From Sanghuangporus weigelae (lineage: Eukaryota; Basidiomycota; Agaricomycetes; Hymenochaetales; Hymenochaetaceae), in assembly GCA_033182465.1 (NCBI GenBank), contig CP137324.1, positions 744,001 to 808,000 on the forward strand: 64,000 nucleotides of DNA. The letters run 5' to 3'. A model generated the notes under the pieces. It did no database searches and was not told where the DNA came from. It saw only the letters and a list, made by a program, of their open reading frames with translations. A program made the position numbers and the translations under genes. Positions within the stretch are counted from its first letter, which is position 1. Each line of letters starts with the position of its first letter. Below, one piece after another: positions 1 through 64,000 of the stretch.

Positions 1-247
1 AAGACATTGATGTCAAGCAATCTGAATCAGAACAGCTGGTCATCGGATTCCTCAATTATGTTGCGTACAACAGACGGTCTGGAGGTAAATCCAAAGAAAG
101 ACACTAGCAAAAAATTTCAGTCAGGACAAATACGTCTATTCCGGCCCTGATGCTCAAAAACCCAGTTTTCGAATTGGGAACAAGTTCTATACCTGTCAGC
201 CAATTGCTGAGGTTAGAGAACTTGCATTCAACGGTCGTCGACAGTGA
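1..247 (+). CDS. 3' end of an unrecognised protein gene (partial)
   Basis: Only the last exon or two of this gene lie in the window. From about base 126 an open frame reads DKYVYSGPDAQKPSFRIGNK and about 20 more residues, ending at a TGA at 245-247. A short intron ending at the AG at 119-120 or 124-125 probably separates it from an upstream coding stretch. Two joins are possible: a 41-base intron from 85, or a 44-base intron from 77 that keeps a frame containing QLVIGFLNYVAYNRR. I cannot choose between them. I do not recognise the family. The stop is only 17 bases from the COQ9 stop on the other strand, so the 3' untranslated regions must overlap. Confidence 0.4.
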
Positions 248-264
248 ACTTACAATATATTAAA

Positions 265-1054
265 TCAGTTGAGTCCAAGACTACGATATATCCCCGCCCA
301 GCTCCTCATCACGTATTGCCCAAACTCTGCCGTGTCAGAGACGGCGGACTCCACATTCTGAGAAGTCTCGAGGAGATCGTCAAGAAATCCGTCTGCGGTG
401 ATTGGGGAACTGAGTTGGTGCAATTCTGTAGGAGAACATCAGGAAATTGAGAACTCGAGCTACTAAGCTGCACGAACCTGCAGCGGTATATGCGGCAGAT
501 AGCGCTGCCCGCTTTGCATACCAAGCATTCTTGCCAAAAGAGCAGATTAGAACGCGAAGCGTGCAAGTAAAGACGAGCATACCGCAACGCTTTTGTCTCC
601 GGACAGGTAGCAAGTCTGGTCGGCAATAGATGCAGCGTGCTGAATTGCATGCCTTACGTCAAGGGGCAAGATAGTAGACGAAGTCATCATCATAGCGAAC
701 GCCTCAAGACTTGCACTTTCAACAACACCATCCCGCAGACTCCCAACTTGATCAACACACCTCAGGAAGATATTGAAGGACCGGCTCGTTCCAGTGAAGT
801 CTGTGCTTCAATAAGCCACTGATACTCCTATCCTGACTCTGCTCCATGTTCTTCCTCCCCTCCGCAAGCCATGCGTTCAGAAGCGTGCGACGCGCCTCTT
901 CGCCTTCGCCAAAAAGCGCGTCGATGGCGGTGTCTGAAAGCGGTTTCTCGGGAGGGTTTGGAAGGGAAAGCGCAGCCAAGGAGAGCGCCTGACGCGTGAA
1001 TCCGTGCGATCTTATCAACGGGAACGCGCATTTCAAAAGTTGCTGGGAGCTCAT
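265..1054 (-). CDS. COQ9: COQ9 ubiquinone biosynthesis protein
   Basis: COQ9 is a mitochondrial lipid-binding protein of the coenzyme Q synthome that supports COQ7 hydroxylation. Four exons (1054-761, 702-583, 529-478, 425-265) join in frame to 208 residues. Recognisable blocks are LLKCAFPLIRSHGFTRQAL near the N-terminus, EPLSDTAIDALFGEGEEARRT-like text (here EKPLSDTAIDALFGEGEEAR), LHWNEPVLQYLPEAFAMM, a YLSGDKSVANAWYAKR block and the C-terminal LHQLSSPITADGFLDDLLET. These match the family in order. The ATG chosen (1054) precedes the conserved region directly. An open, arginine- and serine-rich stretch upstream (RHRLTVFSKSPLN) looks like a mitochondrial presequence but has no ATG, so the true N-terminus may start in an upstream exon. 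It shares a 174-base divergent promoter with HCR1. Confidence 0.93.
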
Positions 1055-1228
1055 GTTCAAGGGTGACTTTGAGAAGACTGTGAGACGATGCCGTGACGTG
1101 ACGACATTGACTTCCAAACTGAGAAAATACCAATTAATTCAGTTCACTTCACCTTACCTGGGTGTATGCTCGTTGCTTGCCGTCGTCAAGTCCTGGCTTT
1201 ATAACATACCTGAGTTCAACGCGCAATA
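1055..1228. promoter_or_regulatory. Shared divergent promoter of COQ9 and HCR1
   Basis: The two ATGs are 174 bases apart on opposite strands, so both genes must be driven from this short region. On the minus strand it also contains a plausible 5'-UTR intron of COQ9: a GTAAGG-type or GTATGT donor and a TTTTCTCAG acceptor near 1121. Confidence 0.6.
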
Positions 1229-2304
1229 ATGTCTGACTGGGGTGCGAATGCTCTTTTACAACCTTTGTGGAAACGAATCTGCTTTTACGAATAAAAAAAT
1301 TTGCAGACGCCTCCGACGGTGACACTAACGCTGCGCCCTCTGCCCCGAGCAAAGCTGTTTCCGCCGTAAAACCATCTGTAAAGAAGACAAAATGGGAGGG
1401 CGAAGATGAGGACGATAACGATGTCGCTGTGCGTCGCTTCCACTCTACGCGAAATCACACCTATCACTAACCCCTGCGCATACATCCAACCAACCCACTT
1501 GCTACCAAAAAAAAAGTCGGACTGGGAAGAATCTGAAGAATCCGAAGAAGAGAAACCCAAAAGTGCTGCTGCTGCGCCTCCTCCGCCGGCGAAAAAGAAA
1601 GGCTCGATCAAGCAGAAGATCGCGGAGAAGGAGGCTCAAAAGGCTGCGCGGGCAGCGGTAGAGGAGGAAGATGATGTGTACGATGAGGACGGTGTGCTCG
1701 ATCCCCGAGAGAAGGCGCGGCGGGATCGGGAGAGGCAGTTACAATCGGACTTGAGCAATGCTGCGGATCTGTTAGGTGCTGCTGCCTTGGGAGGTGCGGA
1801 TTATCATTCTCGACTCTTTCTTACTTTTCCACGAATTCGTGAAATTTTATTCGTAGGCACCTCCGACAAGGAGCTCGACAAACTGATCTCCTTCGACCCG
1901 CGTACGAAAGAGGACTTCCAGGCGTTCTCGAAGCGGATCGTCGACTACATCATCAAGCGACACCAGAACAAGCCTTTATACGCCTCGTTCGTCGAGCACC
2001 ACGTGCGCGAGCTCGCGCTGCCGCTGAAGGACGTCGAGGTGCGCAAGGCCGCGAGCGCGCTGACGACGCTGGCGAATGAGAAGCAGAAGGAGCAGCGGGA
2101 CAAGGCCGGGGGGAAGAAGAAGACGAAGGCGGCTGCGAAGCCGGTGCTTGGGTCGACGAAAGCTCTTGGCAAGTGCGTTTCAACTCTTGCTCTTATATTC
2201 GTTTCTGGGATGACTTTGTTGACTTGAGTGCTTGAAGGCTTGATACCAATGCGTACGACGAGGTGCTGGACGACTTTGGGAACGATCCGAACGATTTCAT
2301 GTAG
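1229..2304 (+). CDS. HCR1: Translation initiation factor eIF3 subunit J (HCR1)
   Basis: eIF3j sits at the 40S decoding site, helps eIF3 assemble and takes part in ribosome recycling. Five exons (1229-1241, 1307-1428, 1517-1793, 1857-2172, 2238-2304) give 264 residues. The first exon codes only MSDW and joins across a 65-base intron to give MSDWDASDGD, the usual family start. Then follow an acidic WEESEESEEE stretch, the core REKARRDRERQLQSDLSNAA with DLLG, the helical TSDKELDKLISFDPRTKEDF region, a lysine-rich KKKTKAAAK tail and a conserved acidic C-terminus LDTNAYDEVLDDFGNDPNDFM. The match is close along the whole length. The 3' end converges on PWP1, 177 bases between stops. Confidence 0.95.
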
Positions 2305-2481
2305 TTCTCCACGCTTCGTACTATCGCTGTGAATTTTATAAACATTTGTGATATCTAACCTACTCCGAGTCAGCTACATCTGTTGAGAAAACAAGAGCAA
2401 CAGCAAGAAAATGTCGTAAAATCAAATGAAGAGAATCTACAAAGATCAATCTACATCTTCAATACATCTTCCCCTTACTTT

Positions 2482-4645
2482 TTACTCGTCCTCGTCGCCG
2501 CTATCCCTTTCATCGTCGCTAACAACGCCAATGACACCGCCGCCCTCCTTCTGTCGTACTTCTCGCCCAGCCTCTTTGAGTTTTTGAGCGAACGCCTTGC
2601 GCACGCCTGTGTTTGCGCCGACGTCCCAGATCTGGAGCTTGGCTTTTGAGCCGGCCGCGGCGACTGTGAGGGGGTCGTCTGGCGAGAATGAAGCTGAGAA
2701 GACTTTGCCCTACGTCCCGACGGAACATAGAAAATTTTTAGTAGGATCGTTAGAAGTGTATTGTATTAATGACGAGTAAAAATGAGAACTTGTACTTACA
2801 ACGCCCAGATCCCTCGACGTGACGAGGCTGACTTCCTTCTTCCCGTTATTCTTATTGTTCACGTTCCAGATTTTGACCATTTTGTCTGTGCCGCCTGTCA
2901 CGAGGCACCCGCGGATGTGCGGGTTGACGTCGAGCGCGGAGGCGGCGCCGTCGTGCGCTGCGAGCATGAATCGGGAGGGAGAGGGTTGGTTGAGGTTGGA
3001 TGAGAGAGCGCGCGCGTCGAAGTTGAGGATTATGCCGTTTTCTAGCGAGACCTGTATGCGTTTATACAAATGTATATAAAAGTCAAACTTCCAATGGAGG
3101 GAAAGAGAAAGGCAGGAGATGAATAAGACTCACGTAGAACCCTGTGCTTTCCCAAGGATCCCATCGGACAGCTTCGACATCTGCGCCGACGACGGCTCCG
3201 ACGCCTGCGGTTGGGGAGCGCGAGTCGAACGTTCGGACTGTGCGGTCGTAGCTCCCCGTTAACAACACGGTCGGCTCTTTCTCGTTCCACTGTACAGCTT
3301 GCACTTTATCCTTGTGTAGGTCGAAGCTCCTAATCGCTCCTCCTCCTCCTCCTCCTCCTCCTCCTCCCTCTCCATCCCCATCCCCAACTCCAACGGGATC
3401 CCTGGACAAATCCCACAGCTTCACCGTCCGATCCGCACTCGCGCTCGCAAGCAAGTTCCTATGCGCGCGGTTCCACGAGAGCGCCAGCACCGCGTCGACA
3501 TGGTGCGCGGGATTCGCAGCGCGGTGTTTCTGCTTCCTGCGCTTCTTCTTCCCCGTGCCGAGCGGCGTGGGGACGTGCGCGGCTGAGACGTCCGGCCGGC
3601 CGAGGATGGTGTGCGGGTAGAGCGCGTCGACGACGTCGAGCGACCAGATCTCGATCTCGGGCTCGAACGTGCCCACTGCGATGTAGTTCCCGAATTCTGA
3701 TTTTTTCGGTGGGGAGTCGCTGTCGCTGTCTATTGCCATGTCGGATTCTCTTTTTCTGCTTGATATGTTGTTGTTGTTATTGTTGTTGTTGTTGTTGTTT
3801 GTGAGGGATGAGGAAGAGGAGGAGGAAGGAGGACAAGGGGGGAAGTCGAGCCATTCGAGACAGAGGGGGAAGGCGGGGAGCATGATGTCGTGGTGCACGA
3901 AGAGGTTCTCTTGCGACTCGTCGTAAACGTATATTTCGAGCAGCGAGATCTCGTCTTCCGTCTTTGCTGTTACGAGCATGTTATCCGAGGGAAGGACCTC
4001 GAGCTCTTTTCTCTCGAGCTCTTCTTCGTCCTGCAGATTTATGATATGAGGATTGAGTATGCCATAAAGCAGATTGGGTGCCCACCTCTTTTAATGTGAT
4101 GTATGGATCCTCGTCATTATCCTTGTAGTATGTCAGTCCTTTGATATTGCTGAACGGGCCCGCAGCGATGGACTTGGACGCCTTGTCGTAATCGTCCAGA
4201 TTATACTTTGCCAGTTCGTCCTCGTCGTTTTTAGGTTGAGCACCAGCACCGGGGCTGTCGTCCATCTCGACGTCCTCTTCACTGCGTCGGCAAGTCAATC
4301 TTCTTCCATTTTGGCACATACTATGAGAACGACGCACTCAACCCACTCGTCTTCGTTCTCCTTATCCTCATCGACATCTACATCTTCATCGCCGTCATCC
4401 TCTTCGGCACCACGACCCATCTCCTTTGCAGCCTCTTGCGCCCTCTCCAGCTCCACCCTCGCATCCTCGATCTCAATACGCGCGAGGGCACTGACGCGCT
4501 CGAGCTCCCGCTCGTCGAGGTTGTATTTTGTGGGACGCTGGGCGGCTATACCGCGTTTTACCCTGGTTTGTCCTTTCTGTTAGACGTGAATGTTCTCGTG
4601 TGAGCATAAGACGCACCAGGAGACGGAAGATATGAGGCTACTCAT
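2482..4645 (-). CDS. PWP1: PWP1 WD40 ribosome-biogenesis protein
   Basis: PWP1 is a nucleolar WD40 protein needed for 60S maturation and rDNA transcription. The start MSSLISSVSWVKRGIAAQ is the family N-terminus, split by an intron within the Trp codon. An acidic linker (EEDDGDEDVDVDEDKENEDE) follows, then VTAKTEDEISLLEIYVYDES and several WD repeats (SASADRTVKLWDLSRD, LTGSYDRTVRTFDSRS, GTDKMVKIWNVNNKNN, GSKAKLQIWDVGANTG). The tail is acidic and ends SDDERDSGDEDE. Two low-complexity inserts lie between blades: a serine run followed by about twelve asparagines (near 3770-3810) and a run of about eleven glycines (near 3342-3366). Length is about 600 residues, somewhat more than yeast PWP1, mostly from these inserts. 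Confidence 0.95.
3342..3366 (-). repeat. Triplet repeat coding poly-glycine in PWP1
   Basis: The plus strand shows (CTC)n/(TCC)n, which reads as a glycine run on the coding strand between two WD repeats of PWP1. It is a trinucleotide tract, so it is likely to vary in length between strains. Confidence 0.9.
3768..3800 (-). repeat. Triplet repeat coding poly-asparagine in PWP1
   Basis: A (TTG)n tract with one TTA reads as about twelve asparagines on the coding strand, directly after a serine run. It is in frame and interrupts a loop of the WD40 domain. Confidence 0.9.
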
Positions 4646-4786
4646 GGCAACTCCTTAGTTGCTGGAGTGCTGAGGGAAAGTTTTAACACCCGGTTTGGGA
4701 ATCGCCGATCGGTAATCGGCGCGTCGATCATTGATCAACCATCATCACCGAGTAAGTAAGATAAAGTGTTAAGTATTATAACATAT

Positions 4787-5757
4787 ATGTCTTTCAGCTC
4801 GAATCCACCAGAAGTGAAGGAACTTCATGTTAAAGAGGCATCCGCTTCATCTTCATCTTCGGCGACGAGCTCGCCACGAGTCAAGCCCGCTCCGTCGAAG
4901 GTTGCGATACCTGTTCCGTTTGACTATGCGCCGAGTGATGATGGGACGGACGAGAATTTGCTCATTCTCTTGCATGGTCTGGGTGAGTAGCTACTATGGC
5001 CGAGGCTGGTTTATTCACTGTGTTCGCTCAGGCGATACCCATGTACCCTTCGGCAAGCTTGGTAGACAGCTTCATCTTCCGCAGACTGCAACGCTTGCCT
5101 TGCGTGCTCCTCAACAGTATGTCTCTCGTCCCAGACTCTGTCCCATATCTAACCTAGCGAGGCCACAGGATCCCGTATCTAGAAGAAGGCGCGTACCAAT
5201 GGTATCCCTCGTTCGACGACCTCGGCGAGACGATCGTGCACCCAAACCCAGAAGCGGGCGTCTCCCTGCTACGCAGTGTGATCTCACACCTCACCTCCGC
5301 CTGCTCCTGGAAGACGCAGCAGATCCATCTGTTCGGATTCGCACAGGGCGGGTCGGTCGCGCTCGAGACGTGCATAGCGATCTGGAAGTCGCGCCCCCGT
5401 CTATTGCCGGGAGGGACGCAGTCCGATGAAGAGGCAGAGGCGAACGCGACGCTGGGAAGTGTGATTAGCATCGGCGGGCCTTTACTCCTGCATCATGCGA
5501 TCTCAACGCCGTGTGCGACGCCTTTGCTATTCTTACACCGTGCGCCTCCCAGCGCACTTGCGCTAGACGGGTCGGGTACGCAGCTCGCAGCGCTGCGGAA
5601 GCTGTTTGGGAAGTTCCGCGAGGTGAAGCTGGGAAGCGGGGAGAGCATGCCTGCGAGTCGGGAGGAGTGGCAGCCTGTGATGGAGTTCTGGAGCGAGAGG
5701 CTTGTGAGGAGGGTGCAGGACGGAGGGCTGTATGAAGTGTTGACTGGGAACGCATAA
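4787..5757 (+). CDS. Phospholipase/carboxylesterase-family protein lacking the catalytic serine
   Basis: Three exons (4787-4982, 5032-5116, 5169-5757) give 289 residues with an alpha/beta-hydrolase layout like acyl-protein thioesterases: LLILLHGLGDTHVPFGKLG (oxyanion loop), LALRAP, YQWYPSFDD, then the nucleophile-elbow region HLFGFAQGGSVALE. The family motif is G-x-S-x-G. Here the position of the serine is alanine (GFAQGG), and the late Asp and His of the triad are also not evident (PLLFLHRAPPSALALDG). The fold is clear but hydrolysis is unlikely, so this is a candidate pseudoenzyme. The N-terminal 40 residues are serine-rich. The start is the only ATG before the conserved region. A 3' splice site (TTTCAG) lies just after it, so an upstream exon cannot be excluded. 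Confidence 0.85.
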
Positions 5758-6558
5758 TTTATTTATCTATTATTTTATTGTATTGTATGCTGTGATGCAT
5801 TGCATTGAGCGTGGTCGCTGTATGCTGTGATGATATACCCGTGTCGTGGTCGTCGTCGCTGTGTGCGGTGACAGTTGTGCGTGTCGGCTGTATCTGCTGC
5901 AGGGACCGCAGAGTAGCTCTGTAGCTTTAGCCCGCCCCGCCTGTGCCTTGAAGTCACTCCCCCACGGCGCCATTGACTCCCTCTTAACGCCTATTCCTGC
6001 GATAACGACGAAAGTGATATCTTGCTAACCGAGACCGTTCTCATCCTGGCTCTCTTTCCTATTCAGAATCAGAATCCGGAGCCGACCTCTGCAACAACTG
6101 CAACAACAACTCCTGCGAATACATCTACATCTGCGCCTCGCCGCCACCCGCTCGTCCGTCTAGCCGCAGTCGCTTTCCGCGGCACGCGCCCACGAGCGAC
6201 CAGCTTCGCGTGCCCTGCTGCGCCAGACGCAGTCGCTGCAGTCGTATTCAGTAATCAACAGGAATTCCTCCAAGACAGAGACACCCGTTATTCAGAAGAC
6301 ATACAGAGGGACAGGGAGACGAATAACAACCGACATCGCCGTCGCTTTTCCCAGCAGATATCTTCTTCGCGTCGACGAGCACCGCAGGAGAGTCAGAATC
6401 AGAAGAACGCTGAGCTCGCGCCTAGCGTCGTTCTTCCCACTTCTACTTCTGCTCAGACACATCCTCATTCGACATCTCATCCTCATTTTACCGACGACAA
6501 CACACACACAACAACGACTACGAACGCCGCACCCGTACCCACTTCGACGGAAAAAACG
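5758..6558 (+). other. Region between hydrolase and RhoGAP; long open 5' leader
   Basis: No separate gene is supported here. From about 6024 the frame of the RhoGAP stays open for about 178 codons upstream of its first ATG, coding a T/S/R-rich low-complexity text with no ATG. It may be 5' UTR or part of an exon whose start codon lies further upstream. Confidence 0.5.
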
Positions 6559-8881
6559 ATGCTACACGCCACGCGCGCAGCCGCGCACCACCCCGCGGAC
6601 ACCGACACCGACACCGAGCTCCCGCGACACGATCGAGAACGAGAGCAGAGTGACAGCCCTTCGCCCCCGCCGCCGACCAAGGCGAGCCTCAAGGCGTGGT
6701 GGAACCAGTTCAAGTTCATGCAGCGGATGAAGGTGGGCGCTGCTGGTGGGGATCAGGCGAAGGCGCTTCCGCCGGGGTATGGTTATGGGCTTGCTAAAGG
6801 TGCGCACTGCGTTTCTGTGTGTGATGGTGGTGTGCGAGTTGTTCTGTCTGTCGTTCTTGTTTTCCATGTTTCGGTTTCTCCTCCATCTCTCCATCTGCTC
6901 GTCGTCTTACTCTGTCTCATTATATTTACTTCGTTTTGGCTTTGCTCTCAATGAGATGCGAGACTGACTGTAATCTTGCTGGGTGTTAGATGACGGTCCG
7001 CACCCTGTCTTCGGTGCACCTCTGAACGAGAGTCTCAAATACGCAGCCGTCCAAATTTCCACGGCAAACTCAAATGGCGAGTTGTATGTCTGGGGCGACA
7101 TACCCGTCGTCGTCGCAAAGTGGTGAGTGGGTCCTCACATATTCAAATCAAATTCATTCAGCTGAGTACGGAATGGCATGGCATGGAATTGACGACGTGG
7201 ACACTCTGGATGCTGCAGTGGACTGTATCTCAAAGAGAATGGTGCGTCCGTGTCGTTCACTCATGTACAAGGGCTTGAGATCTCATCATGATGCTCGTTG
7301 CCTGCAGCGACGGAGGTTGAGGGTACGTTCCGAGTGAGCGGGTCCAACAAACGCATGCGCGACCTGCAAGCAATCTTTGAAACGCCACCCAAGGTGCGTT
7401 CCTCATCGTTATCTCTTGGCTCCCGAGCTATGAACTGAAACTTTTTTTGCCTTTGCCTTTTCTCCGTCTTATTGTCGACGCGGCGTTTTTTTTAATAGTA
7501 TGGAAAGAACCTGGATTGGAAAAAGGAGAACTACACGCCTCATGATGTCGCCAGCGTGTTCCGACGATATCTCACGCAGATGCCTGAACCTGTGATACCG
7601 CATAATTTGTACAGCAAGGTGTGTAACTTTGTTTTGTTCGTATTTGGAGATTCCTTTGACGGATGATCTGTTGCTTGTAGTTCCGAGAACCTCTAGGTAC
7701 GATCTATATCTAGCACAGCTGAGTTTAATGCTGAGTTTATTCCGATAACTAGCAAAGAAGATGTCGACGGACGATGTGATCAAAATTTATAAACAGCTCA
7801 TACGAGGCATGCCACCACAGAACCAGTATTTGTTACTGTATGTGCTTGACCTGTTATCGGTGTTCGCCCGCAAGGCGGACAAGAACCTTATGACTGCTAC
7901 CAGTACGTATCCTGCGATTCCTGTCAAAAACACATCCCAATGACTGTCTTTGTGCATGTGCAATAAGACCTTGCTGTGATCTTCCGACCGGGGCTGATAA
8001 ACCACCCTCAGCACGAGCTCTCGCCGAAAGAACACAACCTCAGCCAGGAGGTGCTCGAGTTCCTCATCGAGCATCAGGATTGGTTCATGCTTGACGTACC
8101 GCCTCCACCGCCTCGGTCGCATTCGTATCAGACTAATCCTGGATCGCAGAACGCGCTGCCTTCGATACCTGACGAAGACCGGGAGCGGGAGAGGGAAAGA
8201 CAGAGGAGCGGATCGCCCCATCCGACGATGGTGTCGATTGCGTCCGGTTGGCGGCTTGTTGAAAAGCCTGCTGATGGTGGTGACTATTCTACCTCTGGAA
8301 CTGGTGCTGGGGCAGGGCAGACAGGGCCGGGTAGTACACCGAAGCGAGGGAGTAGGAGCGGAGGGGGTAGGAGACGTTCGTCCAGCGCTGCGTCCTCGGG
8401 TGAACATGCCGTTGGCGGAGGCGGTTCGACGCACGTACGGCTTGCGAGTGCGGACGCTCCGCTGCTCACTTCGTCTTCTCATCATACTGGTGCTGGTGCG
8501 GGCTCGGGAACGGTGGGAGGTGGTGTTGTTACTGTGGCGAGGAGCCGGACGCTGCCTCCGCGGACGGAACGGAGTCGGAAGGATAAGGACCTTACAAGGG
8601 ATGGGACGATGAAGGAGAGGGAGCGGGAGCGGGAGCAGCGGCATCGGGAGGTGCGCGATCGTGATCGTGATCGCGAAAGGGATGCGGGCAACGCACCGCC
8701 GACGTCGGCGGGTGCTACGGCGGCTTCGAGGAACGTGCTGAAGAAGCAGAAGCGGGCGAGCATGCAGAACCAGAGTCAGAGGGTGCTGGGGGGCCAGCAG
8801 CCGCTTGTGACGGTCCCGTTTGCGGGGAGCGTGCAGAAGCATAGTAATCCTACCTCCGGAACGGGTGGCGGGACGTCGTAG
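6559..8881 (+). CDS. RhoGAP-domain protein (Sac7/Bag7-like Rho GTPase-activating protein)
   Basis: RhoGAP domains speed GTP hydrolysis by Rho/Cdc42 GTPases; the Sac7-like subgroup acts on Rho1 in wall integrity and actin polarity. Eight exons (6559-6799, 6990-7122, 7219-7241, 7308-7393, 7499-7618, 7681-7696, 7753-7902, 7968-8881) close in frame at 560 residues. The GAP domain starts at VWGDIPVVVAKCGLYLKENA and contains the arginine-finger segment EGTFRVSGSNKRMRDLQ, then DVASVFRRYLTQMPEPVIP, PPQNQYLLLYVLDLL and NLMTATNLAVIFRPGLI. The last third is a disordered S/G/R-rich tail. Two exons are only 23 and 16 bases long, yet both are needed to keep the domain intact. The first ATG in the frame is used as start. 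Confidence 0.93.
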
Positions 8882-9757
8882 TCCTTGCCTTTCACCGCCC
8901 TGAATGTCTGCCCACCGTTTTCCTCATTTCATCGTCCATTTTTCTTACTCCTGTTCTTCTTTCTCTGACATACGCACATTACGCTCCCGGTCCTACTTAT
9001 CATACTATATACCATACCCAATTCTCTGCTGTTCAGGCTCACGTTTCTGGTTTCTCGTTCCGCTTCCCCCTTCTTGCTGTTGAACATTACTTGTTTGTTA
9101 ATCGTATGCATGATCTTACTGTGTTCTATAGGTCTACTTTAACTGATGATCACTTCAACCATCGCCGTCGCCGTCGCCGCACGTCTTTCAATCCTGACCT
9201 CGGTTATTTGGCACCCGCACCCGCTATCCGCAACATTCATGATGTTTCCGGACGTTATGCCTCTCACGCCTTCATGCATGTCTTCTTTCCCATTTCCTAG
9301 TCCTTTCCGTTAGTGATATTTGTAGTATTCTTCACCCCAGGTCCCTATTTTCTGTCCTTCCTTTATCTCTGTTTATCGTGCCTTTTCTTGCGTGTGTGTG
9401 CGCGCGCCTCTGTGTTTTGTGTAGTTGCTTCGTGGATGTTGATTAATGTTAATGTTACGAACTGACGGAATACTTACCTATTCTCTTTGTCGGGCGGTAT
9501 CAGGCCTTTCCGATAGTATCTTATGGAGTTGATAGTCGTACTTGGTAGGATACCGATATTCTGTTTTATGTGTTATGTCTTGATCCATGTTGATTTTTCG
9601 GGAATTTCGAGTGGAGTGATGTTTGATATTGATGTGGAATAAATAAATAAATATGGCATCGCCTCCTTGGCCCCTGTGGTTGAACTTGAACTGTCCTCTC
9701 ACGACGACGACTGACGAACGAAACGACCCGACTCTGTTGTTGACTGTACTCGCCGTG
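8882..9757. other. Intergenic: RhoGAP 3' region and GH17 upstream region
   Basis: This stretch is T/C-rich with no open frame that looks coding on either strand. It presumably holds the RhoGAP 3' UTR and the GH17 promoter. Confidence 0.6.
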
Positions 9758-12142
9758 ATGAGCCGGAGGAGTGAGCCAGGCCCAGAGTACCTCGGGTTCG
9801 ATGGAGACATTCCGGTGAGTTTGGTGCATTTTCGCTTGACGACCAGTTGATTCAATTTTCTCTGCTTGCTTTACCTCACACCACTACCATATCCTTCGAC
9901 CTCACTGCGCTGCACTCGCTCGTGCACCCCGTCGTTCGTTACACATACCCCCGATTGGATTTGAATCCGCCTACTCGGTTCACATCATCTATCCCATCCT
10001 AATATACGGTGACTCTCTCCCGCTGCTGCGCAGCCGCCGCACCGTCTCTCCCATCTATACAACACTCCTCCCTCCCCTTCCAACTCCAACCCTTACTCAT
10101 ACTCGGACTCTCCACGCGCTTATTCGCCCGCTCCTTCTCCTTCTCTCCCCGCAGGTGCCGCTCCAGCAGCAACAGCAGCAGCAGCAGGTTTAGGAACAGG
10201 TCTAGGATTAGGATCAGGCGCCGCAGCCGCCACCGCAACAACAGCAACACCGCATTCGCATTTGCATTCAGGCTTCCAGCCCGTACCGACACACGAACAA
10301 GAAGTAGACACATATACTGATAACCCGTTCATGCCGTCCTCACAATTCGCGTCCAATCAGGGCGGGTACAACCCGATGGACTCGGGCAGCGCGTGGCTCG
10401 AGAAGCAGGAGCGCTCGAGCAGCCGCGCGAAGTGGATCGTCATTGGCTCCATTTTGGGCATCCTCGCGATCATTGGCGTCGGTGTTGGCGTCGGCGTCGG
10501 CGTGTCGAAGAGCAAGGGCAATGATAGTAACAGTAGCAGCTCCGGCTCGAGCAGCTCGGACGACGCGAGCGACTTCACGAAGAACAGCGCGTTGAAGCAG
10601 AGCTTCTATGGCTTTGCGTATACCCCTGAGGGCTCGCAGCTCCCCGACTGTGGGAATAGCCTTGGTGCGTTGTCGTCTCTCTGCGGGTGGCATTACCAGT
10701 AGAATTTTTTCTTTTTGCTGATGTGCTGCTCCCCCTTTTTTTTCGTGTGGACAGACAAGGTCATTACGGATATTCAGGTGAGTTTCTCACTCCATGTCTA
10801 TTTGATAGATGGACAGGTGTATTGATGCGCGTTTCACTGCACAGCTGCTCTCGCAGCTGACGACTCGCATTCGTCTCTACGGAGCTGACTGCAACCAGTC
10901 TGCGCTCGTTGTACGTAAAGACTTTTCATGAAAGTACACCTAATTGTGAACTGATGAAAATTTCTTCGCACAGCTTGAGGCGATCGAGCGAACGAAGGTC
11001 AACATGTCTGTTTATCTTGGAAATTACAACATCCCAACCGATGCTGGCGCGGCATACGAACGCCAAAGGGACACTATCAAGGAGGCGCTTGAGACCTACG
11101 GAACGGATCACGTCGCTGGCATTACAGTCGGAAATGAGTTCATGCTCAAGTACGTTTGTTCTCCTGAAGGCGCGCTTCTTGCTAAAACTCGATTTTCGAT
11201 TATTATTTCAGCTGGGTTAACTCGCAAGGCGTCGACGCGACCGCAGTGAACCAGGCCATCGGTAACCAGGGTGCTCAGTTGCTCATCCAAAATATCACGG
11301 ATACCCGCAACATGCTGAGTGACATGGGCTTGAGCATCCCCGTAGGGACGTCGGACGCCGGGTCCTACTTCAATGATGAAGTTCTCGCCGCTGTGGATTA
11401 TGGGGTGCGTTTTTTTCTTCGCATCATGGAATCAAGGAGTATTCTGATAGACGGATTGTTTTATTCCACTGCTCCGTTTGGCGATCGATCCTTCTCATCG
11501 GCGTGTTTCAATGATTTTCATTGTTACCGCTACTGCTGCGCACCGGCTTCTGGAAATAACTCCTTTCTTCTCATCTGGCGTTATTATTGACTTTGTCGAC
11601 GAAAATAACTTGAAAATGACGTGCCTTATGTTTACCCACTTTTTCCGGTTTCGCGGTCCTTTTTTTCTTTTTTCTTTTTCGGTCGGGACAGATGGCGAAT
11701 GTGCATCCATGGTTTGCCAACACGACTATCGACGATGCGGCTTCATGGACTGCGTCATTCTTCACCGAGACGAATATCGCACAGGCAGACTCGGTGTCCA
11801 ACAGGCCGCAGATGTACATCGCCGAGACCGGTTGGCCGACCGTACGTAACCATCTCCTCTTTCCCAATGATTATTTTATCCTCATCTTACATTCCTTCTC
11901 AGGAATCATCCGACGCGGGGAACGAGTCGAACGGTGCCTCTACCGCGTCCGTGGCGAACTTGCAAACCTTCCTCAACGACTTCGTGTGCCAGTCCAACGC
12001 GAACGGGACGGGCTATTTCTACTTTGAGTTCGCGGACGAACCGTGGAAGGATGCGCAATTTGGTGGTGTGGAGGGCTGGTGGGGGCTTTTCAACTCGGAT
12101 CGTACGATGAAGGATGTGACGATTCCGGATTGTTCGTCGTAA
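9758..12142 (+). CDS. Membrane-anchored GH17 glucan endo-1,3-beta-glucosidase
   Basis: This should cleave or transglycosylate beta-1,3-glucan in the fungal wall. Eight exons (9758-9814, 10034-10664, 10755-10777, 10845-10910, 10974-11149, 11212-11404, 11692-11841, 11903-12142) sum exactly to 511 residues. The start MSRRSEPGPEYLGFDGDIP joins across a 219-base intron to a P/S/A-rich cytosolic region. A single membrane span WIVIGSILGILAIIGVGVGV follows, then a Ser/Asp linker, which makes a type II membrane protein with its catalytic domain outside. GH17 marks are FYGFAYTP, TRIRLYGADC, the acid/base VGNEF (Glu) and the nucleophile AETGWPT (Glu). FEFADEPWK closes the domain. Both catalytic glutamates are present. 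Confidence 0.94.
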
Positions 12143-12970
12143 AAAAATGAGTAAAAACCCTCTCGTCATCCTCCTTCTTCCCCCTTCTTCGTATAAAGAC
12201 ATTACCCCCTTGATACTTTTGATGCGTTGAATGCTTGAGCGTTACGCATCGTCCTTTCGTTTACATACACCTCTCCTTCCGCCAAACATCCTTCCTACGT
12301 ACAAAAACAAACACAGAACCAACAGTGGACGCTCCCCTTTTTACTGCTACTATTACTATTACTACTACTAACCCATGCTGTTATCAACACAAGGACACAT
12401 CATCATTCAATGTAGATATTTATCCTCCTATCTACTACTACGCTTTTCTTTCGCCTCTACGTACGTGGATTCTGATAATGTTGTTCAGACCCTTTAACAT
12501 TTTTTTTGCCTGGTTTTGATTTGATTTGATTTGATCGTTGAGACGACACTGGACAATTGAAGATCCTCATTCTATTCTGCTCGATTCGATTTTTGGCTTG
12601 GCTCGATTGGGGAACCTACTTATCAGCGATTCCCTATGCTGGGGCTCGCCTTCCTTGGTGTTCTAACTGAGGAAAGACCTTGTGTTCGGTCCAATGATAG
12701 TTAGATGCTGAGCGATACTGACCCTGACCGAGCGGCCGGCCGATTTGGCTTTAGCTTTTTCTGCACCTCGACGGCGTCCGTCGCAGTTCTGTTCATACAT
12801 ACTACAACTTAGTTCTTGTCCGTTCTCTCTCTCGGAATGGTTTGGTTACTTATCTTAGGCCGCCGGGACTATCATCGATAACCAACCAACTGCCTATTCA
12901 TGTATTCACAACAAATCATGTAAGGTTGTTGACGAGAGCCGGGATCGGCGATCGCTCTCTGAGTGAGCTG
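12143..12970. other. GH17 3' flank (template copy of a tandem duplication)
   Basis: There is no gene here. It carries the GH17 3' UTR, a (TAC/ATT)n-like stretch (12345-12372) and a TTTGA tandem run (about 12515-12535). From about 12044 (inside the last exon) to about 12800 the sequence is repeated in decayed form at 12971-13785. Confidence 0.65.
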
Positions 12971-13785
12971 TGGAAGGATGCGCGTTGCGCAGTCGTCAGT
13001 TTGGGTGGTGACTTTTCAACTCAGATCGGATGTTGAAGGACTAGCGGATTCCGGGATTGTTCGTCGTTACGTAAATGAGACGAGAATTCCTCCTCTTCCC
13101 CCTTCTTTATATAAAGACACTACTTTACTTGATACTTTTTTTGCTGCTGCGTTGAGCGCTTGGGCGTTACTACGTCCTTTCGTTTACCAACACCCCTTCG
13201 TCCAAACAAATATCCTTCCTCATCCTTGTAGTACGTACGTGCAAAACACAGACACAGAACCAGTGGAGTCTCCCCTTACACTGCCGGTACTATTACTACT
13301 ACTACTATCACTACTACTACTACTTACCCCTGCTGTTATCAACGCAAGGAAGGACACGCATCGTGTTCATGTACAGATTTATGCGCTTCTATCTACTACC
13401 ACACCTCCTTCTCGTCTGCCTTCGTTGTCATGCCAGTCGAGCTTCTGAGCGCTCCCCCCTCCCTAGTGCCCACTCTCTTCGCTCGAAAAATGCAAGAACG
13501 AAAGCGAGAAGCAAGCCAGAGAAAAAGAAATTATATGTCGTATTATTATTATGTTCGTTTGAAATAATGTTCAAGTTGCCATTTGGAGGTGTGATTTTGG
13601 CTTGAGCGGGTACACGAAATCGGTACGCACACATTGATTAAACAAATATTGTGATACGTAGTCCATTTGCATCCGAGTGCTGAGCAACACCGACCACCGA
13701 CTGCATAGGTTTTTATTTGTCTGTACCTTGATGGCGCCCGCCACAGCCGCTTTGCACGTAGTACATCTATTTCAGCTGCTCATAA
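12971..13785 (+). pseudogene. Decayed tandem copy of GH17 last-exon end plus 3' flank
   Basis: Beginning with GTGGAAGGATGCGC, identical to the GH17 last exon at 12044, this block follows the same order as the GH17 end. It has ACTTTTCAACTC, GGATTGTTCGTCGT (the codons around the GH17 stop), the CTTCTTCCCCCTTCTT run, TATAAAGACA, CCTTTCGTTTAC, CACAGAACCA, a TAC-repeat tract and CTGTTATCAACRCAAGG. A second shared block (GATGCTGAGC / GAGTGCTGAGCA) extends the match to about 13780. The copied coding part is short and mutated and has no promoter or domain, so it is a fossil of a direct duplication with a period of about 930 bases. Confidence 0.8.
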
Positions 13786-16555
13786 ATCATTTGTCACGGT
13801 CGGGGCTGTTCTGAAGTCTGGGCTGTTGATTTTGTAATATACATATATATGTTGTATATTGCCTTGAGAGACGGAGGGAGGGAGCACCGAGGCCAAAAGA
13901 CGTTTGACTCAAACTGAGATCCTCGAACATGCTTATAATAACTCGAAGCTGAATACATGGTCTCATATCATAGACCATATGAGAAGTATCCCATTCATGG
14001 GGACGGACGAGCACGCACTCATAAAGACCATTGATCAGTGACGAAATTAGAGGCATGATAGTGAAGGAAATATGCTTACTTATATTCAGACATGTACTTG
14101 CATGTGAAGATCAGTCATTATGAGGAGACAGTCCACACACAAGCAACGTGCTGCGGGTTGAGGACGGAAGAGACTTGCAGGAGTCCAATATGAGTGGGTC
14201 ACTGGGAAGCACACTGATGCATAAAGTACATATATATTATGTATAGGATCCGTTGGAACTAGTACTGTGGTCCAGACCTAGGGATGCTGTAATACGTTTG
14301 TTAAAGAAATGCCACCGTAATCCAAGTATTTGGACAAACACACGTACTGTGTGTACCTTCGAAGCTGCATGGCATATATATGCAGGTGTCCTTGAAATCA
14401 ACTGATTCATACCGATAAATAATAAGTGTGTCCATGTGATTCCACTCTCGTTGGCAATAATAGCGAAGAACGAGAAGATCCAAGAGCTAGCACGAGAAGC
14501 AACTCCTTAGAAAAAAGGAAGAAATAGGAGAAGGGGAAGAAGAAAAGCCAAAGCCCGGAATGCAAGTCAGTTGTGTAACATGTCAGGCTAGAAGATCGTA
14601 ACATGAGGTTGAAATGACGAGTTGGTGAGAATACAAATACGTTTGACGTTGGGACCCCATAACCTTTATTCTCTCATAATAGAGGTCATAGATAGAGTCG
14701 CCGTTGACATGATATTAACTGGTACACTTGTGATTCGCTTAGAAGGTCGGTCGTTGAGAGGTTCATTATCCAGCGGAATTTTGCGGTATCGTATTAGGGG
14801 ACAACTCTTAGATGAGTGAGTCTTTGCGGAATACATTAAATGTCATGTTCAAGCTGGACTGACTCGACGCACCGTAGTTGGCAGGCCGAGCTGGCGACTA
14901 ACGAGGTTGGCGATATTGTTATGAAAGTGGTGACTGGCACGGCCTATGTAGATTGCGTGCTTACGGCGAGAGTTTACCGAGTGAAGTTGAAGCCAGCCGC
15001 GAGTTATCTAATAAAGCAAGTTATGACCAGCGTTCGCTCTCTATAGACCATAGTCCTAGCGGAGGCGGCCGACGAAAACCAAGTGGCCAGACAGTACCGC
15101 AAGTCAACACCGATATGTTCTGCCACAGCAGAGTCAGATGCTCGGAGATAAACCAGAGAGGTAGAAGCGTACATCGAGATGATAAAGAGCGCATGTTGCA
15201 AGACGAGAGACAGACGCTGCAAGCTAGTGGAGTTACACGCCGAGAAAGTAAGTAGAAAATGAATAGTCAGTGGGTTGTGTAAGACAATGCATCAAATGAT
15301 GAAAAAGCGCGTCGCGCGTCTTTCTCACGTGCCGCCTCAGCTCCGTGTGTTACCAGGACCAACTAGGGAGGATTTTGAGTGGACTACTGTGGCGTCTCTA
15401 CTCTACAATTCCGATCGATCACATTTCCGTTGCATGCCCGCGGTGTCGATTGGACACTAGCATGTCTCGGCGACCCCCAGCAAATTCACGGAACCGAAGG
15501 AGATGCGTAAGATGTCTAAAATGTCTCGGATCTTCAATTCTTATCTGCACTTTCTGAGAGTCCAATCGAAATGATTTGACAAGAGGGTTGAACAGAGATA
15601 AGCACTTATCTGGATCTGAGACATGAGATGGTTCGTTCATTCGTATTTCGTATCTGTTCCTTACGAAGACATACACACACTAACAGCAGCAGCTAACAGC
15701 CCGAAACAACACTTTGAGTTTACGGCCAGCAAACCACTATGTAGTCCTGCCTTGATGGCTAGTAGTCCCCCGCAGCCACTATAACGTCCTTTCCTTAGTC
15801 TATAACCATCGTCTTTTCATCGTGCTTCCCGCACTTTCTCACAGGCGGCTTTGAGGATCTTATAGCGCCATGGGGTCCTTGGCTATATTCAACGCCATTG
15901 ATCCCCGCAGACAATGCGGTTATAATTATCGCGATATAATTGGCTAGAGAACATGACATATAAGCTTCTTCTCGGAACTACCCATAAACTTCAATTCAAT
16001 ATTCAATATCTGATATAAGGCTGTGACGAATGACAGACGTTGCAACGATCAGTGATCGAGGGATTCGGGGGGTCGGAGGACCTCGTGAACGCCCCATATG
16101 ACGAAGCTTAAACCGTTCGGTGACGCCACAGCAAAAATAGTTATGGCTTTTCAAACGCTGTGACATTATTTGCCAAACCGCATATATCGGCCACGGACCA
16201 CGTTCATTTTCGTCCTCACGAGTATACCAGTATAGTGTCTGTGTACTAGTACTAGTAATGACACTGGTCCCGCACACACTAATATTGATATTAATGAAGA
16301 ACACGAAGTACACCGATTTCATATTACATTACACAGAGTGGAACTGCATCGCCCCCTCTCTCCCCCAGTCTCCCCCCAGAACATTCCGCCGCCTATTTCA
16401 GCCTTCGTCACTAATATGGGTATTTACAAACTAGACAGACAGACACTCGAATCCTTGGATCCAGAGCGTTCGATTCATAACAATCCGTACCATTCATGGC
16501 GATGAACATCCTCCACCATATCGATATCGAAAGATGGAGTAGTAGAACAGATCAG
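13786..16555. other. Gene-poor stretch, nothing recognised
   Basis: The open frames here are short, have ordinary lengths for chance, and show no family motif or convincing splice pattern on either strand. A weak echo of the GH17 flank (CCTTGATGGC...CCCGCAGCCAC, about 15750-15785) may be a further remnant of the duplicated block. Confidence 0.5.
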
Positions 16556-17490
16556 TCTTCTTTCTGGGTTCTTCCGCCGCATCAGCCTGCAATGTCAAAT
16601 ACGCAGTGGGAGAGTATTGGAGCTTGGAACGCATACTTTTAAAATCGTTCTGCTGTCTCTGAGGCTGAGTTCAAGGCTGTGGCTATGAGTAAAAGGGAAC
16701 AGTGAGCTCGTACCCAAGTAAGAATAGAGGGAGGTTCTAGCGTGGAGAAAGCTTTCGAGTTGTCTCAGTTTCCCGTTGGAAGCAAAGAGCTTTGATGTGA
16801 AAGAACCCTTGGATATGGGAAAGAAGCGAACGGCGGCTTTAGCTACTTCCGCTTCGTGAAGCTGAAGAAGCTGCTATTCACATTGTCGTAACCCATGAGG
16901 TGTACCTGTGGAGTCAGCATGGAACACGTGCGATAGTGGAACGTGAACGCCGTCCCAAGAGCGATAAGTATGGGGACGGAGGGTGAGCATGGGAGCGTCG
17001 TAAGTATATAGAAAGCCACAGAACCGCCGTCGCTCTCGGTGCTCGAGGGCGAGAAGCGGAGAAACGGAAGAAATGTATAGAAGGAAGGAGCTCCTGGTAA
17101 TCCATACGCATGTGATGTTAAACATAACCTTCACTTGAAAGCGGAGAGCTACTCCAACGCGGGAGAACCTTGTAGAGGAATTGAATAGAATGATAAGTAA
17201 ATCATCGAGTTTCTCATCTTCGTCGAAAGTCCCGTCACAAGTTACGACACAGCGAGAGCAAAGAAGCTATCCAAGCCTTCGCATGTTATTTTCTGTATAT
17301 GTTGCGAAGCGGAGGTGGTGGTTCCATTGAAGAAATTCGACTTCTCGGGAGACAAGATCCGTTCCAAGGAAATGGAGATTATCGTGCGTAGAAGCCTGGT
17401 AGATAGCAACAAAGTCGGAAAGCGAGAGACTTTCTGGATACTCAGGGTGGAAATGACGAATTATAGTTCCGCCAACGGGCTGTAGAATTT
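16556..17490 (-). other. Unrecognised coding-like remnant or low-confidence gene
   Basis: On the minus strand several open stretches look more like protein than the surroundings. One reads RHFHPEYPESLSLSDFVAIY and continues about 40 residues (about 17470-17300). A middle one codes TCEGLDSFFALAVS or, in another frame, an acidic FDEDEKLDDLLIILF. A third (about 16870-16600) reads AEVAKAAVRFFPISKGSFTS and is joined by a clean GTATGC...TTGCAG 50-base intron to a short end exon. I cannot join them into one protein, find no ATG at a sensible place, and do not recognise the family. It may be a decayed gene or a poorly predicted orphan. Confidence 0.25.
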
Positions 17491-19817
17491 ATGAGAACGG
17501 CGGAAATCGGTCCTTCCTCCCTCCCCTTCATTTTCCACAGTCAAAGCGAGTTAACGGGAAAGTCAGATCCGCCAAATTATAGGGTTATATCGCCTGAGTG
17601 GGTGCATATGATCCATGTAGCTTGTTTTCGTATCCACGCACCTCCACAGATCTCAGAGAGAGAAAATACGCGGAAGCAATTCTTTCCCGCGAATTTAGGC
17701 GCGGTGTGAAAAATGTGGATCAGGAGACAAGCCTTGTTCGCGAGTCCTACGCAGGCGAAAGTCCTAAAGTGGTATATACCTGTGCTACGCTGCTTGATTG
17801 TGGGGTCACCGCAAGGCGATTGTGTGCATTTGAATTGTGATGGCAGATCACGGACATTGGGACAATTGTGGTTTATCAGGACCTGGGCTCGGGAAAATTA
17901 ATAACGTTTTGTGATCTAGGCAATGCGCGTATCAGGATGGCGAGGGACGACGCGAATGGAGCTGAGTGATGAAGCCCTGCCTTGCCGCCTCTTGCCGCTC
18001 GCCCGTGAAAGACCTGGGTGGGCCTGGAGGGACGACATCGAGAAATGATCTTGAGTTAGGATGGATGCAAGTGGGAGAAATGTTCGGGTATTTCCTTGCC
18101 TTGTGTTTGTTTGAAAGGAGATACAGATTTGGGCAATCGAGGGGTGGCGGAAGGGGGAGTCGCGTGACTGAATGTACATTTGCTCGTCATGGATTATGAT
18201 ATGGAGCGCCCTGGCTTTACGCGGATTTTGATATTCCGTTTCAAGTCGCGTTCGGACAAAAGTCTATCGGGATCTGAGTCCGTCGTCGTCGTGTATCGAG
18301 AAGACTGGCCGCTACGACATGGACAGAAGAATATAGCTATGGAGATGAAGATGGAAATGTAGAAGAAACGTCGGCTCGGATGGTTCTGAAAAGAAGGAGA
18401 TCAGAGGGCTTGCCTGGCCGGGCATGGCTGACGCGATGGTGTCGACATCCGACGACCGGATAAAGCCACAGAAACTGCTCTGCACTCTACATTCTGAATA
18501 GTCTTCGCGGATTAGAGTTCGAACTGGATATCCATGATCCCGTCAAAGCTTGCTCGTCTTCTTAGATTTCCCTGGCTATAGGACTGCCATAGACTACTCA
18601 TATAGGTTGTTCATCATGCATCTGTCATACTATACTGTCGAGACTACGCGCTAAGCCGCATGAAGTCGTCCGGCCGCGCTTGTAGCTTTGCGTGTTCAAA
18701 CGGAAGGTTGCGCTCAGGTTCGGAATGATATCAGCCGTGATGAGAAGTGTATTAGACATGCGACCAGGTGACCTGACTAAAAGTGAATAGTGACGAAAAT
18801 GGTATGCCTGTGGGCTTGCGTGCACTCGTCACATTCATGCAATACACCTCATTGGCAGGTGAATTGCAAGGAGATGTTGCTGCTAAGCGAGTGTGCTTGG
18901 AGACAGGCACGATGTATGTTCTTAGAGGCTAGACCTGCGTTTCTTCAGTGTTTCTTCCCCCATTTGTGTGAAGATGATAAGGTGGTTTTCGTTCAGTACA
19001 GAACGTCTCGGTTGTACTCCGGATACAAATTAGTTATCTCTAAGTGTGGCCCTTTTGGGACGGAAATGCGAAGAGCGAACGGACTTGTCTGGTTCTTTGG
19101 CGGTGATTGAGGGACGAGAAGCTTGATGATGAACAAAGGGGCTGATACAACGAGTGAGTGTGAGAGCGCACCAACGGGTTCAATGTCGCCATGGACTGTC
19201 GTTATTTCGCGACGCCCGTCGTTCCTTGCATCTTTGTTCGCGCTGAGAGGACGTTCGAGCAGCTACCATCTCGGTCGTTTTGGCTTTGATTGTATGCGAT
19301 GCAAGCAAGTGCAGATCTCGATCAGTTTCCCGAATTCATTCATGGTCCATTATCGCATCGCCCCCGGATGATGGTCCCTTTGGTATGCGAGATCTCATCG
19401 GGCTCACGGATCCGTGGTGCTCATGACCTTCGTCTTGGTCGAAGTACTCGCTGACAACAGAATCATACTTGTTGTCAATGAGAAACAAGGTCGTTTCAAG
19501 AAAAAGGGGAACGTTAAAGTAGGCAAGTAGGGCCCTGCAGCAGGGAAGCCGTCGTGCTGCCATAAAAAGATAATGGAAATAGAAGGTCCAGATCGCAGTG
19601 TCCAGGGTCCTGAAGAAGACCCGAAGCTTCTCACGGCACTGAAATAGTCGTTAGTGTCCCACGCTTCTAGATACACTATCTATCTAATTGACCTCCGCAT
19701 TATAGTAGTAGTACCAAGTCGCTCCCCTCACTAGTGTTAAGTACTGTACTGTACTGTATCCTTACTTCCGTTCACGACAACGACAACGACGACCCCGACG
19801 CACTCCACGACCTGGTC
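17491..19817. other. Intergenic region upstream of the PPS1-like gene
   Basis: There are no supported genes. Open frames of 60-106 codons occur on both strands without motifs, ATG context or splice support. The last few hundred bases are presumably the promoter of the phosphatase gene. Confidence 0.5.
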
Positions 19818-22800
19818 ATGACAGACGTAGACAATGCTTCCAAACGTACAACCGTTCCCGCGCCCAACATACATCGCCTGCCTGTTCTGCTTCCTCGACC
19901 ACATCCTCATCAGCCCATTCGTGCAATAGATGCCGAAGCCTTTGCAGACCTCCACCTCGCTCATCTCACCAGCGACGTTCCGGATTCAGTTCTCTTTCCC
20001 TTCCTTCATGGTCTCGAAGGTGACAATTATCAGCAGAACTCGTTCTTCGCTGCTACGAGTGGTCTTGACCTCGGACCTCGTCGCAGTGGAGATGCTGCCG
20101 GTAAAGATAACGGGTACACATATGCGTCCCATATGCATGCTCCGAACGTGGTCAAGGTGCCAGAATATCGCGGACTTGTGTGGGTCGCGTGTGACGATGA
20201 TGAGCACCAGTTGAACTCGCGTACTCGAGAACGTGACGTCTTGGACTCTGACGAGGACCTCGAGCTTGACTCTGACGATGATTACTACCAGGGTTCGAGC
20301 GAGGACGATGAAGAAGTAGTTGAGCATGGCGAGCTCATGCAAGTGGATGACGTTGATGTGCAAGTAGACGTCGTGACCGCTGATGATGCGCCTGCAACAG
20401 AGACGCAGCTTGATACTTCGTCAGAGGGTGAACATATGCACCCACAGTTGCTCCGCAAACCATCCCCTACGGCTCCGATAGCCATACACGCTACTCACAA
20501 CCACACATCGTACTTCACCTCGTCTCCTTCACATCACGCGAATACCCACGTTCATGGTGCGCAACCTGGACATACAATTAAGTTTCCCACTTCCGAGTCT
20601 TCACCTGCAATTCTAGATCCGCTTCCCGGTTCTGAGCAACAAGGCTCCGAATCGTACGACCGCCGTCTATCCACGTCTTCCGTCACAAGTTCTGATTCCA
20701 CTTCGTCCGTCTCAACGTCGGCTAGCGATTCCACTCAGTCGCACTATGGCTTTAGCACCAGTGCGAGTTACTCGACCACTGCTTCCAGTGTTGCGCAGCT
20801 TAAAGATCTGGACCCTGAAGTCGACTCCGACTTTCCCACTACTGATTCCCCGTCTATGGAATCTCCTATAGACTCCGACGCGACTGCCTTGACGACGCCT
20901 TGTACCAGTCCTGTGACTGATGTCGCCATTGATGATTGTATTCCAACAGTGGGTTCTGAGATGGAATCTATGAATCATGTTTTGCCTTCTGGGCCCGTTC
21001 ACACCAAGAGTGATACGAGCACAGCAACTGTCACAAGGATCAAGTCCTCAGCCGATACTTCCTGTGATTCAACTGTCATTCCTCCGCCGGATTTACAGAA
21101 AGTTAAGAAGTCGGACATAAGTCCGTTTGAAGAGGAGGCGGCAAGACTCACCATTGCGTCTTCATTTCGTGCGAATGACCTTCTGACAACCGATAGCAGA
21201 AGCGGCGAGTGCGTCTTCGTGTCTCCGCAAGTGCCGAGCGGGATCAGCTTGCGAAATTTTGGTATCCAAGTGGTAAGTTTCTTGATGAGTAACGTATTTC
21301 TATCTCTTGTCTGCCGGCCTTGATGGATGAACGATTCATCAACCTTTGTTGAGAAAGAAGGGTGGATGGTTTGATTTACGAGTTGCATATATGCATATTT
21401 GTCTGCCCCGGCTTTCTCGGCAATTAGCTCCGGACATATGCTTACAACTGTCTTGTTTTAGCCAATCTTTGCGACACTTTCCGATATCGTCGTTTATAGC
21501 CGGAAGGCGACTCCAGCGGCAACTCGAGCAGCATTCGCACTGGCTGAGAAGCTCAAGCTTGCGATTGAGAGAAAAGCGGCGGAACGCAAGAGGAAATATG
21601 AGGAGGCGGGTGTGAAAGTCGAGTGGCTGCATAACGGACAGTATGGCCAGGTGAAGCCATCTGAAGAGTTGGGCAAGGCCTCGAGTCATGGATCTTTTAG
21701 TAAAGAGGATTCAATGGAGGTGGAAGACGGTGGATCATACGCCAGTTCACAGGAGACCATCGATATGACTCACCCTCGCGCATATCTCGTTGCATATAAC
21801 GTCTTCGTTCTAACTGATCCTCTTCACGTCCTCGCTCAAAAGGCACCCTGGCTTGTTAATCGTCTTCCGGATCCTAAGGCAGAGGATCAGGACGATGAAG
21901 AGTTCTCTGCTTCTCGTCCTCGAGCAGCAGCCGTGAAAGGTGAAGGTAAAGATCATGCGATCGCTCCGACAAAGTCTGATGGAACTTCAAACGATTTCAC
22001 TGCGGAACATCCGCCACGAGCTACGGTCCTCCCAGCTATCGATTTTGGTCAGCGTGAACGTGACGAGATGCGTGAGCTAACGAAGGCGACGGAGATCATT
22101 GATGACTGCGTCTATTTGGGAAACGTCAAAGATTGCGTACCACCGTACCATTCGCGCGTAGATATCGAATCAGACTATGCGCGATATAAATGGCTCCGGG
22201 AAGGAGAGATCGTCAAGGATTTGACCTACCAGGAGAAATTCGGTGATCCGTTCGACAGCTCCGATAATCCAATGGGATACGATCTTTGCATCGAGTGTCG
22301 TGATCCCGCTTTATTGATAACGGACGATCAAATCCGTGCCGCGGAATCGCACTTCGCAACTCTCGATAGGCTGTGGTCGGCCAGACATCATGCCAGTGCC
22401 TCCACTAGCGAAACATCATCCTCCTCTTGTCCACCGCGCCCTGCTCCTTCCGCATCTGCTGTTCTGCACATGACATTTCCTGCTTCTCCACCCTGCTTAA
22501 CGTATACGCACTGGCATGTGATGCCGTTCCTTAATTTCCTTGCTGGTCTCGTATCGCCGCATCAGAACTCACCTTCGACGCGACCGAAGCGCATCTTGAT
22601 CTACAGTGTAGATGGCTATACAGAGAGCAGTGTACTTGCTTTGTTCTTGCTGATGAAGGTTCGCGGGTTGAATCTACCGGAGGCGTATCTAGAGCTTCAA
22701 GTGAGTTATATATTCCACGTATTTGGAGTGTGTGAAGTCTTCTTTGATCTGCGTTTTATGTGTTGGTTGCTTTGAGCTCCGTTTAACTTTGGTGGCCTGT

Positions 22801-24017
22801 TTCCCGTTGAATGATGCTGACTCTCTTCTCATCTTCTGGCAGGTTAATAAGGGACGTTCGTTCTTTGTCTACCAATCGGACCTTACGATCCTCAAACGTG
22901 TCGAAACACAACTGAAAAAGGAGCGCGCTAGTTTGGCCGCGTCATCGTCAATCCTCCCACCCCGGAGTCTTTTGTCATCACCAGTTCCGGGCCGCGTGGA
23001 ACGGCACAGTTGGTCCCGTACCTGGAGTTGCGCGCGAGAAACTGGTCTTTCCCACCCCTACGCTCGTTCTCCAAGCAACTCAGTAAGCTATCCCACTTCT
23101 GGGGTGCATGAGTTCGCGTCAAGCGCACCACCTGTTATCGTCCCAAGTCAAGGACACGGTGAATTCTCTTCGCCCTTCCCGAGGCGCCCGCGAGCACAGA
23201 CGAGTCCTTTCTTGTCACCTCATGTTGATCATCAAACTTGGTTTAATGATCCTCGATTTGACGGAAGCTTCCCTAGTCGTGTCTTACCGTTTTTATATCT
23301 TGGCAATCTGTACGTCAATCCGCCTAATTGCACTGATACATTTGCTGAAATTCATATCCGAACTTTTAGTGCTCATGCTCAGAACGCATACATGCTTCAT
23401 GCGTTAGGTATCACGCATGTTGTATCTGTTGGAGAATGCGCTTTGGTACCTCCGTCCAACATTGCGACTGATGGCTCTTCGAGCGGGTACCATTTGGTCT
23501 CTACTGGTGGACACGGTTCTTTGTGGATGGAAGAGCGGGAAGGACGCATAAAAGTCTTAGATATAAAAGGCGTCTGTGATGACGGCATTGACAGTCTGCA
23601 ACACCAGTTGGCACCTATTTGTGATTGGATGGAACGTGCTCGTGAAGAGGGCGGGACGATTCTGGTCCATTGTCGGGTTGGTGTGTCTCGAAGTGCAACA
23701 GTAGCCGTATGTTTTCAAGTTCTATAGAAGGGATATTCTTACTGAATTCATTGGATTTTGACCAGATTGCCTATGTTATGAAACATCTTCAAATCCCGCT
23801 TGTGGACGCTTACCTTATCGTACGGTCTCGCCGACTGAACGTCCTCATTCAGCCGAATATGCGGCTTCTTTACAATCTCTGCGGTTGGGAAGTCGACCTT
23901 GCTCGCGAACGCGCCAAGGGCGATACCAACAAACTCCGACGCGAACTGGCACGAAGCCTCAACTGGCCGTACCTTGCGCGCGAGGTGCATAGATTGAACG
24001 AAAAGTACTTGCATTGA
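19818..24017 (+). CDS. PPS1: PPS1-type dual-specificity protein phosphatase
   Basis: Yeast Pps1 is a dual-specificity phosphatase linked to S-phase checkpoint control. Four exons (19818-21272, 21462-22700, 22843-23706, 23766-24017) sum to 1269 residues; yeast Pps1 is about 800, and the excess is a long disordered acidic/Ser-Thr N-terminal region. The C-terminal catalytic domain has VLPFLYLGNLYV, an Asp-containing loop, and the signature ILVHCRVGVSRSATV, the intact HC-x5-R cysteine-arginine loop. IQPNMRLLYNLCGWEVDLA follows, the Pps1 hallmark. Before it lies a second phosphatase-like unit (DDCVYLGNVKDCVPP ... RILIYSVDGYTESSVLALF) whose P-loop lacks both Cys and Arg, so it is probably a pseudophosphatase module. 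The start is the first ATG in frame. Confidence 0.92.
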
Positions 24018-24848
24018 GTGCATCCTTCTGCTGGGAAGGTCCGACGCCCATATAGACGTACCTCTTGTCCGAAAAACTCTCTCGGCCTTCCTACTTCCGA
24101 TATCCATACATACGCCTATTAGTTCCGACTAGTACTTCCTTAACCTCCTTCACATTAACTCAAAAAGGGGTCTAGCGAGCTTATTTCGTCGGATTTCTGA
24201 ATTATGAGTTAACACTCCGCCTAGTGTTTTATCTTCCATGCATTTTCATCAGCCACCTCGACTCTTTGGCCTCTTCGGTCTATCTGCACTGCTTGCGAGA
24301 CTGCATGTCTTTTGTAGCACTACATTACTCTTACTCTCAGCATCACTCTTGTCTTTTGTCGTATCCATCCCGTCAATGTTTCTTGTTCTTCATATCCATA
24401 TCCGTTTCCACATCCATGTCTTCTCGCGCCTTCGCCTCTTTTTTGTCGATTTTTATTGTGTTGCAGTGCAACATATCTTTGCAACATGTGCATTGTAAAC
24501 ACGCTGTCTGCTTGACCACCCTTTTGACCATAGTATTCCGGTCCCTGCTCGCCCAACTCGAAGTAATACATGTACTATATGTGCGCGTAACCATGTATAC
24601 CATGGACCGTGGATGCCACGTCTTGACTTTACCATACATAAAATGTACAGACGGAAATTTTATCGTGTTACAATGAAACCACATTCGAAGCCTGTATTGC
24701 AATCCTGTCTATTCTACACACGAGGAGAGAATATACATGTGATGAGGGCATATGAAAGCAGAGATCGAGCAACGTATGTTGAGAATTTAGATAGTTTGGA
24801 GTAGGACATTCCATCCATGCACGAGGTTTCCGCGAGCTCATAGACATT
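24018..24848. other. Tail-to-tail intergenic region between PPS1-like gene and ADP1-type gene
   Basis: Both neighbours end here. Long frames exist (for example 24224-24676 plus), but they lack an ATG or motifs and have T/C-rich hydrophobic composition typical of 3' UTR. No gene is supported. Confidence 0.6.
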
Positions 24849-27800
24849 TCACCGCTTTTCGCGAACGTAGAAGTGCAAGAGTAGCCAGGTCAGCATGGTG
24901 AACGACCCGAAGAAAATTCCGAGCAAAGCAATGTTCGGCCACCAATATGACTGCGCAAGAGATAAACAAAAGAGTTAGAAAAAGAGAACGAATCAGTAAA
25001 CGAGGCAGCAGGGAAGGATAGGGGCTACGTAGGCGGAGTAAATAAGGAAGGACACGCACCTGGGCACGGAGACCAAATATGTTAAGAATGGTCGCGGCCG
25101 GAACGTCAATTTCCACACCGTACTGATAAATAAAAAAAGAGAGAACCGAAATCAGCAACTGTGAAAATAAAACAAAAAGAACAAAGTTGGAGTGTGTAAG
25201 AGTGTCAGGGGGGAAGAAAGAAGCAAGCCAAAGAAGCGAAGAAGGAAACATAGAGTTCGGGGGAGAAGCAACGGCTTTAAATACTCACCCGTCGCTCTCT
25301 CAGTTGCAGGTACCGTAGTTCGTTGACAGCGAGGGCCTCGAACGCGGCGTGGAAGAATGAGATGGTGCTGAGCCACTGCGCTCGCCCGAGCGACTCGCGA
25401 TTGATGAGCAGACCGGCAAAGAGTAGACTGGGGTGGACGGAACATAAGCCTCGTGGTACAAGGAAAGAATAGGGATGGTACTGCTACGTACTTGAATAGC
25501 ATCACGAGCGTGCCCACGAGGCTAGCCACGCCTGTGCTCGCGAAGGCGACGGAGATGCAAAGAACTGCGCTTGCAGTAGCCAAATTGAATAGGACCAGAA
25601 CGAGCAAGAACTTCCAGAATGTAGCAACTTCCGGCACAAGACCGACAAGCCGATATATAATTGCCCCGAAAACAAGTGGAGGTACGACTCGCAAAGGTAT
25701 AATATCGAACAGAACCTAGAATAGCATGTTTAGACGCATGGATAACACGTTGCTTCGGAACTTGCCTTGGACGCGAAGTATGTAAATGACGAGTAATAGC
25801 GGTTTGCTCTGTAGACAAGTTGTAGAACACATGGATTCAGAACGGACAAACTCTATGACGAATAACGACGATCACACCTTTCGCGCATGTATAGAAGCCG
25901 CTCGTTAGCGAATAGACCGATAACAGATAGGCACGAGAATCCAAATAGGGCCAGGGAGAAGAAGAAGACACCTTAAAATCATAGGAAAGGTCATGATGAG
26001 TGCAACGGAAGCACAAATCCGCGATGAAAGCGGTACCTAATCTGTTCTGGAAGCCCCTAATGTCATTGCTGTGGGATAAAGGAAGTTAGAGGGTTCTTAA
26101 AGGGTCTCGAGCATACAAATGAGGGATCACTTGCCCGACAGCTTGGAAGAAGAACCCGCAGATTACTGTGAATCGAGACCACCTCAGTCAGCACGCGACC
26201 TGAAATACATAATAATAACTCACAAGCAAGCGCGATGGAAGACAAATAATGTGCCGCAAGCAGCATGGGATCACGATACAAATTCTTGAACGCCCGGCCG
26301 CTCAAGATGCGGAACTGTGTTAGCCAGCTGGCACCACGTCGACCTCGCATTAAGCGGTGTTCCTCAACGACATTGGGAAGCTCATCAGCTGGGTCGCGAT
26401 TCGAAATGGACTCTATCTCGGCTCGGATACCGGCGGCAATGTCACTCGCGGTGTATGCTTCGACGAGGGCCGCGACCTGCGGGGAAAGCGGTGCATTCCC
26501 CTTATGCTGATTACCCCTGATCGTGTCGATGAACTGCGAAGTCTTTCGTTTGACGAAGCCAGAGGAATCAGACACAATAGAACCGCGGCGTGACTGCAGC
26601 TCGGTCTCATCAGCTTGTGTTGACTCCGTGCCGTTCCCACTTGAGAAGTGTGAGTGTGAAGACCTCCCATTTCCTGACCGCGAAAAGCCACGCTCTTCAT
26701 CGGCTAGACTTGAAGAACCTTCTTGTGAAGGCGGATCTACATCAAGAGAAGCCTCATCTCGTGAACGTGACTCTACGTTGACGTCGCTCGTCAAGTCAAC
26801 TGGGAGAAAGAAGTAAATGCATCATTGCAGGTTTCTACGAGCCTGTTCTAGTTTGCACTTACTCAAGTAATCGGCTAGGTTGAACCCTGGAGGGCATGCG
26901 CAACCAGCGTCTGCCAGGAATTCGTGGCATCTAGATACGTCTCCAGAATAGACCATTCTTCCCTGAGCAAGCAAAAGAAGCTGATCAAACAGCGCGACAA
27001 TATTGCTCCTCGGCTGATGGATCGTGAAGATGACCGTTCTGTTGTAATTGCGCGCCAGAGAAACCAGACTATCTATGACGTTGAAGGCATTGTACGCGTC
27101 CAGACCTGCGGCGGATATTAGTGAACGATCCGTCTTCGCATGTTCCCGTACAAGAAGCACAGAACCAACTTACCACTCGTAGGTTCATCAAGGAATAAAA
27201 TAGACGGACTAGTCACAAGCTCGCAGGCGATAGAAACACGACGCTTCTCCCCGCCAGAAATTGATCGGTGGCTAGAGTCGCCAATTCGCATGTCTCGAAT
27301 GCCGAGGATCCCCAGTTCGTTCATAGTCTCGAGTGTGCGATACTTCTTCGCCGCTAGACTCATGTCGCGCGGAAGTCGAAGCAAAGCGGAGTACAGGACA
27401 GTCTCATAAACGGTCAACGTGCTCATAAGAGTATCCTCTTGGTCGACGAAGCCCACAAAACGTTTGAACTCGCTGTCGGTAACGTCCCGTCCATTCACTT
27501 TGATATTACCGCCAACAATACCCCTCTTAGATCTTCGTGCGAGTATATCCAGGAATGTCGTCTTGCCAGCTCCAGACGCGCCCATAATTGCCATCACCTG
27601 TCCTGACTTCACACATCCAGTTATATCGGAAAGGATCGTCCGCGAACCCAAGGTGTACGAGATGTCGGAGAAGTGAAGCGACGCGGGAACGTGCTCGTTC
27701 ATGAGCTTGTAAGCCTCATTCTCTGGCAGATTGATCTCGCCTAGGTGCTTGCGGTCCCGACCAAGGTACCAGAACACTAAAAATAACATTATCACAACTT

Positions 27801-29337
27801 TGAAATGGATCAAACAGAAAGACGCGTACGGAGGAACGCGGATAATACGAACAAAATAGCCCCTGCTACGCTAAGGGCTACGAAGCGAGTACTGTTCGGT
27901 GGAGGTGGGGTCTGTGGACTCTGAGAGTAAAGAGATTAGTCATGGTTTGAAATAAGGACTAAGAACCGTACTTACTTTATATCCAGGAACTTGAGAATAA
28001 TGCAGACACTCGCCACTATTACATTTCAACGCAATGAAGTTATCGCCGAAGAACATGTCGATGAGGTCGTTCATTCCTGGTTCCTCAAACCTGCAGCCAG
28101 AATCTGCTTTACATGTGTATTTTGCAGGCCCTTTTATCTCGGTGGCAAGGAACTCCGTAATGTCTAAACATGATCAATGCCAATGCAGCTGTTCCATGGC
28201 CAGGGATCACTCACCGAGACTTCCGTCCTCACCACAGATGAAACGACCAGGTATACAGCTGCACTTGATGTTCTCGCAATCATAACTTGTCGTTCTCGTG
28301 CCGGACGTCCGGTCAACTTTGGACGTGCACGTATCAAGTCCGCAATAGAATGATTCGACTCTGTTCACCCAGAACTGGAAGAGGCAAGTAGCTTTGTCTT
28401 GATCACAGCTGAACGTGACCTGTGGCGGACGATCAGGAAGCATCGCAATTATTCCGGTATCTGATTACGGTCTAGACGTTGAGTATTGAACGAAAGAATA
28501 GAGGAAGACCGCAACGTACTAGTAACATCACACATTTGATGATTTGTGAACACTACGTCGCCGCCTTTGTAACATGTCATGTTTAGAGGCTCATCGCCAC
28601 TTCTGCTAGGTAGTGGCGATTCTCCTCCAGGAAGAGGGAAGTTCGTGCATGCATCGTCGGTTTCGCACACTAAAAACAATTTTATATTGCTTCGGTGAAG
28701 TGAAGTTAAATAACGATAGCACGAACCGTTGCAGTTTATTCCGCCCCACCCCTCCTTACACGGACATTCTTCATCACCATTCCACATCTGACGGTGTTCG
28801 CCATCCGCAAGCGAATCACATTCTTCCATCATTCATTAGCCTTGTTCAGACAACCTGGGCCAAATATGAGGGACTTACGTGGTGTAAGGCAGTCAATGCC
28901 GCCCCAGCCTGCAGGACAATTGCATTGACCATTATAAGTGTCACAGTCTCCATATTGTCCGCAGGTGAACGCAGGCAGAAGACAGTTAAAACAGGGCGGG
29001 CAGTCCTTCGGACGATCATCAACTGGAATAAACGGAGAAGCGGAGGAAAGATTTGGTTAGACTACACGAAGATAACCGGAAGCAATGAAGACGCACCTAA
29101 AGAGGGAGCAATGGCTAACGCCTACATTCCAATACGCGATCTGTTTAGCACTAATGTTCGATGCACGACGAGTGATAAAGGACAACTCACCGATAACCTA
29201 TAGCTTTCGTCCGCCCGTATCCAGCTCGTAAAGTTCCGGGATTCCATGGATCGCGCCAGCGCCGAAGACGAAAGAGCGAATAGAATGAGGCCATTCCTTA
29301 GCTTCCGTACAGAATACATGGTTCGCCTCGAGGTCAT
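24849..29337 (-). CDS. ADP1: ADP1-type ABC transporter (ABCG-like half transporter with EGF-like luminal region)
   Basis: This is an ABCG-type half transporter related to yeast Adp1, substrate unknown. After a signal-like N-terminus ([14 protein letters not shown]) come two EGF-like units ([24 protein letters not shown]) and further cysteine-rich luminal text ending [15 protein letters not shown] membrane span is followed by the nucleotide-binding domain: Walker [10 protein letters not shown], signature [15 protein letters not shown], Walker [14 protein letters not shown]-loop TIHQPRS. A charged serine-rich linker leads to the ABC2 membrane domain (LIYRDP-like [20 protein letters not shown], then several spans) and ends [11 protein letters not shown]. 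All catalytic motifs are intact. There are many introns. The start is the first ATG of the frame, 338 bases from the divergent MFS ATG. Confidence 0.92.
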
Positions 29338-29674
29338 GGCGGTCGTTGAAGGTTGAACTTGAAGTGGACACAGTAACCTGAAGGCGCCTGAACCGGGCGA
29401 TGATGCCGTCGGTCACGTGCAACATCTTTGGGCGCAGCATAACCAACCGACGACCTGATTCCATCCTTATCGCGCCCCGGCCCGCGATAGGTATAATTTT
29501 ACTTTCGACTCCATGTCTTCTACTTTATAGGTCTCCGAATGGTTTTGTTCCCACCAAGAGGGTGTGGACCTATAACCTATAAATGCTGTCTATGCTATCC
29601 GAACCCAGAGGTCTTCTTGAAATTTTCGCTCTGCAGCCTGCTTGCTTGGCTCTCTCTACGGCTACAGTGGGAAA
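29338..29674. promoter_or_regulatory. Divergent promoter of the ADP1-type gene and MFS copy 1
   Basis: The 337 bases separate two opposite ATGs. The MFS-proximal part (about 29475-29674) is similar to the upstream region of MFS copy 2 (about 36971-37158, reversed). Shared pieces are GGCCCGCGAT, CGACTCCATG, GTTTTTGTTCCCACCAAG-like text, AGAGGTCT and TTGCTTGCT, so the promoter was duplicated with the gene. Confidence 0.6.
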
Positions 29675-32324
29675 ATGGCTTCGATTCAACAACAAAGTTT
29701 GACAGGTCTTGAGCTCAGACACCATTCAAAGGAGAAAATGGACTCGAACTTGAATATACCCCTTGATGAAAAGACTCCAACGATTGAGTACTCGTCTGAT
29801 GAAGCCTCTATCGATGCGGGGGATGGCGACGAAGCACTAGCGCTTGTTGGTATGCGTCGGACAGCACAATTCAGCGAGGAGTACAATTTGAAGCTGCGTA
29901 AGAAGCTTGCACGTATCCTTTTCCATCCTTTTTCGTGGGATCTCGCTCATGTCTATTGTCTGTCTGCTCAGGACTGGGTGATTGCTCCTTTGAGCGCTGC
30001 GGTGTATTTCACTCAGTACCTGTAAGCAATGACTCCTTTTAGCCTGTCTGGACTGTATGAGAAACTTGATACTTGCTTTCTAGTGATAAGACGTCCCTGA
30101 ACTACGCAAAGTACAAGGCCTCTTCTATGTAGCTTACAAGCTCTAAATGCGAGCAATAGCATCATGGGATTTCCCGTTACCGGACAGGTCAGAGAACGGG
30201 CTTTCCCTAATCGTTCCCCTGGCTGATGAACGGATTCGCCTTAGAATTACAATCTCGTCGCATTAGCCGTCTATGTAGGCAAGTACATGTGATGATTGTT
30301 TCGAGGCAGCTCTCTTACAGTGGTTTCAATCTAAGGATATTTCATTTGGGAATTTCCAACCCAATTTATCGCGCAGAAGCTTAGGCTTGGTAAATATCTT
30401 GGTGAGTACTAGCATAGTGGAATCAGAATCAGGAACATCGAATATCCACGTCTTTCAAGGCGTCAACGTCGTTCTCTGGGGAGTCATCTTAATGCTCCAG
30501 GCTATTCCCACCACGTTTGCACCCTTCTTTGTGTTGCGCCTTCTTCTAGGTATCTCAATCACTTCCTTTCAAAAAGTATGATAATACTCACTTCCCTTAC
30601 ATGACGCGTGCGGTCAGGGATGCTTGAGAGTTGTGTCGCTCCGATCTTAGTCCTCATCATTTCTATGTTTTACAAGAAGAACGAGCAGGTATGTTTACAC
30701 ACGTGTATACTAGGAAACTTTTGCATAGATCACTTTTCCGAAGTCCCAAAGAATTGCATGGTTCTATGTGATGGTATGTTCTTTAGTACTTTTTCTTTGC
30801 TTGCATAAAAGTTATAAAACATTATCAAGATTGGTTTGGCCCCCGTCTTCGGAGGTTTCGTTGCCTATGTGAGTTGATCTCGTCTTAGATATTCTAATAT
30901 TGTTAATGAAATGCTTTCAGGGGATATCCTTCGATTCAGACAAGGATTTTGCATCCTACCGCATTCTGTTCCTTATGCTCGGGGGTCTTGCTGTAGTGGT
31001 CGGTATAGCCGTTCTCATTTGGATGCCTGACTCTCCGGTGCTTGCAAACATGCTGACGCGCGAGGAGCGTATCGCTGCTCTTGAACGTGTTCGGGATGAT
31101 CAATGCGGGACGGAAAACAAGACCATCAAGAAGGCACAGATCATCGAAGCATTAACGGATATCCGGACATGGTTGGTTGTACTTTCAACTCTTGTCAGTG
31201 CGTATATATACACATCTTTTTGCCTTGTGATTTGGGACACAATCGAATCGTTCTCTTCTAGCGAACATCCCAAACGGGGGATTGGCGAATTGTAGGTTGC
31301 TCATCAAGAAATCCTTAATGATTCTAATCGGGCGACTAATCATGGCTTCTAAGTTGGCTCTATTATCATAAAGGTATCAGCGTACAGAATATCATGAAGA
31401 AAGTTTATACTGATTTTGCGCGAACAGAACTTCGGCTATACGTACGAAAGCACAGATTGATCTTCTCTAAAATGGCGCTGACGTCTGACATAGGTCCAGG
31501 CAAGCTCTGATTCTTGGAACTCCTGGAGGTCTCATTGCAGCAGTCGCAACACTGGTCTTGGGTTGGTACGCTGATAAAAGAGTAAACTGAATTACTTTAT
31601 TCCAAACTTCCTCGCGTCAATGATGAGTGTCTCTGTAGAATGAGCGGATGATCCCTATTGCCCTATCGCTAATCCCCACGATCGTCGGAGCAGCTATGTT
31701 GATTGGTCTGAATGAATCAGGAAAGAAGGGAGCTCTCCTTTTCGGCAAGTCGTTTCTTCGGTCATGCTCGTGCTGGGGGCCTGAACGATCAACATCCATT
31801 GTTCTTTAGCGTCCTGGATCGTAAACTTCGATGGTTGTGCACTTGCACTTCTTTATGCATACAACGCGAGCAACACTAGCGGACACACAAAGAAAGTCAC
31901 GGTAAATGCAATGACCCTTGTCTCATTCAGCTTAGGAAATGCGATTGGAACAGAGACTTTCTTACCCAAAGATGCTCCAGGTACGTCACCTTTCGGGGAA
32001 AACTGAGGATGCCACATACGATTGAGCTGCGGTTAGATTATCTGCCGGGAAAGATATCGATGCTTGTCCTACTTTCATCTCAGTTGTTTATCTGCTACAT
32101 TCTCCGTTTCATCAATCTCCGCCTAAATGCGAAGAAACGTGCTCATATTGCAGCACTGAAAGCAAGAAACAGGTGGTCAGACGAAGATATTGAAAGGGAG
32201 CGAGAGAAGCACGCTTTCCTTGACCTAACGGATATTCAGTGAGTTAAGAATTACTTTGCGCATAATGAAGAGACTGATTCTTTTCCTTGCGTACAGAAAC
32301 CCTTATTTCATGTACACTGCTTGA
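29675..32324 (+). CDS. MFS permease, Dal5/allantoate-permease family, copy 1
   Basis: This is a plasma-membrane anion:cation symporter of the Dal5 type (allantoate, ureidosuccinate, nicotinate or related carboxylates; substrate not predictable). About fifteen small exons join in frame to a 12-span protein. Family blocks are SLNYANIMGFPVTGQ, YFIWEFPTQFIAQKLRLGKYLG, GMLESCVAPILVLIISMFYK, WFYVMIGLAPVFGGFVAYGI, IWMPDSPVLANMLTREER, TNIPNGGLANFGSIIIKNFG, TPGGLI and ASWIVNFDGCALALLYAYNA. It ends LTDIQNPYFMYTA. Three introns have GC instead of GT donors (29909 GCACGT; 30279 GCAAGT; 31745 GCAAGT). The first intron is 63 bases without a stop, so retaining it would add 21 residues in frame. There is no disabling lesion if the GC donors are used. 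Confidence 0.87.
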
Positions 32325-32423
32325 CGACGGTCCGATTGCTCATGATACTTTAACGGGATAGAAATGCAAGACGTGTGATGAAGTGTGAATAGCTCAGGCT
32401 GAGATTGGATTAAACATATAAAT
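32325..32423. other. MFS copy 1 to epimerase-remnant spacer
   Basis: This short tail-to-tail spacer corresponds to the 90-base spacer at 34237-34326 in the other arm. Confidence 0.6.
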
Positions 32424-32843
32424 CTAAGTGAGCTTCTTTTCCTCATGAGACACCTTATGCACCCATTCAAATACTCTTTGAGCTTTGTCGCTGCTAACAA
32501 AACTCGAGTGCCCCTTAAGCTTAAACTCATCTTTCACTGAATTTTTTTCGGGAAGAATCGCTCGAGCAGTTCAGCATTGAGACGCTCGTCAGCAAGGTCG
32601 GGAGAATCGATGAAGAGCGCTTCATGCTCTTTCTATCGATCTTCTTCGGCTGTCAACAAGGGAAGAGATACGTCGGCTGCAGCGTTTACGAGGACCCACC
32701 CCATAGATCTGCACGACGTGCGTCGGGCAGTCGTGTTCAGCGTGTAATCGCGATAGAAGAGCTCAATGAAGACGGAGAGTCTCAATGCAGGCCAGCAATG
32801 CATGATGCATCCTGCTATGATCCTGAATACCGTGTCGGATGAA
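32424..32843 (-). pseudogene. Decayed copy of the last exon of the NAD-dependent epimerase gene
   Basis: Read on the minus strand, this matches exon 4 of the intact gene at 33822-34236 in order. Matching pieces are RLSVFIELFYRDYT against SLRLHWALPSRLHA, GWVLVNAAADVSLPLLTAEE against GWVHVDAAAAAFLLALTAEE, SPDLADERLNAEL LERFFP against APDLADEHTSAELLGRFFP, and SSDKAQRVFEWVHKVSHEE against CSDKAQRVLGWVHKVPDAEE. It has a stop after LLTAEEDR, a length change near FFPKK and no upstream exons, so it cannot code a working enzyme. It retains the ATTCAG of the former acceptor site near its start. It marks one edge of the inverted duplication. Confidence 0.88.
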
Positions 32844-33176
32844 TTAAGTTGTTTGCCCATTTAAGAAACGACTCTCTCGTATGTATTATATAATACGAAG
32901 TTACGCAATGCATTGCCCTCGTAAGTACGTATTCTGTGCATATCTGGCATATCTATTCTACTATTGGGTCCTCAATCTTGTTTGTTCACCTGACGTGTGT
33001 CACTTCTAGACGAGGCACCGATTATGTTCCGCTCTCATATTACATTATCAATCCTGAAGTTCTTGATTCTATTTGATTGAAAAGAGATAAGGAACTCTGG
33101 GTGCCTTGCTCCTCGACTTGGAGCCCTCAGCTTCTCCACTTTCCTCGGACCAGATAGCATTCAGAGTGTTGCTAAA
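32844..33176. other. Centre of the inverted duplication; epimerase upstream region
   Basis: No open frame is supported. An AT-rich segment (TATTATATAATACG near 32884) and the 5' UTR/promoter of the intact epimerase lie here. Confidence 0.5.
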
Positions 33177-34236
33177 ATGAAGATTGCTGTTACTGGGTGC
33201 AACGGTCGCATCGGGCGTCACCTCGTTGTCCACTGTCTGAACGAGGGACATGCTGTTGTCGGTATTGACCACGTGGACCCGATTTTGGATGAAGTTGCTG
33301 TTCGGAGAGCTGAAGAACACGAAGCCTATAGTTTTGTCAAGGTCGATCTGCGCGAATATGACGAAGTTGTTAGAGTACTCAAAGGATGCGATGCTATCGC
33401 ACACTTGGCTGCGTATCCGAATCCAGGAGACTATGTTTGGCGGACACATAACAGGTGCCTGTTACATTTTGTTGCATTTTTGTTCTAACATCGCTATACG
33501 TTATGTTATACAAATCAATAGTAATGTTGTCATTTCGTGGAATGTGCTCCGCGGGGCAATGGAGGTCAACTTCCCATTTCTGCTTCTGCTTAAAACGGGG
33601 AAGTGATCTTCCTCCTTCAACAGCTCGGAATTAAACGTATAGCTCAAGCTTCAACGTGCAACGTCGTGCAGGGTGTCTACAGCAAGAACGGTCCAAATCC
33701 TGAATACTTCCCTATTGATGAGGACCATCCATGCGAGCCTGATGAGCCATATGGCCTTTCCAAATTGTGAGTAGTTTCTCGGATGAAACAACAATCCAAT
33801 TTCTCTGATATTGGCCTTCAGGATTGCAGAAATGCAGGCAGATTGTATCGTGCGTCGCTGGCCGGACGTGCGCATTGCGAGTCTCCGTCTTCACTGGGCC
33901 CTACCGTCTCGATTACACGCCGTACGTGAAAACCCAGAAACACATCGAGCAGATCTTTGGGGCTGGGTCCACGTGGACGCTGCAGCCGCTGCGTTCCTTC
34001 TCGCGTTGACAGCAGAAGAAGGACGATGGAAAGGACATGAAGCATTCTTCATTGCTGCTCCCGACCTTGCTGATGAGCATACCAGCGCTGAACTGCTTGG
34101 ACGATTCTTCCCGAACGTTCCTTTGAAAGAAGGAAAGAAGCTCGAGGGGTGCGCGAGTCTTATTTGTAGCGACAAGGCTCAAAGAGTACTTGGGTGGGTG
34201 CATAAGGTGCCTGATGCGGAAGAGATGTTTACGTAG
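33177..34236 (+). CDS. NAD-dependent epimerase/dehydratase (extended SDR)
   Basis: This is a sugar-nucleotide-epimerase-like short-chain dehydrogenase; substrate unknown. Four exons (33177-33454, 33522-33564, 33624-33766, 33822-34236) give 292 residues. The start MKIAVTGCNGRIGRHLVVHC contains the Rossmann G-x-x-G-x-x-G. Further marks are the adenine-binding acid (GIDHVDP), VDLREYDEV, the AHLAAYPNP loop, ASTCNVVQG and the catalytic Y-x-x-x-K in PYGLSKL. The C-terminal half has RLHWALPSRL, GWVHVDAAAAAFLLAL and APDLADEHTSAELLG, as in fungal members. The gene lies tail to tail with MFS copy 2, 90 bases between stops, and is the intact parent of the fragment at 32424-32843. Confidence 0.92.
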
Positions 34237-37158
34237 ATTGATATGTTTAACCTATTTTCGCGCCATGCATTTAACCCCCTTTCTGCATTCCATCAGTATT
34301 ATCAGTACATTGCAATCCAACGGCCATCAAGCAGTGTACACGAAATACGGATTTCTAGACGGGAGGCAAATAATCAGTTTCTTCATGTTATGGAAAAGTA
34401 TTTCCTAACTCACTGAATATCCGTTAGATCAAGGAAAGCGTGCTTCTCTCGTTCCCTTTCAATATCTTCGTCTGTCCACCCGTTTCTCGCCTTCAGTTCT
34501 GCAACATGAGCTCGTTTCTTCGCATTTAGGCGGAGATTGATGAAACGGAGAATGTAGCAGATGAATAACTGAGAGGCAAGTAGGACGAGCATTGATATCT
34601 TTCCCGGCAGGTAGTCTGACATAAGTCAGTCATGAGCACCTTTCTCGAAGTTTAGTGGGTCCTGAAAGGGATCCGCACCTGGTGCATCTCTGGGCAAGAA
34701 AGTCTCTGTTCCAATCGCATTTCCTAAGCTAAAAGAGACAAGGGTCATTGCATTTACCGTGACTTTCTTTGTGTGCCCGCTGGTATTGCTCGCGTTGTAT
34801 GCATAAAGAAGTGCAAGTGCACAACCATCGAAGTTTACGATCCAGGACGCTAAAGAGCAACGGAGATCAATAGTTAAGCTTCTGGCATAATAGCGGCTGA
34901 GGGATTGACTTGCCGAAAAGGAGAGCTCCTTTCTTTCCTGAGTCATTCAGACCGACCAACATGGCGGCTCCGATAATCGTAGGAATCAACGATAGCACAA
35001 TAGGGACCATCCGCTGATTCTGAGAAGACACTCGTCAGTGATCTAAAGAATAAAATCAAAATGAATCAATTCACCCTTTTATCGGCGTACCAACCTAGGA
35101 CCAAAGTCGCGAGGGCTCCAACAAGACCTCCGGGAGTGCCCAGAATTAGTGCTTGCTTGGAACTATGTTAAATGTGAGCGTCGCTTCGGAGATGATTCAT
35201 ATATACTTTCGTACGTATAGCCGAAGTTCTGATCACATAGAATCAGTACTAAGTTCGCTTCGTAATATGTTCTACGGATGCTGATACCTTTACGATTATA
35301 GAGCCAACTGTAGGCCACGGTTAGCGATCCGATCTCAATCAGTGGAGACAGCACAATAACTCACAGCTACCCAGTCCCCCGTTCGGGATGTTCGCTAAGA
35401 GAGCACCATTCATTTGTGTCTAAAGACACGGCGTAACAAGCATATGTATGTACTCACTGACCAGAGTTGAAAGTACAACCAGCCATGTCCGGATATCCAT
35501 TAATGCTTCGATGATCTGTGCCTTCTTGATGGTCTTGTTTTCCGTCCCGCATTGATCATCTCGGACACGTTCAAGAGCAGCGATACGCTCCTCGCGCGTC
35601 AGCATGTTTGCAAGCACCGGAGAGTCAGGCATCCAAATGAGAACGGCTATACCGACCACTATAGCAAGACCCCCGAGCATAAGGAACAGAATGCGGTAGG
35701 ATGCAAAATTCTTGTCTGAATCGAAAGATATCCCCTGAAAACATCTCATTAACATTACCAGACAAATAAAACGAGAACAACTCACATAGGCAACGAAACC
35801 TCCGAAGACGGGAGCCAAACCAACCTTGATAAAAATTCAGGCAAGTAGAGAAGAAGTGCTGAGGAACATACCATAACGTAGAACCATGCAATCCTTTGGG
35901 ACTTCGAGAATAAAGCGATTGGCTCAAGGTCTTCCTCATATAAATGTCTCTAAACATACCTGCTCGTTCTTCTTGTAAAACATAGAGATGATTAGAACCA
36001 AAATCGGAGCGACACAACTCTCAAGCATCCCTGACCATACGTATAATGGTCAGTGGGTATCGCCATACTTATTGAAGGAAGTATTTGATATACCTAGAAA
36101 TATGCGCAACGCAAAGAACGGAGCAAACGTGGTGGGAACAGCCTGGAGCATCAAGATGACTCCCCAGAGTACGACGTTGACACCTTAATAGACACGGACG
36201 TGGATATTCTGTTGTTGACTTCCTCAGGCCGAGATTCACTATACTCACCAAGGTATTTACCAAGCCTCAGCTTCTGCGCGATGTATTGAGTTGGAAACTC
36301 CCAAATGAAAAATCCTTGGATTACAACTATTGTAAGAGTGTTCTCTCTTTCAGAACAATTACTAAAGGCGCTTACCAACATAGAAGGCTAATGCAACGAG
36401 ATTGTAATTCTTTGGCGAGATCGTTCATCGGCGAAAGGACTTTTAGGGCAAACATGTTTGCTGACCTGTCCAGTTATAGGAAATCCCATGATGCTGTATA
36501 GAATTAATTATTGTCTGCTATGGTACACAGAAGAAATCGAGTACCTTGCATAATTCAGCGACGTTTTATCGCTAGTGAACAAGTATTATACATTTGTGGC
36601 GATGCAAACCGGCAAAAAGGAGGGAGTTCTTGCTTACAGGTACTGAGTAAAATAAACTGCAGCACTCAAAGGAGGAATCACCCAGTCCTGATCAGACAAA
36701 AGACATGAGCAAAATTCTGCGAAAAGGACATTGGAGACTTACAAGCTTCTTGCGCAGCTTCAAGTTATATTCCTTGCTGAATTGTGCAGTCCGACGCATA
36801 CCCACAAGCTCTAGAGCCTCGTCTCCATCTGTCGCATCGATAGAAACTTCATCAGACGAGACCTCATATGACGGAGCCTTTTCATCTTGAGGCATGTTCG
36901 AGTGCATTTTCTCCTGAGATTGGTCTCTGTGCTCAAGATCTGTGATGCTTCGTTCTTGGATCGAGGCCATTTGCGGCTGTATCCACGGACGGTAGCAAGC
37001 AAGCTATAGAGCGCAGACCTCTGGAGGCCCTCCGGCACCAGATAAGAAAGACAGCAGGTGTAGAATGACTTCATTATGCCGACTTGGTGGGAACAAAAAC
37101 CAATAAAGCAGGAAGCATGCATGGAGTCGACAGTTAAAAATATAATCATCGCGGGCCG
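33815..37158 (-). repeat. Right arm of the large inverted duplication
   Basis: It contains the last epimerase exon, MFS copy 2 and its promoter in mirror order to the left arm. Identity with the left arm is uneven: one MFS exon (35458-35734 against 30921-31197) differs at about 8 of 277 bases, while the first MFS exon and introns are much more diverged. Confidence 0.88.
34327..36970 (-). CDS. MFS permease, Dal5/allantoate-permease family, copy 2
   Basis: This is a close paralogue of copy 1 with the same exon layout and an intact frame. It starts MASIQERSITDLEHRDQSQE and keeps GFFIWEFPTQYIAQKLRLG, GMLESCVAPILVLIISMFYK, GLAPVFGGFVAYGISFDSDK, NIPNGGLVGSIIVKNFGYTS and DYLPGKISMLVLLASQLFIC. It ends NPYFVYTA. 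The first intron has a normal GTAAGT donor, unlike copy 1, and contains a stop. One intron (donor at 34913 on the minus strand) keeps the GC donor GCAAGT found at the same place in copy 1. Copy-specific changes cluster in the N-terminal cytosolic tail and in the TPGGL-to-Y-A-D-K segment, so substrate range or regulation may differ. Confidence 0.87.
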
Positions 37159-37480
37159 GAGAGAACTTTAGATAACGACATGGCGGAGTGGGCCCGTCTT
37201 GAACTTATGGCCAGGCGCATGATGCACAGTAACTGTACATGTTGCAGTTGCGGGCAATAACTCTTACTTGTTGAGCGCGATTCGATTGAAAGAAGACGAA
37301 AACGCAACTTTGATTATATAATGACACGGATCGTAAGAGCGTCGATCACCGGCTTGTGTCGGCAATGGCTGCAGGTTGAGGTTCACGCGCTCTTCTGACT
37401 TTACCTCTTGCCCCACGGAATTTGCAGGACCTCATCTTAGACTATTTCACGCTATCTTCACCTTGTAGCCAACATAGACA
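37159..37480. promoter_or_regulatory. Upstream region of MFS copy 2 and the AVT-like gene
   Basis: This divergent intergenic region between MFS copy 2 (-) and the AVT-like gene (+) includes an AT-rich TTATATAATG at about 37313-37322, some 160 bases before the AVT ATG, which could act as a TATA element. Confidence 0.4.
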
Positions 37481-40382
37481 ATGTCCTCAAACCCTTCTCG
37501 TCCGCTAGACATCTCTTCTCCACGACGCAATCCAGATGAATTTGCCTCTTCCTCTGTCCGACAAACATCGGGCAGTCCAGCATTTCGATCTGGCACACCC
37601 ACGGCACGTCTGGGTGTTGCCAGAGCAGGTACACCATCGACACCGTCGATAGCCAACATACCGCCTCGGTTTGGTGGCGACGGCTCACCCGCAAGTGGTG
37701 GTGGTCTTCCTGCAAGCTTTAGCGCTCGTTCGCTTCGTCCGCGGACTCCGCAAACGAATGGATCGGATACTCCTATAGGAGTGCCTCTAGGTGGAAGTCC
37801 AGCAAGTGGAAGGTTGAATCTTGATGATGTGACGGATGAAGAGATGGCGCGTGTACTACGACGGCATCTCGTTCCTCGTCGTGGTGGGGACGCGAATGCG
37901 GATGAAACTCCTGCGGAATCAAGCCGACATGGGTCCGCTTCGGCATCGAGTACACCAAAACAAGTTCCCCAACGGGAAGATTCCGACTCATTTCCAATAC
38001 CGTTTGACGCTCCCGGGGGTGATATAACGTATGTATTGTTACTCTTGATAATCGTTCTACATACTCAAGAATCTACGACAGACATCCGATATACAAATGG
38101 CAAGCAGACCAACACCGCCAGGTTGCGCGTCCACGTGCAGCATCGTTCAATTCGCCACCCCCAGAACCGTTACATTCTCCACACACTGCATTCGAACACA
38201 TTCGAGAGCCGGGTGGCTTCCGGCGAAATTATGTACTCCATCGGGCCAACCAGCAGGGTGTAGAAGAGCCTGCCGTTTCAAATAATTTCATTGAATTCCT
38301 GTATCTTTTCGGACACTTCGTGAGTTTCGGACTTTGACGACGCCTATTCACATGATCTCATGACTGAGGGTCATTTTATCAGGCTGGTGAAGATCTAGAA
38401 GAAGATGAAGAAGATGAGGAGGAGGAGGCAGTCCTCCAAGGTGATCAAGAACAGGCTCTAGCGGCTCCTTCAGGTTTGTTATTAGCTCAAATAGATATTT
38501 ATCCGTTATCATTCAGCCTTTTTCTATTTTTAAAAAACTTTAGAATATGGAAGAGCACCGGATTCTATCAAGACTACGGAGACTGCGCCACTCTTGGGTT
38601 CTCGATCAATAAGCAAACGTTCACTCTCAAGGGCCAAGCGCGCGGCGCGTCGAAGAAGTGTTGGCCCTGATGCTCACGGAGACGCGACCGTGACACAGGC
38701 TATACTTATGGTGAGATTAATACTAGATATGATTTTCCCCCTCCACCTGACCCTCTTGGTAGCTTTTGAAATCTTTCGTTGGGACAGGTGTATTATTCCT
38801 AGGCAAGGCGTAAGTTTGATTTCGATAGCTATACGCGTTCCTTTTGGTTATATGTGACGCTTTTATTTAGCTTCTATAACGGCGGGATCTTATTTTCTTC
38901 CATTACTATGACTGTCATTGCTTTAATATCGCTATATTCTTTCTTGCTTCTCGTGAAAACGAAGCATGTCGTACCTGGTAGTTACGGAGGTAAGTGCTCG
39001 GTTTCAATCCACTATGTCAGGTGTTCATGCTGAATGGGAACATCAGATATTGGTGGCGTTCTTTATGGCCCTTGGATGCGCTATTCCATTCTAAGCGCCG
39101 TTACTTTGTCGCAATTGGGCTTCGTATGCGCATATACGATATTCGTTTCAGAGAACCTGCAGGCGTTTGCGCTTGCCGTTTCGCACTGCCTGCGCCTTAT
39201 ACCAGTGCAATATTTCATTCTGATACAACTAGTGATTTTCTTGCCACTGGCTCTTATCCGTAACATCGCCAAGCTGAGCTCCGCCGCTCTGGTTGCGGAT
39301 GTATTTATCCTCGCTGGCTTGGTGTACATATTCGGAAGCGAGATTGCTATTATTGGCAGCAGAGGAATTGCGAAAGTCGAGCTTTTCAACCCGAAGGACT
39401 TCCCGTTGCTTATAGGGTTCGTTTCTCATGGCTCATTTGGTTATAGGAGAGTAGATTCTGACTTGAGATTGCAGAACGGCTGTGTTCTCGTTCGAAGGCG
39501 TGGGTCTGGTGCGTCCTAATTACATCGGGTGCTCTACATGTACTCATGGAACACTATACATTTCAGGTTATCCCTATTTCGGACTCTATGCGCGAGCCGC
39601 GCAAGTTTCCGGCAATTCTTACAGGCGTTATGTTGTTCTTGATTGGTGAGTCTGAGAGATTGTTGATATTTATTTAAGTTGCACGTTCTCGATGACTCAT
39701 TCTACACCTCCATTTTAGTCCTTTTCGGTGGTGGGGGTGTCCTTGCCTACCTTGCGTTCGGTCCGGAAGTCCAGACAGTGGTGATTACGAACCTAAACTC
39801 AGAGAGCAAGCTCGTCCAAGCCGTGCAGCTCCTCTACTCGCTCGCGATCCTATTGTCTGTACCGTTGCAGTTGTTCCCGGCCGTACGTATCATGGAGAAT
39901 GGCCTATTCTCGCGCAGCGGGAAAGGAAATCCTGGGGTAAAATGGCGGAAAAACTTCCTGAGATTCGTGATTGTTATTGGATGTGCCTTGATTTCATGGG
40001 CGGGAGCAAGTGATCTGGACAAATTTGTCGCGCTTGTTGGGAGCTTTGCCTGGTCAGTCGGACATTTCGTGATATACTCTGTTCTAGAGCTTAGCTGATT
40101 GAACACTGACTTTAGCGTACCTTTATGCTACGTATATCCGGCGATGCTACATTATAAGGCTTGTGCACGGTCACGCCGAGCAAAGGTTGCTGATATTGCG
40201 TTAATGATCTTTGGCACCCTTGCTGCTGCCTACACGACCATCCAGACCATCGCGGTGCGCGCTATACTCCTTCCTACCTTTATTCATCCAGATCCACTGA
40301 CCTGGAATTACAGTTGATGGCAACGCCTTCGGAAGGCAGTCCTACTTTTGGGAACTGTGACAATTCCACTCCGCGTTCTTGA
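37481..40382 (+). CDS. Vacuolar neutral amino-acid transporter, AVT3/AVT4-like
   Basis: AVT3/4 export neutral amino acids from the vacuole to the cytosol. Twelve exons (37481-38028, 38082-38319, 38383-38473, 38544-38710, 38763-38809, 38871-38989, 39047-39416, 39475-39508, 39567-39645, 39719-40052, 40116-40254, 40314-40382) sum to 744 residues. The long polar N-terminal region (about 340 residues, S/P/G-rich, with an EEDEEDEEEE run) is typical of the subgroup. The AAAP core begins LLKSFVGTGVLFLGKAFYNG and continues with GDIGGVLYGPWMRY, FEGVGLVIPISDSMREPRKF, LAYLAFGPEVQTVVITNL and AILLSVPLQLFPAVRIMENG. About eleven spans are seen. The last short exon is the least certain join. Confidence 0.92.
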
Positions 40383-42669
40383 GTCTCACTGCGGGCTAGC
40401 ACTTTCGTAAGTATGGTCGATTATAACCGACTCCTCGGTTTCAAGGTGGAGGCATCTACACTCATTCACATTAATGGATCTGGTTTTACGATTTTACACT
40501 GAACTTGAACTGCATACATTTCTTCGCATGAATCATTGTACTGTAGAGCAAATACTCACGGACTACCAGGAGTAAATATATATCATTGCAAGTCGGAGCC
40601 GTTTTAGAAGCTTGAGTGAATATGTGTATATACGTGTATGAAGTTTCTTACAGTACTACATGTAGTAATCGATGTTAAGAAGAGTTATGCTTACCTAATG
40701 GATTTGTATGTACATGTATGTATGCTTCATATAAATTCAACTTGAATTGAACGGTCATGAAAGGGTACTGCATTTGTTATTCTATGACTTTTCCTGGTGT
40801 ATTTAAGTATCAGTGGGATCACGATAATCGTGATGGTCCAGTTGACCTTCGTCGATAAGCTCCCAAGGGTGGAGATGCTGTACGCAAGAGAGCAATTTGT
40901 AGCATTCTCACGAAGATATGCAAGGAGCAGCCGTGGTACCTTTACTCGAAGCATAGATTTTTACCTTTTCTGCCCTTTTCAGGGTGGTGGAGGATGGCTG
41001 TTCGAATGACGTCCGGATGTCTCGCATGCGCATGCTCTCTGGTATGGCCGTTATCGTTTGGCAACGCTTTGAAGCAAGTGGGGGCCGGGAGGCTGCATTG
41101 CGTCTGAAGGAACGGCAAGATGAGGCAGAGGAAGTGGGATGAGAGATGTACATATCGGCGCGTGACTGGACCTTGATAAGCATGGTGGTAGCGCAAGGCT
41201 CGCGATGTACTTTCTATACTTCATCCCTCCAAGGCAGATGGAATGCTGGCTTACTCACTCGCTTTACTGGATTTAATTTTATTTGTTGCTTATGAGACCG
41301 TTCATCTTGTATTTTCACTATTCTTGCAGCAAGACGATTCAGAATTGCCAATTCTATCGCTCCAGCATCGCTAGTTTAGTTTACTCGTGCCTCGTTTCCG
41401 ATGCTGCACTCAGTCCTGGAATGAATAGGCACCGGTGCTCACTTACCTACATAGTCGGATTCTTAGGCTTGTCGGTTTACCAAGGAGGTATTGGACGATC
41501 TTCTAGGTTATTCTCCTTGAATGCTTGATACCAACTTGCAATGAAGCACTGGGTAGTCGGTACCTACTTATAGCATCTTGAATAGCGCTGTTGATATGAT
41601 TTGGTATCGGTGGTGAAGCTTTCTGGGGAAAGGTTTGGACGATCCTTTCAGGTCAGGATTTGCCAGATTTGCAAATGTCTATGGAAGTGATTCTTGATTC
41701 TATGCTGTGCTCGAACTTGAGGGATGGAAATTGCCGAGCCGCGAGACTGCCTTTCACGCGTCTTTCGCGCGTGCATCTCATCTCATGGCGCTGATAGACA
41801 ACATCGGAGAAATGTGCAACGCATCTCTCACCGTATCTAATCTTGTCAAATCGCTGTGGGATTCTTCTCTCATTGCCAGTCCTCGTGCTTATCAACGTGC
41901 CAGCAGCATTTCTGGGGCTTCATAGCATTTTTCCGAATTCAATTCCAGGCAGTATTTCAAACCGCTCACAAGTGCTTGGACGTCCAAGTTGGGGCGTATA
42001 CTCCTTCGAGCGATGAAAGCTGTCGGTTGTCGGAAATATCACTCCTTGGTGTCCACAGTTGGCAAAGGGCAATCAAAAGCCAAACATCAACCATCGTCAG
42101 CCGACGTCGACTAGGGAAGGGAGAATAGATCAGAGATGATGCTGTTGCTTTGGCCCGCCGGGCCTGTTCGCCAGAGTGGGTCGATTGCCTTGAGTGGAGT
42201 ACCGAATTTCTCCCAATAAAGGCGAGAACACACGGGGACTCGTGAGGGAGAGTCTATCTTCCTAACCCTCTTTTTATTTCTTCTGTCGTGCTTGCTTGTT
42301 TCCCGGGCTACTGCCTGCTTTCGCTGCCGCGCCACTTCAGCCTGTCTGTCCATCTGAACCGTCTGTACGGTGCGCCTCTTGAGCTGCATACACGTTGCTC
42401 TGTTTTTGTCGGCCTTTTTGGCACCTATTCGCTTCGCCTCGCCTGCGGACGAGAACTAGCGACAAGTCCACTCCGCGGCCTCACTTGGGCCTTGACCCTC
42501 CACACTATATAAAGACGTCGACCGTCTTCTTTCCGAGTTTTGACCTGGTGTCTATAACGTCCCTTCGTTACCCTTTGCACAGCACATAGATCCCGTCATC
42601 CTGGCCACAGCTATTGGGGAAACGACACTACTAGCGGCGACGAAAGCGACGACTATCAGTTCCACCGAG
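40383..42669. other. 2.3-kb stretch without a supported gene
   Basis: Short open frames on both strands (up to 92 codons) show no family motif, ATG context or splice continuity. The first part is the AVT 3' flank and the last few hundred bases are a pyrimidine-rich promoter of the next gene. Nothing else is recognised. Confidence 0.55.
42506..42513 (+). promoter_or_regulatory. TATA box of the peroxiredoxin-like gene
   Basis: CACTATATAAAGACG, a perfect TATATAAA, lies 157 bases before the ATG at 42670 and is followed by a CT-rich leader. Confidence 0.55.
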
Positions 42670-45131
42670 ATGTCTGAAGGTGCCACGACGCCAACAACAG
42701 CATCGTCGACTAAAGAGAAGAAGAGACAAAGCCAATTAAAGCGCAAACCTCCTCCGTCATCAGCAACGCTCCTTGATCTTGAGGTAGTAGGCGACTCACC
42801 AAACGACCGTTACCCGCCATTTGATCTGGACGACCCATTCGCGTCATTAACGGAGTTGCGTCGGCGGCGAAGTCATAGTTGCAGTTACTCACTCCAGAGC
42901 GTAGCTGCGACTGGTGATCTGCATCATCAGACAACCGGCACTGCCCCATTTGATCTTCCGCACCTCAGCCCCAAAGCATTCCCATCTGATGTACAGCGGC
43001 GATACACGCTTACGGTTGCTTTGCCTAGTCCTCTGGCATTGTCTCCTGCAGATACCGCATCCCCGGCTGAGGTAGAATGCAGTAAAGAGACGCAGCGAGA
43101 GGACGCGTTGACCAAGCTCACCAAGTGTATGAGCTCAAGAGAGAAGACGAAATCGCTTGATAGAGACACAGCCTCAAACAGATCAGGAGATGGTTCTACA
43201 GGGCGGGCATCACATCAGGAACGTCATCGTAGATATACCCATATCTCCATGCTCTTCCGAACAGCTCCCCCGGCTCACCTGCCTGAAAATGGTGCTTCTG
43301 GTGCAATTACGCCCAGTCACACAAAAAGCCATTACATACCCCGAAAGGCATCTAGTCTCAGCTACATGTACACGCCACCTCTGACTCCGGACGTCAGTGG
43401 GAGCTCTTCCTCTTCGATCTTCGACCCGTCGATGATGCCTCCTCCCAAAGTCGAAGAGGATCCTATTCTACCACCAAAGAGCCCGACACCTTCGACGCAC
43501 AGTTTTGTTAAGAGGCTCCTTACGAAGCGCAGCGCAGGATTCTTGCCTTCTCTTCCGCGACGCAAAGAAAGCTTGGACGCCAAAGAATTGCCTTCCCTAC
43601 CGCCAAGTCCGACTCTTGGTGCGAAGCGTGACGCGGACAACAGTGCGCCGGGTGTTCCATTCCCTCGCTCTTCTGTGCAGGCTAGCATGTCCGATGTAAC
43701 ACTGCCAATAACTCCCTATTTTGAAAAACCAAAGACGACCGTGTCCATAATAGGTGCATCACCTCAGCCCCCACTCGTCTATGCGCGTCTCTTACCGCCT
43801 GATTGTGAGGGAGGCGGATACTCAACCGCGCCTGAGACGCGTCTTCCGCCAGGTGCGGAGCTTGATGCTGGGTTCGCACCTCCGAAGAAGATCAAGCTCT
43901 TCAGTTTCAGCTCGCGTTCGCTTCTTCGCTCACGAGTAGACCTCTATGAGGCCGCAGACGAGATCGGGAAGAAAACAATTCTTCCCGAATCACCTAAAGC
44001 GGAGTTCGATGAGTTCGCGCTGCCGACTCCGAAGCAGTTGCTCAACGCTTCGTCGCTGGCTGTCGTCTCGGAAAGTGGTGTTCACGTCCGGTTTGGCGAT
44101 ATTTGGGAAAAGCAGAAGACAGCGGTTATTTTCATCAGGCACTTTCGGTGCGTCATTTTTTCCTCCTCAGATGACACTCCATGTCAATGAATTTACTGAT
44201 GATGGGAATCTAGGGCAACTGCATGTCAAGACTACGTGCGCTCCATCGCATCTGAAGTTGATGTAGAAGCGCTGGAGAAGGCTGGTCTGAAGATTGTGAT
44301 CATTGGTATGGGCTCCTCTTCATTGATCACACCATACAGACGTGAGTACCGATTTTGATGGTGTTTCCCGTTCCCATCCCGTTTTTTCGTACGGCATCAC
44401 AACTTACGTCTATTGCAGAACTCACGGGTACGACGTTCCCGATTTACACTGACCCGACACTCGCTGTATACCACGCTCTCGGGATGACACTCCGTTCGTC
44501 GGATCGAGGCTCCGCCTCGGAGCGTGGTCACTACATCGCTTCTCGAGGCGGCGCTTTTGATAGTTTGCGTCGCACAATCACGGGAGCGACGCGTCTCCCG
44601 TTGTTTGAACGCGCAGGCGACACAACACAACTCGGCGGTGAGTTCATCCTCGGTCCGGGCGTGAACGAATGTGCATACGCGCATCGGATGCGCACCACGC
44701 GTGCGCATGCCCCGATCTTAGATGTCGTCTCGGCGAGTGGGATTCAAACTGCTCGTACGCGTCGCGTGAAGAGGGGTATACGTTTGCGGATGATTGGTGG
44801 GACACTCAAGCTCGGCAGTGAAAATGAAATGGAGAATGAGAGAAGGGAGAGTATGGACGATGAGGATGCATGGATGGCTAGGAGACGGAGGAGTCTTGTA
44901 CGGCTGAAGAAGAAGCGTCAGCGGAGACGCGCGGGGATCGGTCTGGGTGCAAAGCAGGAAAGTGTTACTACTGCGAATAGCAGCACTTGCGCGTTGGAAT
45001 CCGTCGAGTCAGACGATGCGAGCAAGACATTTGTGAATGAGGCAAAGCATCAGGGCCGCTTCTCGGTCGTTGAAGAAGAGGACGATGAGGGTCCCGACGA
45101 TGCGTACGACGCGACTCTTGGTGGTCACTGA
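42670..45131 (+). CDS. AhpC/TSA-type (peroxiredoxin-like 2) protein with long disordered flanks
   Basis: Three exons (42670-44147, 44214-44341, 44419-45131) give 772 residues. The first 460 are Ser/Pro-rich and disordered. The thioredoxin-like core starts FDEFALPTPKQLLNASSLAV, then VRFGDIWEKQKTAVIFIRHF, ACQDYVRSIASEVD, AGLKIVIIGMGS and GTTFPIYTDPTLAVYHALGM. It ends with GGEFILGPG and AHRMRTTRAHAP. This is the AhpC/TSA antioxidant family (FAM213/PRXL2-like) common in basidiomycetes. Relatives usually carry C-x-x-C before QDYV. Here the segment reads RATACQDYV, so only the second cysteine remains. The C-terminus is basic, then acidic. A redox role is uncertain. Confidence 0.86.
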
Positions 45132-45925
45132 TTCTATCCCAGGCATGCACTTTCCGGCGTTCCATTCTACTGCACGTCCGCGAATACTCCCGCGTCAGCA
45201 TATGCATTCCTATATATTTACCCATTTCATTATACTGGTATAACATCACAGGCTTTCCTCTAACTTATTATGCATTTCGTTCTTGTACTTTCTATGACTC
45301 CTACATCCCATTACTCCTATCCTATCCCATGAATGGTATGGTTGTTTGTACCACTTTTTTCGCATTGATTCCGGTTCCGGTTCCTGATTTCTTTGATACC
45401 TTCGCATTTTGTACACTTACTATTCTTTCACACACAATACTCTTACTTTTTCTCCCTTCTGATAATGCAGCATTTTCTCTCCTTTTAAATTCTATCTCCG
45501 CATTCTCCACTCCCTGTTTTGTCCTTTGTATCCCGAATCCGTGTCAGTGTTTACCGTCTCTGTTCAGCATGGACAAGTCGCTCTTTCAACCCTTTCCGCT
45601 CATTTCCTTAACTAACTCTCATGTACTATACACTGAGTTAAACTAGATCCGCTGAGTATGCCGAATTGAATCCTCGTTCGTTCTTTACCATTATCACAAT
45701 CACAATCAAGATTAAAGTATCCAATCGAGCGTCTTGAACATAGTACTCGAACGACTTGCGTGAGTCTATTGTAGTAGTATACAGCATTGCTAGTGATGGA
45801 TACGATCGGATTGTGTCCCAAGAGATTTGAAAACGGATTGCCAGAGATAAGAAACGATGATTCACACAGAGTACTCGTACACTAATTGCTTCTTTGGCTA
45901 CCATCATGTCGTTTCGTGTTGAGTG
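45132..45925. other. Tail-to-tail intergenic region
   Basis: This holds the 3' flanks of the peroxiredoxin-like gene and eIF6. It is T-rich with scattered short open frames and no supported gene. Confidence 0.6.
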
Positions 45926-47008
45926 CTATGCCCAGTTGTCGATTAGCGAGTCGCGCATCTCGCCGATGACTGCGGAGGAGTCGTGTCCTTGCAGTTCTGG
46001 GGGGAAGGAAATGCGTTTTTTTTTGTTAGTTCCATTCCAGTATCAATCAAGTGATATAAATGAAATGGGGCGGTGAGCAAATGATACGAAGATGATCATC
46101 AACGAAACATGGTAGGGAAGTGAAGTGATCGAGAGGGGATGAGAGTAATGTTGGTGTGAGGAAATGAATAATGGGAAAGGAAGGAAGCAACTAAAGGATA
46201 GGAAACCAAACCATGAACTCACTGAAGGCAGCTTCGATGACGCTGATTTCGGTCGCTGTTGTGTCTAACCCGGTGAATGCGCACCAGTCGTTTACGACGA
46301 GGCCTGCACCGATCACATCCGAGCCTCGGTTTACAGTGCCAGCCTGCAAAAGAAAATCCCGATGAACACCAAGACCAATCGCAGGAAGTGAGGAAGAGAC
46401 TGACCACTAACGGGACCTGCAGCAGACTGCTCAACTCGTCCTGGTCCTGTATGCTCGTCTTGGGGTGGACGAGCGCGCCCTGGTTCGAAAGCGCACAATA
46501 CGAGCCGACGAGGACGTTATCTGCCACCGTCTGCCTGAACACCTCCACCTTCAGCACATCCGCGACGATCTCCTCCGTCTCGCGATCCACGTCCGGATGG
46601 ACGAGCGCAACATAATCATTGCACGCAATCACGTTCCCCAGCGCGCTCAGTCGCTCTTCCACGCGCTGGATCGCTACGGATTCGGGTAGGGAATTGCGGA
46701 GATGCTGGAGCTCCTGGTCTGTTGCCGTCGATGGGACGAGCAGACCGTGTCGGTTTCCGGCCGTCAGCCGCCCGATGATGCGCGTCCCGCCGATGCTCGT
46801 CTGCACGATAGGCACCACATCCGCGAGCTCGGCCTCGAACGTGCTGTAGAAGTTTGTACTCCCTTGCAACGCGACGAGCGCATAGGAGTTTGTGAGCTTT
46901 GCGAATACGCCGATATCACTGCTGTTTTCGAATTGAGTACCTATATGCGGTCAAAGTTATTAGTACGAGAAACGAGATTAAAAGTGAGACTGCGCACGAG
47001 TAGCCATT
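45926..47008 (-). CDS. TIF6: Translation initiation factor eIF6 (TIF6)
   Basis: eIF6 binds the 60S subunit, prevents premature 40S joining and is needed for 60S biogenesis. The start [20 protein letters not shown] is split by an intron after the first codons. Family blocks follow: [34 protein letters not shown]-like text, [20 protein letters not shown]-like text, [54 protein letters not shown] and the C-terminal [20 protein letters not shown]. The length of about 245 residues is normal. The ATG lies 244 bases from the ATG of NDUFAF7 on the other strand. Confidence 0.96.
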
Positions 47009-47252
47009 ATATGAGAGTAACTGGGTATCTTCTTTCCTTTGTTTTCCTTTTCTACTTTCTGTTTAGGTCGTAAGTTGAAGTTGGGGAGGAGGGATGTGTT
47101 GTAGATGTGAGAGCTATAAATGCAATTTTTGGCACAGCACTTGGTTGAAGAACGGCGTTAGCCGATTCGACGGCACCGAGGTTCACGTTTTTCTTCCGCT
47201 CGTCAAGTCAAGTCATATCTCTCTCATCTCGAGTCATACCGTATCTTCCACG
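47009..47252. promoter_or_regulatory. Shared divergent promoter of eIF6 and NDUFAF7
   Basis: These 244 bases lie between two opposite start codons, with no other open frame of note. They must contain both promoters. Confidence 0.55.
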
Positions 47253-49096
47253 ATGCTCGCATCGAGAATAGCGCGGAGAAGGACGTTAGGCTGTGCTGGG
47301 ACTTTATGCGGACGTGCGCGTCGCAATAATGTTCGAGGTGTTGCAAATGCAGCAGCAGCAGCGCCTCAGAACATAACACCGATCGAGAAAATAGTCCGCG
47401 ACTCAATAAAGGTGCATTGCATTATACTTACTTTCAAAAATAATACTGATTTTAGAGGAAAATAGGCAACGGGACCAATGTCCATCTCGACATACATGCA
47501 ACTCTGCCTCTCACACCCCACACACGGATACTACATGGACCCCGCCAACCCGATCTTCGGCAAGAAGGGAGACTTCATCACAAGCCCCGAAATCAGTCAA
47601 GTATTCGGCGAGGTCAGTATTTCTCTCTCATTTAGTCTGAGATGGAACGGAAATGACACATCCAAGATTTGACTGTAGCTCATAGCAATATGGCATTTAC
47701 ACCGTTGGATCGCGGCTGGGCGCCCTAAACGCATAAGAATCGTGGAATTGGGTCCCGGGCGTGGGACGCTCATGTCCGATGCCCTGCGAGCGTTCTCGCA
47801 GAATGTGCTTGCACGCGAGGCTCTGAAATCTACGGGTACTGTCCATCTCGTCGAGACGAGTCAACCTCTACGGAAGTTGCAAGGGGAAACTCTCCGTTCT
47901 TTTGGAGCTTTGGAACGACTCCAGGTGGAGGGCGAGAAGGAGAAAGAGTTCCTGCAATGGCATGATAGTCTGGAGGATGTAAAAGAGGCTGAGAAAGAAA
48001 AACCTGTGGACGGGGATACCTTCACGATGGTCATTGCGCATGAATTCTTCGATGCATTACCAGTGCACGTCCTAGAGGTTCGTTTCGCTTTTGTAGTCCG
48101 ATTCGTATTTACTCATTGGTTAACAGAAAGGAACGAACGGCTGGCACGAAATCCAAATAACTTCTATCCCTGACCCTGCAGCTCCGACCATCCTCACTCC
48201 CTCCAACTCATTCTCACCCCACGCTCTCCCACCTCTCCGACTCATCCGCAATCCGGAAATCTCGACACTCTCAAATTTCCTTGGGTCCATCTCACCTCGA
48301 TACTCCGATCTTCCCGTAGGATCCCGTGTAGAAGTCTCCCCAGCGAGCTTCAAACTCGCTAGACAAGTCGCAGAACTCGTCAATGATCCCAAGAGCGCTG
48401 GCGGGAGCGCATTGATCATCGATTACGGATGGGGAGGGATCTCAGGTAACTCGTTACGAGTGAGTGAATATTCGTACCTAATGGCTTTCGTTTGAAACAG
48501 GATTGAACCATTCTGCTTTATTTTTCTGTCTTCTGCAGGCATTCAAAAAACATCAAATCGTGGATATATTCCGGACGCCTGGTGAATGCGACTTGACTGC
48601 GAACGTCGATTTCGAATTACTGAGAGAAGCCATCTCCGATGCAGGTGAGCCAGCGAAATCCACTTGATTACTCTATGTCTTCTCCGATATTCCTTAACCG
48701 GGCTATTCAAAAAGTACAGCACATCTAAAACACGTATCTCCTCTTGCAGCAGAAACACACGGACCCATCGCGCAACGGTGGTTTCTCAAAGAAATGGGCA
48801 TCATGGTCCGGCTCGTAGCACTCGAAATGGCCAAAGCCGCCGCGAAGCAAAAAGCCCAAGTCGAGGGGAAGAAGACATCTCAGGAATACGAAAGTTATAA
48901 CCCGAACACCGAAGCGGTGCACCGCCTGCTTGACCGGAACGGGATGGGTGAGCAGTACAAGGTGTTTGGCATCACGGGGATTGGTGGGAGGGAGATGACG
49001 AGCGATGAGGCCGCGGAGCGGGGCTGTTATCCGTTTTGCAATGAGGAATTTTGGGAGGAGGACGAGGAGATTGAGGAGAGGTTATGGAAGGATTAG
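47253..49096 (+). CDS. NDUFAF7: NDUFAF7/MidA protein arginine methyltransferase
   Basis: NDUFAF7 methylates an arginine of NDUFS2 during mitochondrial complex I assembly. Six exons (47253-47411, 47466-47612, 47679-48077, 48127-48459, 48539-48644, 48750-49096) sum to 496 residues. The N-terminus is an arginine-rich mitochondrial presequence (MLASRIARRRTLGCAGTLCG). Then come PMSISTYMQLCLSHPTHGYY, GKKGDFITSPEISQVFGE, the SAM-binding VELGPGRGTLMSDALR, VIAHEFFDALPVHVLE, ALIIDYGW, a VDIFRTPGECDLTANVDF block and GPIAQRWFLKEMGI. All family motifs are intact. The stop lies 74 bases from that of the convergent FRA10AC1 gene. Confidence 0.95.
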
Positions 49097-49170
49097 GTCG
49101 GGATTTGGATGATGACGCTATTCTACGTGTCTGGTGTTGGTATAGTCGTCAATACAATCATAGCTGGAGG

Positions 49171-50026
49171 CTAGCTGGATGGTGGACGTTCGCGTCGATG
49201 CCTTTTGTCTTTGTCTTCGCGGATTCGTCGACGTCGAGACGGCGAACGAGAGCGAGACCGCACCTTCCGTCTTGAGCTTTCTCCCTCGTGTTGGTCCCTA
49301 CGCCTCTCGTATGGCCGCCTTTCTTGTTCCTCCTCAGCCGGCTCGATTCCTCCTCCATCCTCAATCACCCTCCTCTCCCTCCCCTTCTTCTCCCTCTCCC
49401 TCTTCCACATCAGCTTCCGCAAACACGCGTCGCACAGCACCACTTTCACCAGCGCGGATTTGTGCTCGCCGTGCTCTTCATACGCAAAGGGCAACTCAAC
49501 CGTTTTCAGACCCGGAGTAGGCATAGATGTAGACGTAGAAGAGGGAAAGTGTAAAGGACATCTCGTGTTCCCGCACGTCTCTTCCCCCGCTCCATTAAGG
49601 ACTTCTTCCTCCGTTCGCCATCGCAGTGCAAACTTAAATAGATAGACAAATAAAAGGAGAGAAATGAATACGCGTAGGGAGAAAAAAAAAGGGGGGGCAA
49701 ACATTGTGAACACCACTCACGTTCCCGGACTTGTAATGCTTCAAATCGCAGACCGCGAACTCGCGGTACAGGCTTTCGTAGTACTTTTGTGCTAGGCGCT
49801 CACCCCAGGATCCATTCGAGTTGGCATTAGCGTTTCCGTCCGCATCCGCATTTGCGTTCGGGTTGTCGTCTTCGCGTAGGAATCTGTATGGCAGTATGCG
49901 CTCAGTGAATTCAGAGAGGAAGAATGTTATTGGCTCAAGCACGCACTTATGCGAAGCCTTGAGGATATCGAACTCTGTTAGTCCGGTTGGTATTGGCGGA
50001 CGTGAGCTGCTCGCTCGTCCGTACAT
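49171..50026 (-). CDS. FRA10AC1: FRA10AC1 homologue (nuclear, splicing-associated)
   Basis: FRA10AC1 is a conserved nuclear protein found with the spliceosome. The start MYGRASSSRPPIPTGLTEFD leads, across one intron, to HKFLREDDN, an Asn/Ala/Asp repeat insert, and the core WGERLAQKYYESLYREFAVC with DLKHYKSGN. A second intron joins FALRWRTEEEVLNGAGEETC, LPFAYEEHGEHKSALVKVVL and CDACLRKLMWKR. The C/C pair (GEETCGNTRC and VLCDAC) suggests a zinc-binding core. The tail is RS-rich (RSRSRSPSRRRR), typical of splicing proteins. The match is clear over the core; N-terminal and tail regions are lineage-specific. Confidence 0.92.
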
Positions 50027-50701
50027 GACGATTATAAGCACCGGTAGATGAAGTGAAGGTCGAAAGCAGAGTTTACTCAAAACGTCGATCACATTACTCT
50101 GCAAGATTTAAACATATAACTTATTTAATTCGACTCTGATTTTATTTATGAAAGATCTATTAAGGAATAATACAGTAGCAGCTACTTTATGTAACTTGAA
50201 AGCCGCACACGCTTCTTCGGTGGAGGATAAAAGAAAGAGAATAATATCGGGACAAGAGGCAGTAGGCAGGAGGAGATTCGGAGTGCACGGGTATAGCTAT
50301 AAGACAAGAAACTTGAATGCTATGGGGTGAAGAACGAGCGAGGGAGATGCATGGCGTGGATAGAGAATTCTGTTGTGGAATGATAGAGCAGAGAGTAACG
50401 CCAGCCAGCCAGCCAGCCCGAGCAATCGTCCAATGGTCCATGCGGGCAGACACATAACAAACAGGAAGCGCAAACCAATGTCGATATGCATGAAGGAGAT
50501 GAATATTGGCTGCCAACCACGGCCAAGCCGCACCTCTCGACATTCTCCCGTGAAATGAAGAAAAGAAGATGCTATAATATAAATTACCACACGCAACAAC
50601 AACGATCAACCAAATAGCCAGTCAAGCCTCGCACCCCAAATCCGTAATGATCTCAATCTCAGAGAACTAAGAAAGATAAGAACAAGAGATCATGACGATG
50701 C
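50027..50701. other. Intergenic region with a CCAG tetranucleotide run
   Basis: FRA10AC1 promoter side and 3' flank of the mucin-like gene. A CCAGCCAGCCAGCCAGCC run sits at 50401-50418. No supported gene. Confidence 0.6.
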
Positions 50702-52053
50702 TCAGAAGCCACCGCCATATGCGGGACCCAGTCCGGGACTCTGCCGTCCGCCAATCGCAGGTCCAGCTCCAGGTGTAGTCCGTCCACCATACGCAAGGCT
50801 CGGGCCAGGCGACTGTCTGCCCGCCATAGCTGGCTGCGGTGACACGCGTCCCATATCCAATCCCACCTGCGGTCCAGGAGACCTCCGACCAGCAGCCGTC
50901 GCAGCACCCAAATTACTCATCGGGATCGCCTCGCCAGCATGCGGACCTGCAGAACTAACGCTCGCCGTATCATTGAACGTCTGCGGCAGGGGCCCTCGGT
51001 AGGGATCGTAGTATCCTTGGCCTTGGCTGCTGAATCCTGGGTCATCGCGATAGGGTTGATTAGGATTCAAGTGTGGAAGTGGAGGCACGGCGTATGGGTC
51101 ACCTCCGGGAGCGTATAAATCTGCCGTCGAATCTGCCGCTGTCGGGTGCGAATATTGCGATGGCTGCGAGTACGCTGGGTAAGCTGCCACAGAGGCACCG
51201 CGATTCAAGTTGACTTCGGAGGCGGAGTCAAGACCGGCGCCAGCACCAGTCTTTGAACGGTCGGTCGGCAACTCATAATTCAAATTATCATTCGCATGCG
51301 CGTTCAGTTCAGGCCATTTGATGGGCTCTGCAAAATGGTCAGATTTCTTTTTTACACAGGTGAAATAACAGCGTAGAATGCCGTACCATCATCAAAGTCC
51401 GTGTACCGTTTTCTGGTGAACTTCCAAATGAAGAAGGCCACGACGCCGATGACAGCAACACCGCCAGCGACGCTCAAACCAATGATGGACCCCGTGCCGA
51501 GTCCGCTACTGCTGTTGTCGTCCGAGCTAGCTGACTGCGACGCAGAGGATGCAGAGGCAGAGGCAGAATCCGTCGTACTCGAAGTAACGAAAGTCGTGAC
51601 GACGACGACGGAGCCATTCGCATCTGTCGTTGTGGACGACACAGGAATTTCCGTCGGCTGGGCTTGAGTCTGCGATGGCGGGTCGGTGGTGGTGTCCGTT
51701 TGCGTGTTCGCCGTCGTCTGCGTGTTTGTCGGCTGAGTGTTCGTATTGGCATTCGTTGTCGTCGTCTGCTGGGTTGTCGTCTGTTGGGTCGTTGTCCCCT
51801 GTGTAGTGCCCTGAGTGGTAGCCGTGTTCGTGTTGGTGTTGGTGTTCGTATTTGTGTTGGTGTTGGTCTCCGTGCCCCCCGTAGTCGCCGTCGCGCCTGT
51901 CGTCGTATCATCGTCCGGAAGGCTGATGAGTTGACGTTTTGCCAGCTGGTTGCTGCGGAGCTGGAGCTGGTTGGCTCCGACGCGTTCGCACACAGCCAAG
52001 GCGAGACAAAGGAGGATGAAAAGAGAGCGCGAACGCGATGTCAGGCGCGCCAT
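50702..52053 (-). CDS. Mucin-like single-span cell-surface protein (sensor-like)
   Basis: Two exons (52053-51387, 51327-50702) give 430 residues. The N-terminus is a signal peptide (RSLFILLCLALAVCERVGA) followed by a likely Kex2 site (LAKRQL). An extracellular Thr/Asn/Gln-rich stretch of NTNTNT and TTQQ repeats and an Asp/Ser-rich stalk look heavily O-glycosylated. One membrane span (GSIIGLSVAGGVAVIGVVAF) precedes a basic stop-transfer KFTRKR. A cytosolic tail of about 210 residues is rich in Pro, Tyr, Gly and repeated RRSPGP/GRQSPGP motifs. The layout resembles fungal Mid2/Wsc-type wall sensors, but there is no WSC domain and I claim no orthology. The first ATG with a signal peptide was used; an in-frame GTG upstream was ignored. 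Confidence 0.85.
51786..51881 (-). repeat. Asn-Thr/Thr-Gln coding repeats in the mucin-like gene
   Basis: Six-base units (GTTGGT/GTGTTC-type on the plus strand) code alternating Asn-Thr and Thr-Thr-Gln. The repeats are in frame and make up the extracellular stalk, so stalk length may vary between strains. Confidence 0.8.
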
Positions 52054-52267
52054 GACGAGGAACACTCGTATCGTTCACGCGTCGAGGACGAATGGTGAGG
52101 ATGAGGAGGAAGAAAGAGAAAACGTGAATTGATGAGACGAGATGAGTGAACCCTGCAGTGTGGGAGGAGGCGGTGGTTGGCACAGCCACACACGCCTCTT
52201 GACTACCCATAATATTATATTATCATCCCAAATAAATGTCGTCTCTAAGATATACAACAAATAAACA

Positions 52268-55200
52268 TCATGCTAGAGTCCTGCGACTCAGTATCGTAGT
52301 AATCTCTCTACGCTCCTTCAGCCACTCTGGGAACGTCGGCACCTCCACACTTCCCGCCTCCTTCTGCGCCGCCAGCTCCTTCAGCTCAATCAGGTAGTTC
52401 GCGAAGACGATCAGAGCGCCGTATCTGGGCAAAAAAAAGAGCGTCAGAGAAGATCCAATAGTAAATCGTATCTGTGTATAACGAGACTTACCGGTATCTT
52501 TTCGCACAAGAAGAGGGGAGCCGCACCACAGCCTCTCAGTCAACACGCAAACATGACTGCTAGGAATAATATACGCACAGGTAGTTGACACCGAGATTCA
52601 TTAGTTTCTTCTGCTTGTCGCTTCCCTTGGGCAGCGCCTCGATCTTCAGCTTGTAACTAGAATAACTTCGTCAGATCCACGGTCCGCGAACAAAAATAAA
52701 GCTATTACTCGTAGATCGCCTTTCTCAGATTCTGCACATCCTGCATGAGATCGATCGCCCGATCTGTAAGCGTTTTTGCTGTCTTTCCGTGCGATAAGAC
52801 GCCGACGAGTTGAAGTATGGTCTTGTATTCGCCTTTCCAATGGACTGATCAGCCAAAGAACGTTCTTGATGGCTCTCTGATGTTACCTTGTAAATACGCT
52901 TCTTCTTCGCTTGGACCATCAAGAGAATCATAGAGCTGATCATCACTTTCAACCTCACTCGAGACGAGCAAGTCCTCCGCTGCTCCATTCCATGCTGTAA
53001 TCGTAGCGACGAGACATGCAGAAACCATGCCTGTAGTAGTACGCCCCCTGCCCATTTGGCAATTGAAGATAAAGTCACCTGCGCCGTTCGGCTCCAGTCC
53101 AGATTGCACCCGTTTCAACAACTGGAAGAGCGCATCCGGGAGAGGTGCCTGCTCGTCAGTCTACAAATAACGGCCATCAGCATTTGGAATTGGTTTTGTC
53201 CTTTCAAAGCGTACGTACAATCGCTATCCTGTCATAGTTAATCTGTTCATTGGTACGGCTCAGTACCGCCCTTGTTTACCGAAAGCAATTCTCAAAGTGC
53301 GCACCTTGAATCCCTCTTTAGCCATCAGGTCAAACACGTCACGCGGTGTCAGAATGTCGTCCCCAGTAACATTCTCCCACTGAGGTACAATAGAGAAGAC
53401 ACCAGGACGTTCTTCGACTTCATCATGGAGTAGTATCCTGCCTTCGTTTGCTCGGACTTCTCGTATTACATCGCGTTTGAGGTTCTTTTCCATCGCCTCA
53501 ACTGTTTGCGTCGTGACACCGGTTGCCCTGAAGCAGAATTTAATCACGCTGGCGAAGAACAGATAAATTGCAACTTACTCGACATTCTCGAGCGGTCTAT
53601 CAACGAGCCGAAGGACATGCGGTCTTCCTCCTACGTATAACACCGGTTCCTAACGACATATTAGTACTTCAGCTTAGCGCATTTCAGCCCAATATTAATG
53701 CGGTCTACCTCGCGAAGGGAAGTCCAGAAGACTCTGTTGTTCCCTGAAGGGTTCGCATTCACTCTTTCTAGCGCTCTTCGCAACCTGAATCCACAAACGA
53801 ATATTGATTATATTGCCCTAGTCAAACATCGAAAGCCAAGACTTACCCTTGAACGGTTGGCATCCCACTAAAGTGTTATTAGCACACAGCTAAGGGGATG
53901 GCAATAACACGACATACCTCCCACAGACCATTTTACCTTCATATGTAGTTCCATTCGCACTTGTTATTGAGGAGAGCTGGATAATCAAAGGAACGCGACG
54001 GAAATTAGGTGACCCTTCGATTCGCCTGTAATAACCCATCAATGCATCAACAAATCGCAGGAAAGAGAACACCGTACTCAGGCAAGGACATCTTCTGCAA
54101 ATTCGAGAAGAAATCGCTCTTGAGGATTGTTGACGCCGAAAGAATAGAACCTTTTCGATTCGCTACGACTTGACGTGCTTCGCCAGGAAGCGCAAGTCCT
54201 TCCTCCAAGTCGACCCGTTCCAACGGTTTCAAAGCATGTAGACCCTCAGCAAGTAAGTCTTTTTCGAATGTCTTGATGACTGACGAGCGATCTCAGACAC
54301 TCAAGATGAGGACTGAAGCTTAAGAATACAGACCTGGATGGTTCTTCACGAAGCTCTCAAAGGACTCTACCGACCTGATTATATCGGGCTCGATCGTCGA
54401 GAGATACCATTGGAAAACGATGAGCTCGAAATATCGTCTTAAATTGTGGAGACCTTCGTCGGGATGTCAAGATGAAGAATAATGTGAACATAGATAAAGT
54501 ATACGTACCTCGTTGCGCATACAATTTCCTCTGTTGATCAGTTGTGGCTTGCTCAGCATTTATCCGAGCTTCTTCAATAGACTCGCGCAAATTGAACGCT
54601 TCTGAGCATTTGTCAATAGCCGCGTCTACTGCATCTTTTACCATTAATCCGTTACGGATGACTCGAAGAAGATCTGTCGAATAAAATCCAGATAAGGCGG
54701 TGTCGCAGAATGCTCAGACAGAAAGACGGACTGTTTATCGCTTGATACGAATGCCGGTGTTGTTCACTCTGAGCGAAACTCGTATCCATGATGCTATTCG
54801 AGCGACGTAAAAATACGGAAGGAGACCGAGATAACCTAGCCTGAGCATCGCTTTGGGCATTCTGCAGCCACTGTTGGATGAGGAGAATAATGATCTTCAA
54901 AGGGTAGGGTTAGGAAATTTAAACGCCCATGGTGGAAATGATGACTTACAGAGGCGACAGTACTTCTACCCCGGCCTAGTTGGTCGTTAAGTACAATAGG
55001 GGTGTTCGTCGAATGTAGCCGTGAAACGACATCCATTAAGTCACTCAAATCAGTGAAATCGGGTGGACGCTCCGATGTAATCGGAATACGACGGTAAAGC
55101 AAGCGCGTGCCATCGTCTGTCTGAACTCGTTGGGCCATAATGTCCTTCAGCATCTCAACCGCACCTGGTCTAACATCTTCCCACACAGGAATTACCGAAC

Positions 55201-58200
55201 CGTCATGCGCTTCCGTGTGTAATAGCAGAAGACCGCCGAATTTATCAAGTTCAGCAAGAACGTCGTCCTTCAATCGATCCTCCAGCACCTCAAGGCGCGA
55301 CGCAGATATGCCACCATAGTCTACACACCAAAACAATTAGATTGATCAGCAGAACAACGGACGTCTCGGATCACAGACCCTTCATGTTGCGCAACGTGAA
55401 TGCTTCTCGCCGCAGACAATACGGTGTACCATTGATGTATACCACAGGCTCCTCCCTCAAAGTGATCCATGCAATGTGTTCTGCATTTGGATAGTCCTCT
55501 TTTATTCTTCGTACGACTTCATCGATCGCATCTATGCTTGGTTGTCCAAGGGCGTAGATCGAAGTCCCAGCAATATTACGGAAGTTGCTCGCTCCGCGCA
55601 GTCCTTGCGCGGCATCGTGCATTTCACTGAGCCACTGATCTGACTTTAGCAGTGTTCTGTGAATTAAAGAAAATGCCTTAATAATTGACCATAGTAGTAA
55701 AATGATAAAATAATACCCTTCGCGCAAGATGACCCCGTTGCGAGTCTGTATTGTTGAAAGGCTATGTAAGCTAACAATCTGGAGAAAAGGAAAACTATGA
55801 TACCTTGACAACATGGTCCGTGTACTCATCTCCCAGGACTTGTCCGCCAGCTACTGTCACATCGCGTTTGACACCCTTGGCGGCAGGATGGATTTCGGAT
55901 CCGCTCTTTGATAAACCAGAAAGGTCGTGGACAGGGGCAAACACATTCAATCGGGAGCCGCGGGACTTCCGTAGGTACACCACTTGGCTTGAACGACTTG
56001 TAAGCATGAATGAATTCTGCAATCCCTTGACACTCACTTCCATATTTCTGTTCGGGCCTAAAACGGAAAGAAAACATCAATTGTCATCATCATCAGGGAC
56101 CAAAATATGCTGCAAACCTTCATCCACTGGGTAAACGTTTCGTTGAAATTATCGGAACCCCTCTCTTCTACATAGCTGGCAAATGCTATTATAAAGAAAC
56201 TTGGAATGCATATCATCAGCGTCGAAAGTTCGGAGGAGTCCTCTCATAGCGTAGGTGGTTCATATCATTGGTAACTCACTATTTCTCGATTGCCTTCGCT
56301 GCTTTATCAAGGAACATTTCGCGTCCCTGGTCATCTAAACTTGTGAGCGAGTAACGTATGCGGTTCGTGAGAATTTCCTCTCGCAAGTTGACTACTTGGT
56401 CACCTTCAGGGAGAATGGACGGTAAGAAAGATGTCGATGATATTCAATCGTTTGAATAACATCAGGAAAACGATAACTCACATGAATCGATGACACGGTC
56501 TACAAGGCGCTTAGCCTGGTTCCCATGATCAAGACATCCAAGGAGACTCAGAATGACACTGTAATTTCCCGTCAGTGCCTTACGGAGGCTGTCCATAAGC
56601 GTTGGTTGCGTCAAAAGCAAATCGACAGCAGACAGCGTACTCTGACCCTGCAAGCCTAGACAAGGAGGTTCAGCAAGCAGACATCACAGTGAACGACCAG
56701 AATGGTATGTCATCGTCGTTAAGAGGATGATTGCCTACTTTGTTGCAGCACGGCCGTGAGTCGAAGAAGTGACTTGCTTAATTCTTGCTGCGCATTCGCC
56801 TGCTCCAGGGACATGACAACCTGTGAGTTTGTTGGCTAAAATGCTTGTCAGTCTTCCCGCGTGCTCCTTTCTGCTATTGACGGACCGTGCTGAAGCCCGA
56901 CGGTGAATTTGATCCTCTGGAAAGGAAAGGGTCGCCTAATCCTCGAGTGGTGATTTGCTTCCGTCGAACAAGAAGCGCCGCTACCTTTTGAAATTGATGT
57001 CTATATCACGAAGCGAAACGATTTCAGAGGAGACGCAAGCTTACCATGGCAAATGTCGTACGAACCGCGCCCATGCCACAGGAGAAAACCAATGAGGCCT
57101 TGATTGGATCTGTCTGCTTGATGACGCGTATATATGCATCCAGATAGTTGTCCTATGGTACGTTCAAATAAATATCTTCACTTTGTATAACTTCTAAGTG
57201 AGCTCGCCTCGATAGGTCTTTCTGGAGAGATTGGTATACTTGATAAAATCCAATCAATGCGCAGGAAACCAATTTGACATGCTACGTGTCCTTACCGATA
57301 ATACTTCACAAAGAATCGTCATATCAGAGTACATCATACATGCGGCGCTGGAGAGAACATACCTCAACGCGCCATCCATCGCGCTTCATGGACTCAAATA
57401 ACTCCCTTGAGGTCTTGACATTGTACGCATCCACAGCCGTCCACGTCGGGACGATGGCCCCGTCCGCTATAGCCGATGACTTCAGTAAGTGGCACTATAC
57501 AATCAAGCATGTCACGCCTACTTGCTACCTCATTGTGAGTCAAAATCAGACCACCGAACCTGAAAAAATGCGTATCAGCGAGGAGCCATATTTCGGACGA
57601 GGATTGAACGCACTTCACAGATTCCTGGAGAATATCATTCTTCAAGCGCTTCTCTATGTCTTCAAGATTCTCAGCCCTATCGGACATGGGTAAGCTCTTG
57701 CGAGGCTCGGAAGCATCACGTAGAACAAAGGAGCGTCCAGAGATATACACTGAGTTTCTATTAGTATTGACATTCCTCTTTAGCGCACTTAAGCTACCTA
57801 TAGGCTCTTCTCGTGTTGAGAACCAGACGCAATCATGAGGATCCGACACGCCGGGACGGCATCTAAGAATCGACAAGATAGCACGCAGTCCCTGAGAACG
57901 AGGTTGAGCGGTACCGAAGACGTTCAGATTGCCAGTCTTTGGAGCACGGAAATTTGGAGCACCGTGCACGCTGAGATCAAGATCAAGAGCACGTCCTAAA
58001 ACAAAACATCATGTCAGAAATGTGCTCGCTGTCCTTTCTTTCGCGTCTCATGCGTACCGGATGGATAGTGATCAGTCTTGAGGATGAACCCTCGCGAGAG
58101 AACGCTGCCTGTTCTGCTCTTCACTACTGAGTGCACCGCTCGTTGCAGAAGAGGAGTCTGATCTAGCACCGGTATAGCCGATTGAGCTGACAAATTTGGC

Positions 58201-58316
58201 CCGTCCTGAGATGACAGTCTAGACAACGAGTTTGGACTATAAGATGGTGTTGGAGAAGCAGCCAGCGGGCTTGAGGGACGTCTGTCCATCAAACTACTGG
58301 AAATCCTGGATTGCAT
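52268..58316 (-). CDS. PALD1: Paladin-family protein with three phosphatase-like domains
   Basis: Paladin is a cytosolic phosphoinositide or pseudo-phosphatase; the fungal role is unknown. The gene has more than twenty small exons. Each of three repeats opens with a start such as NRNGVILREG, then WFSTREEPI/ITLREEPVVYINGTPYCL/TSLREEPVLYVGGRPHVLR, a lysine-rich helix (EDIEKRLKNDIL, LEVLEDRLKDDVL, VEAMEKNLKRDVI) and a P-loop. The P-loops are FSCGMGAVRTTFAM (Cys and Arg present), LNDQLGRGRSTVAS (Asp in place of Cys) and FNCQMGRGRTTTGM (Cys and Arg present). The C-terminus RYGALIVFANYLIELKELA is the family ending. The start is the first ATG in the frame, in a serine-rich N-terminus. Exon joins were read by hand and a few small ones are provisional. 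Confidence 0.9.
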
Positions 58317-58542
58317 TGGGGAGCTCACAGCTGACTAGCAGCTATTCTATGAAGGATACGTGGTGGTCGATTGTCAAGAGATCGATCGCTTCAATTCTTC
58401 GCCACGGCCAGCTCGACTTGGGAGTCTCGAACTCGCTTCAAAACAAAATTAACGGTGTCGTCACAGACGAAGAGGCACGTGTACGCGTCGCGAGAAATGA
58501 GATAAGATATGCCGCATTTCGATTACGTATTACTATTAATTG
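58317..58542. promoter_or_regulatory. Shared divergent promoter of the paladin and glycosyltransferase-like genes
   Basis: Only 226 bases separate two opposite ATGs. No TATA box was seen. The sequence contains an E-box-like CACGTG core (GGCACGTGTACG, near 58473). Confidence 0.5.
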
Positions 58543-60635
58543 ATGGCATCAGATCATCATCCCGAAACGGATGGTCTGGCTGATAACTCGCTCGACTTTG
58601 CAGTTCTTCTTCCTTTCGCTTTCATGCGACCCTTCACAATCGCTTATTACTGCTCAGGACATGGTGCGCTCGATTCTCTACTTCTTTCCGTAAAATAATA
58701 CTCATTTGTTCTGTAGGATATGGTCACGGTACACGCGTATCCGCCGTTGCTAGCTACCTACGGCAGCTGGACGAAGCACCGACAGTCTATATTGTCTCTT
58801 CAGCCCCTAAACACGTATTCGAGTTGGCTGTGAGCTGTGGCGCTCGCTACAGATATGCGGAAATCGACCCAGTAATTGTTCAGCCTCTCGCGTAGGTACA
58901 AAGCACAGTTGAATATTGGATTTCGCTGAGGCGTGCTCTAGGTATTATATTGACAGAAGGAAAAGCGTCGATGTGCTCAGAAAATTTCTCTCCCAGAAAG
59001 ACAGGAAAGCTGCAGAGGAAGCTGCCTGGCTGATGGACAATGCCGTGGACTGCGTTCTGAGCGACGTGGCGTTTCTTGCTTGGTACGGCGCTTTAGTTTG
59101 CACGGGTTCGGGATATACTAACTGCCTTCAACAGCAAAGCAGCCAATATGGCAAACATTCCGTCGATGTTAATCACCAATTTTACTTTTGATTCTGTTTA
59201 TAGTTATCTATCCATTCGCTTTCCTGACGGCTCTCCCTTGAACCCCGCCAACCGGACAAACGACAGTTTAGACCCTAGAATACCCGGCCTCAATGATGAT
59301 CCAATTCCTCCGGAAGAGATAGATTGTTTAGTGAAAGAGCTGCTTGACGGATACCGATGTGCTGAGCTTCTTCTTAGACTTCCGGGAAATATACCTATAC
59401 CCTCATTTGGCATTCAACCGGCCCTCCCTTCCTTCCTATGGACAGATCCAGAACGGAACGCATTGATACCAGAAGTTCTTCTATCCATCTCAAGGCCTGC
59501 TTCATCCGAAGCTCTTCACCCATCCATTCCGTTTCCACCGATGCGAGGTACGCGCAAGCACAAGTCTCTACCTCGTTCCGTGATGCAGGCGCCTCTTGTT
59601 GTGCGTCATCCATCTCCAGATGCTTATACTTCCGCTGGTCGGAAGCGCATACTTAACTCCAGTGGAATACCAGAGAGCCTTCAAGTAGCGCAAATGAAGA
59701 TACTTATCGTTAGCTTCGGTGGACAGGTCTTTAGGCGGCCTCATAGCCATACGACGTCGAGGAGCGAAAGTCCCTCAGGCGGACATGGAGGGAGCATAGG
59801 TATATCACAGATTCCATCAACCGAATCGATAAGCTCTACTTGCGGCTCGAAGAATGACTACCGACACACTCACTCGCACGCTTTTGTCCACGTTGTTCCG
59901 CCAATTGCAACCGAATCTCAGTTGTGGGTGCCAGGCGCTCCGCCAGCGAACAAGACGCCGACCACCACTGACCCACCTCGATTCCTGTCTCAAGAGGTTT
60001 CCCTGGATGATGACGATGAGCCCTTCGGAACTCCCGTTCCGAATCAAGATTATCCTGATCCTGAGCCACCAAGTTCTGAGCATCATTTTCTCCCGGATGA
60101 CAACTGGATTGCAATTGTCTGCGGAGCAGCCACCACTAGCAAGAGCACAATAGCTGAGGATGAGGAGTTGCCAACTAACTTCTTCCTGGCGCCAAAAAAT
60201 GTCTATATGCCTGACCTTACTGCGCTAGCCGATGTCTTGCTTGGCAAACTTGGATATGGTACAACGGCCGAATGCGTTGACGCTTGTACTCCTTTCGTAT
60301 ATGTCCCACGTCCGCTATTTGTTGAGGAGCACGGGTTGAGACGCCTCTTGCAGGATGAAGGCACTGGTGTTGAACTGTCGCGAGAGAAGTATGAGGGTGG
60401 CGAATGGGCAGATGCAATTGAGAAAGCATGGCTCTCCGGCAGAGAAATGAAGGCACGAAAGCGGGCCATTGGCGACGACGGTACCAGGAAGAGGCAAGGG
60501 ATGAAGATGGCAGAGGATTTGATGGGGTGGGTGAGAAACTGGAAAGCAGCAGAGTTGTCACAGAGGGATTCGGAGCGATTGATAGCGAAATTCGATGAAC
60601 AGTTTACGGACATGGGCCCGCGCACTCAAGCCTGA
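58543..60635 (+). CDS. Glycosyltransferase-like protein related to the L-arabinokinase N-terminal domain
   Basis: Four exons (58543-58663, 58717-58891, 58942-59082, 59135-60635) sum to 645 residues. The N-terminal half has YYCSGHGYGHGTRVSAVASY, a glycine-rich start of a GT-B fold, VYIVSSAPKHVFELAV, VLSDVAFLACKAANMANIPS and NFTFDSVYSYLS. The C-terminal half has LPTNFFLAPKNVYMPDLTAL, LLGKLGYGTTAECVDACTPF and PRPLFVEEHGLRRLL, typical of the GT-B donor site. This arrangement is known from the N-terminal part of plant and bacterial L-arabinokinases; there is no GHMP kinase domain here. A disordered insert of about 200 residues splits the two halves. The substrate is unknown. Confidence 0.8.
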
Positions 60636-60809
60636 CTCTAGGATTCCGCGCTTCGGCAGTCTGAACTGCTGAAGAGACCCGAGACTTTGCACCCCAACAC
60701 CATTGGACTTGGACATTCGTAACCTACACTGTTCGTCAAATTCTACCTTACATGGCATCGTTACATCATACAGAACAACCACAATTATGTATATACCAGA
60801 ATACTTTGT

Positions 60810-61981
60810 TTATTCATCGTTGTTGGCAGCAAGCCTTGCTTGAGACAGCTCGACAACGTTGAATTTCTTGTATTTATAGTAGTCGCGTACTACGCTCATA
60901 CCGCAAGTCGCCTGTTGTGAACCCATTGTTCCGAATCAATATCGAGTCGGTCATTTTAGTCCGAAACCTCTTACCTTGAAAATCTCCACAAGGATGAAGA
61001 GCTCAGGGTTTTGGAGATCAACCTTATGTCTCTCCGGTATGCATTGCGCAATCGCTCTGATAATCTCCTCACGAGACAGTGTGCTGTGGTTCCGCATGCG
61101 AATCTCGATCTTGTACTATATCTGGGTCAAATAAATTTTCCGAAGACAAATGCAAAGCGCACTCGGTAAGACCCTGACTCTTCTGTCTCGAAAACAGGCA
61201 CAGCTATGCGTTTGCACAAAGAGACAATTTCGGATAAATTGGCGTCACACGAATTGGTGACAGGGGTTAAGCGAAGCGTACTCCTTCATCCCGGAACATC
61301 AGCCACACGACAGACAAATAACCATTAGCATGTAGGAAAGTCACCTGGTATGAGTGACCCCTGTCTCTTCGACTCTCTTTACGTGCATTGAGACGAGAGC
61401 TACTGGGTCGACTGGAGGCTTGCAGGAAATGAAAACGACTGGTGGAGGTTATGAGATTACATAAAGCCTCAAAAGAACAGTCACAGACATACGACACGGC
61501 GTATTGGTCTGGCAACTAGCTGTTCAGACAGTCAGAAGAAGTAGAGTAGTATACATATGCGCCACTTACCAAACCATTTGTCTTTTCTTGGTCGTTTAAT
61601 GTTTTGTATCTCTCTTGATATGACTTTCTCCAGATCATCCTGTCCATCAGCTTGCTTCGAACCCCCGTCGTCATTAGCGTCCGGATCCGTAGGCCAGAGT
61701 TCATCTGCAAGCTACCGATGACTGACATGAGTTCGACTATTTAAAATAACAAGTATCCTCTCACTCACAGACTCGAAAAGATCGTATGTCTCGCCTATTG
61801 CCTGCCTTTCCTTGCCTTTTACACAAGTCAGCCAGACACCAGGACCATCAATATTGCGCCTTGTCCAGACGGAACTCCCGTCCTACTAAGGATAAGATTA
61901 TGAAAATACATCATCCTGGATATCCACGATGCTTACATTTCTGAATCGCTTCTTCAGAGTACGTTCTTGATTTTCGGACAT
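60810..61981 (-). CDS. TAN1: TAN1 THUMP-domain tRNA acetylation factor
   Basis: Tan1 is the tRNA-binding partner of Kre33 for ac4C at position 12 of Ser and Leu tRNAs. It starts MSENQERTLKKRFRN, then DGSSVWTRRNIDGPGVWLTC, an acidic linker, RPRKDKWFASCQTNTPCLVF, PVDPVALVSMHVKRVEETG, RLTPVTNSCDANLSEIVSLC and the THUMP core YKIEIRMRNHSTLSREEIIR, HKVDLQNPELFILVEIFK, CGMSVVRDYYKYKKFNVVEL. It ends ARLAANNDE. Seven or so exons, with small introns, join in frame; length is about 290 residues, as in yeast. One donor is GTGCGC and the others are ordinary GT. Confidence 0.94.
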
Positions 61982-62734
61982 GGCATGCAGTGGAAGAAAT
62001 CTCGTGGCCGGATAAGGCAATGATGATCGGAGATCCACGCAAATTCATGTCAATGATCGTCGCGATCTCTTCCATCAACAACCACAACCACGACTGAGCC
62101 TTTCAAAGCCTTTTGTCCTTCTCCTTCTCCCTCCACAGCTAGTGCTAGTATCTCTGTCTCACATTCACTCTGCTTGGCTATGGCGGGTCTCTATGAGCCT
62201 CTCGGACTTGTCGAGTGCTTGCGAGTTGCGCATCTACTTGTCAAACCGGGAAGGCTTTTGTGACTGTTGTTGTTCTAAACGACGACCCCCGACCACCTTC
62301 TCCCAATTTGCAAGGAAATTCCAACATTTAACGGGAGGATAATAATCAGAGTCATCATTCTTGCTCTTGGGCTCCTTTGAGACCCTTTCGTTGGTACGCC
62401 GCCGGCACCTATTGTACTCAGGCCTGCCGACCCGTACACCTTCATGCAGCACGAATCGGAACATCTTCTGGCAGCTTCTGGCTTGTGATTCTAGACAATC
62501 GGTTGTCCACATTGCTAAGGGTCTCATTGCCTTCTACTTGATCTGGTATTCTTTTGTTCCCGTTATGTTCCTGCAGGACCAGCAGATTACTCAGTCGACT
62601 GATAGTGGCTTCATCTTAGAGTTCACGTTACTTTTACATTTGACGCATACGTGTGGCTAAGGCTCTATAAAACCGCGACATGATGCATTCTTCGTCAAAA
62701 AATCTCATCTTACTTCCAACCACTCACTTATGCG
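61982..62734. promoter_or_regulatory. Divergent promoter region between TAN1 and the F-box gene
   Basis: 753 bases lie between two opposite ATGs. A 27-codon frame (MAGLYEPLGLVECLRVAHLL...) on the plus strand and a 97-codon frame on the minus strand have no family match or splice continuity. No other gene is supported. Confidence 0.5.
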
Positions 62735-64000
62735 ATGGCCGACCTCAGAGGATTAAAGTGAGTTCTCTCGTCATGCTCGCAGCATTCTTCAACTGAGTAC
62801 TTTTTTAATAGGAGAAAAGTAGTGTCTGATCTCTCCGGTGTGCCGGATGACGACCCCCCAGGTTGCGCAATAACCACTAGTTTAGTGCTGGAGAAGCATT
62901 CGTCGACTCAGGTGAAGCGCCCACGCCAGGAATATTCACCCAGCGAACCGGGTATTAGGCGGTTACCGCCTGAACTCTTCCTGGATGTTAGTACAATACT
63001 CTTCAAAACTGTGCATCTCATTGACGACGAAGTGTACAGATTATATCCTATCTTAGCCCCGGCGATTTGCTTTCCCTACGCGGAGTTGACAGATTTTATA
63101 AGCAATATTTCGACTCACCGGAAAGCAAGGTAGAATGGAAAGCTTCTGAACAGAACTTCGGTTTACCGAAGTGCCCACCTGAGCTCAGCCACCAGAGATA
63201 TGCTGCCTTGATTTTCGGCAAGAGCTGTATGGTGTGGTGTAATTTTACGCGATTGATTGAGGAATGTCTGATCACATGAATAGAAATGCTCCAAGTTCCG
63301 TTCAACCAAGCATTTTTTCTTCTCCAAGATTCGTCTGTGCAAAGAATGCTTCACAGAGAAGTAGGAACGTTAATTTCGTTCCGAAGACATCCTCTGACTT
63401 CATCTTTAGTATCAAATATGGCAAGGACGTTGTTCCTCTGGATGTATTGCACTGTGGCACGATGGAAGAAATTTACTCGCTTGCTCCTTGCGTTTCGCTT
63501 GCTGGCCGTCAGCGCGTCGTAAGGTGGAACTCCCAATTCTCTTATGATCAAAGATTTCGGCAGTTCGGACGTTGTGTGTATTATGAGCCAGCGTTAAAAG
63601 CTGCTTTCGATCGGTACTCATCTATGCCTACTGGGAGTGAAAGACAGGCATACTTGACCGCAAGACGCAAGGCTATAGTCAAGGCCAAGAAGGCAAGCAT
63701 TCGGGATTCCCTGGTTTTTCCAGTATCTGATGCAAAAAGTAGCTCGCAGAAGCGCTAGATAAATGGCTCGTGGAGTGGCAAGCGAGACAGCCGGAAATAG
63801 TCTCTTTGCAGAAGGAAATGCTTCGATACGAGTGAGTAATCAATCTTATTTAAATATGTCGTACTGAGAATACGGTCTATGGCAGAGCCACCAGGCGTTT
63901 GAAGAGCTTGGGATACTCAGATGCGCAACTGAATAACAAGAATGACGAACCAGGATGGAAATGGGACGAATTGATCGAGAAGCCCAGAGCATTGACCGAT
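62735..64000 (+). CDS. F-box protein with a C-x-x-C zinc-finger-like region (partial, continues past the window)
   Basis: This is a putative SCF ubiquitin-ligase substrate receptor. The exons read are 62735-62757, 62812-62986, 63040-63231, 63284-63360, 63410-63692, 63743-63831 and 63886 onward; all joins keep one frame. MADLRGLKRKVVSD leads to the F-box: RLPPELFLDIISYLSPGDLL and SLRGVDRFYKQYF. Then come GLPKCPPELSHQRYAALIFG, KSCMKCSKF and IRLCKECF, a cysteine pattern seen in a large Agaricomycete F-box family. Further text reads LAEALDKWLVEWQARQPEIV and ATRRLKSLGYSDAQL. The fifth intron (63693-63742, 50 bases) has a GC donor (AAG|GCAAGC), a CTGAT branch site and a TAG acceptor; without it the frame breaks. 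The 3' end lies outside the window. Confidence 0.88.

Follow-up and report, generated by a model that had tools for sequence, protein, structure and literature searches.

An old inverted duplication of an MFS permease gene in Sanghuangporus weigelae, with a probable gene-conversion tract in one exon

The window, a stretch of 64,000 nucleotides of Sanghuangporus weigelae, contains one strong inverted pair, detected by self-BLAST at 29477-32788 against 37159-33872 (E=0). Local alignment extends this pair, and the locus consists of two arms and a centre, with the following genes and gene remnants.

29477-32874, plus strand: left arm, probably the derived copy (self-BLAST and local alignment)
32875-33768, no strand: centre, 894 bp, with epimerase exons 1-3 and their upstream sequence
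33769-37159, minus strand: right arm, probably the original unit, with the epimerase end and MFS-B
29675-32324, plus strand: MFS-A, 19 exons, 534 aa, DAL5/anion:cation-symporter type; hand-built homology-guided model
34327-36970, minus strand: MFS-B, 19 exons at positions matching MFS-A, 532 aa; hand-built homology-guided model
33177-34236, plus strand: intact NAD-dependent epimerase/dehydratase (extended SDR), four exons, GT-AG introns, 292 aa
32424-32874, minus strand: epimerase remnant; its last exon is decayed (alignment at 32424-32845), and intron 3 is kept in part

The BLASTN alignment of the pair has 2618 identical columns out of 3367 (78%) and 134 gap columns. Local alignment under two scoring schemes pushed the inner arm ends to 32874 and 33769, giving an arm length of 3.4 kb. 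These inner edges fall just inside epimerase intron 3, of which 33769 is the third base. The inner stretch beyond the BLASTN end scores 24; 200 shuffles gave scores of 12.4 on average and 21 at most. The outer flanks align at chance level (score 14, equalled in 69 of 200 shuffles). The large inverted duplication proposed in the initial annotation is thus borne out by the self-alignment. The similarity is not restricted to the protein level over the MFS exons, as the promoter, the introns and the epimerase end align too, and the locus can be directly recognised as an inverted (palindromic) gene duplication by its opposite arms and by similarity that goes beyond the coding sequence.

Genome-wide searches covered 33.87 Mb in 13 contigs, the window lying on contig C7. 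A GC content of 49%, the short introns of the MFS genes and the genes present suggest a fungus, most likely an agaricomycete. Counting its own position, the query 29400-33900 matched three places; the two others are the opposite arm (78%) and a site on contig C4 (68%). The centre had been described as unique and about 970 bases long; it is unique, its single match in the genome being itself, but its measured length is 894 bp. A search for tandem arrays returned nine rows, none of them inside the arms and none that could explain the duplication, and a search for tRNAs likewise found none that could explain it.

Transporter genes lie on both sides of the duplication. The gene on the left, adjoining MFS-A on the minus strand (approximately 25150-29320), which we take to be an ADP1-type ABCG transporter, has an ABC_tran match at 27118-27813 and a weak ABC2_membrane match, below the cut-off, at 25152-25694. 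No Pfam family was matched by its cysteine-rich stretch at 28.4-28.8 kb. The gene to the right of MFS-B, on the plus strand (approximately 37481-40098), has two Aa_trans matches (39034-39519 and 39679-40098) and encodes an amino-acid transporter. The window also contains an ORF with a dual-specificity phosphatase domain at 22723-23727 (PF00782, E=5.5e-10) and a pair of direct repeats (12078-12441 and 13004-13402, approximately 70% identity). The TAC triplet stretch of the second repeat (13288-13327) has short matches to contig C4 around 2333208-2333367, the only ones elsewhere among the matches listed.

A short string is shared by the promoters of the two permease genes.

29477-29485, plus strand: CCGGCCCGC, at -198 of MFS-A, outer edge of the left arm
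37151-37159, minus strand: CCGGCCCGC, MFS-B promoter, outer edge of the right arm

The string has no other occurrence in the window, where 0.42 would be expected from base composition. The same string is found at -246 of the MFS paralog on contig C4, and may act as a regulatory element common to these genes. Since the BLASTN alignment terminates at this string, the string may also determine where the arms appear to end. A spaced pattern of the promoter string has one match genome-wide, in the MFS-B promoter, this pattern being too narrow to fit even MFS-A.

The same modelling of the third paralog, on contig C4, gave 19 exons and a protein of 529 aa. MFS-A, MFS-B and the C4 paralog have 18 introns in common, and the introns of MFS-A and MFS-B are 47-68 bp each. 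No stop codons occur in the coding models of MFS-A and MFS-B. A protein search of the genome with MFS-B yielded 47 exon-level matches, with identity of at most 43% outside these three genes. MFS-A matches the MFS_1 domain PF07690 with 94.6 bits (cut-off 33.4). The nearest NCBIfam model for MFS-B is TIGR00893 (2A0114), a bacterial/archaeal model which we take to represent the ACS family, and the score of 191 bits is below its cut-off of 395. Among solved structures, SV2B (E=1.2e-4) is the sole chain with a sequence match at E <= 0.001. The permeases thus resemble the fungal DAL5/ACS family (DAL5, TNA1 and related proteins) in having the MFS_1 domain and in having TIGR00893 as the best NCBIfam relative. 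They differ from the curated subfamily in failing to reach its cut-off, and the assignment is one made through profiles. Many lineage-specific duplications of DAL5-family permeases in fungi are described in a passage of one earlier study (PMC2329640).

Both MFS copies had been reported to read intact through every intron. Both are indeed open over 19 exons, but intron 1 of the left copy has no GT donor. Three introns of MFS-A start with GC (GCACGT in intron 1, GCAAGT in introns 5 and 16), compared with one in MFS-B (GCAAGT in intron 16) and none in the C4 paralog. The GT donor has been lost in intron 1 of MFS-A (29909-29971), where GCACGT stands against GTAAGT in MFS-B. With its 63 nt this intron keeps the frame and contains no stops, so that the mechanical ORF continues through it, and it is possibly retained. 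MFS-A could thus either use a poor GC donor or keep intron 1 and gain 21 residues. The corresponding intron of the C4 paralog is also 63 nt long and reads without a stop; that of MFS-B is 55 nt long.

The intact epimerase resembles extended SDR proteins and NAD-dependent epimerases/dehydratases in its match to PF01370 (E=4.5e-26, 92.2 bits, cut-off 20.9) and in the presence of TGxxGxxG and YxxxK, which we take to be the extended SDR motifs. Its best solved chain is the SDR oxidoreductase 8rdg (E=2e-12). However, it reaches the cut-off of none of the 24 listed NCBIfam families. A genome search with the epimerase protein gave five matches at E <= 0.001, three to exons of the intact gene and two to the left-arm remnant. 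The gene is intact only once, in agreement with the earlier description of one working and one dead epimerase: the alignment used shows four insertions and three deletions in the remnant relative to the intact last exon, and all three frames of the remnant contain stops. The left arm does keep a decayed last exon, as had been noted, but not that alone, since part of intron 3 is present too.

The arms are strongly diverged. The introns differ between them at 310 of 848 scored sites (37%), and since short diverged introns were aligned pairwise, even this intron identity may be inflated. Fifteen perfect inverted matches of at least 20 bp are found between the arms, the longest being 97 bp. The promoter and the epimerase end have diverged as well. 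For MFS-A and MFS-B, dN is 0.049 and dS is 0.37 over the whole gene, and these values become 0.070 and 0.54 when exons 11, 17 and 18 are left out. The low dN/dS indicates purifying selection on both copies, a constraint that is read directly from the substitution counts. Amino acid changes unique to MFS-A number 26, and those unique to MFS-B 16, a difference that is not significant (chi-square 2.4); the unique nucleotide changes number 67 and 64, respectively.

The initial annotation considered that such a palindrome would be recent or maintained. In this case the arms would have been copied recently, or kept whole by arm-to-arm gene conversion, and should be nearly identical throughout, introns included. 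The almost complete identity of exon 11 and of parts of exons 17 and 18 across the arms is what one would expect under this hypothesis. However, the introns, the silent sites outside these three exons, the promoter and the epimerase end have all diverged. The hypothesis was rejected because of the intron and silent divergence, and we consider it hardly credible. Judged by these differences, the inverted duplicate is old and decaying; it did not arise recently, and its arms are not being maintained over their full length. In this it is unlike the nearly perfect, maintained inverted repeats described for Caenorhabditis in parts of another study (PMC1803023). We give practically no weight to an assembly artefact or to a merger of two alleles into one contig. 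Divergence of 22% between the arms and of 37% between the introns far exceeds that of alleles or of a misjoined repeat. In addition, the centre matches once in the genome, and the epimerase remnant and the intact epimerase have had separate fates.

The decay of the remnant is directly visible and close to neutral. It differs from the intact last exon at 26 of 136, 31 of 136 and 41 of 134 sites in the first, second and third codon positions, respectively. The first two positions together differ at 57 of 272 sites (21%), compared with the 21-23% expected under neutral evolution since the duplication, the expectation being derived from the intron divergence (JC distance 0.50) with a constrained partner (omega from 0 to 0.1). 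The third positions (31%) are somewhat below the level of the introns, which counts against the neutral fit. On the whole, the divergence is about as expected and fits a remnant that was dead from birth. Because of this fit, the right arm is probably the original and the left arm the copy.

Exon 11, which at 277 bp is the longest, is an exception to the divergence of the permease genes. MFS-A and MFS-B have 5 silent differences at 68.8 sites in this exon, compared with 84.5 at 219 sites in the gene without exons 11, 17 and 18. The comparison with the C4 paralog is saturated in exon 11 (51.5 differences at 68.0 sites for MFS-A, 52.2 at 67.8 for MFS-B), with 76-77% of silent sites different, compared with 71-73% over the whole gene. 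Nonsynonymous differences between MFS-A and MFS-B in exon 11 are also few, 3 at 210 sites (p=0.011 in a Fisher test with the remainder of the gene). No significant correlation between exon length and silent difference was observed over the 19 exons (Spearman -0.36, p=0.13).

We scanned the pair for segments of 5-140 sites with few differences. As silent sites we took third codon positions wherever MFS-A and MFS-B agree in the amino acid, Met and Trp being dropped; from the introns, gap columns, the first six and the last three bases were dropped. The best segment over 455 coding sites, 30844-31169, has 3 differences at 85 sites, and its score was equalled in none of 300 shuffles. When the 848 intron sites were added, the best segment was 30932-31169, with 2 differences at 73 sites (none of 100 shuffles). 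The shuffles treat silent sites as exchangeable, although twofold and fourfold sites are mixed. The candidate regions are as follows.

30932-31169, plus strand: inferred gene-conversion tract in exon 11 of MFS-A, approximately 240 bp; its partner is in exon 11 of MFS-B, inside 35458-35734
31803-31873, plus strand: candidate for a second patch, shorter than the first, where exon 17 begins; 71-bp perfect match; not established

The flanking introns are diverged, with 10 of 42 sites different in intron 10 and 20 of 54 in intron 11. The contrast between the tract (2 of 73) and these introns (30 of 96) has a Fisher p of 7e-7, for a tract that was itself picked by the scan. At fourfold sites only, the contrast is weaker: 4 of 50 in exon 11 against 51 of 186, p=0.004, uncorrected for the choice of one exon out of 19. 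Other segments are not established. The score of the segment in exons 16-17 was equalled in 19 of 300 shuffles with coding sites only and in 3 of 100 with introns; for the segment in exon 18, which has a 50-bp perfect match, the respective numbers are 153 of 300 and 24 of 100. Thus local silent identity in exon 11 is far above that of the rest of the pair and is not shared by the outgroup paralog, as is characteristic of interlocus gene conversion, the signal being weaker at fourfold sites. The near-identity of exon 11 is probably one exon-sized tract of such conversion. This patch is an addition to what the initial annotation had observed.

One alternative is unusual synonymous constraint, caused by a regulatory or RNA element overlapping exon 11. 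It would account for the low silent divergence between MFS-A and MFS-B in this exon. However, exon 11 is not a slow exon, because the C4 paralog is saturated there, differing at silent sites no less than over the whole gene, and the fourfold contrasts of MFS-A and MFS-B with the C4 paralog are not significant (p=1.0 and 0.38). On these grounds a slow exon 11 was rejected, and constraint is very improbable. In a variant of the same idea, the element may have been gained solely in the ancestor of MFS-A and MFS-B.

Another possibility is that reverse-transcribed, spliced mRNA of one permease recombined into the other, replacing exons 10-11 and perhaps 17-18 and leaving the introns untouched. Indeed, the best coding-only segment covers both exons 10 and 11 in spite of the diverged intron between them, and silent differences are few in exons 17 and 18 (8 of 54 and 10 of 60) around the very diverged intron 17 (23 of 46). 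However, the silent sites of exon 10 number just 12, neither the second nor the third segment is established by the shuffles, and no intron has been lost from either MFS copy in the models. Moreover, a very similar pattern would result from ordinary conversion held back by diverged introns; conversion is mostly reported from exons, according to parts of a Caenorhabditis review (PMC3966223). A literature search for cDNA-mediated conversion between paralogs found nothing directly relevant, which is no claim that exon-only conversion is unpublished. We consider the cDNA route unlikely and prefer direct interlocus conversion of exon 11.

According to passages of the same review (PMC3966223), conversion is usually reported for exons, and diverged introns may impede it. 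Inverted neighbours also undergo conversion, and the lengths of the tracts that survive are concentrated at 50-200 nt; for one set from C. elegans, lengths of 12-2,958 bp with a mean of 117 are given. Those passages also contain contrary observations, namely tracts including introns and the suggestion that same-orientation pairs convert more often. Ectopic conversion among paralogs of one chromosome region is described for Aspergillus in part of another paper (PMC12844118). The pair considered here is like the adjacent inverted duplicates with conversion in the cited parts of the Caenorhabditis review (PMC3966223): inverted neighbours, a short spacer, conversion in an exon, and a tract within the reported lengths. 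A tract of approximately 240 bp in the longest exon is thus compatible with the Caenorhabditis pattern.

The following history can be proposed. The ancestor would have had a convergent pair, an epimerase on the plus strand facing an MFS permease on the minus strand. A one-time inverted duplication of approximately 3.4 kb, from the MFS promoter to epimerase intron 3, would then have been placed in reverse to the left of the epimerase, presumably by a template-switch or fold-back repair event, with copying probably from the right arm to the left. The new arm would have received a complete MFS gene with its promoter, now MFS-A, and a headless epimerase end, dead on arrival. Subsequently the arms would have drifted, with both permeases under purifying selection. 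Later, as the silent sites suggest, interlocus gene conversion would have overwritten about 240 bp of exon 11, stopping short of the diverged introns. Confinement to the longest exon is expected if diverged introns limit pairing. Both permeases may have been retained through dosage or mild divergence, and they probably take up small organic anions of one shared class. We assign a probability of about 0.85 to this account as a whole, that is, a one-time inverted duplication followed by drift, with a constrained MFS pair, a dead remnant and local conversion of exon 11.

The locus is best regarded as an unremarkable old inverted duplication carrying a probable local patch of conversion, and the candidate long palindrome can be taken off the list of unusual structures. 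On a small scale, it illustrates the ageing of a duplicate pair rich in introns: the introns and the dead fragment drift, the permeases stay constrained, and probable conversion is found in a long exon, where homology remains. Exon 11 would mislead the dating of the MFS-A/MFS-B pair.
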